A stretch of 64,000 nt of DNA from assembly GCA_016647705.1 (NCBI GenBank), contig CM028328.1, positions 49,089,647-49,153,646 of the forward strand, read 5' to 3'. Source of the stretch: Eucommia ulmoides (lineage: Eukaryota; Streptophyta; Magnoliopsida; Garryales; Eucommiaceae). Below, in pieces: positions 1-64,000 of the stretch (its first letter is position 1; each line of letters begins with the position of its first letter). The notes under the pieces are model-generated. The model was not told the DNA's origin. It ran no database searches and saw only the letters and a program-made list of their open reading frames with translations. Both the position numbers and the translations under genes were made by a program.

Positions 1-151
1 CAAAAGTCCTAGATGCCTTTCAAACTTATTACAAGATCAATACTAGAAAATAAAAATACTAATTGGCATTGATGTCTTACAAAATGATATAAACTAAAAT
101 AAATAAGTAGAATTTCGTGGGTCTCATGTTTTGGCCCATTTAAGTTCATGA

Positions 152-382
152 CTAAGCCCATTTGCTTGCCTTTATGAGATGGATTAGGCCTTGATTGCCA
201 TTTGGGCTTAACTTGGGCATTATGACTTTAGATTCAGCCCATATATCTTGAATTAGCCCATTAAGTGCTTCTTTGATCTTCTTGGATCTTACCCTCGTAA
301 TAGGCCCAATTGGAACATGTAGCGGATCCTTTGTTGGTGCACGTTGGTTCTCATCAGGACAACTGCGGGAAGGCTCTACCAC
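152..382 (-). mobile_element. Ty3/gypsy pol C-terminal fossil
   Basis: The minus-strand reading contains GPITRVRSKKIKEALNGLI. This closely resembles the conserved tail after integrase in many plant Ty3/gypsy polyproteins (consensus of the type GPxTRARAKKxKEALNGLI). Only the last part of pol is present. In this orientation the 3' LTR would lie at lower coordinates, mostly outside the window. The DNA from 383 to about 600 may continue the same fossil upstream, but I see no recognisable domain there. It is a broken, partial copy. Family assignment rests on one motif; the lineage is not resolved. Confidence 0.7.
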
Positions 383-641
383 CTTCTCTTTTCCCTTACC
401 GAAAGTTGTAGGCAGCGTCTCCCATACTGTCTTAGTTGTAGGCTCATCGTGGATGACAACTGAAGTGCCAAACGACCGTTATTTCATGGCTTAGTCGAAC
501 GAGCGGTAAGATTAGGCATCAACTGGGGGAACCTGCTGAGAAGCAACTATAGCGACATCTGAAGTAGTAGTCAAAATGTTCTTGGAGCAGTGGCTGTTAC
601 CTGGGTAAACCGTTGTTTGCTCAAACACGCAAGAACCGGTG

Positions 642-665
642 TTCACCCCCTGTTACGGGGGTGAA
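642..665. repeat. 9-bp-stem C/G hairpin, left of ARP3 fragment
   Basis: TTCACCCCC (642-650) is followed by a 6-nt loop and its exact reverse complement GGGGGTGAA (657-665). A similar hairpin lies on the other side of the ARP3 fragment at 1232-1260. Confidence 0.75.
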
Positions 666-689
666 AGCAAAAACCCCGCATCGATAATT

Positions 690-739
690 AGAGAGAGAGA
701 GAGAGAGAAATTCGAAGAGAGAGAGACGAGAGAGAGAGT
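690..739. repeat. GA-rich microsatellite
   Basis: Interrupted (GA)n tract. A second, looser purine-rich tract lies at about 1280-1380. Pyrimidine/purine tracts like these are common in plant 5' untranslated regions, so this tract may belong to the captured gene leader upstream of the ARP3 fragment at 1057, but that is inference. Confidence 0.85.
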
Positions 740-1056
740 TGTTGCTTGGTTTGATTGCTAAGAAAAGAATCGAGGAGAGAGAGAGAGCCCCAAAATGATG
801 GTGAATCCGGCGTCGATGAAATGGATGGGGCCAAAACCATTTTCACTATCGTCGGCCAACCATCGTTACCGTCGTCACCTCACTGTCCGTTAAGCTGCCT
901 CTTTTGCTTACAATCAACGTTCCTGCTCTCACAATTCCATAGGCATTCCTACCGACCATGATCACACCCCTTATTCCTCTCCATGGATCTCTACCGCGGA
1001 TCCTCCACCACAACGGCACCGTCGTTTTTTTTTTTTTTTTTTTTTCTCTATCTCTT

Positions 1057-1215
1057 ATGGACCCTGCTACTTCTCGCCCTGCTGTAGTAATCGACAATGG
1101 CACCATGTATACTAAAATGGGTTTCTTCGGAAACGTCGGGCCATATTTCATAGTTCTGACGGTTGTCGCCATCAATGAATCGTTTGTGAATCAACCCAGA
1201 AGCTGCACAAAAAGC
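1057..1215 (+). pseudogene. ARP3: ARP3 first-exon fragment (actin-related protein 3)
   Basis: ARP3 is a core subunit of the Arp2/3 actin-nucleating complex. Starting at the ATG at 1057, the reading begins [16 protein letters not shown] and continues YTKMGF, GNV, then a TVVA-like and NESF-like stretch. This is the N-terminus of plant ARP3, whose usual form is DNGTGYTKMGFAGNVEP..FILPTVVAVNESFLNQ. Similarity stops near residue 53, about where a first exon could end; the next codons run into an unrelated G/C hairpin. The family protein is about 425-430 residues, so nearly 90% is missing. Several normally invariant positions differ, including Met for Gly after DNGT in the phosphate-binding loop and Phe for Ala in MGFAGN. 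The pyrimidine-rich DNA upstream (1024-1056) resembles a plant 5' leader. I read it as a decayed, captured or transposed gene fragment, not a working gene. Identity is fairly secure; the mode of transfer is unknown. Confidence 0.8.
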
Positions 1216-1231
1216 ACCCTCGTTAGGGGGT

Positions 1232-1260
1232 GGAACCACCCCCGTCACAGGGGTGGTTCC
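1232..1260. repeat. 11-bp-stem C/G hairpin, right of ARP3 fragment
   Basis: GGAACCACCCC (1232-1242), a 7-nt loop, then the exact complement GGGGTGGTTCC (1250-1260). It begins where ARP3 similarity ends and resembles the hairpin at 642-665 (both have a CACCCC...GGGGTG core). Confidence 0.75.
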
Positions 1261-1589
1261 ACACCCTGCTCCGGTTGGTGAGGAGAGGGAGAGAGAGAAG
1301 GAGGGAAGGAAGAATATAAAGAAAGAGATGGAAGGAGGGAGGGAATGAGGAAGAAAGAAGAAGGAAGAGAGAGAAAAAGAAATGTAAGAAAAAAAAATCA
1401 TTAAAAAAATTAAAAATATATAAAAAGACTATTTTGTCCCTCTATTTTGTTAGTTTTGATATATTTTTTAACAGACTGAATAAAAATGTACTAATACCTA
1501 AAGGGTTTAAAATGAAACGATCAAACGAAGAGGGACCATGTAGAAATATGTCAATACCTAGAAGATTTAAAATGTACTTTTCCGTATTT

Positions 1590-2170
1590 TTTAATGTTCT
1601 TAATTTCTATATATTATATTTTCTCTTTTATATTATTTTCTTTAACTTAATTTACGTAAATTTAATATTTTAGTATTAATATTAAATTTAATGTTCATAT
1701 ATTATTTTTTTACATTATTTTCTTAATTTAATTTACGTAAATTTAATAGTTTAGAATTGTTAGTAATTGAATTTTCATATATTATTTCTATAATTTACAT
1801 AATTTTAATGATTTTTTTTTTATTATTACTATATTTAATGTCCATATATTATTTCTATAATTTACATAAATTGAATGATTTTGTATTATTACTAGTTTTG
1901 ATGTTCATATATTATTTGCATAATTTCTATAAATTTAATATATATTTTTTTTTATTACTAAATTTAGTTTCCATACATTAGTTTTATAATTATCGTAAAC
2001 TTAATGTCTATAATTTCTGTATATAATATTTTCTCGATTATATTATTTCTTTAGTTTAATTTTTATAAATTTAATGTTTCAGTATTATTATTAAAATTAA
2101 TGTCAATATATTATTTTTATAATTTATTTGTTATAAATTTGATAATTTAGTATTATTACTAAACTGTGCA
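1590..2170. repeat. AT-rich imperfect tandem repeats (left block)
   Basis: Units of about 65-70 bp recur, built on TTCATATATTATTTCTATAA and ATAAATTTAATG-like words (clear starts near 1773, 1841 and 1905). The same word set makes up the block at 25005-25440. No coding signal. The block ends abruptly where the Tat/Ogre-like LTR starts at about 2177. Confidence 0.65.
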
Positions 2171-3269
2171 TATATTGGACGTACCCCAGATTTTGATAGC
2201 GAAAAAAGTAGAGAATCGAGAAGATGATGAAAACAAGTTTCATCATCTTCTCTCTAAATCGCCCAAATTGGTTCATTTTGAAATGGTTTTTCAAGGGTTT
2301 TTCTAGGCGTTTGTTTTGAAAAACATCTTGGGTTGAGATTTTATGTTTAAAACGGAGTTAACACCTAGCATGGGATTAAATGGTGTGCTAGATTACTGGA
2401 ATTTTGGAAATGCATTTTTACCTTTAAAATGACCCGTGTTTTGACTTCCAAAGATCTATATACCTGAGATATTCTTTAAGTTCGGGAGTCGATTAAACTT
2501 GGGGAAGGTTTTACGCACCTTATGACACCCGTTCGTAAATGTTACCTTGTTCAAAATAGATATTCACTGTTAAACATATCTAAGCAGTTTTCTTTGATTT
2601 ACTTAAACAAGAATAATTTCATTTTTAAAATTTTTCTTCTTTTTATGTATTTTATCATGATGTAAGCAGTAAAGGTTATCTATTATGCAACTAAAACTAG
2701 AAACACATTTTTTTGTTTGTTTGTGTTTTTATCATAATGAAAGCAATAAATATTATACTATGCTATACTATTCTAGGTAACGACAACCCAATAGCAGTTT
2801 ATAAGGGATAGGAATATAAATATGCAACCTATACTCAATGGAATACAAACTAAGACTAAAATATTTGGATATGTGACCGAACCTACACTTGATTGCCTAC
2901 ATATCTCTGATTAGTGAGAATCAGGTCTTCACTTAATTCGTTCTTGTTAGGGTAAAGAGTATGGTTTATGTTATTAAAGGTATGACCAAACCCTTATGGA
3001 TTGCTTACTGGAAGGATGGTGACACATCTGATTCCTGTTTATCTACACAATTGGTGGATGGTGATGTACCCGATCGTACAAGGCATGGTGAGGACGACGC
3101 TCTATTTGAGCCTTCCCAATAACTATACTACTTCCGTATTATACTATTGGTTGTTATTATAGTATTGGTTTCTATTACAATATTGCTTTATGTTATTGTA
3201 TTATACCTTGGGACAGTGTTCACAGTACCTGGCCCAAAAGTCTTGGTGATGACGACACTCTGTACAAGC

Positions 3270-3965
3270 TCTCTCGATAATATGTACTTCACCGACCTAT
3301 GTGAGGTGGGAATGAATCTAACTCTCTAACCAACTATGGCTAGATAGGATGTACTTCACTGACCTATGCGAGGTAGGTATGTAGGTTTTCTTTGACTAGG
3401 ATGCTATATATTTCACCATCCCCCTATGAGGTAGGTATGGATTATTACTTCTCAGACCAAATAGGGTAGGAAATGATATTACATGTACTTCACCATCCCC
3501 TATAAGGAATGCATGGATTGTTACTTCTCCGACCAACTAAGGCAGGAAAAGATATTACTTCATCGACCTCTATGAGGAAGGTATGGATTTGTTATTTTTC
3601 CGACCATCTAAGGTAGCAAGGGATATTACTTAACCAACCCCTATGAGAAAGGTATGGATTTGTTACTTCTCCAACTAATTAAGGTAGGAAAGGATATTAC
3701 TTCACCGACCTCTATTAGGAAGGTATGGATTTGTTAGTTCTCTAACCAACTATGGGAGGAAAGGATATTACTTTATTGACCCCTGTGAGGAAGGTATGGA
3801 TTTGTTACTTCTTCGACCAACTTGGGTAGGAAATGATATTACTTCACCGACCCTGGTGAGGAAGGAATGAATTTGTTACTTTTCCGACCAACGAGGGTAG
3901 GAAGAATATCACTTCACTGACTCTTGTGAGGAAGGTATGGATTTGTTGCTTTGACTGATTGATGG
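3270..3965. repeat. 71-bp minisatellite made of two half-units
   Basis: Starts of ATATTACTTCACCGACC-like units fall near 3553, 3623, 3694, 3765, 3836 and 3907, a period of 70-71 bp, with more degenerate units from about 3346. Each unit consists of two related halves, TTACTTCNCCGACC..ACTAAGGTAGGAA and TTACTTCACCGACC..GAGGAAGGTATGG. A decayed relative lies at 9050-9340. It lies in the LTR-side part of the Tat/Ogre-like fossil. Confidence 0.85.
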
Positions 3966-4799
3966 ATTTGATTTTATGTAGATCGACATTTAGTCGAAAA
4001 AGTTCTTGGTAAGGACGACACTCTGTTCAAGCCCTCCCGCTGACACTACTATTAGATCCCTAAAGAATGATGCGCGCTCAATTCTATAGGATATGAAGAA
4101 AATGACACTCGATTATTGAATCCTAGTTGTGACTATACCCAAAGAGTTTTCCTATATATCTCAAATTAATGAGAATCAGGCCACATGTTGTTCTAATATG
4201 TAAAGTAAATCAAGATTGGCTGGAATGGTTCTGGGTTAAAAAAACCAATTTCGGGTTGTCTTGTCAGTCTGAGACTGAGGTCGACAATATATTTAACTAT
4301 TGATTTTTGTAAGCTCACATGACTGAGCCCCATCAGGGCACCTAAATATCTCAGAATTAATTGAGAATCAGGTCAAGTATAATTTGGACATGATAAGTAC
4401 ATCAATATTTGATGGAACATGTTCTTGGTTAGGGAAATTGATTCCTGGGTCATCATATCTATACAAGATTGAAAATAAATGAGAGAATTCACAATGGGCG
4501 AAAACCCTCTGAGAAACTCAACACCTAGTGGAGTTTCTTGGCCACATCCCTTCTTGGACTACTTGACGAGGACTAGAAAACTTCCTAGGGGAAATTTAAC
4601 CTCTGATAAAATGTGCCCCACTCGTAGAAAGGGGCTCTGTGATGCTTGTTCATTTTTTTTTGGGATTATGTATTTAGTTGGTGATTGGTGTGAGTCTTAT
4701 ATAACGAAACTCTCTACGGAGAAGATCTGATATAATGTGCCCCAACTCTAGCTGGGGAGACTCCTATCATAGAATCTTAATGAAAAAACCAGATATAAT

Positions 4800-4823
4800 G
4801 TGCCCCAGCTCTAGCTGGGGCAC
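4800..4823. repeat. 11-bp-stem hairpin, GCCCCAGC motif family
   Basis: GTGCCCCAGCT, two bases (CT), then the exact complement AGCTGGGGCAC. Weaker relatives, each preceded by an AT(A)AAATGTGC-like word, occur near 4610-4637, 4733-4757, 7853-7880 and 7946-7972. All are in the LTR-side part of the Tat/Ogre-like fossil. Confidence 0.85.
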
Positions 4824-5229
4824 GAGACTATCTCTTGAGCATTCAAAGGATATAGCAGAGCCCACTTGGGTTACCTCTATGTCCTGAACTAAGCATGCGA
4901 TGTAATGTTCATTTTAGTCTGGAAGCCCCGTTGGGTTGTTTATGTATATTGGTATTACTGTTCTGGAGGGTGATCACCTGATGACTGAAACCCACCTAGG
5001 TTATCTACATACACTGGCTTTCCTAGGTTAGAAATCCAGTCAAAAATATAGTTTGGCCCTTGTTGTGCTATCTCAGATTATCAATTGTACCCACAAGGGC
5101 TTCCTACGTACCTTAGTAATCTACCAAGGATCAGGTCGACGCGTAGTTCGAGCACATGTATCCTTTGTTGTCTACTTAACAAAAGGATTAGCTTCTCAAG
5201 AAAGTTAAGGGATTTCTTGGGAGATGCAC

Positions 5230-6849
5230 CTGTCTACTTAACAGGTGAGTAGGGTGAAAAGGTATGAAATCGAAGCATAAACGATCAAATTGTATGGAGA
5301 ACGGTGGAAAAATGAGGAAGGCGGCAAGATTCTGCAAACAAGTCCACCGCCGCAGTGTCCAGACCATCGCCACGGCGGTGAAGATGCTGAGAAGACAAAT
5401 GCTACTAATGGATCACCGCCTAGGCGGTGAACTAGCATAATGTTTTTCACAGCCATCGCCTCGGCGCAGCTTAACCAACATACTCCACCACCATGGCGGT
5501 GAATCCCACGGCTGCGGCGGTCAGCTCTGCGCAGTGTTAGATATTTATTTTAGATATTTTGTCTATTTATACCCCTTTTCTCCCCTCTCCTTTGCTTACT
5601 TCGGCCATTACAGCCCTTAAGGCTTAGGTTAGGATATAAATAGAGTATGGAGAGTGCTCAAACATATCCGAAGGAGAAGATCAACACGTGGAGAAGGAGA
5701 ATCGTTCGGTGGACGATTTTAGCGGCTAATCTTCGGATATCGACTAAGTTCATCCATTTTTCCTTTTATTTATTATCTTCTATGTATGTTTGAGCATGTT
5801 TAGCCTATTTTTAATTGTATAAAATATCTATGGCCATAAGTTAAACATGGATTATGTATGGAATTAATATCGTTTATAAAAACGTAGTTTTGGTTGAGTT
5901 TTGTTTCTTTGATGATTGTTCTTCAATGTTTGAGTGTGTTTATCATATTTTTTTTTTATTGTGTTTAGAATGATATATTGAGAATACAGGGTTTGACAAA
6001 TCCTGTATTCGGATCAGAATAAACAAACGCTACGATCCGATAACCCGGTCGGGGTTAGGATTGTGGACAATCAATGACGTTGGGGCAAGACTCACATGAC
6101 CTAGGGTCGTTAATATGTTGAGGGGGACTTCATCATTGACTCAAAGTCACGTATTCCCTCGTCTTACACTCGGGAGAGGTGGTGGTGGAGTTTTAGAACT
6201 GAGATTGTCGATAGGGTAAACACAACGCATGAAATCAATGACGTTGGGGCGAGACTCACGTGACCTAAAGTTGTTAAGATATTGAGGGAGACTTCTTGGT
6301 TGACACAAAGTCACGTTATATCCCTTGTCTTACACTGGGGAGAGGTAGAGAGGGAGTTTACGAATTGAGATTTTGTGTGTAATCAATAAGGTTGGGGCAA
6401 GACTCACGCAACCTAGGGTTGTTAAGACGTTGAGAGGGACTTCTTCGTTGATACAAAGTTGCATTATATCACCCATCTTACACTCAGGAGAGGTGGTAGA
6501 AAAGTTTTAGATACTAAGATTGTCGAATAGGTTGAACACCATTATTATAAACTAAACGAAATCAAACGCGTTTAAGTAAATAGAGTTAATCTCTAGATAA
6601 TCCATCCCATAACTATCTCGTATTAGTAATTAGTATAGTTAAATTAGTATTTTAGTATTAGTATTAAATTATATATTCCATTTTTGTCGCCTAGAAAAAG
6701 TCGGGTTATGACAATCGCGGTACTTGATAGTAATCTCAACCAATCCTTGTGGATATGAGACCCGACCTAAAGGTCCACTATACTAAAACTTGATTCGTAC
6801 ACTTACGGTGAAAGTGGCAGCGCATTAATTACAACCACCAAGTTTTTGG
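5230..6849 (+). mobile_element. LTR remnant of the tRNA-Asp-primed family (third copy)
   Basis: Read on the plus strand, this matches the reverse complement of the LTRs at 39828-41494 and 43349-45015. Shared features include CCTAGGCGG-type palindromes (5410-5430), the CCTTAAGGCTTAGGTTAGG stretch near 5615, the GTCGCCTAGA..AAGTCGGG stretch near 6687 and the end at ACCACCA (6840). Homology runs on for AGTTTTTGG (6841-6849), which lies between LTR and primer site in the 43-kb element, so this is a truncated element edge, not a simple solo LTR. A block that is single in the other LTRs is triplicated here at about 6066-6545 (about 155 bp per unit). No target duplication was resolved. Fossil, non-coding. 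Confidence 0.75.
6066..6545. repeat. ~155-bp triplicated block inside LTR remnant
   Basis: Three consecutive units each contain AATGACGTTGGGGC..GACTCAC (or close variants), then GTTGAGGGGGACTTC and a CTTACACTCGGGAGAGGT-like end, starting near 6069, 6237 and 6388. The two full LTRs of this family at 40 and 43.7 kb carry one unit each. Confidence 0.8.
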
Positions 6850-9800
6850 TTAGGATTGAGGAATTTTTGTTTAAGGTGACTACCCAACCTACAAAGGTTT
6901 CACGTATCTTGGTATTTACCAAGACTTAGGCTGATACCTAATTCTTCCTTGACTGATTAAAGTTTAATATGGTTAAATCTAGATTGGTGGGCTATTGTTA
7001 TATTTAGTATGGTCCAATTCCAATTGATTGGGGGATTCATTATTGAGCAACTATGTGGGGAATTTATTATTTGTCATGATTCAATCCTAATTGGTGTAGG
7101 ATTTTGTTAATGGAGACCTACATATCTTGGTAATCTACCAAGAATTAGGTCGAAACATAGTTCGATGCCTATTGGTTTGTCAACCAAACCCAATAAGGGT
7201 TCCCTACGTTTCTTGGACTTTGTCAGGAGTCAGGTTGATGTGTAGTTCTTGGTTAAGCATTCTCTATCATTTTGTAAACAAGAAGAATGCATATGGATTT
7301 CTCATGAGAGTCAAAAGACTATTCCTAGAGACACGCCTCGGTCTAAGGCCGAGAGAGCATCATAAAGATGATATTTCTCTCCCCTTTTTATTTTGACTGA
7401 ACCCTCTTGGGTTTCTTACATACCTCAGTGATCTACCAAGGATCTGGTTGAAATATTACTAGGTAGTTTTTCGGTGGTTAACCAAACCTTGTAAAGGTTT
7501 CCTAGGTATTCTTATTTTTGCAGGGAATCTGGTTGACACCTAGTTCAATACACATGAATGGTTTTTATTTTAAAGGGCATGCATGAACCCCTATATGGTT
7601 TGCTTACGTATCTTAGATAACTAAGAATCAGGTTGACACATAGTTCAACGTATATGATTGGGTTTAAGTTTGTTAACCAAACCCGCAAGTGTTTCCTACT
7701 TATCCTGGGCTTTACCGAGAATTAGACTGACACGTAGTTCTTGCGTCTTTTGGTTTAATGAATTTAATTAAATTCATTATGATTTTAGGACTTCATTTTA
7801 CGTCGCGAGATGAAATGAACATTGTTACTATCTGTAAAACATGGATAGGATGAAATGTGCCCCCGTCATAAATTGGGGCAGTGACTGGATAAGTTTCCGT
7901 TTGGGAATCTAATCCAACATTTCTTATCATGTGATTCATGATTATTAACAGTATAAAATATGCTCCAGCCAGTGGGCTGGGAAGGAGACTGATTAGCTAC
8001 AAGATTATGAAAATAAACATTGTTTGTCCTTTATAGTGATGTCCTTACCTTTGATACGGAACGGCTTCATCCCATAGAGCTCGAGGATCAAACCTTAGTA
8101 GGAGATATTTATGACCACCCTTTTATTTTCCTTTATTCTTCTCTGAATTTGCTACTGAAACTTTTTCTTAATTTATCCCTATTTCTTAAAAGACCACTAT
8201 CTTATATTTTGTGGGTAATTTTCTATAGGTTGACCCCCATTGTAACAGAAATTTTAGGGGCTCCTGGCTGACTTTTTACACCCTCTACTTGAGGAGGATG
8301 TACCCCGACTATAGCTTATTTCTCTAGGGATGTGGCTTCCGGGATTTTCTCACCATTTAGGACTCTCGCATGGATCATGGGTATCCTAATTCCCTGATCG
8401 AGCGATGGTTCTTGATGAAAAATTCTATTTACTTAGCCTGCAGAGAGTTGGTGCCGAGCCCCTTGACTGGGTGATGATTATCAGGGTTAGGTTCTGAGGG
8501 TGAGCCATTCCCTTGAGGGAAACATAATGGGCAGAGGTGGAGGCACTCTTGGATACTATACCAGTAGAAGCCAGGAACAAAGCGCGTATTCAATAGAGCA
8601 TCTTAGTGCCTGAGTCGGTCTTCACATTCCCAGCTCCATAGGACTTGATGTTTGAGGGATCAGTGCTATCGCGTCCTACTACTCCTATTCTTCTATGGGA
8701 CTTTCATGGATTCTTTCTTTAGAATTTTGGCAGATCTTCATCTATGGGTAGTCTTGTTCTTTTGTTAAAAGATTCATCCTTAAGGTGACTCTAAAGTTTC
8801 CCACAATTGTCTCGCAATCGAAAACCAAGCATTCTATGGTGCACAATGGTTTTTCTGGTTCTACAGTTTTTGATGAATTTGGATCACAATTTAATAAGGT
8901 TGTATTGTTGATGGTAGGAGTCATGAGAATTTGAGGTGTTGTGTATTATTGGTTCAGTGATGATTGTACGTGTACCAAATTGGTTTTGAAATTGACTATC
9001 GTTTATTAGGATTGTAAGTTATCGTGAAGGTATGATGGTATGGTAGAACGTTTGATCATTTGGGGTAAGATTGTATGGTAGAATCTCTAACTGCTTAGTT
9101 AGGATTGTAGTGTAGAAATTTTTACCACTTAAGGTAGGACAGTATGTTGAAATCTCTATTTAGGATGGTATGTAAATTCTCCGATTGCTTGAGGTAAGAC
9201 AACATGTATTCTTTTCCGACCACATAAGGTTGGACAGGATGTACTTCGTCGACTTGTGTAAGGCAGGAATGGATTGTATATTTCTCCGACCGACTAAGGT
9301 TTGATAGGATGTGAATTCCTCAGCCACTTAAGGTTGGACAATATGTTTCTTACTTTTCCTTCTTCCTTATGTAGTTTATTCTCTCAACTATTTGCCCAGA
9401 GATGAAAGAGGAATGTAGACAATCGAAAGTCATAGCTTGGTATGTAGATTTGGTAGATTTCTAGTAGTTTTTCGACCTTCATTCCTCCTAATCCCATAGA
9501 ATTTTGAATTACTAGTCAAATTTCGAATTTTCCAACTTGATTTCGAAATTGTTGTCCTTAGATAAACCTAAGACCTTCTTTAGGAACCAAAATTGAATGA
9601 CACATTTTTCTATATTTATTTTTCATTTCTACCCCCCCTAATACCCCTTAATAGGGAGTGGCAATATAAATTCAGACCCCTATTGCTTGGTGGAGAGCGT
9701 ACAATGGACTTTAACAGTTCCAATCTATGTATGACAATGGAAACTATAAGAATGTGCTTCTGCCCATGGATGGGGGTTTCGACAAGTGGATGAACGAACC

Positions 9801-10682
9801 TCAATACAATTCCTACGTACCTTGGTAGATTGCCAAGGATCAGATCAAGGATCAAGTGTAGTTCTTGCTTCAAGATTTCTCTTAACACTTACCTTCAAGA
9901 TTTTATGTTTTTAGAGAATTAGGGTCATTTGAATCAGTCTCAAGGTCTTTGTTGGTTTCGCCCTTACCCCGACTACTTTTCCCATTATTCGATATTATAT
10001 TGCCAATGGCTTATCATCTTCTTTCAGTCTTAAATGTCTTCAATTGTGCGAGGTTCCTCTAATTGTTATTTTTAAGTAGGTTTTCATGATGTCTCTAAAT
10101 TGGTTATGTCTAGATAAAGTCTTAACTTATATTAGTCAATCTTCCTTTGTTCAGCTACCCAATCGTTCAAGAACTTTTCTCGAACAGGCTTAGCCTCTAA
10201 GACTTTATCTATCTTTTTATATATCGTAAATCTTCCAGATATTTCTTCCTTCGTTCTAGTTGAAGAGGCCTTATGTACTTCTTCAAGGTTACTTGGATAC
10301 TCTCAGGTTGGAACATGTGTAGCAATTTCATAATAGGGCTCCTAAGTTTTCTTTCTAACGTTCTATGATTTTTTGTCAATATCTCACCATCTTTCGATTA
10401 AAACAAGACATTTATTTTAACATTTGTCCTTTGGATAATGGTCTAATTTAGTATTGAAATTATAATATCATTATTTTTAGTTATTCACGGTGTGTAAATT
10501 TTGACAAGAAGATTAATGTAAAAAAGTTAGAGTGTGAAGACCTGAGTCGACCTTAGATTAAATAAGCTTGTATTTAGTGATTTGTGAATTTAATACATAG
10601 GTATATAGGATAATACATAATTTATTAGAAAGTAATTAAGAAACTAAGGGAAACGAAAATATAGACGTTTATCCTCCTATTC

Positions 10683-10862
10683 TTTGATGGTCAGAGTTTC
10701 TCCTGAGATACTTATGATTTCTATTTGAATGAGATCCTCAACACATTTCTTGAGGTCCTCGTACTTATTGGTGTGGTAAACAGTCATTTCGGAGTGATAC
10801 TGGCAGAAAGTGCAATAGTTAAACCTTGGATCCTGAGGGTTTCCTAGGTTAGGAGGATTAGG
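10683..10862 (-). mobile_element. Ty3/gypsy gag (nucleocapsid-side) fossil
   Basis: The minus strand reads PRFNYCTFCQYHSEMTVYH, followed by an EDLKKCVEDLI stretch. This resembles the gag tail of Tat/Ogre-like elements (YCxYHxxxGHxTxxCxxLKxxIExLI). It supports the minus orientation of copy I. DNA up to about 11180 probably continues the same decayed gag. Partial and broken. Confidence 0.55.
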
Positions 10863-13323
10863 TGCTAACAGCTTATTCTTGGGTAGGCTTAAAGATTTGG
10901 TGAGGCAATGAAGATGAGATGAAATGTTGGTGCTCTGGGTGGATAAGAGTTAAGATGACATGTTTGATCTCATTAATAGATTGCTTCATGTTGTCATTCT
11001 GCTTCCATATCTTAGAAATTTCTCCCTAGACTGAGTCTTTCTTAGGCTCAAGGTTGTTCTCCCAGCTCGGCTGGTCTTGACTTGCGGCAGTGGCACAAAT
11101 GACATCTTCGCATTTAGCAAGGAAATAGTGATCTTTAGTAGCAATCTATTTTCCGTAAGGGAGCCTCTCAATTCGTAATTCACCCCAATACTTTATAATG
11201 CTAAGGGTATTTCTAGGTGACAATAATCAGTCCTCTTCTTGGAATAGCGAGGCTGGGTTCATTTAGCTCAGCATTTGTGTTAGGGAGGAAATGTACTATG
11301 GCTTCACAGGGATCTTGGAGTCATTATGAATACTTCCAACAGAGAAATGGATTGGGTCCATCTTATAATATTTGCGAACGGATCTCGATGGCTTTTAGCA
11401 AAAGTTACCTAAAGCAGATTTTTCTAGATTTATTAAGTGATTAACAACCTAGACCTCTAGTTATGAACTTTTAAGGATGCAAATTATCCTATCTTTATGT
11501 GTGGTTATATTCTTGACTATACATGAGTATGTCTATATAGACGATAATGTTAGTGTTATATGTATGTAATCCTACGAAAACGTAGCTCTAGTAGGCAATG
11601 TTCTGGACATACCTCAACTTGGAATTGGCTTTCTTAGGACTAGGGTAACTCAAATGTTTTGGATTATCCTAAAAAAAGATACAGTCCTCTAGGCTTATGG
11701 CATAAGTGACCCTTTATTCTCCAAGTATACACCATTCTTCCTAGGACTATAGGATACAAACGTCATTTTTTTTTCCTCAAGATATGGATCATGGCTCCTA
11801 AGAATTAATGATAGAAGTATCCTTTCTTTTTTCTATTCAAAGTCGGGATATTTGCTCCTAAACCTTGGTGACATACTCATCTTTTCTTGATAAATTGATC
11901 ACAGTTCTTAGGACCTAGCGAATAATTATCCTAGATTTTTCTTATGGATTACTTCTCTTAAGACTTAATGATAGGATTTTCTTATTTTTCTCCTCAATCA
12001 TAGATCATGGATCATGGTCTTGATGACAGAATTATCCACTCATTTTTCTTTTCAAATTAGGGATAATTGCTCCTCGGACTTGATGACAGACACGTCTTTC
12101 TTCCCCCGAAATGGATTATTGTTTTCCTAGGACCTATTGGCAGAACTATATTTTTTTTTCTTTCTCAAAGGATGGATTATCCTTCCTAGGGCTTGAGGAA
12201 GATTCTAAGACGCTTTTGAGTTCATGATATCCACTGTGGGTGAATTTGACAATCAGACGAGTGAAGTTTAACTAGCTTCCTATCAGAAAAAATTATGACT
12301 TGCTTAAGAAGTTTTAAACCTAAACGAAATGTCTTTCTTATGGTGCATAATTCCTACTGTATAGGATTTATGAGAAAGGACACTACGCTTAGGACATGAC
12401 ATGCATCTCCTACGGAATGGTAACCCGATATATGCTTACTATTTGTATCACACAGTCTTGATTCGACTATGTGATGACACTTTCATACATTTTGGTAGTT
12501 TAACATGATTTCACATGATCAAAGTAGATTACTTCGTGTTGTCTTAGTTGGCGAACCTTAGACAACTTTGTTTAGCAAAGGCTATGATTATTTGTTTATT
12601 TGAGATGGATTTTTTGTTTTTATTTAAAGGCGAAGGTTGTTGTAATTTTATTAGAGTAAATTTTTAAATGAATTATTATGGATGAAATGGGCATTATTAA
12701 TTTTATGTTTATGTTTGATGGTCTATTGGGTTATGTAAAAGAAGGATTCTTGTTCTTTCCTGCAATTTACTCCGTATTTAAATTTTTGAAAACATTTTTC
12801 GGTGCTTAGCAAGCTTGCAATGCATGGGATAGAACAAGAACTTTTATACTAATTATTATGCCCCTACTTGTCTTGGAAGGTTATTCTATATATCTAGTAC
12901 AACAGTAATGTCAATAACTATACAGAAATTAAAAATTACTTCTCTCTCCAAGATAGGTATCCTAAATAGAACAGGGTTTTGGTTATTCTTTATCCTAGAC
13001 TCATTATATATGGTTTTGGCTTTTCTTCTAGCGCATCCTGAGAAATCTTGGTTCCCAGACCTTCAAACATCTGGCGTCCTCCCTCAGGGAACATCTATTT
13101 TTGGTTGGTGGTTTGAGCGAGAAAAGGTTCGTAGCCGAATCCCGGGGGAGGAATCCACCTGGCCTTGCTTCTACTAACTTCTCTTTCAAAGTTAAGGGTT
13201 TTTAGGGTTTAGATTAGCGTGATGAAATCACCCACTTCAACCCCTACTATCGACTTCTCTATCCCTAAAAGAGTTACGACTTGGGTTTTCCATTAATGAT
13301 ATTCAATGTAGAGTGAGTGCTCG

Positions 13324-15896
13324 TGTCACAACCCGTCCCGGACACCCATCATCCCAGGGCTGGCGTGACTACAACATGACATCACCAATATCCAAACAAC
13401 CTAATAGAAATGACAATATACACCCACTGTATAATACATATATCTATTATGGGGGGGCGCACCTGGCCCGAAGTTTTTCTAACTAAAAGTATTTATCCAT
13501 GAACCTTCTTAGGTTCACCTTTGACAGCTTCTCTCAATCGTCCACATGACTTCATCACATAACTCTACCTAGTGCCAGTAGGGGACCGACTCCTAGCTGT
13601 TGTACCTACGAGTGAACTGCCTTCTTAGTAAAACATTTTAAAAATATTAATACGTTCTAAATATTTCCATAATTTAGTATGGATCAAGCACATGTATATA
13701 CGCAATGACAATAAAGTGATATAGATAAGTTCCATCCAGATCCATCTAGCATAAAATCCTACCAATCATCGTAATAAATAATATCAAATCAACCAATATA
13801 TGTAAAACACCACATCTCAAGCACTAATCTCAAACACACACCTCCAACACACATACGCTGGTCAGCCCTAGTGATCGTTTTAACCTCACGATCGGGAGTT
13901 GCAACGGTACCGTAACATTCATAGGAATGCCTTCCTACGAAATATCCACACCTCTTTTTGGGGAGAAATATAATCCACACCCCTTACAGGGAGAAATATA
14001 ATCCATACCCCTTTCGGGGAGAGCAGTCATGGCATCGTCAAAATCAAATACAGTATCATCGAATCGCAACTCAATAAATATCGCCTACTTAACATCGTCA
14101 AATCACCACGTCTACCACTTTTCTTAAAACCAGCTTTTAAATTCAAAAATTATATTTCATATCTTCTTTTAAAGAAAACGTCCAATTTTATCAAAACCAC
14201 TTTTCCACCATATATATTTTTTTTGTTTTTAGAAAACCAGGCATTTTTAGAAAAATAGATGTTTCCTATTCTCTTTTTAAAAACACCGTCTAATTTCACC
14301 AAATCCAGCGGAAATTCATTTTCACTTTCTTTTTGAAAACTATCGAAATCCAGTTTACCAACTCATTCAAATTCTGCTTGATCCATATCATTTATAAATT
14401 CATACAGTTTAAATAATCACATATTTCATCATATATATACATAGAAAAATAGTTTGGCAAGAAGACAGTACACTCACCTCGATATCCGTTTTGCAAAACT
14501 GACACTGCCCGCACTTTATCTGGACGCCAGTGCCTGTGAACCTAATAGTGGCAAATTCTAAATTAATATCTTATCTAAAACATCCTAATCATGCAATACG
14601 GACCCTATATTCCGAATTGTTACTAATTTTATATACCACGTACTTAAAATTAATTAATCGTTACGAAATTATTATGATTTTAGGATTTGTAACACTAATT
14701 AAAATTTAATTTAACGAGAATTAATAATCGATTGAAGTTTCATCTGTTTCCGAAACGTTTGGCGACCACGAGATGGGTTTTGGATTTTCCTGGGGTGGTT
14801 TCTGCAATTTCCCCTTTTTTTTTTTTTTTTTTTCTGCGCCTACTGTTTCTGTTTCTGTTTCAGTTTTGCGACCCCGACAATCGACGCCGAAGAACTCTCG
14901 CTGCTGACCAAAACTCTCCGCCAACCTCTACCGTGGGCGATCAACACACACACCCGCAACAGCAGAGCAGAACACACACACACTCATGCACAATCTCTGT
15001 CTGAACACAGCAGTCCCACCGACGACAACCCACGATGATAACACACCGTCGGAGTGAACGACCTCTCTGTCGAACGGACGGACATCACGCACACATATGA
15101 CAACGGTCTGAACGATGGACAAAGCACACACATACACACACACAAACGCAGTTGACGACGAGCCGAACACATTACCCAACACTTACTGGACGACCAACGA
15201 CGATCACCCACCACCTATGCCGAACCACCTTCTCTCTCTCCTGAAATTTGACAACGGCATACCCACGAAGTTCTCCGTCGACCAAACACACCACCCCACA
15301 CGATCGTCGACCACTGAATACCCATGCACGCCCACAACCTTGTAACCGAAACACCCTGCCTCGCCGGCGATCGCTTCTCAAACCCGAACTCTAGCCTGCT
15401 ATCTCTCTCTCTAGATTTTTTTTCTCTGATTTTCAGATTTTGGATTTAGGATTCTTGATCATGATATTTTTTTGATCATTACCTGTGCATGAGATTAGTG
15501 GATTTAAATTATCTAAGCGTGCCACATCACTTCTCTTATCTGATTCCTTGCCGGCCAGCTGCTTCCTCTGACCGCCGGTTCATGGGTATGTATATATATG
15601 ATAAAAAAAATAATCATTAATTGCTCTTTCCTCCCCCTAATTTCCTTTAAACCTTGATTTTAATCCTTTTCAACTTTTAAAAGTTTCTAAGATTTTCAAT
15701 TTCACCCCCTGAAAGTTTCATTTAAATGTTAAATGTCAATTTACCTCCCTAAATTGGGATTTACTGTTTCTATATTTTCAATTTGACCCCTAGGCTTTCT
15801 ATTTGAATTTTTAATTGTTCTAGTTTCACCCCGAATTTTCACAATTACTCTAAAATATCACTGAAATGACGTACATGCTACGATTGAGGTCTTACA
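13324..15896 (-). mobile_element. 2,573-bp solo LTR with GCTCG target duplication
   Basis: The plus strand begins TGTCACAACCCGTCC and ends GAGGTCTTACA, so the element reads on the minus strand with TGTAAGACC at its start and GGGTTGTGACA at its end, typical of some plant Ty3/gypsy LTRs. The flanks are GCTCG (13319-13323) and GCTCG (15897-15901), a perfect 5-bp duplication. No internal region, primer site or polypurine tract is attached, so it is a solo LTR. The sibling sequence near 18455-18475 has the uninterrupted target (AGTGCTCGTG). The interior has CA-rich stretches (14940-15140) and a minus-strand TATA-like run near 15592. Non-coding. Confidence 0.9.
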
Positions 15897-16026
15897 GCTC
15901 GTGAGTCAGAGAGAGTATACAGTAATGGAAAGACAATATCTAAATGCGGTATTTAAAGACAGTATTTTAAATGCAGTAAATAAAGACAGTAAATATGCAT
16001 GCATGCTGATATATACATATAAAATA

Positions 16027-16054
16027 ATATGCTTATTATTATTATTATTATTAA

Positions 16055-16100
<46 letters not shown>
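16027..16100. repeat. (TTA)n microsatellite near primer site, copy I
   Basis: TTA triplet repeat with one TAA-like interruption. The homologous place in copy II (18606-18672) holds (TTA)n followed by (GTT)n, so the tract is an inherited part of this retroelement leader. Confidence 0.9.
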
Positions 16101-16222
16101 GGTAGGGAATTATTTATGCTTTGAAATCAAAGACATAATGCTTGGATGTTATTAAACATTGAATATAAATTTGGACTCCAACTAGGCCTAACTCTCTTAC
16201 AGTACCCAGTAGAGTCGCCGGC

Positions 16223-18636
16223 TAATGCACCTTGAATTTTGATAGCGGAAGAAGGAAAGAATCAGGAAGAGAATGAAAACAAGTTTCATCCATTTCTCTC
16301 TAAGTCGTCCAAATCCATTTATTTTAAAAGTGTTGTTTCTAGGGATTTTCTAGGCATCGGTTTTGAAAAATTTATTGGGCCAAAATTTTATGTTTAAAAT
16401 GGAGTCATCACCTAGCATGGGGTTAAATAGTGTGCTAGGTCAATAGGATTTTGAAAATTCATGTAGTTTGGGTGGTTACCAAAGATCAGGTCTTCATGTA
16501 GTTCTTTCCTATTAGGGTAAAGAGAATGGTTTATGTTATTAAAGATGTTACCGAACCCTTATGAATTGCCTACATACTTTGAGTGGTTACCAAAGATCAG
16601 GTCAAACGTAATTCTATGATGAAGGTGAAATTTGATTTTTATTGTTTAAGGTGATTGAATCCTTATCATGGGTTGTCTACGTACTTTGGGTGGTTACCAA
16701 AGATCAGGTTAAACATAGTTCATTCTTGTTAAGTTAAAAGGTAGGTTGGTTTTAGTTCATTCTGGACAGACCTCGACTTGGACATGGCTTTCGTAGGACC
16801 AGAGTAACTTGAAAGTTTTAGTTTATCCTAAAAAAAAAGTACAATACTGTAGGCCTATGGCACAATTGACCTTTTATTCTCCAAGTATATATCATTCTAC
16901 CTAGGACTCTAGGGTACAAACGTCATTTTCTTACACAAGATATTGACCATGGCTCCTAGGAATTAATGACAAAAATATCCTCTCTTTTTTTTCTTTTCAA
17001 AGTAGGGATATTTTCTCCTACAACTTGGTGACAAACTTATCTTTTCCTGACAAATTGATCATAGTTCTTAGGACCTAGTGACAAAATTATCCTAGATATT
17101 TCCTATGGATCATTTCACAAAAGACTTTATGACAGGATTGTCCCATTTTTCTCCTCAAACATAGATCATGGCTCCTGGGTCTTGATGACTGAATTATCCT
17201 CTATTTTTTCTTTCCAAAGTAGGGACAATTGTTCATAGGACTTGATGACAGACACGTCTTTCTTCCCCAGAAATAGATTACTGTTTTCCTAGGACCTAAA
17301 GGCAAAACTATCTTCTTTTTTTCTCAAATGATGGATCATCATTCTCAAGGCTTGAGGATGAGTCTAAGAAAACTTTTAGTTCATGATATCTATTGAAGAT
17401 GAATTTGACAATCTGACCTGTAAACCTTAACTAGCTTCATATCAAAAAATGTTTTAACCTGCTTAAGGCTTTTTGAATCTAAACTAAATGTTTTAACCTG
17501 TACAAGATTTATGAGAAAGAACACTATGCTTAGGACATGACATACATCTCCTACGGAATGGTGACCCAAGATATGTTACTATTTGTATCACATAGTCCTG
17601 ATTCGACTGTGTGACGACACTTTCTTATATTTTGGTAGTTTAACATGATTTCGCACAATTAAAGTAGATTACTTTACGTTGTCTTAGTGGGTAAACCTTA
17701 GACAACTTTGTTTAGCAAAGGCTATGATTATTTGTTTATTTGAGATGGATTTTTTGCTTTTATTTAAAGGCGAAAGTAGTTGTGAATTTATTAGGGCAAG
17801 TTTTTAAATGAATTATTATGGATGAAATGGGAATTACTAATTGATGTTTTTATTTGATGGTTTATTGGGTCAAGTGAAATAAGGATTCTTGTTCTTTCCA
17901 GCAGCTTGATCCATACTTAAATTTTCGAAAACATTTTTCGATGTTGGGCAAGCTTGCAATGAATTGGATAGAACAAGAACTCTTATACTAATTATTATGC
18001 CCGTATTTATCCTAGAGGGTTATTCTATATACCTAGTACAACTATAATATAAATATTTGTATTAAAATTAAAAATGACATCTCTCTCCAAGATAAGTGTC
18101 CTAAGTAGAATAGGTTTTGGTTATTCTCTATCCTAGGCTCACTTTATGTGGTTTTGGCTTTTCTTTGAGCGCATCCTAAAAAGTCTCAGTTCCAGGACCT
18201 TTAAACCTCCGGTGTCCTCCTCGTGCGAACATCCATCTTTGGTTGGTAGTCCGAGCGAGAAGAGGTTCGTAAACAGATCTTGGGGGAGGAACCCACCCGG
18301 CCTTGCTTCTACTAACTTCTCTTTCTAACTTAAGGGTTTTCAGGGCTTAGATCAGCGTGATGAAATCATCAACTTCAGCCCTTACTGCTGGCCTTTCTAT
18401 CCCTAAGAGGGTTATGACTTGGGTTTCTCATCATTGATATGTAAGGCAAAGTAAGTGCTCGTGCGTTGGAGAGAGTATATAGTAATATAAATGCTGAAGT
18501 GTAAAGACAATATTTAAATGAAATATTTGAAGATAGTAATGTAAATGCAGTAAATAAAAACAGTAAATGTGTATGCATGCTGATATATACATATGAAATA
18601 ATATGCTTATTATTGTTTATTATTATTATTATTATT

Positions 18637-18672
<36 letters not shown>

Positions 18673-18793
18673 TGGTAGGGAATTATTTATGCTTTGAAAT
18701 CAAAGACATAATACTTGAATGTTATTAAAAAATAAATATGGATTTAGACTCTGACTAGGCCTGACTCTCTTACAGTCCCCAGCGGAGTCGCTA
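16223..18793 (-). mobile_element. Tat/Ogre-like fossil, copy II (internally deleted)
   Basis: It begins with an LTR-edge sequence homologous to 2177 and 18796, carries dyad motifs at 16465-16725, then passes directly into a block (16760-18475) homologous to 11602-13323 plus 15897-16200 of copy I. It ends at a second tRNA-Arg-type primer site, 18776-18793, matching about 16-17 of 18 bases of the tRNA 3' end. Several kilobases found in copy I are absent. It shares the middle LTR with copy I in a head-to-tail array. Non-coding and old. Confidence 0.65.
18776..18793 (-). other. Primer-binding site, tRNA-Arg type
   Basis: On the plus strand this reads TCCCCAGCGGAGTCGCTA, nearly the 3' end of plant tRNA-Arg with CCA; the minus strand is therefore the primer site. 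A second example is at 16203-16220. In both, the LTR edge follows within a few bases. Confidence 0.7.
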
Positions 18794-18795
18794 GC

Positions 18796-19772
18796 TGACG
18801 TACCCTGAATTTTGGTAGCGGAAGAACTAGAGAATCGAGAAGAGGATAAAAACAACTTTCATCCCTTCTTCTCTAAGTCATCTAAATCCATTCATTTTGA
18901 AAATGGTTTTTAAAGGGCTTTTCTAGGAGTCGATTTTGAAAAACTTCTTGGGCGGGAATTTTATTCTTAAAATAAAGTCACCACCTAGTATAGAGTTAAA
19001 TAATGTACTAGGTTACTGAGATTTTAGAAATTCATTCTTCCTTTTAAAATGACCCTTATTTTGACTTCCAAGGGTCTATGCACCAGAGATATTCTTTAAG
19101 TTTGGGATTCAGTTATGCTTGCAGAGGTTTTACGTATCCCAAGACACCCGTTCTTAAACGGCGCCTTGGTCTAAATACATATTCACTGTTAAACATATCC
19201 AAGTAGTTTTATTTGATTTAATTAAACAAGAATAATTTCCTTTTTAAAAAATTTCCTCTTTTTATGAATTTTATCATGACGTAAGTGGTAAAGGTTATCT
19301 ATTATGCAACTAAAACTAGAAACAAAAAATATTTTTATGTTTTTATCATATTGAAAGGAATAAATATTATACTATGCTACATTATTCTAGGCAATATCAA
19401 CCCAATAGAAATTTATGAAAGACATAAATATAAATATACAAGTCATACTAAATGAAATACAAATTAAGTCTAAATTGTTTGGATATGCAACCAAACCTGC
19501 CCTTGATTGCCTACGTATCTTGGATCAATGAGAATCAGGTCTTCACTAAGTTTGTTCCTGTTAGGGTAAAAGGTATGGTTTGTGTTATTAAAGGTGTGAC
19601 CGAACCCTTATGGATTGTCTACGTAATTTGGGTGGTTACCAAAGATCAGGTCAAACATAGTTCATTCTGGTTAAGGTAAAAACTAATTTTTATTGTTTAA
19701 GGTCATCGAACCCATATCATGGATTGCCTATGTACTTTGGATGGTTACCAAAAATCAGGTTAAACATAGTTC
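18796..19772 (-). mobile_element. Tat/Ogre-like LTR, copy III (truncated)
   Basis: Homologous to the LTR parts at 2177-3000 and 16223-16730. It has the same leader words, the GACACCCGTTC stretch (19143-19153) and three dyad motifs at 19495-19545, 19612-19665 and 19722-19772. It ends where copia gag similarity begins (about 19775), so its outer part is lost. Confidence 0.65.
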
Positions 19773-19774
19773 AT

Positions 19775-21270
19775 TCCAGGGTTTCAAGTTGTGGATCGGC
19801 GAAAGAAATGTGGGCTAAATTGCAAATCACCCACAAAGGGACAAATCAGGTGAAACAATCAAAAATCAATGCCATAGTTCATCAATTCGAACAATTCAGA
19901 ATAGGTGAATCAGAATCGATTTAGGACATGTACACAAGATTTAACAATATCTGCAACAATCTGAATTAACTCGAAAATCCCTATACGTTGGAGGATAAAG
20001 TGTGAAAGATCTTGAGATCATTAACTAAAGTGTGGGAGCCGAATGTGACTATGATTGAGGATGCAAAAGATCTTACGAAGTGTGTTATTGATGATCTCAT
20101 CAAAAACCTAATGACACATAAGATGGCTATTAGAGGATATGAGGACGATACGGGAAATGTTAAAAATAAGTCCTTAGCATTGAAAGTCCAAAGAAAGGAG
20201 GAAGAAGATAACAATGATGATGTCAATCTTAATAGTGAGCAAGAAAAAGGATGTGACGCTTCTCACGAAGAATTTCAGAAAAATTACTTGATGAACATTC
20301 CAGGGAAAGAGAAATTTCAACATGAGTAATGTGGAATGCTTCAACTATCAGAACACCGGTCATTTTCAATTCAAATGTCCCGATCCAGAGAAGAAAAAAG
20401 AAAAAAAGAGAAAGGAAAAGAAGAAGGTGAAGAAGAGTACGAAGAAATCAATGAAAGCCACCTGGGATAACTCGGAGTCAAGTAGCTCAAAAGAATCGAG
20501 CAGTAATGATTTATCTTTGCTTGCTTTGATGGCCACTGGAGTTGAGGTAACTAATGTACTAGTTCTTTCCCTTTAGATTTCAATGATTTGTTTGACATTT
20601 ATCAAGAACTAACACATGATTATCAAAATCAGTGTTTTCAAATTAATGCCCTACAAAGTTCAATTAGCACACTTAACAAGCAAGTGATGAAATTTGAATA
20701 TAAAAAAAATGAATTGAAATCCAATGTTTCGGATTTACATTTGATTGTTCTCAAATTCACGAGTGGACAAAATAATTTGAAAATACTTTTGGGAAGTTTA
20801 AGAGTGTTTTTCAATAAAGTTGGAATTGGGTTTAGAAAAACCTTAAATAAAAGAGATTTCATAAATTCTTTTCTGAAACCAAAGATCTTGTAAGATGTTT
20901 TAAATGTAATGTTACGGGGCATACTATCAGTTATTTTTTTTTTCTAAATTATCTAAATATAGACAAGTTTGGGTTCCTAAAAGAACTAAAATTGTCCCGA
21001 CTAATAAGATCAGACCCACTTAGATTGGGTACCACCTAGGAACTCTTTGAGGTGCTTATTTCAAGTTATTAAATAAACATCTATTTGCAAGGACAAATTG
21101 TTCCTAAGAAGTGGTTGTTCTCAATATCAAGGGATAAAGTAAAATTTACGTCTTTGACACCTAAAAACAGAAGTCATGTGATTTATGGAGATGATGCCCT
21201 GAGTAAGAAAATAAATTTAAATACGCTAGTAAATTTTTTTAAGACCTGTGTTGTTTTATATATTCTCGAG
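19775..21270 (+). mobile_element. Ty1/copia gag and start of protease, fossil
   Basis: The plus strand carries the copia UBN2-type gag core (SAKEMWAKLQITHKGTNQVK), a zinc-knuckle-like segment near 20336 (ECFNYQNTGHFQFKCPDP), a lysine-rich and coiled-coil-like linker, and a protease-side stretch (KFTSLTPKNRSHVIYGDDA) near 21140. The 5' LTR and the first part of gag are absent, and no integrase, RT or RNase H follows. Broken in several places. From 21270 to the LTR at 22140 is AT-rich non-coding 3' leader. Confidence 0.8.
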
Positions 21271-22139
21271 TCGTCTTAGAATTATTGCACGATAATCAAA
21301 TAAGCTTACATATTTATATATGATATTTTTATGCTACGCTATATGAGATCTACTAAAAGTCCTATTTAAAAAATATGCAAAATATGTTATATCAATCCAT
21401 GACTTGTTCATCATTGAATTACGTTAGTATGTTAAAATGCATGATATCTTGATTTATTTGAAATGTTACGGTTATTTAAATGATAAATGGATTATATATT
21501 GCATTTATATGGTTTGAATTCTAAGTATTGATCACAACCGTGATAGAAGCATGCATTAGATTCATGATTGAAAAATTCATAAATTATCATTGAGAAATGT
21601 TTCATGTCCTAGTGCGTTAAAGATTACATATTTCTTGATTATATCCACAGGGAAGACATTAATTGGTATCATAAGTAAAAAGTATATATGATTTCATGCG
21701 ACATTGTTAAAATATTTTTAATTGTCTCAAGTTTATTCTCCTAAGAATGAATTAGCTTGTGTACACTTTTATAGAGGGAGATTGCATACCTATAATAATG
21801 TTTTTGGTTCCAAACAATATGTTTGATGTTTATTTAATTGACTTGAATTGATTGATTAAATGGGAAATATAGAGGGGAAATCATGATTGAACTTTAAATG
21901 AGTTAATTAATGTTTAAGAATTTGTTCGCCTAAGCATTGCATTGATAAAAGATAAAACTTTGGTAAATTAATCTTATTGTGCATTATTGAAAATCTTTAT
22001 AGTTTAAATTGATGAATTATCTTCATGATTGTGCTTAAATGAGCTAAAAAAACGAGTCCTCGGATTCAGGGGAGCGTGGTTACATTTTTGTTTTGAAGAA
22101 AATATCAAAGCTAATTGTCATCATAAAAAATGGGGAGAT

Positions 22140-24507
22140 TGTTAATCTCGAGGTTTTGATGGATAATTAAGGGTTGATGTTTTTTGTGGAACTAATGTGT
22201 TTATTGAGAATTTCAGTATATGAGTTCCAAATCATGAAGAAATTATCAAGGATGTGGCGATAAATATTAAAGAAATGAAGAGTATTGAAGATTCCGAAAA
22301 ACTTAAGTGAAAACAACTCAAACACTCTTATACTCTTAATGTATGCCGAATTAAGATCACACACGACACAAATTGATGAATTATATTCTTGTGTGTTTAA
22401 TTTGATAAAGTTTAGGATATTAATTAGTAATCAATTATTTACTCCAATGTGAAATTTAAAAAATAAATAAATAAATAAAAATTGACCTTAAGTAAGATTA
22501 GTATTTAAAATTGAATATTGGGGTCAATTGTGTTAACCGAGAAAATAAATTGGTTAACGGGATTAAACGATGAAGTTTGGAGTTGAAACAAGTTGAGAAA
22601 GATAGTATCCAACATCATTCGGTCAACCGACCAGCAGGGGTTCGGTCAACTGATTAGCTATAGGCTGGGAAGTAAAACTCTCTGAATCGATCGGTTAACT
22701 AACTAGGAGAGATCAATCAACCAATTGGATAAAGTGAAACTCTCTGAATCTATCAGGTAACCGACCGTAGTGGATTGATCAACTGACCATAGCTTGATTT
22801 TGGCTTGAAAAAGATACTGAATCGTTCGGTCAACCGACCTTTGATGGTTTGGTTAACTAACTGCCCTTTAAGGGATGGCTTGTGTTACATGATGTATTGA
22901 TCAGTCAACTAATGGGCAGAAGTTCAGTCAACCGACTGTGTGGTTGAGATTTCGAGAATTTTATGGATATGATCAAATACTAGTTGTTACTATCCATTTT
23001 TTGGAAATTTTGAATGAGATATTTTGGGATTTTGAATATATTAAAGATATAACACATCTATTTTTATATCCCTATAGATATGGTACATATAATTGAAGAT
23101 TTTCTCAATTTGGTTCATTAAATACTTTCTATCTATTTGATTAGTAATTGAGAAATAATTGGTGAACTTAATTAAAAGTTTTAAAAGCCATGTTTGAATG
23201 AATTATATTAGAATTGAATGGTTATGATATATGGGGTCTATCTGTGCACTTTAAAGTCATATCTTGAGAAAATTAGCCGTTTGAGAACTTGTTTCAAACC
23301 TGTTTAAATAGACTTGCGAATTTGATATCATAACACACCACATAATCAAGAACTATCAGTTCCACTATTCTAAGAGATATTATTCTAACATATATTTGAG
23401 AGATCAATTTTGAGATTATTTGTGTGAGAAGTTCTTGAGCTAAAGCGCTGTTGAGTTAGCGTCATCGATCTAAGCTATCTTGTGATTCTGTTTCAATCTT
23501 TCAGTGTTTTTCTGGTAAGATCTTTCCAAGTTTTTTAGATGAAATTTTATTTCATATTATTGTTTATTACTTGGTTTTAAGATCGTAGAAAAATCATTTT
23601 CGAACTTAAGAGCATAATTGTTTTTAAAAGACGATTTTGTGAAATTATCTGATTACGTACTTAATTCTGTGCTACCCATATTTATTTTAATCAGATATTG
23701 TGTTTCTTACTTAAAATTCTATCACGTAGTAATTTTTGGGACATTAATTGAGTATAATTATTTTTTAGGTGGTAGAAGCTTCGAATGGGAAAAAACTCAT
23801 TTTTTTTATTGGTAAGTTTGTGCGGATTAGATACAGTTGAGGTTGTATCTAGTCAGGGTATCTTGGGTTTCAATCTTTTATGGGAAAAATATTGATATTT
23901 GATCTTTACTTAAGATATAAAAATGTTAAGTTATTTTTTTCCATTGAAAAGAATTAGGTGTGAATTCTTCCTGAATAAAATTTATTTTTGAGTGAATTGT
24001 AAAGGTTCAATCCTTACCTGAGAAAATGATACTTGGAGAGTTGTAAGGTTATTCCTGCACCTGTGAAAAGGATTAGGTGGTGATTCCTCCTGTAATAGAA
24101 TTAGGTTAGTCTTCAACCTGATAAAAAGATAAGGTTCTTCCTTAATTTGGGAAAATGATAATTGTAAATGTTGATTTTGAGCCTGGTAAAATAATCATTG
24201 TAAGGGTTTGGTTCCTACTTTTAAAAGAATCTGGGTTTTAGTGGGTGCGAATCTTCATGGAGCTCGGAGGACTAGACTAAGCAAGGTTAGCTTACTGAAC
24301 CAGGATATATCTTTGTGTTCTGCATTGTTTACATTTTGTTTAGGTGTGCACTTAGATTAATTACACTTATTCAATGCGTAAGAAGATAATAATTGATTTA
24401 GGATAAATTAATTATTTGATTAATTAAATGTTGAAAATATTTAAATTTGTTTAAATTTTTTATAACTATCTAATTCACCCCCTTTTGGGTGGCTCACTAG
24501 GCCAACA
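22140..24507 (+). mobile_element. 3' LTR of the copia fragment
   Basis: A polypurine tract (AAAAAATGGGGAGA, 22125-22138) precedes TGTTAATC at 22140. The LTR ends CTAGGCCAACA at 24507, preceded by a TTCACCCCCTTTTGGGTGG run typical of plant copia LTR ends. It holds many TCGGTCAACCGA-like motifs (22615-22940) upstream of a TATA-like site near 23302. Related LTRs lie at 28226-30685 (plus) and 50200-51375 (minus). Length is about 2.37 kb. Confidence 0.8.
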
Positions 24508-25004
24508 ACCCTTGTGATTTAAAGCTTGTCATGATATTTCCAAGCCTTTATTATGGTCTTTTGAATTGTTTCTAGGTGGTATTTGATGTAATATGCATAA
24601 ATGAAATAAATATTTTTAGCGTTAAATTGACAAAATTCAGTGAAAGTAAATGTTTCAAGGTCAGGGTAGGTAACTGAATTAATTGTTTGAAATATCCTAT
24701 AATTTAATAGTGACTAATTTTTATGTATACTAAAGATGATTTAATGAAAATCAAACTTTAGTAAAGTCATTTTAGACCTCCTTAAATTATGAAAATTTCG
24801 AGGTTGACCCGAAACTTTTACTTAACTGCATTTTGTCAAATTTAACAATTTTGTGTTTTTCCCATGTTTTTGGATATTTTTTTATATTATATAGTGTGAT
24901 CTCAAGTAGAAATTCGTACCTTAAACCCAAATTTAAATTTTATCTGAACTTGTACTTGATTCGACATTGACTGGACGGTATAAAATACGGTGTCCATAAT
25001 ATTA
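24508..25004. other. Unclassified AT-rich stretch
   Basis: No coding signal. It ends with ATACGGTGTCCATAA, reminiscent of a plant LTR end (GGTGTCTACA), so it may be a remnant of an element that the copia insertion disrupted. I cannot assign it. Confidence 0.3.
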
Positions 25005-25283
25005 TTTCTACATTATTTGTAAATTTAATGTTCATAATTTTCATATATTATTTTTTAATTTAATTTTTATAAATTTAATATTTCATTATTATTACTAAAT
25101 TTACCGTCCATATAGTTTTTCTATAATTTTTTTTATAAATTTATTATCCTTAATTTTCATATATTATAATTTTTTAAATTATTTTTTAATTTAATTTTTG
25201 TAAATTTAATGTTTCAATATTATTATTAAATTTAATTTTCATATATTATTTCTATAATTTTCATAAACTAATTTTCATAATTT

Positions 25284-25332
<49 letters not shown>

Positions 25333-25440
25333 TTTATCTTTTATATTTTTTCTTTAATTTAATTTATGTAAATGTAATGTTTTAGATTTATTAGGAAATC
25401 TAATGTCCATATATTATTTTTACACATTTATATATACAGA
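25005..25440. repeat. AT-rich imperfect tandem repeats (right block)
   Basis: Same word family as 1590-2170 (AATTTAATGTTCATA.., CATATATTATTTTT, ATAAATTTAAT). It includes a (TA)n run at about 25288-25327. Together the two blocks flank the 22.8-kb nested retroelement cluster. Confidence 0.6.
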
Positions 25441-25477
25441 AAAAATCATATTCTCTCTTCTCAATTATACAAAAAAT

Positions 25478-26049
25478 TAGTTTAGACCCGTGCATTGCAC
25501 GGGCATAATTATAATTAATTTCTTATATTGACTCATATGATATCATTTGTTATTTTGATAGTAATATCCGGGAACTGATGCATAAATTTTAGTGAGTAAT
25601 GACATTTTAAAATTACCGAATATAAATATACTGTTAAAATTGCATAAATAATCATAAAAATGAAATAATATTTCGATAAATTAACTTTTACTAGTATACT
25701 TTAAAATAACAAATGAATAACCACTAAATTAGGATTTATTCTATCAATTTTTGCAAGTTAACAAATTCTAATTTACCTAATATATATCGTGTCGTTCGTT
25801 TTGGGTGAAAATATTTTTTGAATCATAATTATTTTTTTAAATAATTTAAAATGTAGACTAAAAAAATTAATCATATATTTGTAAATTAATTAGAAAAAAA
25901 AATTAAATTAACTAAAAGAAAAGAGTGGGACCACTCATTATTTGATATATGAAAAAACATTATAAGAACTCACCAAAAACTTGAAAGAAACATTTTTTAA
26001 CCTTATTCATACATTCTTTCTCTTTCCACTTTTAAGTATTAGTATTAGA
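25478..26049 (-). mobile_element. Small non-autonomous Helitron
   Basis: On the minus strand the element starts A|TCTAATACTAATACTT (26050/26049) and ends with the hairpin CCCGTGCAATGCACGGG (25488-25504), then TCTAAACTAA and a host T (25477). This fits the Helitron rules: 5' TC, a GC-rich hairpin about 6-12 bases before a 3' CTRR end, insertion between A and T, no target duplication. The 572-bp interior is AT-rich with no RepHel coding. An overlapping alternative 5' end (TCTAATCTAAT) is possible a few bases to the right. Confidence 0.65.
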
Positions 26050-26757
26050 TTAGATTAAACATGAATATTATAATAATATAAAAATTAGGTGTATGTACCG
26101 TCTAATTATTATTTTATTCTAACATATTTGTGTGATAGCAAAATCTGTTTCTATCCCTTAGTTATTTTGAGTTTGTTGTTCAAATATATGTTAATTTATT
26201 TCGGCAAATTTTAGATTTAAAATTTGAAATTTATAGTCTAGTCTTTATTTAACTTCTCCTATCCCCAAAAAAAAAAAATGTTTATTGTATTAAAAAAAAT
26301 TATATTTTGTGTTGAAAATATTGTAGGTTATTTTTAAAATTAGTCTATTTTTTTAATATATTGAGCATTTGTTAATTAAATATAAAATTAAAAAACATAA
26401 AAGGTGAGACCTATATATTAGGAATTTATTTTTTCAATTTTTATTTTATATTTAAAAAATAAATTATCTATTTTTAGAATAATTATGAGCATGTTTTTTT
26501 AATTATCTATTTTTATTCAATAAATTTGAAAATAAAAAAATAAAAACAAAAATATTATTTTTTATTTATATCTTTTGTGTAGAGTGTCTATTAAAAAGAT
26601 AAAATAAAAAAATAGTAGATAAAATTTTAAAAATACATATAAAAAACAAAATAAAATAAAAATAAAATGATTTTTTTCTTCTAATTCTTACTTTCTATTT
26701 TATTTTTTTAATATTTTATAAACACCATTAGAAAATAGAAATAAAATAAAGATTAAG

Positions 26758-27270
26758 TGAAATAACGTATCTTAATATTCAATCATCGAATTATTAGAAT
26801 ATATCAAATGAACAGGTAATGATAATGGATTGAATATTTACAAAAATAAGAGATAAATTATTTATAAATGAGATTATTTACTTTTTTGGTGACTTATCAA
26901 ATTGGAAATAATCTAATAATAATATACATAACTGATTAAGGAGTAACAATTTACATAGATAACATTCAAGCATTAAAGAATGAGAAATACAACACTCAAG
27001 AATTGAAAAGTAAAAAAAAAAAAAAAAACATTTTACAAAAACTAAGATGTGGACCTAATATTTTTCGTTCAAGCATTTCGTCGAACACGTAAGAAATATT
27101 GGTTAATAGGAAATCATTACCTGAATTAATATATCTTAATATTCAATCATTGAATAATTAGAATATATAAAATAAATAGGTAATGATAATTGATTGAAAT
27201 TTACAAAAATAATAGAAAAATTATTTATGAAGGAAATTACTTACTTGTATGGTGGCTTAGCAAATGCAAA
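26758..27270. repeat. Direct repeat, two ~150-bp copies 355 bp apart
   Basis: 26758-26911 and 27113-27270 share TATCTTAATATTCAATCAT, AGGTAATGATAAT, ATTTACAAAAATAA and a GGTGNCTTA ending. The spacer is AT-rich. No coding content. Confidence 0.75.
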
Positions 27271-27404
27271 ATTTGATTGCAGAAGTGATCAATGAAGTAA
27301 ACACATTGAAATATGATATATTTATATAGATCAAAAGCGGGGGCAGAGATTGGAAAAAAACTACAATAATTATTGGAAACCTCTTAATTCCTACACTTTG
27401 TAAT

Positions 27405-27700
27405 AATAACCTTGGGGGTTTGAGTGACCTTTCATTTTAAACAGTAGTGTAGCCATTACATTGGGGGTTTCAAGGACTTATTCAATTGTATTAAATAACT
27501 ATAATTGCATGAATGCAAGTCATTTTGAGTCATGGTAGTGTAGTCATTACATTGGGGTTTTGAATGACCTTGTTCTTCAATGGCATTGAATAACGATAAT
27601 TGCATAAAGAAAAGTAGAAGATGAATGATTACCTTGGGGTTTTGAAATGCATTATCTTCAATTGTATTAAATGAGGACTATTGCATGAATGCAAGAGAGA
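27405..27700. repeat. Degenerate tandem repeat with TTGGGGGTTT core
   Basis: CCTTGGGGGTTTGAGTGACC-like words recur near 27411, 27459, 27551 and 27633. Several alternate with ATTGCATGAATGCAAG-like words and AATTGTATTAAAT. The units are 50-90 bp and irregular. Nothing coding. Confidence 0.6.
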
Positions 27701-27976
27701 ATGAATAGTAGAGATGATGATTAAAGGACAGAGCAAGGGGATAAGAGGATGAAACAATTGTGAGTTCTCCTTCATTCAAAGGTCAAGGCTTCCACTTTTA
27801 GTTTTTTTTTTTTTATTAGATATACTCTCTCCTCAATTAGATGTAAGTTATGTAAGATAAATTATAAATATATTTTTTATATTTATGTTAAGTTTTTGAA
27901 TCAATCTAGATCGCTACTTATGTAGGAGACAAAGAATGGCTGAGATTTATCTAAGGAGTTTATGTCCATCCTATTT

Positions 27977-27982
<6 letters not shown>

Positions 27983-28017
<35 letters not shown>
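27983..28017. repeat. (CA)n microsatellite
   Basis: About 17 uninterrupted AC units. Confidence 0.95.
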
Positions 28018-28022
<5 letters not shown>

Positions 28023-28225
28023 ATATATTAGAATTTAATTTAATGTTTGTTAAATTTAACACGATGATAAATCTCGTATTAAATTCAACAACATGCATCA
28101 CTATTTAGCTTCTTTTTTTTTGTTAATTGTTTTATTTAATTACTTTCAACATTTTCTATAATAACAACACAATATATTTATAAATGTTTGTTGAACTACA
28201 ATGTTGAATCCAACACAAAAGTAAA

Positions 28226-30685
28226 TGTTGAACTTAATGTTTTGATGGACAATTGAACACTGATGTTTTATGGAACTAACAATTTTATTAAGTGATTTCA
28301 GATTGGAAGTTTCACATGTTTAAATGAGAAATAGAATAAGTTGAGAAAGAATAATTGTTGAAGATCTAAAAGATGAAGAATTCATGAAGCATTACAAAGA
28401 TGACTTTATGAAGCAATTCAAAACGCATGTAAATTGAAGAGATTCAAGATTTTTAGAGCATTGAAAACTTTTTGTATTTCTAGGTAAAAACAATACAGTA
28501 CTCTTATACTCTTAATGCAACTCGAATTAGGATCACGCTTGAAAATTTAAAATGATTAATCTAATATATGTCTTGATAAGAAGTGATAAGTTTAAGATCC
28601 TAAATAATTTTATTAAATGTTAAAATCATAAAAATATTTTTGGTTTGAGTGTTGAAGTGAGAAAATATTTTTTTAACACATAAAATTATGAGTTTCTGGT
28701 CAATTCAGCCAATCGACAAAATGGGTCGATCGACTAATGAAAATAGTAGCTTAAGAAAGTTAAAATGTGAACCCACTAACCAATTTGGTCAATTAACAAG
28801 AGAAGTCGGTTGATTAACGTAACTAGTGACTTAAACAAGAAAAAATAAGAAAACTCATTGGTTAAGTTAGTCCACCAATCATGTGGTCAGTCGACCGAAG
28901 AAATACGGTGCAACCATCAGAAATTTGATCGTTGCAAGGAGGTTGGTCAACCGATATCAGGCCGGTCGGCCGATAGAGGTAGATTGGCCAACTTTGACTT
29001 CTTCATTTTGCGTGATCTTTTACCCAAATTCTTTGGTTTTGGACGTTGAAAAATGAGATATTTTGGGGATTTGAGTATATTACTATTATATATCATATAT
29101 CATTTAGATCTTATCAATTTGGTCCATAAATTAATTGATTCTTTGAATTGAATTCGTAAAATTACTTCCTAACTTTAAGTGTTTTGAATCTAAAATGTTT
29201 TGGGGACCAAATCAAGCTGTATTTTTAAATGAAATATACCTATTTTGATAGTATATGATACATGGGGTCTTAAAGTGATATGTTAGGTCTTATCTTTTGA
29301 AAACTAACCGTTATATTCCTAGTTAGAATTCTATTTATAGAGACTTGCGTTTTCAACTTTAAGGAATTAAGAACAATGAGTTTTAATCAGTCTTTGTTTT
29401 AAAGAGAGTGATTTTTGTTGAGATATTTTAAAGAGAGCTATTTTGAAAAAATTCTTGATCGGAGTGAGCAAAAGTTTTCATTACTGGTTTTATTATTCAC
29501 TGAGCTATCTTATTTATTTTTTAGAAATCTCAGTGAAATTTTTCCAAGTTATTTTAAGTGTTTTTGTGAGATTATCCTGGATTTTTTTACGTATACAAGT
29601 ATTTTTGTTAGAATATTGATACATAACTAACGAAATGCTTAGAGTTTCTCCATTACCTGCTAAAAGGATTTTGTTAGTATCGGTGTAAATGATATTTTCC
29701 CCACGTTCGGCTATAGCAAGAGCCCCCTGATTCACTAGAATAGATAAGAAATATTTGAACCCAATTCTATTTCAACCCAAAAGTATACCAATCAAGGGAA
29801 CTATTCCAATTTCTTGAAAGTTATGGATTAGAGTACCTTGTCAAATTTTGATTGAATTATGATCCGAAGAAGAAAAGTATTTGTTTTTAGAAAAATCATT
29901 TCCTTGTTTGAAAATATTGCATATCTTAAGAAACAAAATTTTCCTGTGAAATCTGGTTTTATATTATCTGTGCTTTAAATTGAATTAAAGCAGATTTATT
30001 TCTCATGTAGTTCTATCACGTAGTTTTCGGGACATTAATTGAACATTTTTTTTTTTGAGGTGACAGAAGGTCTTGTGGGAATAAATTTGTGATTTTTTTG
30101 TATTTGTGAGTATGAGTAGATTAGACATATTTGGGACGGTGTTTAATCAGGATAGTTAATGATTGATCTCTAGCATGTGAAAAAATATTAGGTTTGATCT
30201 TTAGCGTTTTAAAAGAATTAGATTTTGATTATTCCTGTAATAGAATTATGTTAGTTTTTAGTCTGAAAAAAGATAAGGTTCTTCCTAAGTTTGTGAAAAG
30301 GAAAAAGTGTATTAGTGTAAGAGTGTAAATGTTGAATTCTCAGCCTGTGAAAATAATTAGCTTAATCCTAAACCTGTGAAAAGAATTATAAGGGTTTGAT
30401 TCCTACCTAAGAAAAGAATAAGGGGATTAGTGGATTGCAAAAGCCTTGTGAATCTCAGGGGACTAGACGTAGGTAAGAGTAGCTTATCGAACTAGGATAA
30501 ATCATTGGGTGCTATTTTTATATTTTTGTTGTTTGGGTATGCACGTAGTTAAATACGTTTCTGTTGAATTACAAGATAATAGTCAATTAGAGAAATTGAT
30601 AATTTGTGTATTCGAAGATTTAATTGTTTAAAATTTTATAACTATCTAATTCAACTCCCCTCTTGGGTAGATTTGTAGGCCAACG
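28226..30685 (+). mobile_element. Copia-type solo LTR, relative of the 22-kb LTR
   Basis: It starts TGTTGAACTTAATGTTTTGATGG and ends TAGGCCAACG, matching in order the LTR at 22140-24507. Shared marks include the ACTCTTATACTCTTAATG stretch, the GGTCAACCGATAT motifs (28690-28990), a TATTTATAG box at 29332 and the TATAACTATCTAATTCA tail. Flanks GTAAA (28221-28225) and GTGAA (30686-30690) match at 4 of 5 bases, an aged target duplication. No internal region or polypurine tract adjoins, so it is read as a solo LTR. Older than most neighbours judging by drift. Confidence 0.7.
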
Positions 30686-31047
30686 GTGAAAATTATAAAA
30701 ATTTGGAATTATCATGTTGAATTTAATACGAATGTGAAACTCATGAAATATGTGGTGAATGTGATATAATTTTGAAGATCTTATTCAGATGGATATGAAC
30801 ATATAATTGAATCATGGAAAAATCTGTAAAACAATAGCTATTTTAATTTTAATTATATGATTTTGTATCTTTTTTAAGAAGGTAAATCTCATTTTAAACT
30901 CTCTAACTATAACCATGTTTCCATGTTTCTATATAGTCTAATAAGTTTGTACGTTTCACTTGAAATCCTATATCTTTAATTACAGTTTTGATTAGTCCTT
31001 CTGTCTAATTTAATTGTTATATTAGACAAGTGAGAATTTTTTTTTTT

Positions 31048-31048
<1 letters not shown>

Positions 31049-31100
<52 letters not shown>
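31049..31100. repeat. (TA)n microsatellite
   Basis: Uninterrupted TA run just inside the left inverted repeat. Other TA runs lie at about 35541-35568 and 51997-52038. Confidence 0.95.
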
Positions 31101-31104
<4 letters not shown>

Positions 31105-31150
31105 TTGTTTTTATTGTTTTTTCTTTTTCTTTTTTTCCTTTTTATTTTTT

Positions 31151-32488
31151 AGGGAAAATTACCTATTAATCCCAAAAAAAGAAATTATTTACCACCTACA
31201 CCCATCGATTTTTCTTTGCACCGATTAGTCTCGTAAACACGTTTTTCTTGCATCAATTAGTCCCATCAACACCTTTCCTTGCACCAATTAGTCCCATTTT
31301 AAAAAATGGTGAGGATTGAGTTTACCGAAATACCCTCCCATGAGTTTCACATTGAGAAGGAAGATCATCAAATTGGTGTCCCACCTCTGTCAGCCGCTGG
31401 TCGCCGCCACCGGTAGCCGGTCGCCGGTCGCCGCAGCCGCCGCCGCCATAAATTACAGCTTTACCCCAAACTTTATCACTTTTTGTCATTTTTATATGTT
31501 TCAAAAAAAAAAAAATCTTAATTTTAGGATAAAATCGTTACTAAACGTAATGTAAAATAAGAGAACAATTGATGTTATATTCAACATTTACAGGTGTTCA
31601 ATGTAATATCATATGTATTTTACTCTGCATACAAAAATAAGAGAATAATGGATGTTACATTCAACATCCACATGAGGGGTATTTTGGTTAAAAAAAAATA
31701 ACATTAAAAAAAAAAAAAAAAAAAACAGTTGATGTTACATTCAACATCCACATGAGGGACATTCAACATCCACATGAGGGGCATTTTGGTCAGAAAAAAA
31801 TAACATTAAAAAAAAAAACACAGTTGATGTTACATTCAACATCCACAGGTGTTGAATGTTACATTCAACATCCACAGGAGGGATATTTTGGTTAGAAAAA
31901 AATAACATTAAAAAAAAAAAAAAAAAAAAAACAGTTGATGTTACATTTAACATCCACATGTGTTGAATGTTATATTCAACATCCACATTAGAGGCATTTT
32001 GGTCAGAAAAAAATAACATTAAAAAAAAATTTACAGTTGATGTTATATTCAACATCCACATGAGGGACATTCAAAATCCACATGAGGGGCATTTTGGTCA
32101 GAAAAAAATAACATTAAAAAAAAAAAAAAAAAAAACACAGTTGATGTTACATTCAACACTCACATTTGTTAAATGTTACATTCAACATCCACATGAGGGA
32201 CATTTTGGTCAGAAAAAAATAGCATTAAAAAAAAAAAAAAAAAAAAAAAAAACAAACAATTGATGTTACATTCAACATCCACATGAAGGGTATTTTGGTC
32301 AGAAAAAAATAGTATTAAAAAAAAAAAAAACAAAAAAAAAAAATTAATAATTTTAATGTTACATTCAACATCCATGTGAGGGGTATTTTGGTCATAAAAA
32401 GACAAAAGGACTTATTGGTGCAAAAAAAAAGTGATGGGAGTATTTGGTAATTATTTTTGTATTTTAGAACTAAATAGTGCATGCCCCT
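31151..32488. mobile_element. Non-autonomous TIR element with internal tandem array
   Basis: The left end (AGGGAAAATTACCTATTAAT.., then ACACCCATCG..CTTTGCACC.ATTAGTC) is mirrored at the right end (GACTTATTGGTGCAAAAA..GATGGGAGTATTTGGTAATT..GTGCATGCCCCT). The inverted ends extend for roughly 80-100 imperfect bases. ATTTTTT flanks both sides, but this is weak evidence in T-rich DNA. The interior is the ~100-bp tandem array. No transposase. Confidence 0.55.
31630..32400. repeat. ~100-bp tandem array, eight units with poly(A) and hairpin
   Basis: ATTTTGGT(C/T)A recurs near 31681, 31784, 31884, 31997, 32089, 32203, 32291 and 32389. Each unit has ATTTTGGTCAGAAAAAAATA, ACATTA, a run of about 10-27 A, then TTGATGTTACATTCAACATC, whose GATGTT/AACATC arms pair, then CACATGAGGGG. 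Unit length varies mainly by the A run. Short ORFs on both strands are products of the repetition. Confidence 0.85.
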
Positions 32489-32494
32489 ATTTTT

Positions 32495-33300
32495 TATTCT
32501 TTTTCGACGAAACTCTTTCGTCATCGTGCTCTGCCCCGCTACCGTTCCCACCATGGCCAGTCCACCAAACTAGATCCACCATCGTGATACCCCCGCTGTA
32601 GTCCAATAGCATCCGAGCACTGCCGTCGTCTAGTGACCAAAAATGTTGTGAGATCTGAGGGCAATTGGCTTGCTCTGCTATCGCCTTTGTCGAATAGTAT
32701 CCTACATTAAGGAGCATGACATCGTCATTTCTCTCATGAACCAGCAATTTCATCCTCTGAGCTTCCTTCTCAATCTTTCTCACGGTAATTCTATTTGTCT
32801 TCAATCTTCTAACCGTCTTCCTCCATGGCCTCCACACTTACAGCCACCAAAAGACACAAACCAACCCAGCAACTCCTCCAATGGCATCCAAGTTGCCATT
32901 CACCGGTCGGGATCTTCTGATTTGGAACTCAAACCCAGAAAAAAAAATCAAAAGATAAATTCAAATTTGACAAAAACAAGGCCCAGATCTTCAAGCTCAA
33001 GCTCAACTACAGCCATCTCCAGACTTGGCTCTTTTCCGGTGAGTATACCGACTCTATTAACTTGATAATTGTCGTTGCTTCTTGTCTGTTGCTTCACAAT
33101 TTTTTAATAGTGTCGAAAGATCACGACGTCTTAAAAAATGGGTAAGTCGTTTCGATTTTGGTCGGATTCGTGATTTTTTTTTTTTTTTTTTTTTTATCTA
33201 CTTATTGATTTCTAGGGTTTCATTTCAGCAATCGACTTCGAACCAGATCTATCGCCACCAGGTTTTATTTTAGCTATCACCAAAAAACTAGAGAGAGAGA
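32495..33300. other. GC-richer gene-like stretch, unidentified
   Basis: Less AT-rich than its surroundings. An opening of 131 codons on the plus strand (32670-33065) overlaps a 116-codon one on the minus strand (32487-32837). It holds plausible splice-donor words (GGTGAGTAT at 33038, CGGTAATTC at 32784) and a long T run before CTAGGGTTTCA at 33213, which looks like plant leader or intron sequence. It could be a captured host-gene fragment within the inverted-repeat segment. I recognise no protein family. Confidence 0.3.
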
Positions 33301-33497
33301 GAGAAAGGAAGGGGGCACGGATCAATCAATATCGCATCGACGATTTTTATTTTGTTTGGTTCGACGATGACAGGGCACGGGGCGCATTGCATCTGGGATG
33401 GTGGAGAGCACGGTGATGTGGATCTGGTGCGGTGGATTGGCCATAGTAGGTATCACAAGGTTAATTTTTCACACGAATTTCTAACCGAGTGATACCT

Positions 33498-34560
33498 AGT
33501 TGCCGCTACAACTATTCAGCCGCTCGTATGATTCCTGAACAAGCACTATCACACCTACCCAGACGTACGCACACGCACCAAAAAATGGTATATGCAATAC
33601 AACATTTACAGCCAAAGCCAATGTTATTTTATTACTCAGTCAAAATAAGGAAACATACATACAAGTTCTGGTATAAGGGTGACAGAAACATCAACTTACT
33701 ACTCTGCCATTTTACAAATCCAAAAATATACTATTTATAGGCAACAAAGTTAATTGACAGCCCCAACTGTCAGGCAAACATGTAATAAACTATCCCACAG
33801 ATTCTGGACAAGTGGTACAGGCAGTTTACTTGGGCAGCTTTTTGTCCAATCATCAAAATTGTCCCAAAATAACCCCACATGATCAACACATGCTCACAAA
33901 ATTGTCACATCAACTGAATTTCACCCATTAGCTAAGTCACAACTGCCCAGCCCAATCTACATTTCCGTTGTATTTTGTTGTTTTGTTGCGCCTAACGACT
34001 TGCAAACGTCGTATACATTTTTAGCACTAGAATGCACCGCTACACTTAATGGTGTGTCATGCCACACAGATGACACTGCCCCTAACATAGCATTCCGCCT
34101 ATATATGTTGTGCCATTTTGCCTTGGTACTACACGAAGATATTTCGTTGGCTCCATGCCTCACCCATGAACCCCAATTTAAACACCGTTTGTCAACACCG
34201 CCAATGTGCATCCAAATTGCCCAACAGCTTGGTCCAACGTCACCCAATTCCTCCAACTCATGTTGCCACATCTTTGACACTCGTTGCCTTGGTTGCGTGC
34301 CAAGGGCTTGCCCATTGTCATGCCACCCACATAGCACCGATCCTAGTTTTGCTCCTAGGATCACCAACATAATGCCCAACACTCGCTGGTATCGTGCTAC
34401 AACGCCACTATCTACCGAGTTGCACAAAGTTTGTGCCTTTGTTGTCAATGCCTTTACTTGTGCCGCATGCACTACGTTCGGTAGCAAAATACACAAAGTT
34501 CGTGTCAAGTGGTGATCCAGCTTTGTTAATGGCTAATAATAGGGCACAGTGATGAGGTAG
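33498..34560 (-). mobile_element. LTR fragment with decayed tRNA-Met-type primer site
   Basis: The plus-strand word GAGTGATACCTAGTTG at 33485-33500 resembles the reverse of the common junction of a plant LTR end and TGGTATCAGAGC primer site. The LTR would then extend rightwards, reading on the minus strand. The GC-richer stretch 33960-34510 is open on both strands (183 and 171 codons), as seen in some Ty3/gypsy LTRs. The outer boundary is not defined. A real gene is unlikely: no domain, and both strands are equally open. Confidence 0.4.
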
Positions 34561-34775
34561 GACACAACGGTGAAAGAGCTTTGATAAAAATAAATAAATA
34601 AATTAAAAAACGTAATTTTATAATTCTGTCCTCATTTCCGTCTAATTTAACACTTAAATTAGATGAAAGAACTAATTAAAATCGTGATTAAATATATGAC
34701 ATTTAAAGTGAAACGTACAAATTTATTAAATCACACGTAAACATGATTATAGTTGGAGGTTTAAAATGATTTTTT

Positions 34776-35295
34776 TTTTTTTTAAATTATATTTCAAATA
34801 AATATAATGGAAAAAAATCTAACTGAATAATCATATAAAATTATATTGTAACCCGAAAAAATATTTGTCCATTTGGTAGATTTGCCATTTAAATGGCAAC
34901 GACGGTAAACCTCCCTTAAAAATATCAACAAAATGTAAATTCTAAAAATTCAAATATCTTGATCCAATGGCTAGACTCAAATTTCTAACATTTATGAGGC
35001 TTTGCTAACATGTGATGTGACTATGGAAAGAAAAGGTTGAAGTGAAACTATCCCCACCTTTTCCTCTTCCTCTTCCTCTTCCTCTCAAGTACAATGACAT
35101 GTCATACCATAACGGTGTCGTACAACAGATGATGCATAAACATCAGGAATAAACTTCAAACAAAAACAGAGAGAGAAATTGGTAAACGCCAAACAGTGCC
35201 TTAACCGCCCACAACCCCGCAGTACTGCAGCGTCACCCGAGTCATGGTCCACTCTGGACGCTCTCCAACCACCATAACCCCACCCCATATTAATC
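34776..35295. other. Intergenic DNA, no feature recognised
   Basis: AT-rich, with a CTCTTCCTCTTC repeat at about 35055-35085. No coding or element ends seen. Confidence 0.5.
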
Positions 35296-35535
35296 TTCGA
35301 AAAATTACCGATCAATTCCAACTTTAACGTGAAATTACTAATTAAACTCGCATGCTTGAAAATGAATCAAATAATCCTAATCTACAGATTTTTTTGAATT
35401 ATCTAATCCCAAATTTTAAAAAATACAAAAATTATATGATAAAATTGCCCCTACATGATCCTTGCGTTTATATATTCCTTGTTTATAGGTTTAATACAAA
35501 TTATTTTATTCAAATCAAAATAACTTTTATTGTAC

Positions 35536-35568
<33 letters not shown>

Positions 35569-36480
35569 TCGTCTCAATAAGATCTTCAAAATGATATCAC
35601 ATTCAATATTTTTTTTATTAGTTTCGGATTTATGTTACTTTCAATATGGATATTACATGTAACATTACTATTACACCATGTTACATGTAACATTCACACT
35701 CGTTACGATATCTGATTCAACACAGATAATGTTACATTGCACATGCAATATGCTATTTGTGTGTGGAATATAACATTTCCTGTATTCCCTATAATATTTC
35801 TTATTTACTGTCAACACATATATCCTCTTTTGCGTAGGAATGTAACATTATCTGTATTGAATCGTATTTCATGTAGACGTTAAATGTAACATCTTCTAAT
35901 TCGTAGAAAACTAAAAAAATCTGGAAGTACCCATGTGGAATGTAACATAAATGTGAAAACTGAAAATTAATGAAAAAATAATAAATTTGATATCGTTTTG
36001 TGTGTAAAATGTAACATTGCCTGTAACATTTCCTATTTACTGTCAACATATGTATCCTATTTTGCATGAAAATGTAATATTGTCTGTGTTGAATTGTATT
36101 TCATGTAGATGTTACATATAACATCTTATAATTCGAAGAAAACTAAAAAATCTAGAAATACCTATGTAGAATGTAACATGAATGTGAAAATTTAAAACTA
36201 ATGAAAAAAGTAGCGAATTTGATGTCATTTTGAAGATCTTGTTTAGACGAATCTAAATATATAATTATATTGTAAAAAAAAAATGTGTAGAAAAATAGTT
36301 ATTTTCATTTTAATAAATGGTTATCTATTACCTAAATTATCTCCGCAAGATGGGGATGTATTATGTAGACGCAATAATTAGGGGCATTTTTGTCACAAAA
36401 AAGAGAAAAATGACCGCTTGGTTTATGAAAAAAGTAATGGGTGTAATCGGTAGTTTCAAACCGTTTTTGAGATCTCCCGG
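35296..36480. mobile_element. Second non-autonomous TIR-like element
   Basis: The left end AAAAATTACCGATCAATTCC and subterminal AAATTGCCCCTACA are mirrored on the right by AGGGGCATTTTTGTCAC..GGGTGTAATCGGTAGTTT. The design parallels the element at 31151: imperfect inverted ends, a GCCCCT box next to a GACCAAAA/TTTTGTCA-type word, and an interior full of GTAACATT words. Internal duplication is described separately. No transposase; boundaries are approximate. Confidence 0.45.
35770..36245. repeat. 232-bp tandem duplication
   Basis: TACTGTCAACA at 35807 and 36039 open two copies that share TGTATCCTNTTTTGC, GTATTTCATGTAGA, GTAACATCTT, GAAAACTAAAAAA and GAATGTAACAT. The copies diverge moderately. 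Confidence 0.8.
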
Positions 36481-37459
36481 TAAACGCCCCTTAATCTTTT
36501 TGGATCGACTATTGTCCAAATTTCATAAATTGAATTTGCTCCATATTTTTAATTTAGTTTTAATTAATAGATTAATTTCATTAATTAAATTGACTTAAAT
36601 CCAAAAACTAAAGAGATAATTGATTAATAATCCCAATTAAATGATTTAATTCATAATCTATCCTATTTTAATTTTAAATTGAGTATAAATATATTTATTA
36701 TATTATGTCTTATGTTTTAATACTATGGTCAACACTACTTTATATTTCTAATCAAATAATTTCAATTAAAATTTGCATCATTGGCTACCGTTTTCGTTTG
36801 CAATCAGACCTCAAGTTTCTGGTCGTTGATTTTTATTTTTTATTTTTTATTTTGTAGTGGTGTGTAATTACTTTTTTAATTACATTAACTATTTTTTATT
36901 TAATTTTTATATGTAACTACTTTTTTAATTTGCATTAGTTATTTTTTTTTAATTGTATTTTTTAATTACGTATAATATTCTCTAAAATGATTACTAAAAT
37001 TTTTTTTATTTTTTTTTACAATACCACTAAATTAGCTTTTTAGTAAAATTGTCACAAATTTTGCATATTTTTTCAAATAATATAAATATCCTTATGAACA
37101 TTCTACTAATTATATAAATTCCACTAAATATTAGTTTTTTAATAGCAATGCTACTCAAAATATTTGAGGAAAAAAAATCTAAAATTTCAAAATATTAAAA
37201 TTATTTGATTAAAATTTCATTTATAAGAGAAGTAATTACAAAAATCAATAAATATCCGTTGAAATTTTACAGTTTCACTAGATATTAACAGTTTTGTAGA
37301 AAATAAATAGTTACACTAAATCTTATAATACAAAAATCTCATATATCCGTATTTACATAAATTGAAAACTCAAAAATAAACATTTCATAAACAAATCGGT
37401 CAACCAAAGTAAAAATCCACTTAAATAAATAAAAATATACTACACATAGTGAATGTAAG
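36481..37459. other. AT-rich DNA, no feature recognised
   Basis: Very AT-rich, no codon structure, no clear element ends. It directly abuts the copia LTR at 37460. Confidence 0.6.
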
Positions 37460-39827
37460 TGTTGTATTAAATGATTTTTTTTTTATTTTTTTTCGACCCA
37501 ATTATTTATGGACCTAACAATAATTTGGGATATATAAATAAACTAATGTGTTCTCCTTGGTGAGGATATGAATGTAGTATATTTATTTATGTAAAATCAT
37601 TTAAGAAGTGAATTAAAATTACTCATTAAAAGTACGTGGAGATATTAATTGACTTGTAGTGTGGGTTATCTCACATCGGTAACCTAAGAAGATGAAAAAT
37701 TATTTATTAAAACTCGAGATACCTCTTATAGGTAAGCCCTCTAGGGCGTTGAAAGATATGAAAAGAAAGAAGGCTAAAGGCTATAAAATAAATAAAGTGA
37801 CACGTGCTACAATGGTTGCCGACCACCCGCTCGCCTGACCCGGCTGAGCCAGCTCGGGCTCGAGTCCAGGTCTGAGTTCAGGGGTCCTGGATTCTGGGCC
37901 TTGTGGAACTTGGGGCGCTTGGGGAAAGCTTGGCTTGGACTTGGTATGTTTTATACCAAATTCGAAAAATTCCAATAAAAACATAGCCTAAAATACATAT
38001 TGCAAGTTTTATAACTTGAGAGAAGTTATAAACGTGAAGGTTGTCTTTTCAGGTGTGTAACTACTGAGAGTTACAAAAACCTGAAGATTCTTCAGGTTTG
38101 TAACTGCGTGAAAATTACTGTTGTCCATTAAATACCTTAAATCTCAGAATTCTTTAGGTTGATTTTTGTTCCCCATAAAAGGGCGTGTATTCTCAGCATT
38201 AGGCATCCCATAAGCTGCATTGATTTCTTGTTTTCAACACAAAGTTTCTTCATCTTTCTTGTTCTTGTTTTTTAGAGAGTGTTTGAGAGAGTTTTGCACT
38301 TTTTTTGTTCGCCCGACTTCTGGTTTCTAGTGTACTAATAGCAGTTTGATCGTTGTATACTGGGAAGTAAACGCTCATTTAATCGTAAGCACCTAACATG
38401 AGCGAAATCTACTTTAAGAACAAATCGTTAAACGATTGCCTCAATCTTCTATTATGGTATTTATGTTTCTGTTTCTTGTTACCACATAGTAAGTTTTTGG
38501 TTTCTATCTGTTCTATTATTTTACAACAATTATTATTTTTTCTATTTTTGTTTTCCTTCTGGATTGTAATATATTTTCCTGTAATGTCATTTGGAATGTT
38601 TCTGTAATAAATAAATCAGAATTGTTTCTTCTTTATTTTTATTTTCTAATTAATAATTGATTAAATAATTAGTTGTTTAATTATTTAATTAATTTTTCAC
38701 CTTAAAATTACCGACAATCTTAAAGCAGATTTCTCACATTATTTTATACAATTCTGGTTTTTTGTTTAAAAAGATTCCAGTAACAAAGTTTCTTATATTC
38801 TTTCTTTGTGTTTTCTTACACGAAATATGTCTTCAAATGATGTTGATGTTACCGTTGTTGTGGCTACGAATCAAGGTGTTGCACCACCTGCTGTGCCTGC
38901 GCTTGTTGTGTATCCTGTGCCGATTCCACATAGAGAAAAGTCGGAGAAGTTTGATGGAAGCTTCTTCAAAATATGGCAACAGAAGATATTGTTCTACCTG
39001 ACAACATTGAACTTGGAAAGATTCCTCCACGAGGATACTCTTGTGATAACTGAACAATCTGACATTCAAGCTGTTGTTATTATTTATGCATGGAAACATT
39101 CTGATTTCCTATGCAAGAACTATATCCTGAATGGACTAAGTAATACACTCTACAATGTATGTTGCTCGGTCACGACGATAAAAGAACTTTGACAGTCCTT
39201 GTAAAAGAAGTACAAATCTAAAGATACTGGGACTAAGAAATTCGTAGTCAGAAGATTTCAAGACTACAAAATGGTGGACTCGAGGACAGTTATCTATTAG
39301 ACTGAAGATCTCCAAGTCCTTTTTCATGACATTCATGCTGAATGAATAACTTTTAGTGAGTCATTTCAAGTGGAAACTATGATTGATAAGTTGCCGTTAT
39401 CATGGGATGACTTCAAGAATTATCTCAAGCATAAACGATAGAAGATAACTCTTGAAAATCTGGTTCTCAAATTGAGAATTGAAGAAGAACATCGGATCTC
39501 TTCTAAATAAGAGGGTCATACTTCTATGATATCGAAAGCCCATGTCATAAAAACTCACAAGAAGATGAGGTAAATTGAATTAAGCTTGAACAAAGGAGTT
39601 GCAAACAAAAAAATTCAAGGGCAACTGCTATACTTGTAGCAAGATGGGACATCGCGCTCAAGATTGTTGCAAGAAAGTTGTACCAAAATGGAAGAAGCCT
39701 AAAAATCAAGCTCATGTGACTTAAGTGGAACACCTTACTGATGAGGTTTAGGAGATAAATCTGTTAGCGGTTGTATTTGAAGTCAATCTTGTTGACAATC
39801 CCAAAGAGTGGAATGTGGATACTGGTG

Positions 39828-41494
39828 TGGTAGCCGCAAATAATGCATTGCCACTTTCATCGCAAGCGTACGGATCAACTTTTAGTATAGTGGACCTTTC
39901 GGTCGGGTATCATATCCACAGGGATTGGTGTTGTTACTATCGAGTATCGCGATTGTCATAACCTGACTTTATCTAGGCGACAAAAATAGAATTTAATTTA
40001 ATACTAATACTAAATTAAAATGCTAATTAAGTTAACTATACTATAAATACTAGTTTAAGATTATTTAGGGGAGTAGATTGCCTAGGGATTAACCTTATTT
40101 ACTTAAATGCGTTTGATTTTGTTTTAGTTAACGTTAACGGCGTTCGGCGTATCCGACAATCTCGGTTCATAAACTCCCTCGCCACCTCTTCCAAGTGTAA
40201 GACGGGGGAATACGTGACTTCGTGTCAATGCCGAAGTCCTCCTTGACGTCTTAACGACTCTAGGTCACGTGAGTCTCGCCCTAACGTCATCGATTGCACA
40301 CTTTCTAACGCCCTCCCGGGTCGTTAGATTGTTGTGTTGTGTTAATCCTAATCCGAATCCGGGGTTACGTCTCCCGAGTGTCAAACCCCGTATTCTCAAT
40401 ATATCTAAACTAGCATATAATCATAGAAAACACGGCAACACAATCAACATACGAAGAACAACCAAGAACGAAACACAAATTCAACCAAAAGTACATTTTC
40501 ATAAATAATACGTTAATCCCTATTATAATCCATGTTTAACTTATGGCCCTAACTGTTTATACAATGTAAAACGAGCTAAACATGCTCAACAACTACCAAA
40601 ATAAATAAAACAAAGAGAAGAAACGAGTGACTTAGCCTATATCCGAAAAATTGATGCTAGAACCGTCGAACAATCGTTTCCCTCTTCATCTTCCACCTCG
40701 GGTTGAGAGATCTCCCTGAAAAACCTCTCTAACTAACCCTAAAATATAGCCTAAAGCCTTAGGGGCTGAAGAGAGGGAAGAAAGGAGGAGAGAAGGGATT
40801 AAAATAGGTCAAAAGATCTCAAAATATCTAATAAATATCAAGACTGTGCTGCAGGATTTTCTCCTAGGCGAAGTTAAGTCGGTTAACTTTCTGGCAGAAT
40901 TTCCCCTAGGCGAAGTTACTACAGGTTTGCAAATTTTTTTTGGTTGTAACTTCTTCATCTGAACTCCAATTGAAATAATTCAAAAACCTATGGAAATATA
41001 AGAAAAATATATACAACTTCCATGTTTTGAGTATTTCCAAAATCGGATTGCATCATAGTCCAAAATAGCCTTAAAGTTACAGCACCTGTACCGACTTTGC
41101 AGGTTTGGTGACTGCCTAGGCGAAGAAGTAGGCGGTGGAATTGAAAATGTTTCTACTGGATTTTCCACCTAGGTGAAGGAATTTCCTACCTAGGCAGTAG
41201 GCTATCAGTAGCCTTTTGTCATTTTCAGCATCTTCACTGCCTAGGCGGAGGTCTGGACGCCTAGGCGGTGGGCTTCCTTCATATTTTTACCTCCTTGCTT
41301 GTTTATCTATCGTAACTTCGACTCGTATTTGGTTCGATCTCATCGTTTTCGCTCCAGTTTCCTATATTTTTGCTCTACACACCTAATTTATACAAAAAGT
41401 ACAAAAACATATTAAAACATATAAAAATAACTATAAACGTACTCGAAAACTAACAAATTCGGATTGGAAATACGTAGGTAATTGACACCTATCA
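39828..41494 (-). repeat. 3' LTR of nested gypsy element
   Basis: 1,667 bp, TG..CA on the plus strand, same length as its partner. It contains about ten GCCTAGGCG-like palindromes at 40863-41270 and a GGGTATCATATCCACAGGGATT box near 39908, as in many tRNA-Asp-primed plant elements. Confidence 0.9.
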
Positions 41495-43348
41495 AATAAT
41501 CCCAAACTCAGAATTTTGCTCGTCCTCAAGCAAAACACCCACACAATACGAGAAAGTGTACAAACTAATTACGAAATTAAAAACTATAAACGAAAAACAT
41601 TAAAAACAAAAATGTGTAAGTTTTGATTATCATCTATCGGCCGAAAGATTTTTCCCTCATTGGCCCCTAATCCTATCAAGTTCAAGCATAAGTCACACCA
41701 TGTAGTGTTCTAGAATTTCAACGTTAAAAAATAGTAAGTGTCATTCTAGATCTTGTTTAAGTGTGTGTGATTAAACTCAATTATACTACTATCCATTGAT
41801 TAGATGAGATTATCCCTAAATAAAGATCATGACTAAAATCTTTAAGGTATAGGCAATCCATACGCCTGACCTGGGATCTATTCTCCACTAATGTAGGCTC
41901 GGAGGTTCATGAAGATCAGTAGGGCTTGGTTCGGTTTTGGAATAATAGCCAAGGGTATTTTAGAATAGAGAACAGGTTAACGTCATTAACTTAACGTTAC
42001 CCGAGGCACATCACTTGACATTCTCACACTCGAAACCCCATATTTTTTAGAAACAACCCTAAACAAACGTTTAAGAACGTCGTACTCACTTGTCATGTAA
42101 AAAAGAAACTATTTTTTTATTTTTATTTTTTTTAATTTTTTTTTTTAACATACCCCCAAATTCATTCGAATTTCTACAATTTTAAGAGTGTGAAAAAATG
42201 ATTAAGTAACACACCCCAAAACATATTCGAATTCTTATAACCTTAGGAATGTACAAACAATATGAATAACAAACGACAAGCGAGTACTCAAATACCGAAC
42301 CAAATTAGATTTTCGGCCTAAACCCAATTGCTCACATCAAGTAGCAAAATGCTAACTTGATTCACTCAAATTATGCCTTCAGTTTAGTGATGTAGGTTTG
42401 GAAAAAGTTCAATCAACTATGGTATTTGTTAAGTATTCAGAATTGAAACGGTTTTTAGGCTTCGACAGGGTAACTAAGGGTAATGATTTATCAAGGTAAG
42501 CTTAAAAGACTCAAGTGATCAAATGAATGCCTAAATCATATCTCCTAAACCACCTCGCCTAGGATTTCGCCTCGAATTTTCCCCAAATCAAGTTCTAGAA
42601 TCCCTATTGTCATAAAATTGAGTGAAGGATAATCGGTTTCAAATCAATAAGATAGTGCTATATTGAGTTTACGTGCTCGTGCATTTAGGATCCACAATAA
42701 CTTTTACTAAGACGATACGTCAAGCACACAGAACACACATGAATGAACTTTATGCTCGACCTCAAAACAATCAGGGGATAGAATCATCATCGGGTATAAG
42801 CCCAGATAACGTCAAAACGTAGTACAAAACAACATCTAAACTAACAAACTAATCCTAAACAAGCATGCACACGATAAAAAAAATAGTAAAACATGCTAAA
42901 AACTTATACACATACTAAAACATACTACACATCACCACCAACTCAACACAGGTGATGTCCAAAATGAGCCCTCAGCGATCCCAATGACAGTATATAGCAT
43001 GATATTGAAGACGGGGGTTTAAAACACATACCTGGGAGGCGAGAGGATCTCGCCTTTGACTCAAATTTAAGGAGATGTATCTAACTTATTTGTGACCCTG
43101 GGTTGCCTCCCAAGAAGCGCTTTGTTTAATGTCGTCGGCCCGACACATGCCCTCAAGACTGGCGAGATATTCAATGATCAAACCGCAAGAGCACCTGTCG
43201 ATCTAACATCTTCAAGCATCCTGCCGGAAACAAAAACAAAACTACAAATGAAAATTATATACAAAAATGCCTAGATTAAAATCAAGTTATTTACTCCCAA
43301 TATCGATAGCAATCAACAAGACAATCCCCAGCAATGGCGCCAAAAACT

Positions 43349-45015
43349 TGGTGGCCGCAAATAATGCGCTGCAACTTTCGCTGCAAGCATACGGATCAAG
43401 TTTTAATATAGTGGACCTTTCGGTAGGGTATCGTATCCACAGGGATTGGTGTTGTTACTATCGAGTATCGCGATTGTCATAACCTGACTTTATCTAGGCG
43501 ACAAAAATGAAATTTAATTTAATACTAATACTAAACTAAAATACTAATTAGGTTAACTATACTATAAATACTAATTTAAGATTGTTTAGGGGAGTAGATT
43601 GCCCAGGGATTAACCTTATTTACTTAAATGCGTTTGATTTCATTTTAGTTAACATTAACGGCGTTCGGCGTATCCGACAATCTCGGTTCGAAAACTCCCT
43701 CGCCACCTCTACCGAGTGTAAGACGGGGGAATACATGACTTTGTGTCAACGCCAAAGTCCCCCTCGACATCTTAACAACTCTAGGTCACGTGAGTCTCGC
43801 CCCAACGTCATCGATTGCATACTTTCTAACGCCCTCCCGGGTAGTTAGATTGTCATGTTGTGTTAATCCTAGTCTGAATCCGAGGTTACCTCTCCCAAGT
43901 GTCAAACCCCATATCCTCAATATATCTAAACTAACATATAATCATAGAAAACACGGCAACACAATCAACATAAGAAGAACAATCAAGAATGAAACACAAA
44001 TTCAACCAAAAGTACATTTTCATAAATAATACGTTAATCCCTATTACAATCCATGTTTAACTCATGGCCCTAACTATTTATACAATGTAAAATGAGCTAA
44101 ACATGCTCAACAAATACCAAAATAAAGAAAATAAAGAGAAGAAACAAGTGACTTAGCCTATATCCGAAGAATTGGGGCTAGAACCGTCGAACGATCATTT
44201 CCCTCTTCATCTTCCACCTCGGGTTGAGAGATCTCCCTAAAAAACCTCTCAAACTAACCCTAAAATATAGCCTAAAGCCTTAGGGGCTGAAGAGAGGGAA
44301 GAGAGAAGGAGAGAAGGGATTAAAATAGGCCAAAAGATCTCAAAATATCTAATAAATATCTAGGCTGTGCTGCAGGATTTTCGCCTAGGCGAAGTTAAGT
44401 CGGTTAACTTTCTGCTGGAATTTCACCTAGGCAAAGTTACTGCAGGTTTGCAATTTTATTTTGGATGTAACTTCTTTATCCAAACTCCAATTGAGGTGAT
44501 TAAAAAACCTATGGAAAGCTAAGAAAAATATCTACAACTTCCATGTTTTGAGTATTTTCAAAATTGGATTGCATAATAGTCCAAAATAGTTTTGAAGTTA
44601 CAGCACATGTACCGACTTTGCAGGTTTGGTGACTGCCTAGGCAAAGAAGTAGGTGGTGGATTTAGAAATGTTTCTACTGGGTTTCCCACCTAGGCGGAGG
44701 AATTTCCTGCCTAGGCGGTGGGCTGTCAGTAGCCTTTTGTCATTCTCAGCATCTTCACCGCCTAGGTGGAGGTTTGGACGCCTAGGCGGTGAGCTTCCTT
44801 CATATTTTTGCTTACTTGCTTGTTTATCCACCGTAACTTCGACTCGCCTTCAGTTCGATCTCATCGTTTTCATTCTAGTTTCCTATCATTTTGCTCCACA
44901 TACCTGATTTATACAAAAAGTATAAAAACATATTAAAACATATAAAAATAACTATAAACGTACTCGAAAACTAACAAATTCGGATTAGAAATACGTAGGT
45001 AATTTACACCTATCA
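43349..45015 (-). repeat. 5' LTR of nested gypsy element
   Basis: Partner of 39828-41494, adjacent to the primer site (43325-43342), with the same GCCTAGGCG palindromes at 44382-44800. Confidence 0.9.
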
Positions 45016-48000
45016 TAGTGCTACCCGCCAAATATGCTCAGATAAGAAGATGTTCATCATTTATCAACCGATGGAATCTAGAGATAAGCTCTATATGGGA
45101 AACTCTTTAACTTCTAAGGTTGAAGGATAGGGAAAGGTTATGCTGAAGATAACCTTTGGTAAGGAACTTACTCTGAATGATGTGCTGCATGTACCAGATA
45201 TTCGTAAGAATCTGGTTTTTGGATCATTGTTGAGTAAGAAGGGATTCAAGCTAGTGTTTGAGTCTGATAAATTTGTAATTACTAAGAGTGGCATGTATAT
45301 GGAAAAATACTATATGAATGAAAGTCTTTTCAACCTCAATGTTATGACTGTAATCCCAAAGAATAACAAAAAATAATAAAGTCAGTACTTCTTTTGCGTA
45401 TATGATTGAGTCTTTGGATGTGTGGCATGGTCGTTTAGGACATGTTAATTATGATACTTTACGTAAATTAATTAATATGAATTTAATTCTTAAATGTCAA
45501 GATAATACAAGTCACAAATGTGAGATTTGTGCTGAGTCAAAATTAACTCGAACTTCTTTCCATTCAATTGAAAGAAAAAGTAAACCTCTAAAGTTAGTGC
45601 ACACAAATGTTTGTGGTTTACAATTTTTACAAACTAGAGGAGGGAAAAAATACTTAGGTACTTTTATTGATGATTGTACAAGATATTGCTATGTTTATAT
45701 TTTAAAAAGTAAAAATGAAGTATTAGACATGTTTGTACATTATAAAACTCAAGTTGAAAATCAACTTAACAAAAAGATTAAAATATTGCATAGTAATAGA
45801 GATGGAGAATATGTTTCACCTTTTGGAGAGTTTTGTGTACAACATAGAATAATCCACCAAACTACAATACTTTATTCACCTCAGCAGAATGGAGTTGTTG
45901 AAAGAAATAACATAACTTTAAAAGCAATAACGAACTCTTTGTTAATAAGTTCTGGTTTACCTCAGAACTTGCGAGAAGAGGTTATTTCAATAGCAAATTT
46001 GTTTCAAACAAATTACCTCACAAGAAATTAGATAAGATCCCTTATGAATTGTGGAAAGGAAGAAAGTCTTCATATTTATTCTTGAAATTGTGGGGGTGTC
46101 TTGCAAAAGTAATGGTTTCTGATCCTAAACATTTTAAAATAAGACAAAAAACTATTGATTGTGTATTCATTGGATATGCACAAAATAGTAGCGCATATCA
46201 ATTATTGGTTCATAAATCAAAAATTAAAAATATGAATGAGAATATGATTATTGAATCAAGGAATGCATTATTCTTTGAGAATGTGTTTCCCTGTAAGACT
46301 TCTATTGATTCGAGTTCTTTAAAGAGAACAAGTGATACTACTTCTAGTAATTCTCAAGAGGATGAGATTAAACCTAGACGTAGTAAAAGTATAAAAGTTT
46401 ATAAATCTTTTGGCCTTAATTTTTATACCTATATGATAGAATATGAACCTCAAACCTTTGGGGAGACTGTGTTTACACCTGAAGCACTTCTTTGGAAAAA
46501 GACTTTAAATAGTAAAATTGAGTCCATCCTTCAAAATCATACATGTGAACTAGTGGATCTTCCATCTGGAACGAAATCACTAAGGTGCAAATGGATTTTT
46601 AAGAAAAATATGAAAGCAGATAGATCAATTGACAAATATAAAGTAAGACTTGTAGCTAAAGGTTACAAGTAAAGAGAGGGTATATATTATTTTTATACTT
46701 ATTCACCAATAACAAGAATCACATCTGTACGTATGTTAATAAAGATAGCAACTATACATAATCTTGAGATACATCAAATGGATGTTAAACCTACTTTCTT
46801 GAATGGTGAATTAGATGAAGAAATCTATATGGAACAACTAGTTTGGTTTTTGGTTTCTGGAAAAGAGACTAAAGTATGTCGACTTGTGAAATCCTTGTAT
46901 GGAATAAACCAAGTGCCAAAATAATGGCATGAGAAATTTAACAATGTTATGTTGTTAAATAATTTTAAAATCAATATATATGACAAGTGTGTCTATATTA
47001 AGACAACAGAGTCTTGCTACGTTATTGTATGTTTATATGTAGATGACTTACTTATTATCGGTAAGATCATAAACTCTACCAAACAAATGTTGACAAATAT
47101 ATTTGATATGAAGGATTTGGGAATAGCAGATTTCATTCTTGGAATTAAAATTACAAGAACATATGAATGATTAATCTTATCTCAATCTCATTATATCGAA
47201 AAGATCCTTGAAAATTTTAACAATGATGACTCTGGTATAGCCAAAATACCGGTAGATGTTAATGAACATCTTTTTAAGAATATTGGTGGGAGTATATCTC
47301 AGTTGGAGTATTCTTGAATAATAGGCAGTTTAATATACCTAATGAATTGTACAAAACATGATATTGCTTACGTAGTAAGTAAATTAAGCAGGTTCACAAG
47401 CAGTTCAGGTAGAGAACAATGGAAAGCTATTGTGATACTTTTAAGATATTTAATATATACTAAAAATTATGGTTTGTATTATACGAGATATCCAACAGTA
47501 CTTGAAGGGTATAGTAATGCAAATTGGATATCTAATAGTAAAGTCACCAAATCCATGAATGGATATGTCTTTGTATTAGGAGCTGTTGTGTCATGAAAAT
47601 CCTCTAAGAAAACATGTATTTGAAAATCCACAATAGAATCCAAATTTATTGCTTTAGATAAATTAGGAGAAGAAGTAGAATGACTTCAATAATTTTTTGA
47701 AAGATATTCCAATGTAGACTAAGTCTGTGCCAGCTATATGTATATATTGTGATAGTCAAGCAGCAAGTGGAATAACACAGAGTAGTATGTATAATGGTAA
47801 GTCTCGACATATACGTCAAAGGCATAATACTGTTAGGCAGTTACTTTCCAATAGAGTTATCTTAATTGATTATATAAAGTCAAAAGATAACATTGTGGAT
47901 CCATTGACCAAGGGTCTTACACAAGACAGAGTAAACTGCTTATCAAAAGGAATTGGTTTAAAGCCTATTACGAAATAGTTATCATAATGGCAACCTAACC

Positions 48001-48590
48001 TAGTTAAATGAAGATCCCAAAATCTAAGTTCAAATAGACAATCGAATTATAAAAGTGATTGTGGGTATATCACTGAGTAGATAAAATCTACGGCTCATTC
48101 CTATAATATAACAATGATATCTGCAATATGGTTAAGGATAAGTATTACTTTTAATGATTTCTATATCTTGAAAAATTTCAAGTGGGGTATAGTAGAATAC
48201 TCTTTATAGAATATCATATATATGAGTGAGAACTAAGTTGGTTCTGAGAGAATGAAAATGTTAAATTCTCTAGAAGCACTCATGATATACCAGGGTGTTC
48301 AGGGCTAAAATAAACGCAACCATAGAATGAAAAGTGTCTAGAAGATAACTATGTAGTTTCTATTTTCTTGATTTACATGAAAGGACGAACAATTCAAGAC
48401 ATCATGTTCATTGGTTGGCGGAGTAAATCCGATGGATTCTTACTAAGGAAGGTTCAAGGCCAAAAGTTACCTCCCTTGATGTGGTTATTTTCTTTTTGAG
48501 CTCTCTCACTCTCTCTCTATTTCTCTCTCTTGTTTTGAGTCTGCATTTCATATGCATATTTATCCGATCAATTTTCATTCATGTAGGGAT

Positions 48591-50199
48591 TGTTGTATTA
48601 AATAATTTTTTTGGGTATTTTGTGACCCTATTGTTTGTGAGACCCAATAATAATTTAGGATGTATAAATATACTAATGTGTTCTGTTTGGTGAGCAGATG
48701 AATGTAATATAGGTGAATTAAAATTGTTCATTCAAGTATCTACTTGAAGAAATTGATTTAGATGTAATGGGGTTATCCTACATCAATAACCTAAGAAGAT
48801 GAAAAATCATTTATTAAAGCTCGAGATACCTTTTGTAGATAAGTCCTCTAGGGCATTGAAATATATAGATATAAAGAAGGCTAAAGGTTATAAAATAAAT
48901 AAAGCCACACGTGCGCGCGTCTTGGGCCTAAGCCTTGGGCCTTGTGACTCTTGGGGCTCTTGGGGAACGCTTAGCTTAGACTTGATACGTTTTGTACCAA
49001 CTCAAAAAAAAATTTCAAGCCAAACACAACCTAAAGTACATATTGTAGATTTTATAACTTGAGAAAAGTTATAAACCCGAAGGTTGTCTTTTCAGGTGCG
49101 TAACTGCTGAGAGTTACAAAAATTTGAAGACTTTTCAGGTGTGTAACTGTATGAAAGTTACTGTTGTCCATTGAATGCCTTAAATCTCAAACTTCTTCAG
49201 GTTGATTTTTCGCTCCCTACAAAAGTGCATGCATTCTCAAGATTAGACATCTCATGTGTTGTATTGCATTCTTGTTTTCAGCAGAAAGTTTTTTCATCTT
49301 TCTTGTTATTGTTTTTGAGAGAGTTCTTGATAGATTTCTGCATTTTTCTTGTTCACCCAGCTTCAAGATTCTATTGTTGGTACCAGTAGCAGTATAATTG
49401 TTATGTACTGGGAGACAGACGCTCTTTCAACCGTAAGCACCTAGCGGGGGCGAAATATGTTTTAAGGACAAATAGTCAAACGATTGCCTCGATCTTCCAT
49501 TCTGGTATTTAAGTTTCTGTTTTCTATTACTACATAGTAAGTTTCCTGTTTCTGTTTGTTCTATTATTTTACAACAATTATTATTCTTTCTATTTTTGTT
49601 TTCCTTCTGGATTGTAATATATTTTCTTGTAATGTCATCTAGAATGTTTCTGTAACAAATAAATCAAAATTGTTTCTTCTTTATTTTTATTCTCTAATTA
49701 ATAATTGATTAAATAATTAATTATTTAATTAATTTTTTAACTTAAAATTATCGACAATCTAAAAGTAGATTTGCCAAATTATTTTATACAATTCTGATTT
49801 TTTTTTGTTTAAAAACATTCTAGTAACAAAGTTTCTTATATTCTTTGTTTGTGTTTTTTTTATAAGAAATATGTCATCAAATGATGTTGTTCTTACTGCT
49901 GTGGTGGCTTTAAATTAAGGTGTTGCATCACTTGTTGTGCTTGCGCTTGTTGCGTATCCTATGTCGACTCCACATGGAGAAAAGTCGGAGAAGTTTGATG
50001 AAAACTTCTTTAAAAGATGGCAGTAGAAGACGTTGCTCTACCTGACAACATTGAATTTGGCAATATTCCTCCGCGAGAGTGCTCCTGCCATGACTAAACA
50101 GTTTGACACTCAGGCTGTTGCTGCTGTTGATGCATGGAAACATTCTGATTTCGTATGCAAGAACTATATCCTGAATGGATTGAGTAATCACTCTACAAT
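48591..50199 (+). mobile_element. Shared copia LTR plus truncated second element
   Basis: The LTR starting TGTTGTATTAAATAA at 48591 ends element B, yet similarity to 37460 onward continues past the LTR into leader and gag. An ATG near 49870, then EKSEKF-like and AWKHSDFVCKNYILNGLSN words, parallel 38827-39160. So a second, head-to-tail copia copy starts here and is cut off at 50199 in mid-gag. Because homology runs through the LTR end, the exact LTR/leader boundary (about 49.7 kb) cannot be read from this pair. Broken. Confidence 0.85.
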
Positions 50200-51739
50200 G
50201 TGTATTTCAACAAAATCAATTTCTCTTTTAAAGTGAAGGTTGATTGTTCTTGATTGTCATTAATGAAATTAGTAGGTCTCCCTATATAGAATTCAAACAA
50301 TGCCTATAACGGGTAGTTTTCAAAAGATAAGAAAAAAAATAACACTTTAAGACACCACATATAATAGAATATCAAAATAGATATATTTATTTTAAAAATA
50401 CTCTTAGAAAAGCTTGATTTGATTCCCAAAACCTTTTCTTATTAAAAACTCTTAAATATAGGAACTAGTTTTACTAATTTAATTCATATAATTAATTAAT
50501 ATAAGGACCAATATAATAGGATTTTAATAACATTTTATATATATTGGCAACATATTCAAATCCCCCAAACAAATATATTTTTCCAATGTTTAAAGCCATA
50601 GGATTTAAGTAAAAGATCATCAAAACTGAAATAGTCAAGTTGACTAAATTAGCACCCATTTGTCAACTGCTTGTCTGCCAGTTGATCGGCCTCTTTCAAT
50701 GTTCCAAAATTTGAATGTTGCCCATTTCCCGTCTAGCAACTGCCACTTTGGTCGGTTGATCGATTTGGCCAGTGGCTTCCACTTTCAATTTCCTTCAAGC
50801 CACTGTTTACGTTAGTCGACTAACCCATTTCATCGGTTGACCAAATTGACCAGTAGCTTCCTCACTCATTTTCCTTCAAGCCACTACTTTGATTAGTTGA
50901 CTGACCTTTTTTGTCGATTGACCGAATCGACCAGAAAGTTTCTATTTTATGTGTTAAAAATATTTTCTTAATTCAATACTTTATCGAAAATATTTTCATG
51001 ATTTTAACACTTTATAAAAATCATTTAGGATCTTGAATTTATCACTTCTGATAATAACACACATAAGATTACTCATTTTAAAGTGTCATGCATGATTCTA
51101 ATTAGATTGCTTTAAAAGCATAAGAATCATGAGTTATTTTACCTATGAATAAAAAAATATTCAATGTTTCAAAGAATCTTCACTATCTTTGCTTTACACC
51201 AATCATGAATTTCTTCATAAAATCTTTGCCTTGTAAATTTTCAACGATTAACTTTTTCAATTCATTCTTTTTCTTATTTGAACACATGGAACTTCTAGTC
51301 TAAAATCACTCAATAAATCCATTAGTTCCATAAAACATCAATGTTCAATCATTTATCAAAACATTATGGTCAACAATCTTACTTTTTTTGAAGATGACAA
51401 CTAATTTTGATGTTTTCTCAATAAAAAATATAACCATACTCCCCATGAATATGAGGACGGGTTTTTAACTCATTTAAGAACTGTAATAAGAACAACATTT
51501 ATAAAACAAACTATTTCAATATAAACAATAAAGCATTATTAAACACTATTGCTCCCCCTATCTAATTTTACAAGTGAATTCATGTTAGGAGAACACATAC
51601 TCTTTTAAAAATATTATATAACTTCTCTCTCTTTGTCATCTCAAAATCGGGGATGAAGGATCAAAAAATTTATTTATAAACAAAACAATTCAAAGAAAAT
51701 TACTTATTATTAGTTTGTAAATTCTCGTGAAACAATTTT
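50200..51739 (-). mobile_element. Reversed copia LTR (partial) and 3' leader
   Basis: On the minus strand the LTR starts TGTTGACCATAATGTTTTGAT (51375) and matches the LTRs at 22140 and 28226, with GGTTGACC-type motifs at 50680-50935 and a tail at 50200 where it is cut. 51376-51700 matches, in reverse, the 3' leader at about 21750-22139, including the CGTCCTCATATTCATGGGGAG stretch. It is the 3' part of an element like the one at 19775-24507. Fossil. Confidence 0.75.
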
Positions 51740-51990
51740 TGTAAGGTCCAATCTTTGCATTAGCATATTTTTAATTGCATTTTACAATAATTGAAAAATA
51801 ATAGGGCCCATTGTGCATTTAAATTTAATCTTAAATTTTTTAAGGGGTTATTAGGGTATTTAAAAATTTTGGGGTTAATATATTAATTTTAAATTGATTT
51901 TAAATTTTTTTTGAACTATTGTGTTATTTAAAATATAATTTCATGAATTTTGAAATATAATTAATACTTAAGGGTAGTTGGTGTAAATAG

Positions 51991-52042
<52 letters not shown>

Positions 52043-53467
52043 GAGTTTGGAAAATATAGTGAATTTATATTTATAAATAAAAATATTTAAATTTTGAATC
52101 ATTTAATTTAAAATAGAATTCTATTAAAATGATAAATTTTTGTATTTCATTGCCTAGTAATATTGTCAATAATTAGTTAATATTTTTCTCTATGGTTAAA
52201 TTATTAATTGATAAATTTTATAAATGCAACAATAAAATTTAAGTTGTATAATTAATATTGAGTTGAGAAAATAAAACGCTTAATTTTAATAAATTTCATA
52301 TAATTAAAAAAATTTGGGAATGAAAAAAGTTGCATTTTAATGTCACGCATTTCATGTCATATTAGATTTATTTAGTTACATTCTTAATTTATGCCCTGTC
52401 GTTGTTAGGTTCACAACTACGACAGTATTTCAACGATAGCCTATTAGCAGTGCAATTTTCGAGGTGAATGTACTGTCTTCTATATGAATTGTCAAATTAT
52501 GTTTTCGTATTAAACTGTGAAACAAAAAGATTTATTAAAATGAATTATTTTATAACATTAAATGGATCCAGTAAATGGTTAAATGTGAAAAATAATTTTT
52601 ATTATTATTATACTACTATGCCATAGTGTGGTCGATAGGAAAGCATGTCCTGCGGGATGTTGTTGGTCCTAACAGGAGGGTATGTACTGTAGAACTTTGT
52701 ATTGTGACCTGACAGGAGAAAAAATCCTGTAGGTGGTTGATATATATTGTTGTTGTTGATGATGATGATGATGATGACTATAATTATCATCATGATATAA
52801 TGGTTTATACCACGTGTTGGCTCCTACAATTGGAGATATTTAATGACCTTAATATTGATGGCAACCTTAAATTGCATAGTTGTACAAGTTACGGTACCGT
52901 TATAACTCCCAATCGTAAGCTGAAACGATCATATGGCTAGTAAGGAAGTATATTTTGGGTATTTTATTATATATATAAGTGATTTGATAAGTTTATTTAT
53001 ATTCAGCTGCTATGTCTTGATGATATCTGTGAATTTTGACCAAGTATGATTATATTTTGTTTTGGGAAGTATATTTTCTTTTGAAAAGTAGATTTTATTA
53101 AATGTTCTTAATCCCTAAATTACTCTTATCTTATGAAAATAGTACACCGATAAAATATTTTATTTCAAGTACCTCAACTAGATGCGGATCCACTATTAGT
53201 GTTAGATCGAGACAGAAGATGTAGTGGGTTTTTTTAAGTTGTCACGAGAGTTGTTGGAAGTGAGTGGATTGGATTTTTATTTTTTATTTTTGTTATGAAA
53301 TAATCGGTTTTGTATAACCACTGAACAATTTGAGTTGATAAAATATTTAAATCTTTTTGGAAAATCTATATCACTAAATAGTTTATAAATACTTGTAGTT
53401 TGTTGGGTAACATCAAGTCGATGTCACGCTTGGCGTCGGTCTTTGGGGCTTGGGGTGGGGTGTAATA
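51740..53467 (+). mobile_element. 1,728-bp solo LTR with ATTTT target duplication
   Basis: It starts TGTAAGGTCCAATC and ends GGGGTGGGGTGTAATA, a decayed form of the GGGTGTGACA end. It shares the GAGGTGAATGTACTGTCTTC stretch with the solo LTR at 13324-15896 (there on the minus strand), so it is the same broad Ty3/gypsy-type family. Flanks are ATTTT (51735-51739) and ATTTT (53468-53472), a perfect 5-bp match. A (TGT)n(GAT)n run sits near 52747-52780. No internal part is attached. Confidence 0.8.
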
Positions 53468-53859
53468 ATTTTCTTAGAGATAATATTTTCAAAAATCAAA
53501 TTTTCCCCATTAAAGTTTTAAAAAACAATATTTCTCAATAAACTACACAAACTAATTTAAAACATCAATATTTTTCATTTGAGATTCAAAATTAGTTAGG
53601 ATTTTTTTTTTTTTTTAACAAATAATATTTATATGGATCAATATGAGTCAATAAGATATTAAGCATTAGAAAGATCCAGAAACATATGCTAATATCCAAG
53701 ATAGCATCATCCATGAACCTAAATAAGACTAAATGTTCATCATACACCCTAAATTACTATTACAGACTGAAATAAGCATTGAAGTTTGTCCGAATAATTT
53801 TACAAATCAAATAAAATATTATTAATGAGGGCAGGAACCAATAATAGGATAGTACGGGT

Positions 53860-55070
53860 TATCCAAGCTACAAGGAGAAGGATACTATCTGATAGTACCC
53901 ATTTGGATGACCAACAGTGCTAGGAGGAATCGACTTATAATACGAACTGGATAGATTGAATATTCCAGTTGGCATGCAAGCTTCGTAAGGTTGCAGATTC
54001 TGCTTCATCCCGTAAGGTTGCTCCATAGAGTTTGTCATTCTTCTGAACCCTACATCCATTGAAGTTGACATCCTTCCAACATCATTTGAGAGTCTATTCA
54101 ACCTGTCAGTTATCCCATCAAGCCATCAATTAACCACTTTAATAAATTACTGAAAATTATCAAACTGATTTTGAAATTGATCCATCATCTGATGTAGACT
54201 TCTGAATCCCATTTCTTCTTCATTTCTCTAATATATTCTTTCTTTCTCTTCTCCTCTCCTTCTCACCTATCGATTTCCCACGAGCTCATACTCCATTAAA
54301 ATAATACTATTTGCATTAAAAAACGATGGGCATATCACAACATAGGATGAACAATATGGCTCAGTAGGGACCCCATACGATTCAAAAATCCTCTTAAGAG
54401 CATCATCGTAAGGTAGAACCCGAGAGGATACTCCTAACTGATAGTTCATATGTTCAAACATGATGTCATCAAGATCAATATTTTTTCCTTCTATTATGGT
54501 CAACAACAAATATAGGTTAAAGTCAGTAACAATGGCATGACTCATTCATTTAGGAATAATAGAATATGTGATTATAAAGTGAAGAATCCTATTTTCTAAA
54601 CTCAATGTCCTATCTTTGTTGCCGACAAGATTCAAATTCCTCCGAACTCGATTAGCATTAAATTGTTGCACAAGCCAATGAGAATTATTTTGTGGGAAAA
54701 CATCCCCTCTATTAATCCTCAGTATTTTAATGACATCATGAATTGACAAATCAATGTCCAAACCATTAACATATGAAGATATTGAGTTATCTTCAATTGT
54801 TAGATTAGCATAAAACATATTTACCCAGTGAGAAAATCATGGGTTACTTGGTGATAAGAAATAAGTCCAACCCAATCTATTAAAAGTTTCCTCAATATTT
54901 ATATGGTTATTCCTTAGACTTGCAAAATCCACTGGCTTAGCATACACAACTTTGCGATGTATTATGTCCTAATATTTTTTTTCTCAATTTCTTTGTTCCA
55001 AAAATACATAGCATCGAAATTGGGTTTCTTCAAGTTCTTCTTTTTCGCGGTTTGCTTAATACCCATAATC
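53860..55070 (-). mobile_element. Plant transposon-protein-like (Transposase_32 type) fossil
   Basis: Minus-strand segments read FYANLTIEDNSISSYVNGLD, then LSLENRILHFIITYSIIP, and further on LYLLLTIIEGKNIDLDDIMF. These match the pattern of the 'putative plant transposon protein' domain (FYANL...SYVRG..., later HFxxxNLLP, LLLxxxMxGKxINxGxIIFE). A tail at 53870-54100 (NRLSNDVGRMSTSMDVGFRR) resembles the coiled tail often found after it. The domain usually occurs in plant retroelement-associated ORFs; its biochemical role is not established. The copy is broken in a few places. Upstream at 55370-55510 lies an LTR-like promoter stretch. Confidence 0.6.
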
Positions 55071-55364
55071 ACTAATTCAAATGTTTAACCACAAAGAAAT
55101 TATCTAATCTTAACACCAAATCAATGGCATCCAAACCTTCCTTACGTTAAATATGACCAAATGAAACACAAAAGAGACATAAATCTTAATTGATGGTTGA
55201 AATACTATTGAATGTATTGAAATCATAAGATCTACCTTTGAAACGCTCCAATCCAACCCGAAAGTGTAGAGATATTTGAGTTTGGTTGAAGGATTTTAGT
55301 TATACAAGGTTGGTTTGAGAGGAGAGATGGAAAGTTTCAGACAAAACAAGTGGAACTTGGAAAG

Positions 55365-55510
55365 GCTATAAATATGAAGTGGGTCGGTTAACCGATACTA
55401 CATCGGTTGACCGGCCTATTTTTCTTAAAAATGCACCAGCTTTAGTGCATTTTTTCAGTTGATCGAGGACCCGGTCGGTCGACTGATTAACACAATATTT
55501 GAACCTTTTG
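55365..55510 (-). promoter_or_regulatory. LTR-like promoter: GGTCAACCG motifs and TATA
   Basis: On the minus strand, several GTCGACCGACC / GGTCAACCGATG / GGTTAACCGACC motifs are followed by ATATTTATAG. The same order (motif cluster, then TATTTATAG) occurs in the copia LTR at 28690-29340, and a similar order at 22615-23302. I infer a remnant LTR promoter driving the fossil ORF to its left. Confidence 0.45.
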
Positions 55511-55599
55511 TTTTGCTTATCCTCATTTATTTTTCTTTTTTATCCATATAAATATTTATTAAAAAAATATTTTAACACATTAAAATTAACACACAAAAT

Positions 55600-56950
55600 A
55601 AATCTAAACATTATAAAAATGCGAAACATCTGTCTCCCGAACAAAATTAACATATTTATACTTTAGAAAGTTCAACATACATGATTCGTCCTTGGGAACG
55701 ATTGGTGTGTGTACCTTAGATTGGTTTTCAATACAAATCTTGATTTCCTTTGAATCAACGGATTTATCCTTTGACTTATTTACCATGATAATGTCTTCTT
55801 TTTGTAAGACAATTTTCCATAACGATCGCCTTGCCTTTATGTGATACTTGAGGTTGCTTTGACTTGTTACGATCTATAATGACTTTATACACTCGTTTTT
55901 TCTTATTCTAATTTCATTCTCTTTATCAGTGATAATCATTATTTTGTCTCCTATACTGAAATTGTGGCTTTCTAAAGTTTTTCTTAAATTTTTGCATATC
56001 TTATTGATTCATCGTTTTATCAGTTCAAATCTGGGATCTTTCTTTTGTATATAATTTCCATTTGTCTTTCTTGGCCTGATGAATCAACCATTCATACTTG
56101 CATGAAAGTTTTTTTTCTAGATATCTAGTTATTTCTGAATCCAACTGGGTAACCATGCAATAGTTAAACCATTTTTCAAGATAACCAAACTTTTCATAAT
56201 AATAACATCTAAAATCATTAGCAGGTTTCTTAGGATAATCAACTTTTCGTGTAGGAGCACGATATCGATATTGATATTGAAGAACTGCTTTAGGGACTAC
56301 TAGTGTTTTTTAAAAATTTAATTTTTCACAATACTCTTAAATTTATCCACTGCCTCAAACTCTTTTTGCGCCTTTTCAAGTGATCGTTCTAATGAATTGA
56401 CATTTACCTAAAGACCAAAATTATTGTTATGCATAAATTCAAGATCATTCTTAAGAATACGACAATCATTTTCAACAAAATGAATTTTTAAACGAGCTCT
56501 ATCAAGTTCACATCTTGCATTCTTTAATTCAATATTTAAAGCCTCATTTAAAGTTTTAATAATTGTCCTTTTAAAATCACTGTGCTAAAAATTTGAAACA
56601 TTAATTTTGAAAAAAAATAAATTCTTCTTTAAGCCAGTCAATCCTTTCAAGAAGCTTATCTATTTCAGATAGAGCATTCAAAAATTCAGCAATTTCAAAA
56701 TATTTGTCTAAATTCTTCTTCGTAAGAGATTTAGTAGTACTAAACTTTTGTTTTCAAGAATAGCAATTTTTTGCTTAAGTTTCAAATTTTTTTAACAAAA
56801 ACATATGTAAGAGTAATCAGTGTCTCAATAACCTTATCGGTAGCCTCATTATCACTATCTTTATCATTCTCACTAATAAATCCATGATTATTTGAACAAG
56901 CAGGAGATTCACACAAAGCATTGGGGTAAATAGGACGTAATCCCTGAATT
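55600..56950 (-). mobile_element. Copia gag C-terminal region, fossil
   Basis: Minus-strand pieces include a zinc-knuckle-like CYYYEKFGYLEKWF followed by KYEWLIHQAKKDKWKL near 56080-56210. Upstream are lysine/glutamate-rich coiled-coil-like stretches (IDKLLERIDWLKEEF near 56640) like the gag linker of the copia fragment at 20.5 kb. No enzyme domain follows. Broken; the lineage is tentative. Confidence 0.5.
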
Positions 56951-56984
56951 TTGAGTCAGTAAAATTTTAAAAGTCTATTTCAAT

Positions 56985-57093
56985 TTTCATTTAGTTGTAT
57001 ATTTGTTATTCAAGTTACATTTGTTTTTTGTTAGGTAATATCAAGTCGAGGTCATGCCTAGCCTCTGTCATGGGGTCTGGGGTGGGTGTGACA
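56985..57093 (+). mobile_element. LTR 3'-end fragment
   Basis: The stretch from TTGTTAGGTAATATCAAGTC to GGGGTGGGTGTGACA (57093) matches the end of the solo LTR at 53401-53467. It stops exactly at the CA terminus, where the Tat pol fossil begins. Confidence 0.65.
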
Positions 57094-58579
57094 AGGGTGG
57101 TCGGTCTCCACAGTGGACACGTAGTCTATGAAAGTGAAATTAGAGATGAAGTTGGCAAATACATGTCCTTTGATATTTATATTTGGTCAGTATTCAATGA
57201 CGAACTGTCCAAGTTCAAAACTCAACTATTTAAGCCTTCCCGAGACGTTTGGGGAGTACAATATCTGACCTAGGGGATGGCCAGTGAGCACCACTATAGT
57301 GTGCACTTAAAAGCATTGTCTCAAAATTCTTGAGCCTACCGGTAAGGTATGGGCTAGCTTCTCAAGCCTTGAGTATCTTATCTCAGCATCCATGATAACT
57401 CTGCTAGAGTAGTAAATGGGGCTCTAGGCACCATCCTATTTTCTTACTAAAGCAACACTCATCGCAGTTATGAAGGTAAAAATATATAAGTATAGATCAT
57501 CTCCTAGTCGCTATGCTAAGAAAGAGAGCTGAGATGAGGTAGGTTTTGAGCTCTTGAACGCAGCCTTACACTTCTCTGTCTATGCGAAGGTCTTGTTGCC
57601 ACAGAGGACTTTGAAAAATGGTAGACATCGATTGGAGGCCCTCATGATGAACCAATTCAGGGATGCAATCCTACCTATGGGAATTTAAACCTTATTCTTG
57701 TTGCACAATGAGGACATACTGAGTACCGCGTTGATCTAGTCGGGGTTGGCGCTGATTCCATGTTGGGAGACTATGTACCCGAGAAACTTTCTTGCTCAAA
57801 TTCCAAAGATGCATTTATTCAAGTTGAGTTTCATGTGGTAAGCTCTGAACTTGTCAAAGCAACCCTAGAGGTGTGCAAAGTGGTTGGGTGCCCATAGGCT
57901 CTTAACCATCATATCATCGATGTACACCTCAATAGTCTTCCAGATCTCCTCTTTTAACATTTTGTTCACCAAGCACTGGTACATGGCCCCAACATTGTGG
58001 AGCCCAAAGGGCATGATCTTGTAGAAATATGTCCCCTAGTATGTGATGAATGAGGTTTATCTCTTATCCAGGGAGGACATAAGAATTTGTTTGTACCCTG
58101 CATAGTCGTCAAGGAAGTTGGGGAGCTCGTATCCCGCAATGACGTTAATCATTATATCAATTCTGGACAAAAGAAATTCCTTAGGGCACACATTATTCAG
58201 GTCCTTGAAGTCCACACAAAGCCTATATTTGTTCTCTGCCTACAGTACAAGGACCATGTTGGACAACCAGTCCGAAAAATTCATCTTTTCCACCAAGTGC
58301 GATTTTACTAACTTGTCCATTTCCTACTTGATGATAGATTGTTGATCGGGATAGAACTTTATACATTTCTACCTAATGAGTGGGTGATGTGGGTTTGCAT
58401 TAAGTCAATGCATGGCCACATTAGGGTCTATCCCTAGGAGCTTGTTATGGGACCAATCAAAGACGTTGTATTTTCTGCAGATGATCTCGATGAGAGATTC
58501 TCATTAATCTAGAGACAACTGTGACCCTATCCTCACTATGCACTCCACGTAGGTCGAGTAGATGGGCATATCCACTAGG

Positions 58580-59900
58580 TGTTGTGAATTCTATTGCTAT
58601 TAATTACCCACAGTGTACGAGGTCGAACAAATAATAAAGTAAGTGAGTGAGGGATTGGTAATGAGAAATTAGTTAAGTACCGCAATTAAAATGACCTAAT
58701 TTTATTTAAGCTATTAATGATTATTTGAAGAGAATTTTGATTAACTATTAAATATCAAATGTTAACAAATTCATTAGAAAAAATAGACTTCGAAGGAATT
58801 AAGATTCTAGGGGGATGTTGAATTTATGTGTTGAACTATACTGATCCTTACGGTTGTTAATTGATTTCATGTCTAATCATTAGTCGTGGGTGCTTGAATT
58901 AACCTCATTTCCACCTCTCGAATGCGAAATAAGATAATTTGTACAATTATTTGAGTCAATATTTTTATTAAACTCAACTAATTATCCAATCATTTTGTTT
59001 TGCCCATTTAATGACTACTCAGTTTATATTAGCCTCTCACACTTAATATAATCAGGGTTGTATTTTTTCTATTTCAATACATAAAATTATCACATCTCGA
59101 ATGCATAATTTTATACATCTTGTATATCCAATTTACCTTTCGTATAAATTAGCCAATATGCATAAGAAATACAAATGATGTTAACAGAAATTCAATTAAC
59201 AACGTCTTAGGATTTTATAACATGGTTCAATAATTCATTCAACACCCCTAGAAATGGGTGATTGAGCCGAGTGCGATCATATTGTTCATCAAAATAAATT
59301 TAGTATCGTTCAAACAAGAACTCATGAATCGTATAAGAAAGACAATTACAAATATCATATTTAGCATATACAAAAAGTAACGAGATGAGAAAAGAAGAAA
59401 AACTAGATTTGGCGAAGAGGTTTAGGTCTTCAATCTCGATTTTGATCTTCTTGATTCCAATCTTGGGAATTCTCTCTACCAAATTCGTCCAATCGGCTCT
59501 CCAAAGTTCATCCTCTAATTCCTCTCTAAGTCCGGTGGTGTCCACCCTACTCAAAATTCGAGAAAACTTCTTTTTCAGTCCTCCAGACTAGAGGGTTGGC
59601 ACTGCAGCCTCAAATTCCGGCTGCAACGCCACCCTAAAGAAAATTAGGGCAACGATAATGGAGCTTAAGCGCCAAAAAGTGAAAGGGATTATTCGTTGCA
59701 GCGCCATTCTATTTGGCACTGCAACCCATCTGCTGCTGGATTTCTTCCTCTTGATTGTACTGTTTTGATCTGTTTTCTCCGTTTTCCTAGACCTACACAA
59801 TAAAATCGAATAAAATTAGGAACTACACCCAAAAACACTGAAAATCACTCAAAACTAACACTTAATTATGGGGATATAGTGATTAGAAATCAACTTATCA
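58580..59900 (-). mobile_element. LTR-like insert in Tat pol
   Basis: Pol similarity stops at about 58575 and resumes at about 59901. The inserted ~1.32 kb ends CAACTTATCA on the right (minus start TGATAAGTTG) and begins near TTGTGAATTC on the left, with a CCCACAGTGTACGAGGTCG-like box resembling the 3' end of some plant LTRs. No coding. Probably a solo LTR. I could not fix a target duplication. Confidence 0.5.
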
Positions 59901-60208
59901 CCAGATCCTTATGTGTTCGGGGGTTGGGCTCCTCATCACAGGGGGTCTTCAATGGTTACAGGGATGAGTTTGGTGCCCTGTACCAAGTACTCAGTCCCCT
60001 ATATTGATTGTTATTTCGACTTCTTAAGGGCCTTGCAATTACTAGCCCTTGATATTTCCTAGTCCCCCGGAGTACGCCCACACTGTGCTCAATAGGATAT
60101 TTCATCACTTGATGATAAAGAGAGTTCACCGCTTCCAACACAAGATTTTCGATCGGCCCATGATGGCATTATAGGGTGATGTCCTGTCCACCGCCAAGAA
60201 CTTGCTCC

Positions 60209-60917
60209 TAGGGTTGTAAACGTAAACGAAGAAAGTCGTTCATGACCTACTCTAGCTCGGCTCGTTAATAGCTCATTCGAAGCTCATTCATTTAATAAAT
60301 GAACCAAACTTAGGCTTTTAATTTAGTTCAGTTATTAAATAAACAAACATCATATTTTTGAGCTCGGCTCATTAATGTTTGTGAATAACTCGAATAATAT
60401 AAAATTAAATTATCTTACTATATTTTTAATATGAAAAAAATAGTAAAATAAACTCTTGAATTTTTTTTAATAGTATAATCTTACATATCAAATCATTCTA
60501 GAGCTTAATTCAATTAAATTTAAATTTTATAAATGACCATCTCACCTATTTAATTACTATAATAGGTTGATTATTTGTATATTTGCATTGATTCTTTATA
60601 ATTTTTACATTTTGACTTGTTAGTAAATTAAATATTTATATTTTGTATATAAATGTTAAAGAAGTGATTATAAATAATTAATGTTATTAAAAAAAATATA
60701 TTACTTATATTTTTAAGCATTAAAATTTTATCAAAAATACTTTTTTTAAAACAAATAAGCTCAATTAAGCTCGCAAATAGTTCAATTATTAAACAAACTT
60801 AGCTTGAACATAAGGTTTCATTCTCGGATTGATCTTAGCTCGAACCAAAATAGTAAAGAAAATAAATTAACCAAATTTGAACACTTAATACTCGGCTCGG
60901 CTCGTTTACAGCCCTAC
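60209..60917. mobile_element. hAT-type MITE
   Basis: The left end TAGGGTTGTAAACG and the right end CGTTTACAGCCCTA are inverted at 13 of 14 bases. Subterminal GCTCGGCTCGTT / AGCTCGGCTCATTAA repeats are typical of this abundant plant MITE group. Flanks CTTGCTCC (60201-60208) and GTTGCTCC (60918-60925) match at 7 of 8, the hAT duplication length. The 709-bp interior is AT-rich without transposase. It sits within the protease-side part of the Tat fossil, so it inserted after that element. Confidence 0.88.
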
Positions 60918-63205
60918 GTTGCTCCATATTGTTGTTATGTACAAGGTCGTGCCCACGGTGACCGATAAGGACACCCAAACCACTGAAGTGATGACATCAC
61001 CCCCGAAATCAACTAAGGGGGACTTTGTGGGCTGCAGGTGGCTTGGTCCATCCTTATCTTGTCGTATACCTATTTTAACATGATGTTCATTGAGCTCCTT
61101 TTATCTACTAGGATTTTCCATGTCTTAAAGTAGTTAATGAGGGAGGTAATCACCAGGATATCATCGTGGGACATGTGGACTTCTCGGAGGTCGGTCTCAT
61201 TAAAGAATATGACATTATATAAGGCGGCATCGACGGTGCTCACTTCGTACATGTTGTTGTTGGCCTTTCTCTTTGTCTAGGGCTCGTGGGCCTTACGGGA
61301 AGATGAGGTCTCTCCTCCAAAATTGAATCTTTCATGGATGACTTTGATATCTCTATCCACTCTCCGAGAATCGTCGTTCTCGACGTCACTTGCCTAGATT
61401 GTTGTCGGTCTCTATTTTATTTTCTTCTCTGACAAGCCCGGTACTCGTCTAGTAGTCATGTTTTTATTCTTCTTCTTTGTTCGCTCTCTGGACATAGTTT
61501 TCCAAATAGTCTCTCCGGATGAGGGCTTCAATCTCCTCACAAACCTGAAATAAATTCTCTAGTATCCCCGGTCCTCATATAACTCGCAATCTTTATTCAT
61601 CAACCTTCCTATGGGATTCTCCCTCAAGAGAGATGGAGGTGAAAAAGAAATTCCTTTCATGAGTACTACGCTTAGATCGTTGCGACAGAGGCAATGGGCA
61701 GTGTGTAGTCTTAAGGTCGATGCCTTACGGGCAGAAAGGGTGTTTAGTCCTACAACAGAGGTCCCAAATGTCCTTCATCCTATTACCTCTTTGAGCCCTA
61801 TGCCCTACTCGACCCTCTTACTAATTCTTTTGGCTCCCTTCTTGCTTTTTCCTAGTCGTTTCTTGCAGATTGCCATTATGGAAATGGTTACCACGGTCCA
61901 ACGCCTGATATTGGTGCAGAGGTCACAAGAGATCCTCTGGTGCAGAGACCATCTATGAACATGGTTATGGCCACTCTTTCAAAGAGCTTGTCATAGGCAT
62001 TCGACTCCTAGTTGAAGCGATCAATAAATTCTCTGAGTAATTCAACAACCTCCTGCTTGATGGCAAAGATGTGAGCTATAGTATTTGGCATTCGCATTGA
62101 GCGGTTAAATTGAGTGAGGAACAGTTGTTCGAGTTCACAAAAAGTTGTGATTAAGGCTATCCAGATGCTCTAGAACCATGTCCTCGTTGTACCTGATAGG
62201 GTGAAGGGGAAACACTTATGTCTTATGGCCACCAACGCGGTATGCACTTTCAAGTGGGACCGAAAGATTGAAAAATAGTCCACGGGGTCCGTTGCCCCGT
62301 CGTAGGTGGTTATCTAGGGTACACAAAGCTGCAAGACATTACCTCTTTAAGCACCTCGTCAACAACCAATGACCTCACCCTGGTAGTGGGCCCCGTTGTT
62401 CTTCTTCCTTCGTGGATCTCCTGTAGGAGCACCACCTTGTCGGTGAGGTAGTGCTCTATCGTACCTTCCCTGGGGATTGGACGGTGCTCATCGCGTATAT
62501 GGTTTCCTACTGGTTGGGCACTATGGTGGCGGAAGGACGACGAGTAGGAGTCAAACTCCCTCTAATAACGAGCCTGCTGGTCGAACCTCGCCATAGGCCT
62601 GAGTAAACAGTCATGAGAAGTTGGTGAGTAGTCCCTTGTGCGCTATCTTCTTGGTAGAGAAGAATAGGATCTTGACACACTTGGGGAACCTTGCTTCTAT
62701 TCCTTGTATTCGAGGTATGTCCTAGGTCTATGGATGCATGCCCATTAGAGAAGATCACCCTGTCCAAGGAGTGTTGTGCCTAAACCTTGCGCCCTGTGAT
62801 TTGGAGAGTCGATATCCCCTGTACGGGGGTCTACGGCAGGTGGGGAGGAGTGCTCTGATGCATCCTTGGAACTCTCCAAGTTTTCGTTCCAGGTGGTCAA
62901 TGCGAGAGGCCTCCGCGACACCTGAGGTTTTCTCCACGAACAGGCTAGAGAAAAAAATAGAGTGGCCCGTGTGGTCAGTATGTTGTCCTTGATGGTCGGT
63001 GTCCTATTGTCTAATCTAGGAAATCGAGACATGGATGTTATTTCCCTAGGCAATTATTCTTTTGGTAGACTGTTCATGGCACAGTTTTTGTTTTTTGTTC
63101 AATTATCTGACTAGAGTTTGTGATCATCAAGTCTTAGGTGACCAGTATGGGATGATCAATGAAAGACTGTTAGTAGTGTTCCCATAGACAGCACCAAAGG
63201 GTTGG

Positions 63206-64000
63206 TGTCAAAAATTAGCTAACACTAATGGTTGGTCTGTTTAAGGTCCAGGTGAATTTTTCTTGCTAAGGTGGAGTTCGAGTGCTCGGTGATTAGTGCT
63301 CAGTGAACGGTCCAAAGTCAATAGTCAAAGGTTAAAGTCCTTTATGTCCAAACATATACCTGCACAAAGACCCATTGGGGTGTGCCCAGCGAAATTCATT
63401 TAGTGTGAGAGTAAGAGCTTGAGGGAAAAGAACAGATATTTGTTTCAAGTGGAAAGATTTGGCATTACCTGGAATATTTAATTTCTTAATATTTATAGGA
63501 ATGGAGTAGCCCTAGAGCCCTGAGCGCAGTTAATAATCGTATTCCAACGCGTGGCCAATGAGGAGGTGTGTGGTCGCTTGGTGAAGGTCGAATTGGAGCT
63601 CGCCATGGTGGAGCCCTCAACTCTGATCAGTGGGTGGTAGGCAACATTGGGGGAGGTCGGCGATGCCCTAGCTCTGGTCGTTGGGTGGCGGTCATCAAAG
63701 ATGAGGTGTCCACATGTCACAAGAAGATGATCAAACGTGTAGTGGGCCCTAGATGGTCCAGTTAGAGTGTTTGGTAGCCGTTGACCAGTCAAGAGGTCTT
63801 CTTGGAGTCTCCACCCTGCATGTCTAGGTCCGTGAGTTGTTCTTGGCGGACGGTGAAACTACCCCCTCATTAAAAGTATTCTAAGAAGTGAAGTTGGTGA
63901 TATTTATCAAAAGATAAGGGTGGTACATAGTATAGTGCTAAATGAGAGGGGTGCTAAACGAAATAAACCATTTTTCTCCCCACGAATACTCAATTATAAG
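63206..64000 (-). mobile_element. 5' LTR of the Tat fossil (runs off window)
   Basis: It lies directly right of the primer site. On the minus strand a CTATAAATATTAAG box (about 63485-63499) is a credible LTR TATA. The stretch 63500-63840 is GC-richer. The outer LTR end is not in the window, so length and target duplication are unknown. Confidence 0.55.

Follow-up and report, generated by a model that had tools for sequence, protein, structure and literature searches.

Hairpin-bearing units near an LTR end in Eucommia ulmoides, upstream of a TATA-like block, have undergone complementarity-preserving change. This suggests that the folded shape of the unit matters. My preferred explanation, held tentatively as quite possible rather than probable, is a structured RNA signal close to the transcript's 3′ end, ahead of a DNA dyad and of maintenance by template switching. 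The DNA analysed (assembly GCA_016647705.1, contig CM028328.1, positions 49,089,647-49,153,646, forward strand) is 64,000 nt long and is called the window; positions below are those of the window.

The repeated unit and its abundance

A sequence-only reading of the window had proposed a recurrent hairpin motif, and the motif is real. It was found in 18 copies within 2896-19772, all on the minus strand, 14 of them by a three-word scan and four by eye. The scan gave those at 2896..2939, 4151..4193 and 19510..19553 (class II stems, the last one mismatched in sense), those at 16569..16614, 16676..16721, 19618..19663 and 19727..19772 (class I), and those at 5103..5149, 7117..7163, 7203..7248, 7415..7469, 7501..7546, 7603..7646 and 9812..9864. 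Added by eye were the copies at 4341..4385, 6899..6946 (with a degenerate loop word), 7695..7740 and 16463..16504, the last being partial and lacking one P1 arm; the stem parse left out those starting at 6899 and 7695 and mis-parsed the one at 16463. The scan also returned an unrelated match at 47367, and a wider scan of the window another at 27039. Ten dinucleotide shuffles of the window, scanned on one strand, contained no site with four or fewer mismatches.

The core is abundant in the genome. The pattern TACGTA-N15..20-ATCAGGTC has 990 + 957 = 1947 exact matches in the 947-Mb assembly, against 5 + 7 = 12 for the reversed control, and GATCAGGTCNNNACGTAG has 92 + 85 exact matches genome-wide, against none for its control. 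Up to 18 units stand in tandem within one 7.5-kb locus. Five IMG/VR matches were discarded as all being one unrelated sequence; a fuller motif pattern had no match in IMG/VR, and a similar pattern had none in GTDB genomes. No paper describing this motif was recognised among the titles listed by a literature search that covered few subscription papers.

In the sense orientation, the outer stem P1 (CTACGT/ACGTAG) encloses an internal loop and a hairpin, P2. The long strand of this asymmetric loop carries a near-constant ACCTGAT; it is the flanking word GATCAGGT that had been described as constant. The word is not invariant, since one of its positions is 84% conserved in 203 copies despite its role as a search anchor, and the variants ATTAGGT and ATCTGGT occur. 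By inspection, P2 has 5-8 bp and a loop of 3-7 nt, whose length varies while pairing is retained. A further hairpin, B, of the type AACCC/GGGTT or AACCT/AGGTT, follows P1 and belongs to the unit; that of the copy at 19618..19663 was located by eye at about 19600-19617 on the minus strand. Possibly, a third helix P3 (TGACC/GGTCA) crosses P1 and closes the unit.

The inner stems lie where the earlier reading had put them: CTTGGTA/TACCAAG at 7126-7142, CCTTGG/CCAAGG at 9820-9838, CTTTG/CAAAG at 16577-16595, CTTTGG/CCAAAG at 16684-16702, CTTAG/CTAAG at 7612-7625, TCTC/GAGA at 2904-2919 and CTCA/TGAG at about 4349-4365. Its statement that they still pair holds in general but not throughout: sense P2 pairing is poor in the copies at 19510 (3 of 5 pairs), 7501 (mostly broken, 3 of 6 plus one G.U) and 7203 (4 of 6).

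The host LTR

The LTR edges and a PBS-like sequence place the element on the minus strand. Thus, reading the motif in sense requires the reverse complement of the form first described, which had been given in antisense. An LTR segment spans 18796..19776 (minus strand), with its sense end at 18796, and is cut at about 19776 beside a copia-gag-like remnant. Two bases beyond the LTR end lies the PBS-like sequence at 18777..18792 (minus strand), with more decayed versions in 6 of 10 loci tried. A tRNA-Arg-type PBS is a mark of the Tat clade, and Ogre elements combine it with very long LTRs. The sequence at 18777..18792 and a second one at 16204..16219 (minus strand) presumably fit this type, with 1 and 3 mismatches in 16 positions, respectively; the PBS-like sequence is unlike the tRNA-Met type. 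In the accessible part of one paper, a tRNA-Arg PBS accounts for 10% of plant LTR elements overall, with no lineage named (PMC6317226).

The 3′ part of a long LTR lies at 2178..5230 (minus strand). No PBS follows its end at about 2178, and it is either a 3′ LTR or a solo LTR. It continues at 6850..8017 (minus strand), beyond an inserted Athila-like LTR fragment; in four loci (L003, L012, L029 and L033), only about 115-130 nt separate the matches to the two flanks of this insert. Except for the insert, one subfamily matches over 2178 to about 8017, and the start of the LTR was not found. A TATAAA at 2798..2803 (minus strand) precedes the LTR end by about 627 nt and, in sense, lies 100 nt downstream of the copy at 2896..2939. 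Ten of 16 aligned LTR ends have TATAAA in the corresponding block, and in 8 of these 10 the units lie 89-100 nt upstream of it. The units are about 68 nt long and mostly spaced by 100-113 nt. The array probably lies within U3 of the LTRs of a Tat-like Ty3/gypsy family, a placement based on the TATA-like block, which is itself a sequence match. A gag-like piece at 10680-10949 had no Pfam match. An LTR pair at 39828-45015 was rejected as a host of the motif: inspection showed just the CCTACGTA word near its ends, and its PBS is of another type. A second, Ty3-style primer site within U3, considered by inspection only, was dropped.

Paired changes among the copies

Every copy tested for covariation comes from one genome. 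The first set held 184 hits, 168 in 47 of 48 loci and 16 in the window; the 160 with a P2 of 16-19 nt were used, 156 distinct ones in the tree test. The second set gave 50 hits in 20 loci (45 used), and the joint alignment used 203 of 205 copies. A genome run took 100 of the 1947 exact-anchor places (97 on contig 1 and 3 on contig 2), with 91 distinct segments; it overlaps the first set, in whose loci 5 of the 100 places lie.

The paired changes had been read as a trace of selection for structure, and in P2 they do exceed a phylogeny-aware null. The summed covariation of P2 was 1.396 in the 203 copies, whereas the tree-aware null had a mean of 0.201 and a maximum of 0.623 in 400; in the 156 distinct copies of the first set it was 1.397, against a maximum of 0.669 in 300. 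P1 and P2 together had 17 double Watson-Crick-to-Watson-Crick changes (null mean 4.9, maximum 11 of 60). However, folding, described below, and a generic covariation test over all pairs against a tree null gave that reading little support, the best E value of the test being 0.17 and the next 1.07. The paired changes of P2 recurred in the later samples. The second set (n = 45) scored 0.770 as paired and 0.569 with arms redistributed among all copies (maximum 0.670 of 500), and the 91 distinct segments of the genome run scored 0.758 against 0.527 (maximum 0.598 of 2000). In the second set the signal lay mainly between stem classes and did not exceed shuffles within lengths (mean 0.739, maximum 0.789), and class II alone gave no covariation signal (144 against 144.0). 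Thus, a large share of the signal comes from differences between a few deep stem classes. P2 pairing held up as the anchors diverged, giving no sign of a loss in younger elements, with anchor divergence as a stand-in for true age.

When 5-bp helices were scanned in the unit, P1, P2, B and P3 led by pairing and P2 came first by covariation; the pairing of P1 is inflated because its arms are search anchors. At most one of 361 background pairs reached the values of pairs 1-5 of P2 and of a single pair in each of P1, B and P3. The innermost pairs of P2 showed no covariation (pair 6 was reached by 216 of 400 nulls and pair 7 by 258 of 300), and changes in pairs 1-4 are almost only transitions. The pairing of P3 exceeds 400 nulls, with one of its five pairs strong, while its summed covariation is not significant, being reached by 45 of 400 nulls.

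Mutation and history might maintain such stems in the place of selection for a fold: ancestral palindromes would have been duplicated into stem classes, and their arms copied by template switching. According to a published argument, as far as the accessible text goes, this process both generates hairpin stems and preserves them (PMC8794818), and both the concentration of covariation between few deep classes and the weak all-pairs result speak for it. However, the single covarying pairs of P1, B and P3 sit beside near-constant neighbours and do not look like copied blocks. Stems one pair apart also occur (CTTTG/CAAAG and CCTTG/CAAGG, in the second set and the genome run), and the conservation of ACCTGAT, which lies outside the stems, is close to that of the P1 core, though both are search anchors. 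I regard this explanation as unlikely.

Folding, known systems and a possible role

The structured RNA signal that I favour has a mixed record in folding. RNAalifold found no structure in 42 copies. In 160 copies the core folds better in sense (mean z -1.42) than in antisense (-0.97), and the mean sense pair probability in 205 copies is only 0.43 for P2 and 0.21 for P1. With the second hairpin included, the fold energies are nearly equal (sense -14.99, antisense -14.73). The asymmetry of G.U pairs was examined in several ways, with inconsistent results. Exact-anchor copies have 80 in sense against 53 in antisense (p 0.024), or 42 against 25 by cluster (p 0.05); the first exact-anchor copies have 21:21, and decayed copies show the reverse, 55 against 73 (p 0.13). 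Counted by events, P2 leans towards antisense (39.1 in sense against 54.5) and P1 has no lean (39.0 against 41.0).

The missing sense preference by events is what enhancer-like DNA dyads would give, that is, sites upstream of the TATA box that are bound by dimeric proteins or extrude cruciforms, with stem classes for different binders. The array does lie upstream of the TATA-like block, and both P1 arms contain an ACGT core. The repeated motifs of Sireviruses, the closest precedent, are likewise palindromic, clustered in LTRs upstream of TATA in many copies and element-specific, their arms differing between elements while the symmetry is kept, according to the accessible part of the report (PMC2829016); in the present case the TATA block is known from its letters only. 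The Sirevirus motifs, in the same part of that report, belong to Ty1/copia and are simple dyads of 10-20 nt that, with one exception, have a CGG-CCG core (PMC2829016), a core absent from all perfect stems listed in the second set and the genome run. In contrast, the present unit has 68 nt, two hairpins and an asymmetric conserved loop, and it covaries among copies of one genome. Against such dyads, the P2 arms vary freely and the loop varies in length, as fixed half-sites would not; the conserved loop word stands on one side only, and a covarying pair is also found in B and possibly in P3. I regard DNA dyads as a serious contender, though less than likely.

Tat/Ogre-type Ty3/gypsy elements have large non-coding regions, and the accessible part of the account describes no structured LTR unit in them (PMC6317226). 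Structured RNA motifs inside plant LTRs with Ty3-gypsy traits are known from retrozymes, which carry hammerheads in LTRs of about 350 bp (PMC4918200, as accessible in part); the LTRs here are far longer and have no hammerhead match. This precedent, and a strand order (P1-P3-P2-P1′-B-P3′) that would match HDV-like ribozymes if P3 is real, raise the idea of a self-cleaving or otherwise catalytic RNA. HDV-like ribozymes fold into a nested double pseudoknot and cleave at the first nucleotide of P1, in the accessible part of their description (PMC4908430). The joints of the unit do not fit, as the joining strand before P3′ has one base and a 4-nt joint lies between P3 and P2. No Rfam model, neither HDV-like nor hammerhead, matched the window at gathering. 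In 7 of the 68 fetched genome loci a search up to E 5 gave 14 matches with no ribozyme among them, and the micro-RNA-like ones were set aside as below gathering. With the covariation of P3 so often reached by nulls, a catalytic RNA is very improbable. A broader version, in which the unit would be a compact pseudoknotted RNA (P1, P2, B and the crossing P3) in tandem rows in LTRs, cis-acting and perhaps self-cleaving or protein-recruiting, seems improbable as well.

Returning to the structured RNA signal, I infer that RNA is the folded form of the unit. The RNA of an LTR element contains the U3 of the 3′ LTR close to its 3′ end, where the units would thus stand as a row of protein-binding elements. 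The sequence of P2 would be free to change while its pairing is kept, and hairpins are preferred to protein dyads of fixed spacing because the loop length varies with pairing retained. The likeliest use would be a cis signal for the export, stability or packaging of the element's own RNA, which may be read via the ACCTGAT loop.

As far as I know, plant LTR retrotransposons have few well-described structured RNA signals. With about 2000 exact-core copies, free stems and a near-fixed loop, the unit offers a testable candidate for the self-marking of RNA by an element, and its copies are a natural data set for separating selection on structure from template switching. The pseudoknot reading, if true, would add a new class of cis-acting RNA, carried in the LTRs of a large plant retrotransposon family.

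The repeat unit and its copies

The unit, repeated in the LTRs of a probably Tat-like Ty3/gypsy family, keeps its self-complementarity while its sequence changes, most clearly in the inner hairpin P2, beside a near-fixed loop word. In the sense direction, the order is an outer stem P1 (CTACGT/ACGTAG), an internal loop whose 5′ strand bears ACCTGAT and whose 3′ strand is a single base, the P2 hairpin, and then hairpin B (AACCC/GGGTT or AACCT/AGGTT). Seven distinct perfect 5-bp P2 stems were found over the sets: CTTTG/CAAAG, TCTCA/TGAGA, TCCTT/AAGGA, CCTTG/CAAGG, TCTTA/TAAGA, TCTTG/CAAGA, and, once, TCCCT/AGGGA. A perfect 5-bp P2 is present in 52/160, 14/45, and 24/91 copies.

The motif noticed in the sequence-only reading was found to exist at its reported positions by a three-word scan and inspection of the window. 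The scan gave 14 copies, to which four weaker ones picked by eye were added. When ten dinucleotide shuffles were searched on a single strand, no site came within four mismatches. In the 947-Mb plant assembly containing the window (391 contigs), TACGTA-N15..20-ATCAGGTC is matched exactly at 1947 places and its reversed pattern at 12; for a stricter half-motif, the corresponding counts are 177 and 0. The fetched loci have 1-18 motif matches each, and 56 of the 72 spacings below 200 nt are 100-113 nt. The maximum of 18 was found in the 7.5-kb locus L018, where two- to three-unit groups are repeated several times (L018:1600-6700); this is a local expansion of the motif array. At 11571-11590 of the window, by eye, the two P1 arms stand directly side by side with no P2 between them, apparently a relic of the motif left by deletion.

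Strand and placement in the LTR

Self-comparison of the window revealed three sibling regions and a tandem LTR-internal-LTR arrangement. Similarity to the window stops within 18792-18796 in 13 of the 48 first-fetched loci and continues past it in 10, and the LTR end was read there on the minus strand. After the LTR end comes a PBS-like sequence, presumably fitting tRNA-Arg, in two of the sibling regions (16204-16219 and 18777-18792) and, in a decayed form, in six of the ten loci tried. Since the LTR end and then the PBS-like sequence are read on the minus strand, the element lies on that strand, and the version first described must therefore be reverse-complemented to give the sense motif. A TATAAA-like block recurs across 16 aligned LTR ends; it is exact in ten, 538-646 nt before the LTR end. 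Eight of these ten have the block 89-100 nt downstream from the last TACGTAGG, and the remaining two have it 47 and 159 nt downstream. Because of this downstream block, the array may most simply be placed in the U3 of the LTR. Over the 16 LTR ends, pairwise identity averages 0.80 in one unit (inflated, as most loci were picked via a word inside the unit) and 0.68 in the next unit, compared with 0.79 in the leader, 0.81 at the LTR end, and 0.58 in the rest of U3.

The window has other features as well. Two LTR-like repeats (39828-41494 and 43349-45015) are 92% identical, the PBS complement adjoining the second is one that I take to be Athila-type, and the Tat-like LTR is interrupted at about 5230-6850 by an inserted relative. 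A solo-LTR-like insertion at 13324-15896 (TGTCACAACCCG...TTACA), with GCTCG at both flanks (by eye), sits within the Tat-like element's internal region, and a 71-bp tandem repeat of 7.4 copies (3421-3951) lies within the long LTR. Near the array end (19772) is a copia-type gag remnant (20006-20576), whose Pfam match at 20006-20329 is weak and below the cut-off (E 0.028). A short inverted repeat (TGTTACATTCAACA, by eye) lies inside the tandem array at 31652-32400, whose periods are about 111 and 206 bp.

Covariation in the stems

Copies were searched with the anchors CCTACGTA, ATCAGGT, and ACGTAGTTC, none of which includes P2; thus, P2 is free of anchor selection. In 156 distinct copies of the first set, the covariation scores of P2 pairs 1-5 were reached by 0, 0, 1, 7, and 0 of 300 tree-aware simulations. 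For pairs 6 and 7, the numbers were 207 and 258. With both sets taken together (203 copies), the scores of pairs 1-6 were reached by 0, 0, 4, 5, 0, and 216 of 400 tree-aware nulls and the P2 sum by none, so that the paired change first pointed out by eye holds against a phylogeny-aware null. P1 and B are weaker than P2 in these copies (one pair each at 0/400; sums at 9/400 and 16/400). The background was 361 complementary column pairs from beyond the structure; 0 or 1 of them scored as high as each of P2 pairs 1-5, and the same holds for a single pair in P1, in B, and in a possible helix P3. On single branches, 17 joint Watson-Crick changes were counted, where the null averages 4.9 (maximum 11 of 60). 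Template switching, which PMC8794818 argues can form hairpin stems and keep them paired, is a third choice for such change and an unlikely one.

When the P2 arms were dealt over all copies, the second set, with 45 copies from 20 loci, gave 0.770 versus 0.569 (maximum 0.670); when dealt within length, its value was not beyond the shuffles (0.739, maximum 0.789), and thus its signal lies mostly between stem classes. The first set gave 0.753, above the maxima of both shuffles (0.557 over all copies, 0.703 within length). The genome run gave 0.758 versus 0.527 (maximum 0.598) in 91 distinct segments from 100 listed genome places, five of which are in first-set loci, so that it is not a fully separate sample.

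P3, in which TGACC before the loop word can pair with GGTCA after B, would cross P1. Its pairing is above 400 nulls, its summed covariation is within the null range (45/400), and one of its five pairs covaries strongly. If P3 forms, the strands would follow the order seen in HDV-like ribozymes, which PMC4908430 describes as a nested double pseudoknot. However, the joints do not fit, and Rfam covariance models gave no ribozyme match in the window at the gathering threshold or among the matches up to E 5 in seven of the fetched loci; for these reasons, the unit was not filed as an HDV-like ribozyme.

RNA or DNA

The earlier proposal of selection for structure, in RNA or DNA, is partly backed, by the paired change, clearest in P2, but not by RNAalifold, which returned no structure on 42 copies, nor by an all-pairs generic G statistic with a tree null (best E 0.17, second 1.07, both in P2; none below 0.05). 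Base-pair probabilities are modest, and class II, one of the P2 stem classes, has no association within the class. Loss of pairing in most copies of younger elements had been named as speaking against structure; P2 pairing did not drop as the anchors decayed. This agrees with robust stems, but it also leaves decay untracked by this measure.

The strand asymmetry of G.U pairs was examined in several ways. Counted by events, P2 leans antisense (54.5 versus 39.1 sense) and P1 to neither strand. The ratio of sense to antisense is 21:21 in the first exact-anchor copies, 55 to 73 in decayed copies, and 59:33 in the exact-anchor genome run (p 0.009); exact-anchor copies combined give 80:53, or 42:25 by cluster (p 0.05). 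This mixed test is only suggestive of sense RNA. A DNA dyad analogous to Sirevirus repeats (PMC2829016) would be the second choice, and I consider it rather doubtful.

The simplest account of the kept complementarity and the near-fixed loop word would be a folded nucleic acid recognized through its loop. Since an LTR element's transcript includes the U3 of its 3′ LTR, an RNA signal is my first, if tentative, choice for what the unit may be.
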